A stretch of DNA of 17,424 bases. It comes from Paludibacteraceae bacterium (GTDB lineage: Bacteria > Bacteroidota > Bacteroidia > Bacteroidales > Paludibacteraceae). Made by a program: the position numbers and the translations under genes. The notes under the pieces were generated by a model. It worked only from the letters and a program-made list of their open reading frames with translations. It ran no database searches and was not told the origin of the DNA. Shown here one piece after another: positions 1 through 17,424 of this stretch. The DNA is taken from assembly GCA_017402895.1 (NCBI GenBank), contig JAFPLG010000147.1, forward strand, positions 1 to 17,424. Direction: 5' to 3'. Position 1 is the stretch's first letter; the number at the start of each line of letters is the position of its first letter.

Positions 1-738
1 ATAGAGAAGTCGCCACACGAAGTGAAGCTGCATGCCGGCGATACGCTACTCTTTGAGTGCCCGCCGAAACTGAATATCCATACCGAGCAACTGAATTCGC
101 AACTCTATTTCTACGATTCGGACCAGGTGCCGAACATCGGTAAGAAAACACTTATCTCCACCGCTATCATGATTGCAATGGTCGTGCTGTCGGCACTAAA
201 TGTACTACCGTTGCTGCAGTGTGCGTTCCTCGCAGCGTTTGCGATGCTCATTTTCCGTTGCTGCAGTCCCGATCAGGCAATGAAAGCCATCAACTGGGAC
301 ATCCTGATGGTCTTTGCCGGTTCGGTGGTCCTTGGACTGGCAATCCAGAATACCGGCATTGCCGAAAGGCTTGCGTATGGCATACTGGATATATGCGGCA
401 CAAACCCGATTGTCGTGATGACGGCGATATGCTTTGTGGCTACGTTTATCACGGAGTTTATCTCCAACACAGCCGCCGGTGCGATGTTCTTCCCGATTAT
501 GTATCAGGCGGCCGTGCAGTTAGGTTACGAACCGTATCCGTTCCTCATCGCACTGATGATCAGCGTGAGCAGCAGTTTCGCTACGCCTATCGGTTCGCCG
601 ACCCACATGCTCGTCTATGCTCCGGGCGGTTACCGCTTCAGCGACTTCATGCGCATCGGCCTACTGATGAACCTCATCATCCTGGCAGCGAATATCTTTA
701 TCGTGAATATTGTGTATCCCTTAACTCCATTACACTAA
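1..738 (+). CDS. SLC13-family permease, C-terminal part (5' end outside window)
   Basis: The frame is open from base 1, so the gene starts upstream; 245 residues plus the stop are visible. The first ~24 visible residues look like the end of a TrkA-C (RCK-C) domain (GDTLLFECPP). A membrane domain follows, with about six hydrophobic segments. It carries SLC13-type hallmarks: SNTAAG in the middle and the re-entrant-loop-like ATPIGSPTHMLVYAPGG near the C terminus. SLC13-type carriers with TrkA-C domains move anions such as sulfate or dicarboxylates across the inner membrane, often with sodium. The substrate cannot be read here. Cysteine-synthesis genes lie about 6 kb downstream, but a terminator and promoter intervene, so they are weak support for sulfate. 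Only 3 bases separate this stop from the next start, so co-transcription is likely. The GTG at 22 is internal, not a real start. Confidence 0.85.
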   Translation: MEKSPHEVKLHAGDTLLFECPPKLNIHTEQLNSQLYFYDSDQVPNIGKKTLISTAIMIAMVVLSALNVLPLLQCAFLAAFAMLIFRCCSPDQAMKAINWDILMVFAGSVVLGLAIQNTGIAERLAYGILDICGTNPIVVMTAICFVATFITEFISNTAAGAMFFPIMYQAAVQLGYEPYPFLIALMISVSSSFATPIGSPTHMLVYAPGGYRFSDFMRIGLLMNLIILAANIFIVNIVYPLTPLH

Positions 739-741
739 AGA

Positions 742-2859
742 ATGAAAAAATCATCTGAGAAAAAGACAAAAAAAGACCATGGTGGTCTGTGGATCATCCT
801 GGTGGCGGCTATCGCACTGGAAGCCATCTCCTGCCTCATGTACTTCACCAGCCGTGTGGCTATTCGTCACGAGGCCGAGCAACGTGCCAAGACCGAGTTG
901 CGCCGTGCCGAACTGGAGATAGACGTGCATGCTATTGAGATGGAAACAGCCGCCAAGACCCTGGCCAAGTTGGCCGAGAAATACCTGGAAGAGCCGGATT
1001 CTATGTATGCCGCCACCCGTCTGGCGGTGAGTACGCTACGTGCAAACACCAGTATGGCGGTAGCGTTCATCCCGGATTATTTCCCCAGCCTGGGGACGTT
1101 CTTCGAGGTCTGCAGTAGCCGTCTTGCTGAAGATAGTGTCTATACGCGCCAGATAGGCAGTAAGGAACACGACTACACCCAGATGGAATGGTACCAAAAC
1201 GGCTTTATGCACGATAGTTGCTGGTGGTGCGAACCCTACCTGGACGATTCGGGGTCCCGAACCTATGTAGTCAGTTGTTCGTACCCCGTGCGCGATAGAA
1301 GTGGTAAGGTTGTGGCCGTTGTATGTATAGACATGTCGCTGGATGCACTCAAGAACCTGTCTGAGTATCTGCAGGTATATCCCGATAGCTATTATTCTAT
1401 CCGTTCCGGCACAGGCGTGGAGATTGTTCCCGCTCCGGATACTGTACCAGGCCGCAAGTATAATATCTTCGGCGAAGAGATAGATGCTACGGGATGGCAG
1501 ATTGAGATTATCATACCCGATGACGAACTCTTCCGCGACCTGAATCATGTTGGTCGTATCGTCGCATTGCTGATGCTACTGGGTCTGGCAATGCTGATTC
1601 TAATAGTATGGTACGCCGGACGCAACAACAAACGACTTATCGAATCAACAGCCCGCAACCGGAGCATGGAGAACGAACTCAATATCGCTCGTAAGATCCA
1701 GATGGCCATGCTGCCGAATCGTTTCCCGCCCTTCCCGGACTATCCGAACCTGAATGCTCATGGTGTGGTCATTCCGGCCAAAGAGGTTGGCGGCGACTTG
1801 TTCGACTTCTATATCCGCGAGAACCGGCTGTTCTTCTGCGTGGGAGACGTGAGTGGAAAAGGTGTTCCGGCGTCTATCGTGATGGCCATGACGCGTTCTA
1901 TCTTCCGTAGTTTCACGTCCTATCTCAACAGTCCGGCGCAGATCGTCACGCAGATGAACGATTCGCTAAGCGGTGAAGGCAATGACCAGAGTATGTTTGT
2001 TACGCTGTTCCTGGGCGTGCTCGACCTCAGTACCGGTGAACTCAAATACTGCAATGCCGGCCATAATGCACCGATTCATTTACGAATGGACGATTTGCGA
2101 TTTACGATTTTGGATTGCATAGCTAATCTGCCTCTTGGTGTATTAGGTGGATTTGCATACCAGGAACAAGAAGCGAAGATGGAAGTAGGTGACACCCTCT
2201 TCCTCTATACTGACGGACTGACCGAAGCGGAGAACAGCGCACATGAGTTGTTTGGTGAGGAACGAATGATGGAAAGCTTAAAGGGGATGGGTGAAAGGTT
2301 AAAGGAGCCGCGAGAACTCATTGCAGATATGCACCAAGCTGTGGCTTCGTTTGTAGGCGATGCTGAGCAGAGTGACGACCTGACCATGTTCGCCATTCGT
2401 TTATTAGACAAACGACAAACGACAAACGACAAACGACCAATGTCCGGAGGACACTACTCCCTCGTCATGCGCAATGATATCCAACAGATTCCTACCTTGG
2501 CCGAGTGGATAGAGATGATTGGTCTGCCTCAGGAACTCAACATGCCGATCAACCTGGCGCTGGAGGAAGCGGTCAGCAACGTGATGCTCTATGCCTATCC
2601 GGGCAAGAGTGGACAAGTGCTCGTGGAATGTGAGAAGTGCCAAGAGCCTAAAGGCCAAAAACTGGTATTCACCATCACCGACAGCGGCGTACCCTTCGAT
2701 CCGACACAACAGAAAGATCCGGACGTGACGCAGAGTGCTGAAGAACGCCCGATTGGTGGACTTGGAATCTTCCTTGTTCGCCAGATCATGGACGACATCC
2801 GCTATGAGCGTAAAGATGATAAGAATATCCTTACACTCGTCAAGAAACTAAATGGCTAA
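742..2859 (+). CDS. Membrane sensor SpoIIE/PP2C phosphatase fused to RsbW-like kinase domain
   Basis: This 705-residue protein is predicted to sit in the inner membrane. TM1 is at about 16-36. A periplasmic Cache-like sensor follows (about 40-265; see SYPVRDRSGKVVAVVCID at 180-197). TM2 is at about 271-292, then a short signalling helix (about 295-325). The PP2C/SpoIIE phosphatase domain spans about 340-555, with metal-binding aspartates in GGDLFDFY (D352), GDVSGKG (D369), YTDGL (D491) and SDDLTM (D545-546). The last domain (about 575-705) is a GHKL ATPase of the RsbW/SpoIIAB kind, with the N-box ALEEAVSNVMLYAY, DSGVPFDP and the glycine loop IGGLGIF. Such proteins phosphorylate and dephosphorylate a STAS partner, and a STAS gene is next. 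HsbR of Pseudomonas similarly joins PP2C and kinase domains. Three tracts of 7-base-period DNA lie inside the gene, one at the PP2C/kinase boundary. The ligand and final output are unknown. Confidence 0.93.
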   Translation: MKKSSEKKTKKDHGGLWIILVAAIALEAISCLMYFTSRVAIRHEAEQRAKTELRRAELEIDVHAIEMETAAKTLAKLAEKYLEEPDSMYAATRLAVSTLRANTSMAVAFIPDYFPSLGTFFEVCSSRLAEDSVYTRQIGSKEHDYTQMEWYQNGFMHDSCWWCEPYLDDSGSRTYVVSCSYPVRDRSGKVVAVVCIDMSLDALKNLSEYLQVYPDSYYSIRSGTGVEIVPAPDTVPGRKYNIFGEEIDATGWQIEIIIPDDELFRDLNHVGRIVALLMLLGLAMLILIVWYAGRNNKRLIESTARNRSMENELNIARKIQMAMLPNRFPPFPDYPNLNAHGVVIPAKEVGGDLFDFYIRENRLFFCVGDVSGKGVPASIVMAMTRSIFRSFTSYLNSPAQIVTQMNDSLSGEGNDQSMFVTLFLGVLDLSTGELKYCNAGHNAPIHLRMDDLRFTILDCIANLPLGVLGGFAYQEQEAKMEVGDTLFLYTDGLTEAENSAHELFGEERMMESLKGMGERLKEPRELIADMHQAVASFVGDAEQSDDLTMFAIRLLDKRQTTNDKRPMSGGHYSLVMRNDIQQIPTLAEWIEMIGLPQELNMPINLALEEAVSNVMLYAYPGKSGQVLVECEKCQEPKGQKLVFTITDSGVPFDPTQQKDPDVTQSAEERPIGGLGIFLVRQIMDDIRYERKDDKNILTLVKKLNG
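2078..2119 (+). repeat. Degenerate heptad tract inside the PP2C domain
   Basis: Six successive 7-base words, ATTTACG, AATGGAC, GATTTGC, GATTTAC, GATTTTG and GATTGCA, stay in one register. They encode about residues 447-459, the variable stretch between the conserved NAGHNAP and PLGV motifs of the phosphatase domain. The period resembles the heptads in several gene gaps of this window. The call rests on reading period and similarity by eye. Confidence 0.5.
2276..2303 (+). repeat. Degenerate GGYKAAA-type heptad tract inside the PP2C domain
   Basis: Four consecutive 7-base words, GCTTAAA, GGGGATG, GGTGAAA and GGTTAAA, encode residues around 512-521 (SLKGMGERLK). This is a variable region between the FGEER and SDDLTM blocks. 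The words resemble those before the MATE gene (GGCTAAA, GGCGAAA), which suggests one class of short repeat both in gaps and inside this gene. Confidence 0.5.
2407..2437 (+). repeat. GACAAAC tandem repeat, 4 full copies plus GAC, in frame at a domain boundary
   Basis: Exact 7-base units start at 2407, 2414, 2421 and 2428, followed by a partial GAC at 2435. They encode the linker DKRQTTNDKR (residues 556-565) between the PP2C and kinase domains. Because 7 is not a multiple of 3, gain or loss of one unit shifts the frame. The two other frames downstream stop at 2475 and 2510, before the kinase domain. Four copies is a low number, so slippage may be rare. Confidence 0.9.
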
Positions 2860-2880
2860 ATAGCCCAATGATAAAATAAA

Positions 2881-2910
2881 TGGTAAATTATAAATGATTA
2901 AATTGTAAAT
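2881..2910 (+). repeat. 30-base heptad-period spacer before the STAS gene
   Basis: This element fills most of the 56-base gap between the phosphatase/kinase and STAS genes. It begins TGGTAAATTATAAATGA and matches 4290-4319 at 26 of 30 positions by hand alignment. It reads as 7-base words (TGGTAAA, TTATAAA, TGATTAA, ATTGTAA). No promoter of the TAnnTTTG type is visible in it. Confidence 0.7.
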
Positions 2911-2915
2911 AGCCT

Positions 2916-3218
2916 ATGAAAATCAACATGGTAAATGAGGGTGAGCAACTCGTTGCGCAACTCTCCGGAAGACTGGACACCGCGGCTGCTGCAGAAATTG
3001 CACCCGACTTCCAAAAACTGGCAGAACAAGCTGCCAAACACATCATTCTCGACTGCGCCCAACTGGAGTATATCTCTTCTTCGGGTCTGCGTCTGTTCCT
3101 CGCTCTCCGCAAAGAGTCTGCTGCCAAGAGTGGCAAACTGCAGGTACGTGCTATCAATGCCGACATCCGTCAAGTGTTTATGATGACCGGCTTCATCAGC
3201 CTCTTTGATATTATTTAA
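2916..3218 (+). CDS. STAS-domain anti-sigma-factor antagonist (SpoIIAA/RsbV-like)
   Basis: This is a 100-residue single-domain protein, the usual size of SpoIIAA/RsbV proteins. It has the N-terminal strand pattern ending in LSGRLDT (residues 16-22), a central ILDCAQLEYISSSGLR segment, and a C-terminal helix ending FISLFDII. The phosphorylatable serine of this family lies just before the conserved (S/T)G step. Here that is Ser55 or Ser56 of SSSG; the preceding position, often Asp, is Ser54. It is the likely substrate of the phosphatase/kinase encoded just upstream. In known systems the unphosphorylated form binds an anti-sigma factor or another effector. Only 2 bases separate its stop from the start of the RelA/SpoT-type synthetase, so the two are probably translated together. 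Its own target is not in the window. Confidence 0.93.
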   Translation: MKINMVNEGEQLVAQLSGRLDTAAAAEIAPDFQKLAEQAAKHIILDCAQLEYISSSGLRLFLALRKESAAKSGKLQVRAINADIRQVFMMTGFISLFDII

Positions 3219-3220
3219 TT

Positions 3221-4273
3221 ATGGATCTGCATTCAGAAATGCTTTTGGAGGAGTACCGCGAAGCCAAGCCTGTATTCGAGAAGATGCAGGTTGAAGTGAC
3301 GCGTATCCTACGAGAAGCCCTGGAGCGTAACGGCCTCATCGTCACGGCGGTGGAGACGCGTATCAAGACCGAAGAGAGTCTGGCCGGCAAGTTAGCCCTC
3401 AAGGGCTCTAAGTACGCCACGCTCAGCGATATTACCGACATCCTCGGTGCGCGTATCATCACGTTCTATACCGATGACGTCGATCGTATAGCTGCCATGG
3501 CGGAGCAACTCTTCGAGATCGACTGGACAAACTCTGTCGATAAGCGCAAACTGCACCAGCTGGACAGTTTTGGCTACAACTCGCTCCATTATATCTGTCG
3601 CCTGCCGGGCTACGACTACCGTTTCGAATTGCAACTGCGTACGACGCTTCAGCACGCATGGGCCGCTATCAATCACGACACCGGCTACAAGTCCGGCGTG
3701 GAGATACCGCGAGAGTACATGCGCCGCATGAATCGTTTGGCCGGTATGCTGGAAATGGCCGATGATGAGTTCAGCCGTATCCGCATGGAGATCAACGATT
3801 ATCGTCGTCGTGTACAACAACTGGTGCAGAATGGTCAACTGGATGATGTGCTGCTGGACGGTGATGCTTTCCGTAGTTTCTTGAATGCGAGACCGTTTGA
3901 CAAACTCAACAAACGCATCGCAGCTATCAACCAGGCAGAGATCCAAGAGGTGCCTTTGATGCAGTATCTGAAGGTGCTCAAAGCACTGGACTGCAACACA
4001 TTAGGCGATGTCTCAAGGCTGCGTAATCAATACGAGGAGGATGCCTATGCACTGGCACGGCATCAGTTGGGAAACACCGACCTCGATATCATCTCTTCGG
4101 CCGTCGGACTGCAGAATATATGCATCGTATGTATCCTCTCGCAAGGCGGTGGTAAGATCGGTTTGTTGCGTTTCTTCAATGCGCTTAACGGAGAGAATAT
4201 CAATAATGAAGAACTGGCCGAACTGACTTTCAAGCAGGCATTGAACCTACCGTTTATGCAGACTGAAAACTGA
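3221..4273 (+). CDS. Stand-alone RelA/SpoT-type nucleotide pyrophosphokinase with unassigned C-terminal region
   Basis: This 350-residue cytoplasmic protein has a RelA/SpoT synthetase domain at about 20-165. Visible catalytic elements are R47 and K49 in RIKTEES, D73 in TDILGARI, the G-loop GYNSLHY (118-124), E136 in FELQLRT, and H152 in the AWAAINHD segment. All key residues of an active (p)ppGpp synthetase-type fold appear present. There is no N-terminal HD hydrolase, no TGS and no ACT domain, so it is not a full-length Rel. Residues ~165-350 form a mostly helical region that I do not recognise; it is longer than in small synthetases such as RelP/RelQ. The product could be (p)ppGpp or pppApp, or the domain could modify another pyrophosphate acceptor as toxic small synthetases do. 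An HD-type hydrolase encoded two genes downstream could be the counter-enzyme. Confidence 0.88.
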   Translation: MDLHSEMLLEEYREAKPVFEKMQVEVTRILREALERNGLIVTAVETRIKTEESLAGKLALKGSKYATLSDITDILGARIITFYTDDVDRIAAMAEQLFEIDWTNSVDKRKLHQLDSFGYNSLHYICRLPGYDYRFELQLRTTLQHAWAAINHDTGYKSGVEIPREYMRRMNRLAGMLEMADDEFSRIRMEINDYRRRVQQLVQNGQLDDVLLDGDAFRSFLNARPFDKLNKRIAAINQAEIQEVPLMQYLKVLKALDCNTLGDVSRLRNQYEEDAYALARHQLGNTDLDIISSAVGLQNICIVCILSQGGGKIGLLRFFNALNGENINNEELAELTFKQALNLPFMQTEN

Positions 4274-4275
4274 AA

Positions 4276-4319
4276 GGTAAAAGGCCTATTGGTAAATTGT
4301 AAATGAAAAAAATGTAAAT
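4276..4319 (+). repeat. Heptad-period spacer before the APH-like gene
   Basis: The 51-base gap after the synthetase gene is mostly 7-base words such as GGTAAAA (4276), TGGTAAA (4290) and TTGTAAA (4297). Positions 4290-4319 match the spacer at 2881-2910 at 26 of 30 positions. Nothing like a terminator or a TAnnTTTG promoter is visible, so the operon probably reads through. Confidence 0.65.
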
Positions 4320-4324
4320 GTTTT

Positions 4325-5164
4325 ATGGAACCTATTCTAATTGATTTGAATGATTATGTGCGCACCGGCGAGGGAGCCAATGGCGCAAGTTACAACCATA
4401 AGTCGGACCCCAGTATCATGATGAAGATGTACTTCCGCAACTTCGAAGCGGCTGCATTGGAACTGGAGTTGGCACAGAAAGTATATGCGGCCGGTATTCC
4501 GACGCCCGAACCCGGTGACTTGGTTACCGATGGTGAGCGTATTGGCATTCGTTTCCGCCGCATCGAAGGCAAGAAATCCTATTCGCGTGCCTGTGGTGAC
4601 GAACCCGAGAAAGCACCTGAGTTTGGACGTGAGTTCGCACAGCTATGCAAGAAACTGCACAGTATTCACGTGGACACGACACAGTTCGAATCCGTCAAGG
4701 ACCGTCTCTACCGCATGTTGGACAACAATCCGGACTTTACACCCGAACAGAAGCAGAAATTGCACGATTTTATCGCAGCTGCACCGGATGCTGACACGGC
4801 CATCCACGGTGACCTGCAGTTCGGAAACGGCATCTTCACGGACAAAGACGGCGTGCACACGCAATACTTCATCGACCTGGGTGACTTCTGCTACGGTTAT
4901 CCGATGTTCGACCTGGGTATGGTCTATCTCTGCTGCTGTCTGAATGACGAGTCATGGACCATGGAAGTGAACCATATGTCCAATGCCACAGCCCGTAAGT
5001 TCTGGGACGGTTTCGCCAGGGAATACTTTGGTGCGGATGCAGATCTTGAAGAAATAGAAAAAAACGTCCGTATCTATGCCGGTCTGAAGACCATCATGAT
5101 TGAACGTGACACCCACTGTCCGATGCCTCAATTCCGGGCAATGTTAGAAGGAACAATTTACTAA
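4325..5164 (+). CDS. APH-fold kinase, TIGR02172-like (substrate unknown)
   Basis: This 279-residue protein has the aminoglycoside-phosphotransferase/choline-kinase fold. The catalytic loop HGDLQFGN (H161-N168) carries the base D163 and a metal-binding N168. The second metal motif is in FIDLGDFCYGYPMFDLG (about 182-198). The N-terminal lobe has a glycine-containing loop (TGEGANGASY, 14-23) and a likely ATP lysine, K34, in MMKMYF. It resembles the TIGR02172 family of uncharacterised APH-like proteins by my recognition. There is no reason from sequence or context to call it an antibiotic-resistance enzyme. It lies between the alarmone-type synthetase and the HD hydrolase, suggesting a small-molecule or protein kinase role in the same pathway. 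Its stop is 1 base before the next start. Confidence 0.85.
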   Translation: MEPILIDLNDYVRTGEGANGASYNHKSDPSIMMKMYFRNFEAAALELELAQKVYAAGIPTPEPGDLVTDGERIGIRFRRIEGKKSYSRACGDEPEKAPEFGREFAQLCKKLHSIHVDTTQFESVKDRLYRMLDNNPDFTPEQKQKLHDFIAAAPDADTAIHGDLQFGNGIFTDKDGVHTQYFIDLGDFCYGYPMFDLGMVYLCCCLNDESWTMEVNHMSNATARKFWDGFAREYFGADADLEEIEKNVRIYAGLKTIMIERDTHCPMPQFRAMLEGTIY

Positions 5165-5165
5165 T

Positions 5166-5744
5166 ATGGCAAATAAATTCTTAGAAACAGACCTGCTTGA
5201 CCGCGCGATCATTTTCGCTGTCAACGCACACCACAACACAGAACGTCGTGGTAAGGGCTTTCCCTATATCGTCCATCCGATGGAAGCGGTGGAAATCGTA
5301 GCCACCATCACGCCCGACCAGGAACTGCTGGCAGCTGCTGCACTCCATGACACCATCGAAGACACCGATGTGACCGTAGAAGATATCCGTCGTGAGTTCG
5401 GTGGCCGTATAGCCGAACTCGTTCATGCTGAGAGTGACCAGTTCACCGAAGGTGTCTCCGAAGAAGACAGTTGGCATGACCGTAAGCAGGCGGCTATCGA
5501 CCGCCTTGCAGCAGCGTCCCATGATGCGAAGATTGTGGCTATGGGCGATAAACTGAGTAACATGCGGGCTATCTGGCGCGACTACCAGACCCGGGGTGAC
5601 GAACTATGGAATATCTTCCACGTCAAGGATAAAGCCTCGCACGAGTGGCACTACCGCGGACTGGCCGCCTCCCTGAGCGAACTGAGTGACACTTTTGCCT
5701 ATAAAGAGTTCATACACTTGATTGATGAAGTTTTTAAAAAGTGA
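5166..5744 (+). CDS. Small HD-domain hydrolase of RelA/SpoT (MESH1/SAH) type
   Basis: This 192-residue single-domain protein matches the hydrolase half of Rel/SpoT. Motifs in order are AVNAHH then RRGKGFPYIVHP (H37), AALHDTIEDT with the metal/catalytic H61, D62, E65 and D66, and MGDKLSNM (D128, N132). These are the residues expected of a manganese-dependent (p)ppGpp 3'-pyrophosphohydrolase, though related HD proteins act on other substrates such as NADPH. It has no synthetase domain. Paired with the stand-alone synthetase two genes upstream, it would complete a split synthesis/degradation cycle outside any full-length Rel protein. The stop TGA at 5742 overlaps the GTG start of the next gene (GTGA), indicating translational coupling. 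Confidence 0.88.
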   Translation: MANKFLETDLLDRAIIFAVNAHHNTERRGKGFPYIVHPMEAVEIVATITPDQELLAAAALHDTIEDTDVTVEDIRREFGGRIAELVHAESDQFTEGVSEEDSWHDRKQAAIDRLAAASHDAKIVAMGDKLSNMRAIWRDYQTRGDELWNIFHVKDKASHEWHYRGLAASLSELSDTFAYKEFIHLIDEVFKK

Positions 5745-6544
5745 AAATTATCTTTGAACATATTGATAATGCGCGTGACTTAGGAGGTATTATCGGAGCA
5801 GGCGGCAATGCTATCATTCCGCATCGACTGCTGCGTACCGCACATCTGCATGATGCGACGGATGCAGACGTAGAGCGGCTCAAAGAGGAATATAACCTCT
5901 GCCGCATCTTCGATTTTCGTTCGATGGGAGAGTTCCAAGCCATTCCGGACCGTGAGATAGAGGGCGTACAACATCATCTGCTCCCGACCATTGATATGCG
6001 TGCCGAGCAACAAACCGGCAAACCCATACCGGAAGAGGCATTTCTGGAACTGGATCGACATATCGTCAACTATTCCTTCTATCCCGAGGTGCAGCAGATG
6101 GCAGCAAACATGTACCCGTCGCTCATCCGAAGTGAGTTCTCGCAACTCCAGTATGCCGCATTCCTGCGTCTGATTGTCGAAGCACCCGAGGACGGAGGTA
6201 TTCTTTGGCACTGCGCGCAGGGCAAAGATCGAACCGGGTGGGGTGCCGCTTTCCTGATGTTTGCCTTGGGCGTAGATAGGGAAACCGTCATTGCCGATTT
6301 TGACCTAAGTAACGAAGCCTACCGCCCCCTTGTTAATCGACTGAATGCGGATGTGTTGGCGCGCGGAGGAGGAGAAAACGAGATGGCTGTTATCCAGGCT
6401 TTTATGGGCGTCTCTACGAAAAACTTTATCTCCACACTCCATCTCATCGATCGTGAGTATGGCGGGATGACCAATTACCTGCACGATATTCTATGCCTCT
6501 CGCATGACGATATCCGCCTCCTTCGCAAACGCTATTTGGCTTAA
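5741..6544 (+). CDS. Tyrosine-protein phosphatase-like protein (Y_phosphatase3 type)
   Basis: This 267-residue protein carries the CX5R signature as HCAQGKDRTG, with nucleophile C158 and R164. The N-terminal ARDLGG motif (11-16) and an IFDFRSMGEF segment (57-66) are typical of the bacterial Y_phosphatase3/IphP group. The KD pair inside the P-loop (K162, D163) also occurs in family members that hydrolyse phosphoinositides, so a protein target is not assured. No signal peptide is visible, so it is probably cytoplasmic. The start is a GTG at 5741 inside the GTGA overlap with the HD gene; no nearby ATG would keep the ARDLGG motif. It is the last gene of block 1, and a hairpin terminator follows 7 bases after the stop. 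Confidence 0.9.
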   Translation: MKIIFEHIDNARDLGGIIGAGGNAIIPHRLLRTAHLHDATDADVERLKEEYNLCRIFDFRSMGEFQAIPDREIEGVQHHLLPTIDMRAEQQTGKPIPEEAFLELDRHIVNYSFYPEVQQMAANMYPSLIRSEFSQLQYAAFLRLIVEAPEDGGILWHCAQGKDRTGWGAAFLMFALGVDRETVIADFDLSNEAYRPLVNRLNADVLARGGGENEMAVIQAFMGVSTKNFISTLHLIDREYGGMTNYLHDILCLSHDDIRLLRKRYLA

Positions 6545-6550
6545 ACGTTC

Positions 6551-6589
6551 AAAAATCTCACCTAACTCTTGCACGGGTGGGATTTTTTT
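6551..6589 (+). terminator. Hairpin terminator after the signalling operon
   Basis: A 12-base arm AAAAATCTCACC (6551-6562) pairs with GGTGGGATTTTT (6576-6587), with one G-U wobble and a 13-base loop. A T run extends to 6589. It starts 7 bases after the tyrosine-phosphatase stop, which fits Rho-independent termination of block 1. Confidence 0.85.
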
Positions 6590-6599
6590 CGTACCTTTG
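6569..6599 (+). promoter_or_regulatory. Bacteroidetes-type promoter for the cys/efflux operon
   Basis: The -7 element TACCTTTG (6592-6599) fits the TAnnTTTG consensus. A TTG at 6569-6571, 20 bases upstream, fits the -33 element. Transcription would start near 6605, giving a leader of about 20 bases before the ATG at 6625. The -33 element lies in the loop region and the spacer in the 3' arm of the preceding terminator, so the two signals share DNA. Confidence 0.8.
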
Positions 6600-6624
6600 C
6601 ACCCGATTTATAATTTGGAGTAGT

Positions 6625-7119
6625 ATGGCTAAATTAACAGCAGAACAGATTGAGGAACGCGCAGAACGTGCGAAAGAACTGTTTCACCAAGGATTCAATT
6701 GCGCACAAGCTGTAGTGGGTGCTTGTTGCGACCTCTTTGGAATGCCGGACCAACAGACCGCTATGCGTATGGCGGCCGGTTTCGGTGGCGGTATGGGACG
6801 TATGCGCCTCACATGCGGAGCGGCTTGCGGCATGTTCATGCTGGCAGGACTCGAAAACGGTAGTACCACGCCCCACGACAACGAGGGCAAGATGCAAAAC
6901 TACGTGCTGGTTCAGAAATTGGCCGGAGAGTTCCGCGCTAAGTATGGTTCGATTACCTGCGGCGAGCTGCTGGGACTCGTGCCTAAGGGACAGTGTGTGC
7001 CGCAGATGGACCTGGACCCACGCCCTGCTGAGCGTACGCCGGAGTACTATGAGAAACGTCCTTGCCCGGAGATGATAGCCGAAGCCGTACGAATCGTACT
7101 AAAAGAAGCAGAGAACTGA
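6625..7119 (+). CDS. C_GCAxxG_C_C family cysteine-rich protein
   Basis: This 164-residue protein has eight cysteines: C26 (FNCAQAV), C34 and C35, C64 and C68 (LTCGAACG), C112 (ITCGELLG), C124 and C147 (RPCPEM). That spacing and the glycine-rich FGGGMGRM segment match the C_GCAxxG_C_C family. Its members are thought to bind a metal or use redox cysteines; a precise function is not established. I chose the ATG at 6625, not the in-frame start at 6577, because 6577 lies inside the terminator and upstream of the expected transcription start. It is the first gene of an operon with cysteine synthesis 8 bases behind it, which hints at a role in sulfur or thiol handling. Confidence 0.88.
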   Translation: MAKLTAEQIEERAERAKELFHQGFNCAQAVVGACCDLFGMPDQQTAMRMAAGFGGGMGRMRLTCGAACGMFMLAGLENGSTTPHDNEGKMQNYVLVQKLAGEFRAKYGSITCGELLGLVPKGQCVPQMDLDPRPAERTPEYYEKRPCPEMIAEAVRIVLKEAEN

Positions 7120-7127
7120 AAGAAAAT

Positions 7128-8033
7128 ATGACTCATTCCAGTCTCATACAGATGATCGGACGTACACCGATGGTGGAAATGCCCGTTGATGGAGCGCAAA
7201 AAGGCGTTCGCTTGCTGCTCAAACTGGAGCGGCAAAACCCCGGTGGCAGCGTGAAAGACCGTACGGCGCTGGCGATGATAGAGGATGCGGAACAACGAGG
7301 CGTGCTGACACCCGGCGGCACAATCATCGAACCAACCAGCGGCAACACAGGCGTCGGTTTGGCATGGATCGGACGCACAAAAGGTTACCGCGTAGTGCTT
7401 ACCATGCCCGATACCATGTCGGTGGAACGACGCAACCTGCTGCGCGCCTACGGGGCCGAACTGGTGCTGACTCCCGGTGCCGAAGGCATGAAAGGTGCCA
7501 TCGCCCGTGCCGAAGCCCTGCGTGACGCCACACCCGGCAGCATCATCCTGGGGCAGTTTACCAACCCCGCCAATCCCGAAGTGCACTATCGCACCACCGG
7601 ACCCGAGATATGGAACGATACATGCGGACAGGTGGATGTGTTCGTTGCCGGTGTCGGCACAGGCGGCACGGTGAGCGGAGTAGGCCGGGCACTCAAAGAG
7701 CATAAGGCCGATATAGAGATTATAGCCGTGGAACCCGATGCGTCGCCCGTACTCTCCGGAGGACAGGCCGGCCCGCATAAGATACAAGGTATCGGTGCGG
7801 GATTTGTGCCGCAGACCTATCAGGCGCAGTATGTCGATAGAGTCATGCGCATCACCAACGACGAGGCATACGAAGGTGCACACCGGCTTGCCGAACAAGG
7901 ACTGCTGGTAGGAATATCCTCCGGCGCCGCATACATGGCTGCCATGCGACTGGCACGACAACCCGAATATGCGGGACGAACCATCGTAGCACTACTGCCC
8001 GATACAGGAGAAAGATATCTGAGCGTATTATGA
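7128..8033 (+). CDS. cysK: Cysteine synthase (O-acetylserine sulfhydrylase)
   Basis: This 301-residue PLP enzyme joins O-acetylserine and sulfide to make cysteine in the cytoplasm. The PLP lysine is K43 in PGGSVKDR. The substrate loop TSGNTG is at 70-75. The phosphate-binding GTGGT and the late GISSGAA motif are both present. Length and order fit CysK/CysM; the neighbouring cysE supports CysK. The ATG at 7128 gives the normal N terminus (SLIQMIGRTPMVEM), so the longer frame from 7062, which overlaps the previous gene, is not used. Its stop overlaps the cysE start as ATGA. Confidence 0.95.
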   Translation: MTHSSLIQMIGRTPMVEMPVDGAQKGVRLLLKLERQNPGGSVKDRTALAMIEDAEQRGVLTPGGTIIEPTSGNTGVGLAWIGRTKGYRVVLTMPDTMSVERRNLLRAYGAELVLTPGAEGMKGAIARAEALRDATPGSIILGQFTNPANPEVHYRTTGPEIWNDTCGQVDVFVAGVGTGGTVSGVGRALKEHKADIEIIAVEPDASPVLSGGQAGPHKIQGIGAGFVPQTYQAQYVDRVMRITNDEAYEGAHRLAEQGLLVGISSGAAYMAAMRLARQPEYAGRTIVALLPDTGERYLSVL

Positions 8034-8716
8034 TACAAGTACCTACAATAGAAGAACTGAAGCAACTGATGGCGCATATGCGGGCGGTGGTCTTTCCGGA
8101 CTATTTTCCGAAAGCAGACGCACCACGCTCACTCGCGTTGCCGGATGAGTTCTGGACACGGGTGCCGGAGATAAGCCGGCTGGTACATACCGATGTGGAT
8201 GCCGTGTTGCATAACGACCCCGCCGTGACCGACCGAGGCGAAGTGATACTGAGTTACCCGCTCACCCAGACGATGCTCCATTTTCGTACTGCCCATGTCC
8301 TTTACCAACTGGGCGTGCCCTACGTGCCACGTATGTTGACCGAGTTGGCACATGCACGAACCGGAATAGATATCCACCCGGCTGCTACGATAGGCGACTA
8401 TTTCTGTATCGACCACGGCACAGGTGTCGTTATCGGCGAGACAACCATTATCGGCAGTCATGTGGTGCTCTACCAGGGCGTAACACTCGGAGCCAAGAAC
8501 TTTGAATACGACGACGAGGGACGACCGATGGATATTCCGCGTCACCCCATACTGGAAGACCATGTGACGGTCTATTCCAACACATCTATTCTGGGCCGCG
8601 TGCGCATCGGTCACGATACCATTATCGGCGGTAACGTTTGGTTGACAACGGACGTACCGGCCAACTCGCTGGTACTCCAAAGTACTCCGGAAATACGAAT
8701 CAAAAACAAATCATAA
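8030..8716 (+). CDS. cysE: Serine O-acetyltransferase (EpsC-like)
   Basis: This 228-residue acetyltransferase makes O-acetylserine from serine and acetyl-CoA for the preceding CysK. The N-terminal helical part has the NDPA motif (D63). The left-handed beta-helix part holds TGIDIHPAATIG (H116), IDHGTGVVIGET (H129) and LYQGVTLGA. These match serine acetyltransferases of the EpsC/SatA kind rather than the longer enterobacterial CysE. The C terminus reads RIKNKS and does not end in isoleucine, the residue that docks into CysK in the classical cysteine synthase complex. The ATGA overlap with cysK implies coupled translation. Confidence 0.93.
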   Translation: MIQVPTIEELKQLMAHMRAVVFPDYFPKADAPRSLALPDEFWTRVPEISRLVHTDVDAVLHNDPAVTDRGEVILSYPLTQTMLHFRTAHVLYQLGVPYVPRMLTELAHARTGIDIHPAATIGDYFCIDHGTGVVIGETTIIGSHVVLYQGVTLGAKNFEYDDEGRPMDIPRHPILEDHVTVYSNTSILGRVRIGHDTIIGGNVWLTTDVPANSLVLQSTPEIRIKNKS

Positions 8717-8737
8717 ATATCAAATATCAAATCGCAA
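8715..8737 (+). repeat. 7-base tandem repeat abutting the lpd start
   Basis: The words AAATATC (8715), AAATATC (8722) and AAATCGC (8729) are followed by AAATG, so the lpd start codon sits at the edge of the next unit. It overlaps the last two bases of the cysE stop and fills the whole 21-base gap. Copy-number change would alter gap length but not the lpd frame. Confidence 0.75.
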
Positions 8738-10093
8738 ATGAATAGATATTTCATAGCTATTCTGGGTGGTGGCCCTGCAGGATATACGGCCGCAGAGAAA
8801 GCCTCGAAAGCAGGCAAAGACGTGGTGCTCTTTGAGCAAAATGCGGTAGGTGGCACATGTCTCAACGTAGGTTGTATTCCTACCAAATCGCTCCTATATG
8901 GCGCCAAACAGTACTACAACGCTTCGCATGCACAGAAATATGGCGTTACGGCCGAGAATGTAGCATTCGATTTCGCCGCCATGCAGAAACGCAAGACCAT
9001 CGTGGTGCGCAAACTCGTGGCAGGCATCAAACAGCGCCTCAACAACGAACACTGCACCCTGGTAAGCGGCGCCGCGCGGGTGCTGAGCCGCACGGACGAA
9101 CTGGTGACGATAGAGTGCAACGGCGAGACTTACGAGGCCGAGAACCTGCTTATCTGTACGGGTTCCACCAATTTTGTACCACCGATTCCCGGCATCCAGG
9201 ACAACCCCGCCGTATGGGACTCCACCGATGCTCTGGCTGCACAAGAACTCCCGAAATCGATTATTATCGTCGGGGGTGGCGTGATCGGAATGGAGTTTGC
9301 GACGCTCTACCATGAGCTGGGTGTGCCCGTCACGGTCATCGAAGCTATGCCGACCATCCTGCCCAACCTGGACCAGGAAGTAGTTGCGGTGCTGCTGGAG
9401 AAATACCGCAAGGCCGGCATCAATATCCTGACTTCCACCAAGGTGACAGCGGTTACCGACAATGGATTACGGGTTACGGGCGCAGATGGCGAAGAGGCTT
9501 CTTTTGAAGCCGACAAGATCCTGGTCAGTGTCGGTCGTCGCGCCAACCTGCAAGGACTGGAGGCATTGACCGATCTGGAACTCTATCGTGGAGGTGTCGT
9601 AGTGGACGAGTTTATGAAAACCAATCTGGACAACGTATATGCCTGCGGTGATGTGACCGGCAAGATTATGCTGGCGCACGTAGCTGCTCGTCAGGCCGAA
9701 GTGTGCATCGGGCGTCTACTCCGTCAGATACCGCTGCAACGCATCGCATACAACGCCATTCCTTCGGTGGTCTATACCAATCCCGAGATAGCCACCGTCG
9801 GCATCACGGAACAGCAGGCCGCAGAAATGAATATCGAGACGGAGGTACGCCGTTTGCCGATGACCTTCAGCGGCCGGTTTATGGCGGAGAACGAAGGTGA
9901 GACCGGACTATGCAAGATGGTGGTGGACAGCAAGAAACAGACCGTACTGGGTGTGCACATGATCGGTAATCCCTGCTCGGAGTTTGTCGCTGCCGCCTCG
10001 TTTGCCGTACGTAACGGCTATACAATACAGGAAATGGAACAAGTGGTCTTCCCGCATCCTACGGTAAGCGAAATCCTGCACGAAATATTATAA
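8738..10093 (+). CDS. lpdA: Dihydrolipoyl dehydrogenase (E3)
   Basis: This 451-residue FAD-dependent disulfide oxidoreductase re-oxidises dihydrolipoamide with NAD+. It has the N-terminal FAD loop GGGPAGYTA (10-18), the redox disulfide GGTCLNVGCIPTK (C41, C46), an NAD-binding GGGVIGMEFA segment, and YACGDVTG. The C-terminal HPTVSE pair (H440, E445) is the catalytic His-Glu of true E3 enzymes and sets it apart from mercuric or glutathione reductases. No 2-oxoacid dehydrogenase or glycine-cleavage gene is adjacent. It presumably serves complexes encoded elsewhere, or a thiol-redox role with the sulfur genes before it. The stop TAA overlaps an ATG as TAATG at 10091-10095. Confidence 0.94.
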   Translation: MNRYFIAILGGGPAGYTAAEKASKAGKDVVLFEQNAVGGTCLNVGCIPTKSLLYGAKQYYNASHAQKYGVTAENVAFDFAAMQKRKTIVVRKLVAGIKQRLNNEHCTLVSGAARVLSRTDELVTIECNGETYEAENLLICTGSTNFVPPIPGIQDNPAVWDSTDALAAQELPKSIIIVGGGVIGMEFATLYHELGVPVTVIEAMPTILPNLDQEVVAVLLEKYRKAGINILTSTKVTAVTDNGLRVTGADGEEASFEADKILVSVGRRANLQGLEALTDLELYRGGVVVDEFMKTNLDNVYACGDVTGKIMLAHVAARQAEVCIGRLLRQIPLQRIAYNAIPSVVYTNPEIATVGITEQQAAEMNIETEVRRLPMTFSGRFMAENEGETGLCKMVVDSKKQTVLGVHMIGNPCSEFVAAASFAVRNGYTIQEMEQVVFPHPTVSEILHEIL

Positions 10094-10094
10094 T

Positions 10095-10129
10095 GGCTAA
10101 AGGCGAAAGATTATAGGCGAAAGGTGAAC
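10095..10129 (+). repeat. Five-heptad tract spanning the lpd-MATE junction and MATE start
   Basis: Five 7-base words in one register, GGCTAAA, GGCGAAA, GATTATA, GGCGAAA and GGTGAAC, run from 10095 to 10129. The last contains the GTG start of the MATE gene (10124). The third introduces the TAG that ends the reading frame opened by the ATG at 10093. Confidence 0.75.
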
Positions 10130-11458
10130 AAGCGGATCCTACAATTGGCGGTGCCGAGTATTCTGGCGAATATCACCATTCCACTCGTTGGACTGGTGGA
10201 TACTGCTATCGTAGGCCATATATCCGATGCATCGGCGATAGGAGGTATCGCTATCGGTACGATGCTGTTCGACCTGCTCTATTGGAACTTCGGTTTCCTG
10301 CGGGTGGGTACGAGTGGCATGACGGCCCAGGCGTTTGGAAAGGGACAAAAAGACGAATGCAAGCAGATATTGACCCAGAGTCTGGGTATAGTCGCTATCG
10401 CTACGGTGGCTATCTGGTTGCTGCAGTGGTTGTTTGTGACGGCAGTTCTGGCCTGTGTTCCCTGCTCGCCCGAGGTGGCCGAGTTCTCACGTCACTATTT
10501 CTTCGTACGCATATGGGCGGCTCCGGCAACACTGAGTCTGCTGGCTATGAAGGGCTGGTTTATCGGCATGCAGGATACCGTCTCGCCAATGGCCGTTGAC
10601 ATACTGGTCAATGTGGTGAATATGGTCGTGAGTTACGTGCTTGCGGTCCATACACCGCTGGGACCCATCGGCGTGGCATACGGAACACTCGTAGCCCAGT
10701 ATAGCGGTCTGTTGCTGGCCGTCAGTATATTGCTTGTGAAGTATTCCGATTTGTCGATATTCCGAGGACTGGAGACATGGCGCTCATCTGTTCAATGGTC
10801 TAAGATGCGACGACTGCTTGTGCTGAACGGCAATCTGTTTGTCCGCAGTTTGTGCTTCATGGTGGTGTATGTCGGTTTTACATCTCTGGCAAGCCGATAT
10901 GGAGATACAGAGCTGGCTGTGAGTGCAATACTGATGAAGCTGTTTATGATATTCAGCTATTTCGTGGATGGTTTTGCCTTTGCCGGCGAAGCATTGGTGG
11001 GCAGATATATCGGCGAACGCCAACCTCTGATGATGCGCAAAGCCGTTCGCCTGCTGTTCGTATGGTCGGTTGGAGTAGGGCTGCTCTTCACGGGAGTATA
11101 TGCCATATGGGGCGATGAGTGCATATGGTTGATGACGAGCGACCAGTCGGTGATTCATGCTTCCGCTCCGTATATGGGATGGCTGATAGCGATGCCGATA
11201 GTCAGCACGTTGGCCTTTATGTGGGACGGCGTCTTTGTGGGTGCCACTGCCGGCCCCGAGATACGAAACTCGATGATATGGGCAGCTTTGGCGTTTGTAG
11301 CGGCCTACGTGGCGTGCAATAAGCCGTTGGGTGTACAAGCCATCTATATCGCTTATTTTGCCCACTTGATAGCACGTGTGCTGTATTTGACAATTAAATG
11401 GAAACCATTATATGATACGCAAGTTAGAAAACCGGCGATGGAAGGTGCTCAAGAGTGA
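10124..11458 (+). CDS. MATE-family efflux transporter (DinF-like)
   Basis: This 444-residue inner-membrane protein has about 12 hydrophobic segments and the normal MATE length. The N terminus KRILQLAVPSILANITIPL and the motif GTSGMTAQAFGKGQ (about 63-76) fit the DinF branch of the MATE family. These antiport sodium ions or protons with organic cations or other toxic compounds; the substrate is not readable here. The start is a GTG; the only upstream ATG (10093) is out of frame and ends after seven codons. Its 3' end overlaps the Nudix gene by 47 bases. Confidence 0.92.
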   Translation: MNKRILQLAVPSILANITIPLVGLVDTAIVGHISDASAIGGIAIGTMLFDLLYWNFGFLRVGTSGMTAQAFGKGQKDECKQILTQSLGIVAIATVAIWLLQWLFVTAVLACVPCSPEVAEFSRHYFFVRIWAAPATLSLLAMKGWFIGMQDTVSPMAVDILVNVVNMVVSYVLAVHTPLGPIGVAYGTLVAQYSGLLLAVSILLVKYSDLSIFRGLETWRSSVQWSKMRRLLVLNGNLFVRSLCFMVVYVGFTSLASRYGDTELAVSAILMKLFMIFSYFVDGFAFAGEALVGRYIGERQPLMMRKAVRLLFVWSVGVGLLFTGVYAIWGDECIWLMTSDQSVIHASAPYMGWLIAMPIVSTLAFMWDGVFVGATAGPEIRNSMIWAALAFVAAYVACNKPLGVQAIYIAYFAHLIARVLYLTIKWKPLYDTQVRKPAMEGAQE

Positions 11459-11978
11459 GAATATCCTCAAGTTGGGACCGTGGCTCAGCGTGCGACAAGA
11501 GTGCGTGAAGCTGCCTTCCGGTGTAGAGATTCCTACGTGGTACGTACTGGAATTCCCCGACTGGATTAACGTGATTGCCCTAACCAAAGACGGACAGATG
11601 GTGATGGTGGATCAGTATCGTCATGCGCTGGGTGAAACCCACTACGAACTGGTGGCCGGCGTGATAGACCCGGGTGAGACACCGCTCCATGCCGCACAAC
11701 GCGAACTGAGCGAAGAAACGGGCTATGAAGGCGGCGAGTGGTCACTCTTTATGACTCTTTCGCCTAACCCGACCAATCACAACAACCTGTCGTACACCTT
11801 TCTGGCGCGGGGCGTAGAGAAACGTCGTGACCAACACCAGGAACCGACAGAAGATATCGGTATTGACTTGTTCGCAGAGGATGAGGTGCGTCAACTGCTG
11901 GAACAGGGTGAGATAGTTCAAGCGCTGCATGCCGCACCGTTATGGCGCTATTTTGCCGAAAAACAAAAGAAACAATGA
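11412..11978 (+). CDS. Nudix hydrolase, ADP-sugar pyrophosphatase-like
   Basis: This 188-residue protein contains a complete Nudix box, G83 through Y105, fitting GX5EX7REUXEEXGU (key residues G83, E89, R97, E98, E101, E102, G104). The preceding NVIALTKDGQMVMVDQYRHALG and YELVAGVIDPGE segments are typical of the ADP-ribose/ADP-sugar pyrophosphatase branch; the exact nucleotide is not certain. The ATG at 11412 lies inside the MATE gene. A GTG at 11445 would shorten the overlap to 14 bases and still keep the conserved VLKSE segment, so the start is not settled. Its stop overlaps the RND adaptor start as ATGA. Confidence 0.9.
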   Translation: MIRKLENRRWKVLKSENILKLGPWLSVRQECVKLPSGVEIPTWYVLEFPDWINVIALTKDGQMVMVDQYRHALGETHYELVAGVIDPGETPLHAAQRELSEETGYEGGEWSLFMTLSPNPTNHNNLSYTFLARGVEKRRDQHQEPTEDIGIDLFAEDEVRQLLEQGEIVQALHAAPLWRYFAEKQKKQ

Positions 11979-12982
11979 AACGAAAACTAATCTTATTATC
12001 CGCTTTGGTGGCATTAGTATCCTGTACGAGCCATCAAGATAAGCAGCCGGAGACGCGTCCGATAGATGTGCGAGTGATGGCTGCCGGTGTCGGACATGAT
12101 GCTTCGTCGCATAGCTACGCAGGACGGATAGAAGCTAAAGCTTCCCGGCCGCTTTCCGTGCAGACATCAGGCCGTATTCTGGAGATGACAGTCCGTGAAG
12201 GAGAGTATGTCAAGGCTGGACAACTCTTACTGCGCATCGACAATACTCAGCAGCTGAATGCACTTGAAGCCGCCAAGGCTGTGTTGCATCAGGCTGAAGA
12301 TGCGTACCAGCGTGTAGAGAAAGTGCATGAATCGGGCGTAGTGAGCGAATTACAATGGGTGGAGGTGCAGACCAAACTCAACGAAGCCCGTACTACGGTA
12401 GAAACAGCCGAACACATGGTTCGCCAGTGTGAACTGCGTGCACCGGTAGACGGTATTATCGGTCAATGCTACGTCGAGGTGGGCCAGTCCGTACTGCCTG
12501 TTCAGCCACTTCTCGAACTGCTGAACGTCAGTGAATACTATGTGCGCTTCGGCGTGCCGGAAACCGAGATAGCAGGCGTCAATATCGGTGATAAAGGAGT
12601 GCTCCGCGTAAAAGCCATTGGTGAAGAAGATATCCCCGTAACGATTATCGAGCGCAGCATGAATGCCAATACACTGGCGCACACCTATAATGTGTTGGCA
12701 CGACTCCAGCGCAAAGATGCCGTACTGCCCGGCATGATAGGTGATGTGACGCTCCGTGCGCAAGAGGTGGACGGACTGATTGTTCCAACCGAATGCATCC
12801 AACTGATGCGAACGCAACCGACTGTATGGGTGGCTCGCGACTCTGTGGCCGTACGCTGTCCGGTCCGTTTGGGAGAATATGTGAATAGTGGTGTGGTGGT
12901 TGATTCCGGACTGCAAGCCGGTGACCGCATCATTATCGAAGGATTTCAGAAACTATATAACAACGCAAAGATACACTATTGA
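11975..12982 (+). CDS. RND efflux periplasmic adaptor lipoprotein (MFP)
   Basis: This 335-residue adaptor has a lipoprotein signal peptide with the lipobox LVSC (C17), so it is anchored by lipid after export. The two lipoyl half-motifs are at about 61-90 (SGRILEMTVREGEYVKAGQ) and 153-172 (RAPVDGIIGQ). They flank a coiled-coil hairpin of about 92-150. A beta-barrel region and a membrane-proximal region follow. In RND pumps it bridges the inner-membrane pump and the outer-membrane channel. The ATG at 11975, in the ATGA overlap with the Nudix gene, gives the proper signal peptide; the longer frame from 11942 would put charged residues before it. The pump gene follows with a TTGA overlap. Confidence 0.93.
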   Translation: MKRKLILLSALVALVSCTSHQDKQPETRPIDVRVMAAGVGHDASSHSYAGRIEAKASRPLSVQTSGRILEMTVREGEYVKAGQLLLRIDNTQQLNALEAAKAVLHQAEDAYQRVEKVHESGVVSELQWVEVQTKLNEARTTVETAEHMVRQCELRAPVDGIIGQCYVEVGQSVLPVQPLLELLNVSEYYVRFGVPETEIAGVNIGDKGVLRVKAIGEEDIPVTIIERSMNANTLAHTYNVLARLQRKDAVLPGMIGDVTLRAQEVDGLIVPTECIQLMRTQPTVWVARDSVAVRCPVRLGEYVNSGVVVDSGLQAGDRIIIEGFQKLYNNAKIHY

Positions 12983-15900
12983 AAACAAGTACTCGTAATC
13001 ATGTAGAAGCTGCAATGCGACAGCACGGTCTGGTGCTGTTCGTATTCTTGGCGATGATGCTCTTCGGCATCTGGTCGTTGGGTCAGATGAACAAGGACGA
13101 GTTCCCGCAGTTCACCATACGTCAGGGCGTGGTGGCCGCTATCTATCCCGGTGCAACAGCCCAGGAGGTAGAGGAACAGGTAACCCGTCCGCTGGAAGAC
13201 TATATCAATAGTTTTGAGGAGGTGGACAAAGAGTTTACCTACTCGGTATCAGAAGACGGTATCGTGTATGTCTATGTGATGCTTCGCAATACACTCGAAT
13301 CGAACCACGAGGCCTGGGCTAAGATACGTGCCGGTCTGGATCTGCTACGCAAGACCAAGATGCCTGCCGGCGTGCTGGAAACCGTGGTTATCGACGATTT
13401 TGGTAATACGTCATCCATGTTGCTGGCTGTGACCAGCGCCGAGCGCAGCCCCCGTGAGTTGGAGCATTATGCCCGCCGACTGACAGAACGCCTGCGTACG
13501 ATTCCTGAAATGGGCCGACTACGTATTCTGGGCCAGCAGCAAGAGGAAATAGCCGTTACCGTTGACCCGCATCGACTGGCAGCTTATCATATTCCTCAGT
13601 CGGCTCTCCAGTCGCAGTTGACGCTCCAGGGCTTCCGTACCATCTCTGGCAAGAAAGGAGAGGGACAGTTGCTGCACGTAGATTTGCAAAACCGCACAGA
13701 ATATGAGGTAATGCAACAAATCATCACTACCGATCCGGCAACGGGCGCAACAGTCCGGCTGCGCGATATCGCCACTGTTGAACGGCGTTACCAGACCCCG
13801 GACCGCTATATTTCCTATTTCGGCAGCGACTCTCTCGGAAAAGAACCGGCTTCCTGTCTAATTGTCAATATTGAGATGGAACCGGGCAATAATATCGTGG
13901 AGTTTGGCGAGAAGGTGGAGAAAGTGCTGGAAGAGACACGCGCGACCTTGCCGCCCGACTTGGCGTTTCATCGCATTACGGACCAGCCCAAAGTGGTACA
14001 AGCTTCGGTATATTCGTTCTTGCGTGACATAGTGGTGTCTATCATCGTGGTAATAGTAGTCATGTTGCTGCTATTCCCATTGCGTACCGCCTTGGTAGCC
14101 AGCACGAGTGTGCCGGTCTGCACAGCGATATGTATCGGACTGATGTTCATGACGCGTATCGAACTGAATACGGTGACATTGGCCGCTTTAATCTTCGTTT
14201 TGGGAATGATAGTGGACGATAGCGTTATCGTAATAGACGGCTACACCAATGCTCTGGAAAAAGGCCATTCCCGTTGGTACTCGGCTGCAGTATCGACTAA
14301 GCAACTCTTTGTGCCGATGTCGTTGGCTACATGTGCTATCAGCGGTATGTTCTTCCCGATGACGCATATTATCACGGGACCATTAGGTGATTTCGTTCGT
14401 CTCTTTCCCTTCGCCGTTCTCTTTGCACTGACAGCCAGTATATTCTATGCCGGATGGGTAACACCGTATCTATCCACCCAGTTTATCCATCGCCAGAAAG
14501 ATGCCAAACTAACCCTCTTTGAGCGTGGTCAAATGCGTTTCTTCCGCTGGTTGCAAGACTGCTACGAACGGTTGTTGACAAAATGTTTCCGCCATCCAGG
14601 GGTAGTCTATGTGGCCCTGTTCATGGCGATAGGAATCGGCATCTTCCTACTGACGCAACTCAATATACAGTTGTTGCCCAAGGCAGATCGTGAATGCTTC
14701 GCCGTAGAGATCCATCTTCGCGAGGGAGCAACGCTCACAGAGACAGCTACTGTAGCCGACTCTTTGGCGCGTGAATTGCAACGCGACAGCCGTGTGACGA
14801 GCGTGACCAGTTTTGTAGGACAGGCATCGCCTCGTTTCCATGCCACATATACGCCTCAGATGGCCAGTCCGTCGTACGCGCAATTCGTGGTTAATACGAT
14901 TTCTCAAGATGCTACCGCCGAACTGCTCCAAGAGTATTCTGCCCGCTACGAAAATCATTTCCCGAATGCGTATATTCGCTTTAAGCAAATGGACTATCAG
15001 GCTGCCAAGAACCCGCTTGAGGTGCGTTTCCGTGGTGATGATCTGGAGCAGATGGCCGTACTGGCCGACTCGCTCAAGCAGTTTATGTCCGCCCAACCCG
15101 AAATGCAGTGGGTACACTCGGATTTTGATGCCTTTGCCCGCTCAACGGCTATCACGCTTCATGCCGACGAGGCAGCCCGGCTCGGAGTGACCGAGACGAT
15201 GCTTTCGCTCTATCTCAACCAGTTGACCAACGGTGCGAAACTGACCACTGTATATGAGGCGGATTATGCAGTACCTGTGATGCTTTATGCAACTGATGCC
15301 GACAGTTTGTCGGTGGATGAACTGCTCAATATGCCTGTCCCGACCTCCGTTCCCGGACAGTGGGTTCCGCTGCGCCAGGTTGCCTCCGTCTCACCCTCAT
15401 GGCATAGGGCGAATATCGAACGCCGAAATGCTATTCGTACTGTTACGGTCGGTTGTGACCTGCGTGGCAAGACCAGTCAGGTGGATGCCGAACGAAAGGT
15501 GCGCAAATGGATCGATAGTCAGCATTTCGATCAGGACCCGCAGTTTGAAGGAATACAAATTACCTACGGAGGACTGACGGAAATCAACGGAATGATTCTG
15601 CCTAAGATAGGATGGAGTATCGTGGCGGCGTTGTTGGTCATGTTCGTGCTAATGCTTTACCATTTCGGTAAGGTCTCGCTTGCTATATTGGCGCTGTCCA
15701 GTTCGGTGCTCTGTATATTTGGTGCGATGCTTGGACTATGGATATTCGGATTGGATATATCCATCACAGCCGTACTGGGAATAGTCAGCTTGATAGGAAT
15801 CATTGTGCGTAATGCCATCATGATGTACGAATATGCTGAGATATTGCGCAAACACGGCCGTACGGTGCGCTATGCCGCTTTCAAATCAGGCCTGCGTCGT

Positions 15901-16074
15901 ATGCGTCCGGTATTCCTAACCTCGGCTACTACGGCTCTGGGTGTGCTCCCGATGATTATTGCGCATACAAGCCTTTGGATGCCGATGGGCGTAGTGATCT
16001 GCTTCGGCACGATATTTACCTTGCCGCTCACAGTCACTATTCTTCCTGTTATGTACTGGCGAATCTTTAAATAG
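12979..16074 (+). CDS. RND-family efflux pump (AcrB/MMPL-like inner-membrane subunit)
   Basis: At 1031 residues it has the normal size of an RND permease, with TM1 near 17-36, two large periplasmic domains and TM clusters near 340-490 and 870-1030. The TM4 proton-relay pair is D413-D414 (MIVDDSVIVIDG). In TM10 the position equivalent to AcrB Lys940 appears to be R944, followed by N945 (IVRNAIMMYEYAE). The adaptor stop overlaps a TTG start (TTGA). An ATG at 13015 would remove the 12 residues before AMRQHG, and the TTG gives a more family-like N terminus. No TolC-like channel gene follows; the next gene is convergent and 9 bases away. The substrate is unknown. Confidence 0.93.
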   Translation: MKTSTRNHVEAAMRQHGLVLFVFLAMMLFGIWSLGQMNKDEFPQFTIRQGVVAAIYPGATAQEVEEQVTRPLEDYINSFEEVDKEFTYSVSEDGIVYVYVMLRNTLESNHEAWAKIRAGLDLLRKTKMPAGVLETVVIDDFGNTSSMLLAVTSAERSPRELEHYARRLTERLRTIPEMGRLRILGQQQEEIAVTVDPHRLAAYHIPQSALQSQLTLQGFRTISGKKGEGQLLHVDLQNRTEYEVMQQIITTDPATGATVRLRDIATVERRYQTPDRYISYFGSDSLGKEPASCLIVNIEMEPGNNIVEFGEKVEKVLEETRATLPPDLAFHRITDQPKVVQASVYSFLRDIVVSIIVVIVVMLLLFPLRTALVASTSVPVCTAICIGLMFMTRIELNTVTLAALIFVLGMIVDDSVIVIDGYTNALEKGHSRWYSAAVSTKQLFVPMSLATCAISGMFFPMTHIITGPLGDFVRLFPFAVLFALTASIFYAGWVTPYLSTQFIHRQKDAKLTLFERGQMRFFRWLQDCYERLLTKCFRHPGVVYVALFMAIGIGIFLLTQLNIQLLPKADRECFAVEIHLREGATLTETATVADSLARELQRDSRVTSVTSFVGQASPRFHATYTPQMASPSYAQFVVNTISQDATAELLQEYSARYENHFPNAYIRFKQMDYQAAKNPLEVRFRGDDLEQMAVLADSLKQFMSAQPEMQWVHSDFDAFARSTAITLHADEAARLGVTETMLSLYLNQLTNGAKLTTVYEADYAVPVMLYATDADSLSVDELLNMPVPTSVPGQWVPLRQVASVSPSWHRANIERRNAIRTVTVGCDLRGKTSQVDAERKVRKWIDSQHFDQDPQFEGIQITYGGLTEINGMILPKIGWSIVAALLVMFVLMLYHFGKVSLAILALSSSVLCIFGAMLGLWIFGLDISITAVLGIVSLIGIIVRNAIMMYEYAEILRKHGRTVRYAAFKSGLRRMRPVFLTSATTALGVLPMIIAHTSLWMPMGVVICFGTIFTLPLTVTILPVMYWRIFK

Positions 16075-16083
16075 TTCGCCGGC

Positions 16084-17424
16084 TTAGAACAGGTATCCCA
16101 TCTTGACGTAGAAATTAGCCCACTTCTGATTGTCCTGCTTGTTGTAGGGTGCCTTGTTGATAGGCATACCCCAGTCGGCTGATAGAACGAAGTTCTCATT
16201 CATTCCTACTTTCAGTCCCAAACCCGCACACATGTGTGGCCACCAGGCATTGCGGTCCTTGGTGTCGAAATAGGTGTCGTAATCATCCCCGCAAGCATTC
16301 ATCTTATCGAGCAAACTGGTATACTGCCCGTTGGTATGCTCTTCAACCAGTTCGTTCAGGTCGTACGGCTGGGTAATCACACCCATGTCAAAGAATGGAT
16401 TCAGACCAATATAGAAATGCTGGCGTCCGATATCGAAGTTAACCACCCGGAATCGGAACTCTACATTCGCAAAGGCAAAGCCGTTGGCCAGAATACGATT
16501 GGCCATCATACCACGGATGGAATTACCACCGCCGAGTCCTTCGTAGTATACGCGTTGGATAAAGAGCGTATTCATGTAGTTATTCATATAGAATGGCGAG
16601 CGACCTGCGATGAGGTTTTGCGTACCGATACGATAGGCAAACGTGATACGGTTGATGCCATTCTTGTCGGTGTAGCAAGGGATATAATGGCGGAACGTGA
16701 AGTTGAACTGCAGGTGGTTGTAACCGGCTGTGGCCTGCTGACCATAGGCTGCATTGAAAGCAGCCGAGTAGGTAAAGAACGCATCGGTATAGATACCCCG
16801 GTTCGGTCCCTGACGCTTGTCGCGCGTGTCATAGGTGATACCCAGACGTGCGTACGGATGCCAACCGCCATTGGCTTCGTCTGCACCGATTAGTCCCCAT
16901 GTCTTGTATTTCTCATACAGACCTTGCACATTCGGATCGAGGGCTTTCTGCTCGTAGTGCTGCTTAGCAGGGTCGTACTCATTCTTTCCGTTGAGCATCT
17001 TGATATCGCAGTCGTCGATGATATAACCGAGCACACCGACTCCGGCATTCCACTTCAGGTCCTTGTAGATCGTTCCTTCTATATCTCCGGCCACGCGGAT
17101 GAGGTCGCGTTTGTACTTATAGAACACGCGCGAGCGATAGGCGGAACTGTCAGCCATCTTTTCGGGGTGCTTGGACCAGTCGCACCACTCATGGTGATAA
17201 CGCGTGTCATATCCGTTGAAACCGTAGAAATCGCACATGGCGTCCGGCAGATAGGTCGCGTCCAGCGTCAGACGATAACCCGGAATGAGGTATTTCGAGT
17301 CGTAGTTGAAGCGGAAGATACCATGGTGCTTGGTGGTATAGGCTCCCTCGAAATAGAGCGAGTGGATATACTCTGGGTATTGACTACCATCACCGTAGTA
17401 ATACACGTTGGTCAGTACACCGCC
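16084..17424 (-). CDS. DUF5982/Omp85-type outer-membrane beta-barrel protein (5' end outside window)
   Basis: The 446 visible residues run to the window edge without a start, so the N terminus and signal peptide lie outside. The segment GGVLTNVYYYGDGSQYPEY at the start resembles the DUF5982 region that precedes the surface-antigen (D15/Omp85) barrel in Bacteroidetes. The middle and C-terminal parts alternate aromatic and polar residues like beta-strands. GGGNSIRGMMANR resembles the conserved (V/I)RG loop of Omp85 barrels. The last residue is Phe (KMGYLF), a typical beta-signal for barrel insertion. No POTRA repeats are visible in this part. The function is not assigned; such proteins may serve transport or surface display. 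Confidence 0.82.
   Translation of the reverse strand, partial: GGVLTNVYYYGDGSQYPEYIHSLYFEGAYTTKHHGIFRFNYDSKYLIPGYRLTLDATYLPDAMCDFYGFNGYDTRYHHEWCDWSKHPEKMADSSAYRSRVFYKYKRDLIRVAGDIEGTIYKDLKWNAGVGVLGYIIDDCDIKMLNGKNEYDPAKQHYEQKALDPNVQGLYEKYKTWGLIGADEANGGWHPYARLGITYDTRDKRQGPNRGIYTDAFFTYSAAFNAAYGQQATAGYNHLQFNFTFRHYIPCYTDKNGINRITFAYRIGTQNLIAGRSPFYMNNYMNTLFIQRVYYEGLGGGNSIRGMMANRILANGFAFANVEFRFRVVNFDIGRQHFYIGLNPFFDMGVITQPYDLNELVEEHTNGQYTSLLDKMNACGDDYDTYFDTKDRNAWWPHMCAGLGLKVGMNENFVLSADWGMPINKAPYNKQDNQKWANFYVKMGYLF

Follow-up and report, generated by a model that had tools for sequence, protein, structure and literature searches.

A predicted partner-switch sensor encoded beside a stand-alone alarmone-type synthetase and a separate hydrolase in Bacteroidales

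Rumen and related Bacteroidales encode a membrane sensor and a STAS protein, whose conserved residues predict that they form a partner switch with kinase and phosphatase action, next to a stand-alone RelA/SpoT-type synthetase (SYN) and a small alarmone hydrolase-type protein (HD), and because of this arrangement the sensor likely controls a private alarmone pathway. That the switch turns on the neighboring SYN, whose product HD would erase, is a more specific reading to which we give roughly even chances. The coupling of small alarmone synthetases to outside signals is largely open, and the cluster offers one compact and complete circuit from rumen and gut bacteria, running from a periplasmic sensor through a protein switch to a synthetase and a hydrolase.

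Organization of the Gene Cluster

The window is the whole stretch of DNA analyzed, the 17,424-nt contig JAFPLG010000147.1 of Paludibacteraceae bacterium (GCA_017402895.1, an assembly that is 59% complete). Its relevant features are the following:

22..738, + strand, 3' part of a DASS/CitMHS-type transporter gene (CitMHS, 5.9e-34), 5' part cut by the contig start
742..2859, + strand, membrane sensor with PDC/Cache, SpoIIE-type PP2C phosphatase and RsbW/SpoIIAB-type HATPase kinase domains (Pfam)
2916..3218, + strand, STAS protein, SpoIIAA/RsbV-like, predicted phosphosite Ser55 (STAS, 9.1e-16)
3221..4273, + strand, SYN, stand-alone RelA/SpoT-type synthetase of 350 aa (RelA_SpoT, 2.8e-17)
3818..4270, + strand, C-terminal domain of SYN, mostly helical, residues 200-350
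4325..5164, + strand, APH-fold kinase, TIGR02172-like (APH, 2.7e-19; TIGR02172, 1.6e-66)
5166..5744, + strand, HD, small alarmone hydrolase-type HD_4 protein (HD_4, 7.3e-19)
5741..6544, + strand, PTP, tyrosine phosphatase of the Y_phosphatase3 family (Y_phosphatase3, 6.8e-53)
6551..6587, + strand, intrinsic terminator, 13-pair stem followed by a T run (folding)

The composition, coordinates, order, strand and spacing of the six genes at 742-6544 were all confirmed as originally predicted, with gaps of 56 bases between the sensor and STAS genes, 2 between STAS and SYN, 51 between SYN and APH and 1 between APH and HD, and an overlap of 4 between HD and PTP. The terminator that closes the cluster was recovered by folding as a hairpin of -16.2 kcal/mol (z -3.63), with none of 200 shuffled sequences equally stable. 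A strict promoter and terminator scan returned no more sites than in shuffles and missed this hairpin, because its loop limit was 8 and the folded loop is 11. At the other end, the transporter gene stops 3 bases 5' of the sensor gene. The start of the operon therefore probably lies upstream of 742, with the transporter gene as a member. In the home group, 3 of 87 loci also have such a gene close to SYN, as do L139, L141 and L145.

Distribution and Gene Order

Distinct SYN loci numbered 156, from at least five Bacteroidales families, and over all of them (counts that leave out L323, whose SYN is weak) STAS was found in 142, the sensor in 140, HD in 139 and APH in 117, and in 127 STAS directly preceded SYN. 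Among the 125 loci with at least 4.5 kb on both sides, the corresponding counts were 114, 114, 112 and 97, with 104 showing STAS immediately upstream of SYN. For f2, f79 and f81, regions were taken from 33 of the 36, 21 of the 41 and 11 of the 13 genomes that matched at 1e-20, L323 being one of these 11. Relatives taken in were 80 of 121 in one search, and a further search covered 120 of 7955 matches. One SYN comparison used 32 of 38 sequences, with L096, L104, L129, L140, L143 and L151 set aside (L104 has a stop in the range). Residue conservation was scored across 96 loci with distinct SYN proteins. Only proteins reaching at least 80% of the query length were kept, which left 83 sensor, 93 STAS, 95 SYN, 87 APH, 86 HD and 69 PTP sequences.

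In the home genus, SYN is present in 38 of 61 genomes and absent from 23, and any STAS match was found in 38/38 SYN genomes vs 5/23 SYN-less ones, any sensor match in 38/38 vs 6/23, and HD and APH orthologues in 37/38 vs 0/23, the contig of the 38th ending inside SYN. By the well-flanked and the home-genus counts, the outcomes that would have spoken against a functional link, namely an order restricted to a few strains or independence of STAS and SYN in most relatives, were not observed. Gene order is shuffled between families, and the combination of sensor, STAS, SYN, HD and APH genes recurs, variously ordered, in at least four family-level groups; in L139 and L145, STAS is still beside SYN though the sensor has moved behind HD. 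In 20 loci of distant SYN relatives, tblastn with the same queries gave no match to STAS, PP2C, HD or APH.

Of the 33 f2 loci, only 12 have STAS adjoining SYN. In seven f2 loci the two are separated by a lipid-kinase-like gene, and no same-strand STAS was found within ~6 kb in 8 of the 33 (5 of 23 well-flanked ones). The two f101 loci carry SYN-HD with no switch nearby. The idea of the six genes as one fixed unit did not hold up: PTP was found, by the queries used, in the home group only, and among the sensor, STAS, HD and APH genes, APH is the one most often absent from SYN loci.

The Sensor and the STAS Protein

Pfam matches of the sensor were to SpoIIE (1.6e-50), HATPase_c_2 (3.8e-24) and MCP-like_PDC_1 (7.7e-15); dCache_1 reached only 27.9 bits, below its 45-bit cut-off. 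The five metal-binding Asp residues of the PP2C domain and residues E608, N613, D647 and G675 of the HATPase (GHKL serine kinase) domain are kept in 83/83 sensors. The STAS protein scored above the cut-off of NCBIfam ant_ant_sig and matched PDB 1th8 (3.2e-9). Its Ser54 and Ser55 are present in 93/93 sequences and Ser56 in 89/93 (Gln in 4). Ser55 aligns with the SpoIIAA serine replaced by Ala in the 1tid chain, a residue that we take to be the phosphosite Ser58.

The Hydrolase, Kinase and Phosphatase and the Client of the Switch

In the PDB, HD matched 7qoe (1.2e-19), 7qoc and Lmo0812, and residues H37, H61, D62, E65, D66, D128, K129 and N132 were found in 86/86 sequences and R28 in 85/86. HD consists of an HD_4 domain with the H/HD/ED/D motif of a small alarmone hydrolase (SAH) and lacks a SYNTH domain, apart from L288, where one genome carries a natural SYN-HD fusion of 559 aa. 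This fusion and the presence of HD in 112 of the 125 well-flanked loci give good support to the proposal that HD is the dedicated partner of SYN.

The APH protein retains K34, H161, D163, N168, D184 and D187 in 87/87 sequences and had no PDB match at E 0.01. The window protein scored 224.4 bits against TIGR02172, just below the NCBIfam cut-off of 228.2, and two f81 members exceeded it (238.2 and 232.3 bits). A literature search on TIGR02172 kinases gave no paper, and a functional setting for them is offered by two sorts of fusion. Loci of f81 and part of f79 have HD-APH fusions, and a fusion query gave 529 database matches, with both Pfam domains in 118 of the 120 listed. STAS-APH fusions lie beside the sensor gene in two genomes, L254 and L223, the latter from the genus of the window and without a SYN match. 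Of 247 Bacteroidales genomes, 40 had TIGR02172 matches at 1e-3 and 6 at E 1e-29 or better, and the kinase of these six belongs to the SYN cluster or, for G289, is fused to STAS beside a sensor. PTP keeps H157, C158, K162, D163 and R164 in 69/69 sequences.

Both types of fusion and the confinement of strong TIGR02172 matches favor a different client for the STAS protein, namely the APH kinase or the HD-APH pair, with SYN a mere pathway neighbor; dephosphorylated STAS would then switch the kinase, and through it hydrolase activity and alarmone levels. We regard this alternative as unlikely, albeit deserving of real weight. It is weakened by 17 loci (9 f79 and 8 f2) that retain sensor, STAS, SYN and HD with no APH detected, although L308 and L325 among the APH-less loci have little downstream sequence. 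In the nine f79 cases STAS still abuts SYN, and the HD frames of 184-205 aa indicate that APH is not hidden there in a fusion. Also against it, three loci (L290, L318 and L322) have SYN-HD-APH with sensor and STAS undetected within ~6 kb.

Co-divergence was rejected as a way to tell SYN from APH as the client, the SYN signal being weak and variable with the locus set. STAS co-diverges with the PP2C domain of its sensor (r 0.64-0.68, 0/1000 permutations). For STAS and SYN, the partial r was 0.21 for both SYN domains over 71 loci, and in a 58-locus subset the C-terminal domain gave 0.22 and the catalytic domain 0.01, no higher than for STAS and PTP (0.24). The bootstrapped difference between the C-terminal and catalytic domains was 0.18 (0.08 to 0.30) for 58 loci and 0.00 (-0.09 to 0.12) for 71. 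Values for STAS and APH were also low (r 0.05 for 58 loci, 0.25 for 71) and similar to those for STAS and HD (0.12 and 0.23), which counts against the kinase as client. A joined STAS and SYN query gave 7814 matches, and the best 120 included no STAS-SYN fusion, a weak negative because close SYN relatives fill the list.

The Synthetase and Its Product

RelA_SpoT was the sole Pfam match in the 350 aa of SYN at E 0.01, with no HD, TGS or ACT domain, so that by domain content SYN is a small alarmone synthetase (SAS). A catalytic set of Arg, Lys, Asp and Glu residues at 11 positions is kept in 95/95 sequences. Alignment with YjbM showed retention of the donor and catalytic residues and replacement of K112, N148 and E154 by D115, H145 and N/Y/Q151, where K112 and E154, in YjbM numbering, are on the acceptor side. 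Tyr119 of SYN is invariant and occupies what we take to be the base-stacking position of the synthetase family. TTLQHAWAA stands at the position of R3 (LAMNFWAT), the motif within which N148 of YjbM falls, and EFVT (R2) is absent; SYN therefore lacks the two motifs named for RelQ, of which LAMNFWAT is described as allosteric (PMC10434055).

These replacements raise the prospect of a product other than (p)ppGpp, such as an adenosine alarmone or another pyrophosphorylated acceptor. We consider this improbable, and it would in any case be compatible with gating of SYN by the switch. The invariant Tyr119 speaks against it, as does the description of at least one SAS that uses both guanosine and adenosine nucleotides (PMC10434055).

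The C-terminal domain (residues 200-350) had no counterpart in a PDB search, and Pfam at E 0.01 gave no match to TPR, the C-terminal domain of DsRel (SAS-TPR). Its retention in f101, where no switch lies nearby, means that STAS cannot be the only reason for it.

The Alternative of a Sigma-Factor Output

Partner switches classically control sigma factors, and related sensor-STAS pairs exist away from SYN, also in the same genomes. Both points are consistent with a switch that acts on a sigma or anti-sigma factor elsewhere, with the alarmone genes merely co-transcribed, a reading that we hold to be quite improbable. The 16 window proteins scanned include no sigma-factor domain, rearrangement has left the genes in one another's company, and of the 23 SYN-less genomes of the home genus 17 lack a sensor match and 18 a STAS match.

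Proposed Circuit and Comparison With Known Systems

In the preferred reading, in which the switch acts on SYN, the PDC domain of the sensor would read a periplasmic ligand, probably a nutrient. The conserved residues suggest that the HATPase domain phosphorylates STAS Ser55 and that the PP2C domain removes the phosphate. Unphosphorylated STAS would then leave the kinase and bind SYN, most likely at its C-terminal helical domain, and binding would raise pyrophosphate transfer from ATP to a purine nucleotide. HD would remove the product, and the APH kinase may add a second, dispensable layer by acting on either the hydrolase or the synthetase, with PTP as its opponent in the home group. Direct gating of SYN by STAS, as first proposed, lost ground to the low f2 adjacency, the switch-less f101 loci, the weak co-divergence and the two STAS-APH fusions. 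The sensor-STAS pairs found away from SYN, the gene between STAS and SYN in seven f2 loci and the absence of SYN from 23 of the 61 home-genus genomes also count against the preferred reading. Partner switching, if it does act on SYN, joins nucleotide stress signaling, as it earlier joined c-di-GMP. The fullest version, a private Bacteroidales circuit apart from Rel in which an extracellular-ligand sensor flips STAS, STAS docks on the C-terminal domain of SYN to turn synthesis on, HD erases the product and the APH kinase and phosphatase edit the response, is offered tentatively; if true, it would have no known precedent among partner switches as a writer and eraser of a pyrophosphorylated nucleotide.

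The original prediction had held that no system of this composition was known, and literature searches indeed found none described. The nearest likeness is SiaABCD of Pseudomonas aeruginosa, in which the PP2C phosphatase SiaA and the kinase SiaB are reported to set the phosphorylation of a small antagonist, SiaC, that binds and activates the diguanylate cyclase SiaD from the same operon, activation being prevented when SiaB phosphorylates SiaC (PMC8457831, PMC7647112). The window cluster is likely a variant of such second-messenger switches with an alarmone writer as output. It differs in that phosphatase and kinase are a single protein, the switch protein is a classical STAS domain with Ser whereas SiaC is a DUF1987 protein with Thr68, and the output, in place of a GGDEF diguanylate cyclase, is a RelA/SpoT-type synthetase that comes with a hydrolase, a kinase and a phosphatase of its own. 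RsbU-RsbV-RsbW and SpoIIE-SpoIIAA-SpoIIAB share the SpoIIE-type PP2C, the HATPase_c_2 kinase and a STAS protein with a conserved Ser, but the window cluster lacks a sigma factor and its outputs are enzymes.

Tde-SAS and Tde-SAH of Treponema denticola likewise pair a stand-alone synthetase bearing a C-terminal helical extension, described as a brake, with a separate hydrolase (PMC10434055). There, however, the extension is TPR, the genes are non-adjacent by locus number (TDE1711, TDE1690), and the accessible part of that report contains no partner switch. FaRel-ATfaRel is also a pair of RelA/SpoT synthetase and small alarmone hydrolase, with a toxin-antitoxin role and the SAH as antitoxin (PMC11782079); window SYN is nearer RelP/RelQ in fold. 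That SYN and HD form a toxSAS-type toxin-antitoxin or anti-phage pair under a sensor is very improbable despite the FaRel precedent, the patchy presence and a match of SYN to the PADLOC candidate family PDC-S33 (1.4e-14), and defense was rejected as the main reading since SYN alone of the six cluster proteins matched PADLOC. Long RSH proteins (Rel, RelA, SpoT) join synthetase to hydrolase, as does the L288 fusion, but the genes are split in the window, the domain order of the fusion is reversed and TGS or ACT matches are lacking; elsewhere, the assembly of the window host also contains a separate RelA/SpoT reading frame of 797 aa.

Composition of the Cluster

The cluster at 742-6544 comprises genes that all lie on the same strand, separated by gaps of 56, 2, 51, and 1 bases, with the last pair overlapping by 4, and folding places a 13-pair hairpin followed by a T run at its 3' end.

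Cluster genes in order, with Pfam domains
742-2859: sensor, a membrane protein with MCP-like PDC, SpoIIE PP2C and HATPase_c_2 domains
2916-3218: STAS protein, STAS domain
3221-4273: SYN, the stand-alone synthetase, RelA_SpoT domain
Next: APH-fold kinase (APH), APH domain
Next: HD hydrolase (HD), HD_4 domain
Last: phosphatase (PTP), Y_phosphatase3 domain

As predicted from their sequences, these parts make up a full partner switch (phosphatase, kinase, and phosphorylatable STAS protein) together with the writer and eraser of a pyrophosphorylated nucleotide. SYN is not the sole protein of its type in this genome, since a 797-aa RelA/SpoT reading frame also occurs outside the cluster. The window is one entire contig of 17,424 bases; its source assembly is 1.25 Mb in 185 contigs and 59% complete. 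Among the 80 relatives listed of 121, the nearest named ones are MAGs from rumen and gut that carry the label Paludibacteraceae or uncultured Bacteroidales. A DASS-type transporter gene, truncated by the contig start, ends 3 bases ahead of the sensor gene. Downstream, 6622-17406 carries genes for a C_GCAxxG_C_C redox protein, PALP (CysK-like), hexapeptide (CysE-like), and dihydrolipoamide dehydrogenase-like proteins, a MatE transporter, a NUDIX protein, an HlyD-AcrB efflux pair, and, on the minus strand, an Omp85-type protein.

Distribution and Gene Neighborhood

In the home genus, SYN (E below 1e-130) is present in 38 of 61 genomes. HD and APH orthologues accompany it in 37 of these, the contig of the 38th stopping within SYN, versus none of the 23 SYN-less genomes, 13 of which are at least 90% complete. 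Any STAS match occurs in 38/38 versus 5/23 and any sensor match in 38/38 versus 6/23 (Fisher 2e-10 to 6e-16 for co-occurrence with SYN, uncorrected for relatedness). Among other family-level groups, matches at 1e-20 were found in 36 of 104 f2 genomes (5 of 17 genera), 13 of 31 f81 genomes (11 with E of 1e-186 or lower), and 41 of 149 f79 genomes (in a single genus of the 12, with one partial match). SYN also occurs in two f101 genomes and at loci L139, L141, and L145; two of these three carry a Bacteroidaceae label.

Of 156 distinct SYN loci, 125 were well flanked (at least 4.5 kb on each side); among these, STAS was found in 114, the sensor in 114, HD in 112, APH in 97, and PTP in 61, as detected by tblastn at 1e-4, a threshold that strongly diverged APH or STAS genes may escape, and with some contigs stopping near the cluster. 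With the queries used, PTP was confined, among the 156 loci, to the home group (home-genus genomes plus genome_contigs loci unassigned to any other family). STAS lies directly upstream of SYN in 104 of the 125 loci (94 of the first 99 loci, median gap 2); it adjoins SYN in 66/67 well-flanked loci of the home group, 18/20 of f79, 8/10 of f81, 10/23 of f2, 0/2 of f101, and 2/3 of L139, L141, and L145. Because the loci share ancestry, these counts are not independent events. The same queries at 1e-4 detected no STAS, PP2C, HD, or APH gene at 20 control loci of distant SYN relatives (L070-L072, L191-L195, L210-L221), some on short contigs. One of these, L191:6558-9739, has a weak, more distant HD_4 (Pfam) next to a RelA_SpoT-LSDAT-RyR protein of 864 aa, an arrangement that differs from the studied cluster.

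Gene orders across families
Home group: sensor-STAS-SYN-APH-HD(-PTP)
L139 and L145: STAS-SYN-APH-HD-sensor
L141: SYN-APH-HD-sensor-DASS-STAS
L183 and L294: SYN-HD-APH-sensor-STAS
f81: kinase and phosphatase as two genes, then STAS, SYN, HD-APH fusion
Nine f79 and eight f2 loci: sensor-STAS-SYN-HD, no APH detected
f101: SYN-HD alone, adjoining SBP/permease and ABC ATPase genes

Retention of the set despite rearrangement is the strongest sign that the cluster genes work together. Seven f2 loci without detected APH carry a gene of another kinase type, with YegS_C and DAGK_cat domains, between STAS and SYN; a similarly sized gap is present at L330 and L331.

YegS/diacylglycerol-kinase-like genes
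L282:6212-7183
L283:7785-8756
L285:8254-9165
L286:4760-5731
L325:1372-2283
L326:5473-6396
L328:5213-6118

Catalytic Residues and Phosphosite

Residues were surveyed at 96 loci distinct by SYN protein, each gene being counted only at 80% or more of query length. The 11 catalytic positions tested in SYN are invariant (95/95), as are the tested catalytic residues of APH (87/87), PTP (69/69), and the sensor (83/83); in HD, eight tested positions are kept in 86/86 and R28 in 85/86. The cluster enzymes thus look active, judging by these residues. STAS Ser55 is present in 93/93 and the neighboring Ser56 in 89/93. In a PDB alignment, Ser55 pairs with the SpoIIAA serine replaced by alanine in the 1tid chain, which we take to be Ser58, the phosphorylated site.

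Proposed Mechanism and Client of STAS

In the SiaABCD system, binding of SiaC switches on the synthase SiaD, an effect that SiaB-dependent phosphorylation blocks (PMC8457831, PMC7647112). The same principle underlies the proposal that unphosphorylated STAS would activate SYN, the direction being taken from this analogy. Second-messenger partner switching is a known principle; the proposed novelty of the cluster is its alarmone output. SYN as the client is favored by the adjacency of the two genes in 104/125 loci, by STAS staying with SYN where the sensor has moved (L139, L145), and by the loci lacking detected APH. Against it stand weak STAS-SYN co-divergence, the f2 loci in which STAS lies elsewhere, is absent nearby, or has another gene between it and SYN, and fusions of STAS to APH. 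The latter (L223:4744-5937, 397 aa; L254:7745-8941, 398 aa) each adjoin a PDC-PP2C-HATPase sensor; at L223, in a genome without a SYN match, the fusion is followed by STAS and a Y_phosphatase3 gene. No STAS-SYN fusion appeared among the best 120 of 7814 matches to a joined query, which were filled by close SYN relatives.

Other fusions involve the hydrolase. SYN and HD form one 559-aa frame at L288:6265-7944 (minus strand), with PF04607 at 48-172 and HD_4 at 374-498, the reverse of the domain order in long RSH proteins. HD-APH fusions, found in f81 and 5 of 21 f79 loci, point to possible APH/PTP action on the hydrolase side; a query with this fusion gave 529 database matches, and both domains were present in 118 of the 120 listed. 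A second Y_phosphatase3-APH pair lies apart from SYN in the home genus (L233:3-1460, L241:3-1463; identity 31% for APH, 44-46% for PTP), so the kinase and phosphatase may form a functional pair. All functional links within the cluster are drawn from sequence.

A 2011 RSH survey gives only Rel and RshB for its eight Bacteroidia genomes (PMC3153485). Literature searches whose coverage left out most subscription journals found no paper whose listing links STAS, SpoIIE, or partner switching to alarmone synthetases, and none on TIGR02172.

SYN-HD, sensor, or APH genes adjoin SBP_bac_3/BPD_transp_1 transporters or ABC ATPases at L188 and L225 (by domain scan) and at L239, L240, L241, L282, and L289 (judged by similar sequence), which suggests that the signal may be a nutrient.
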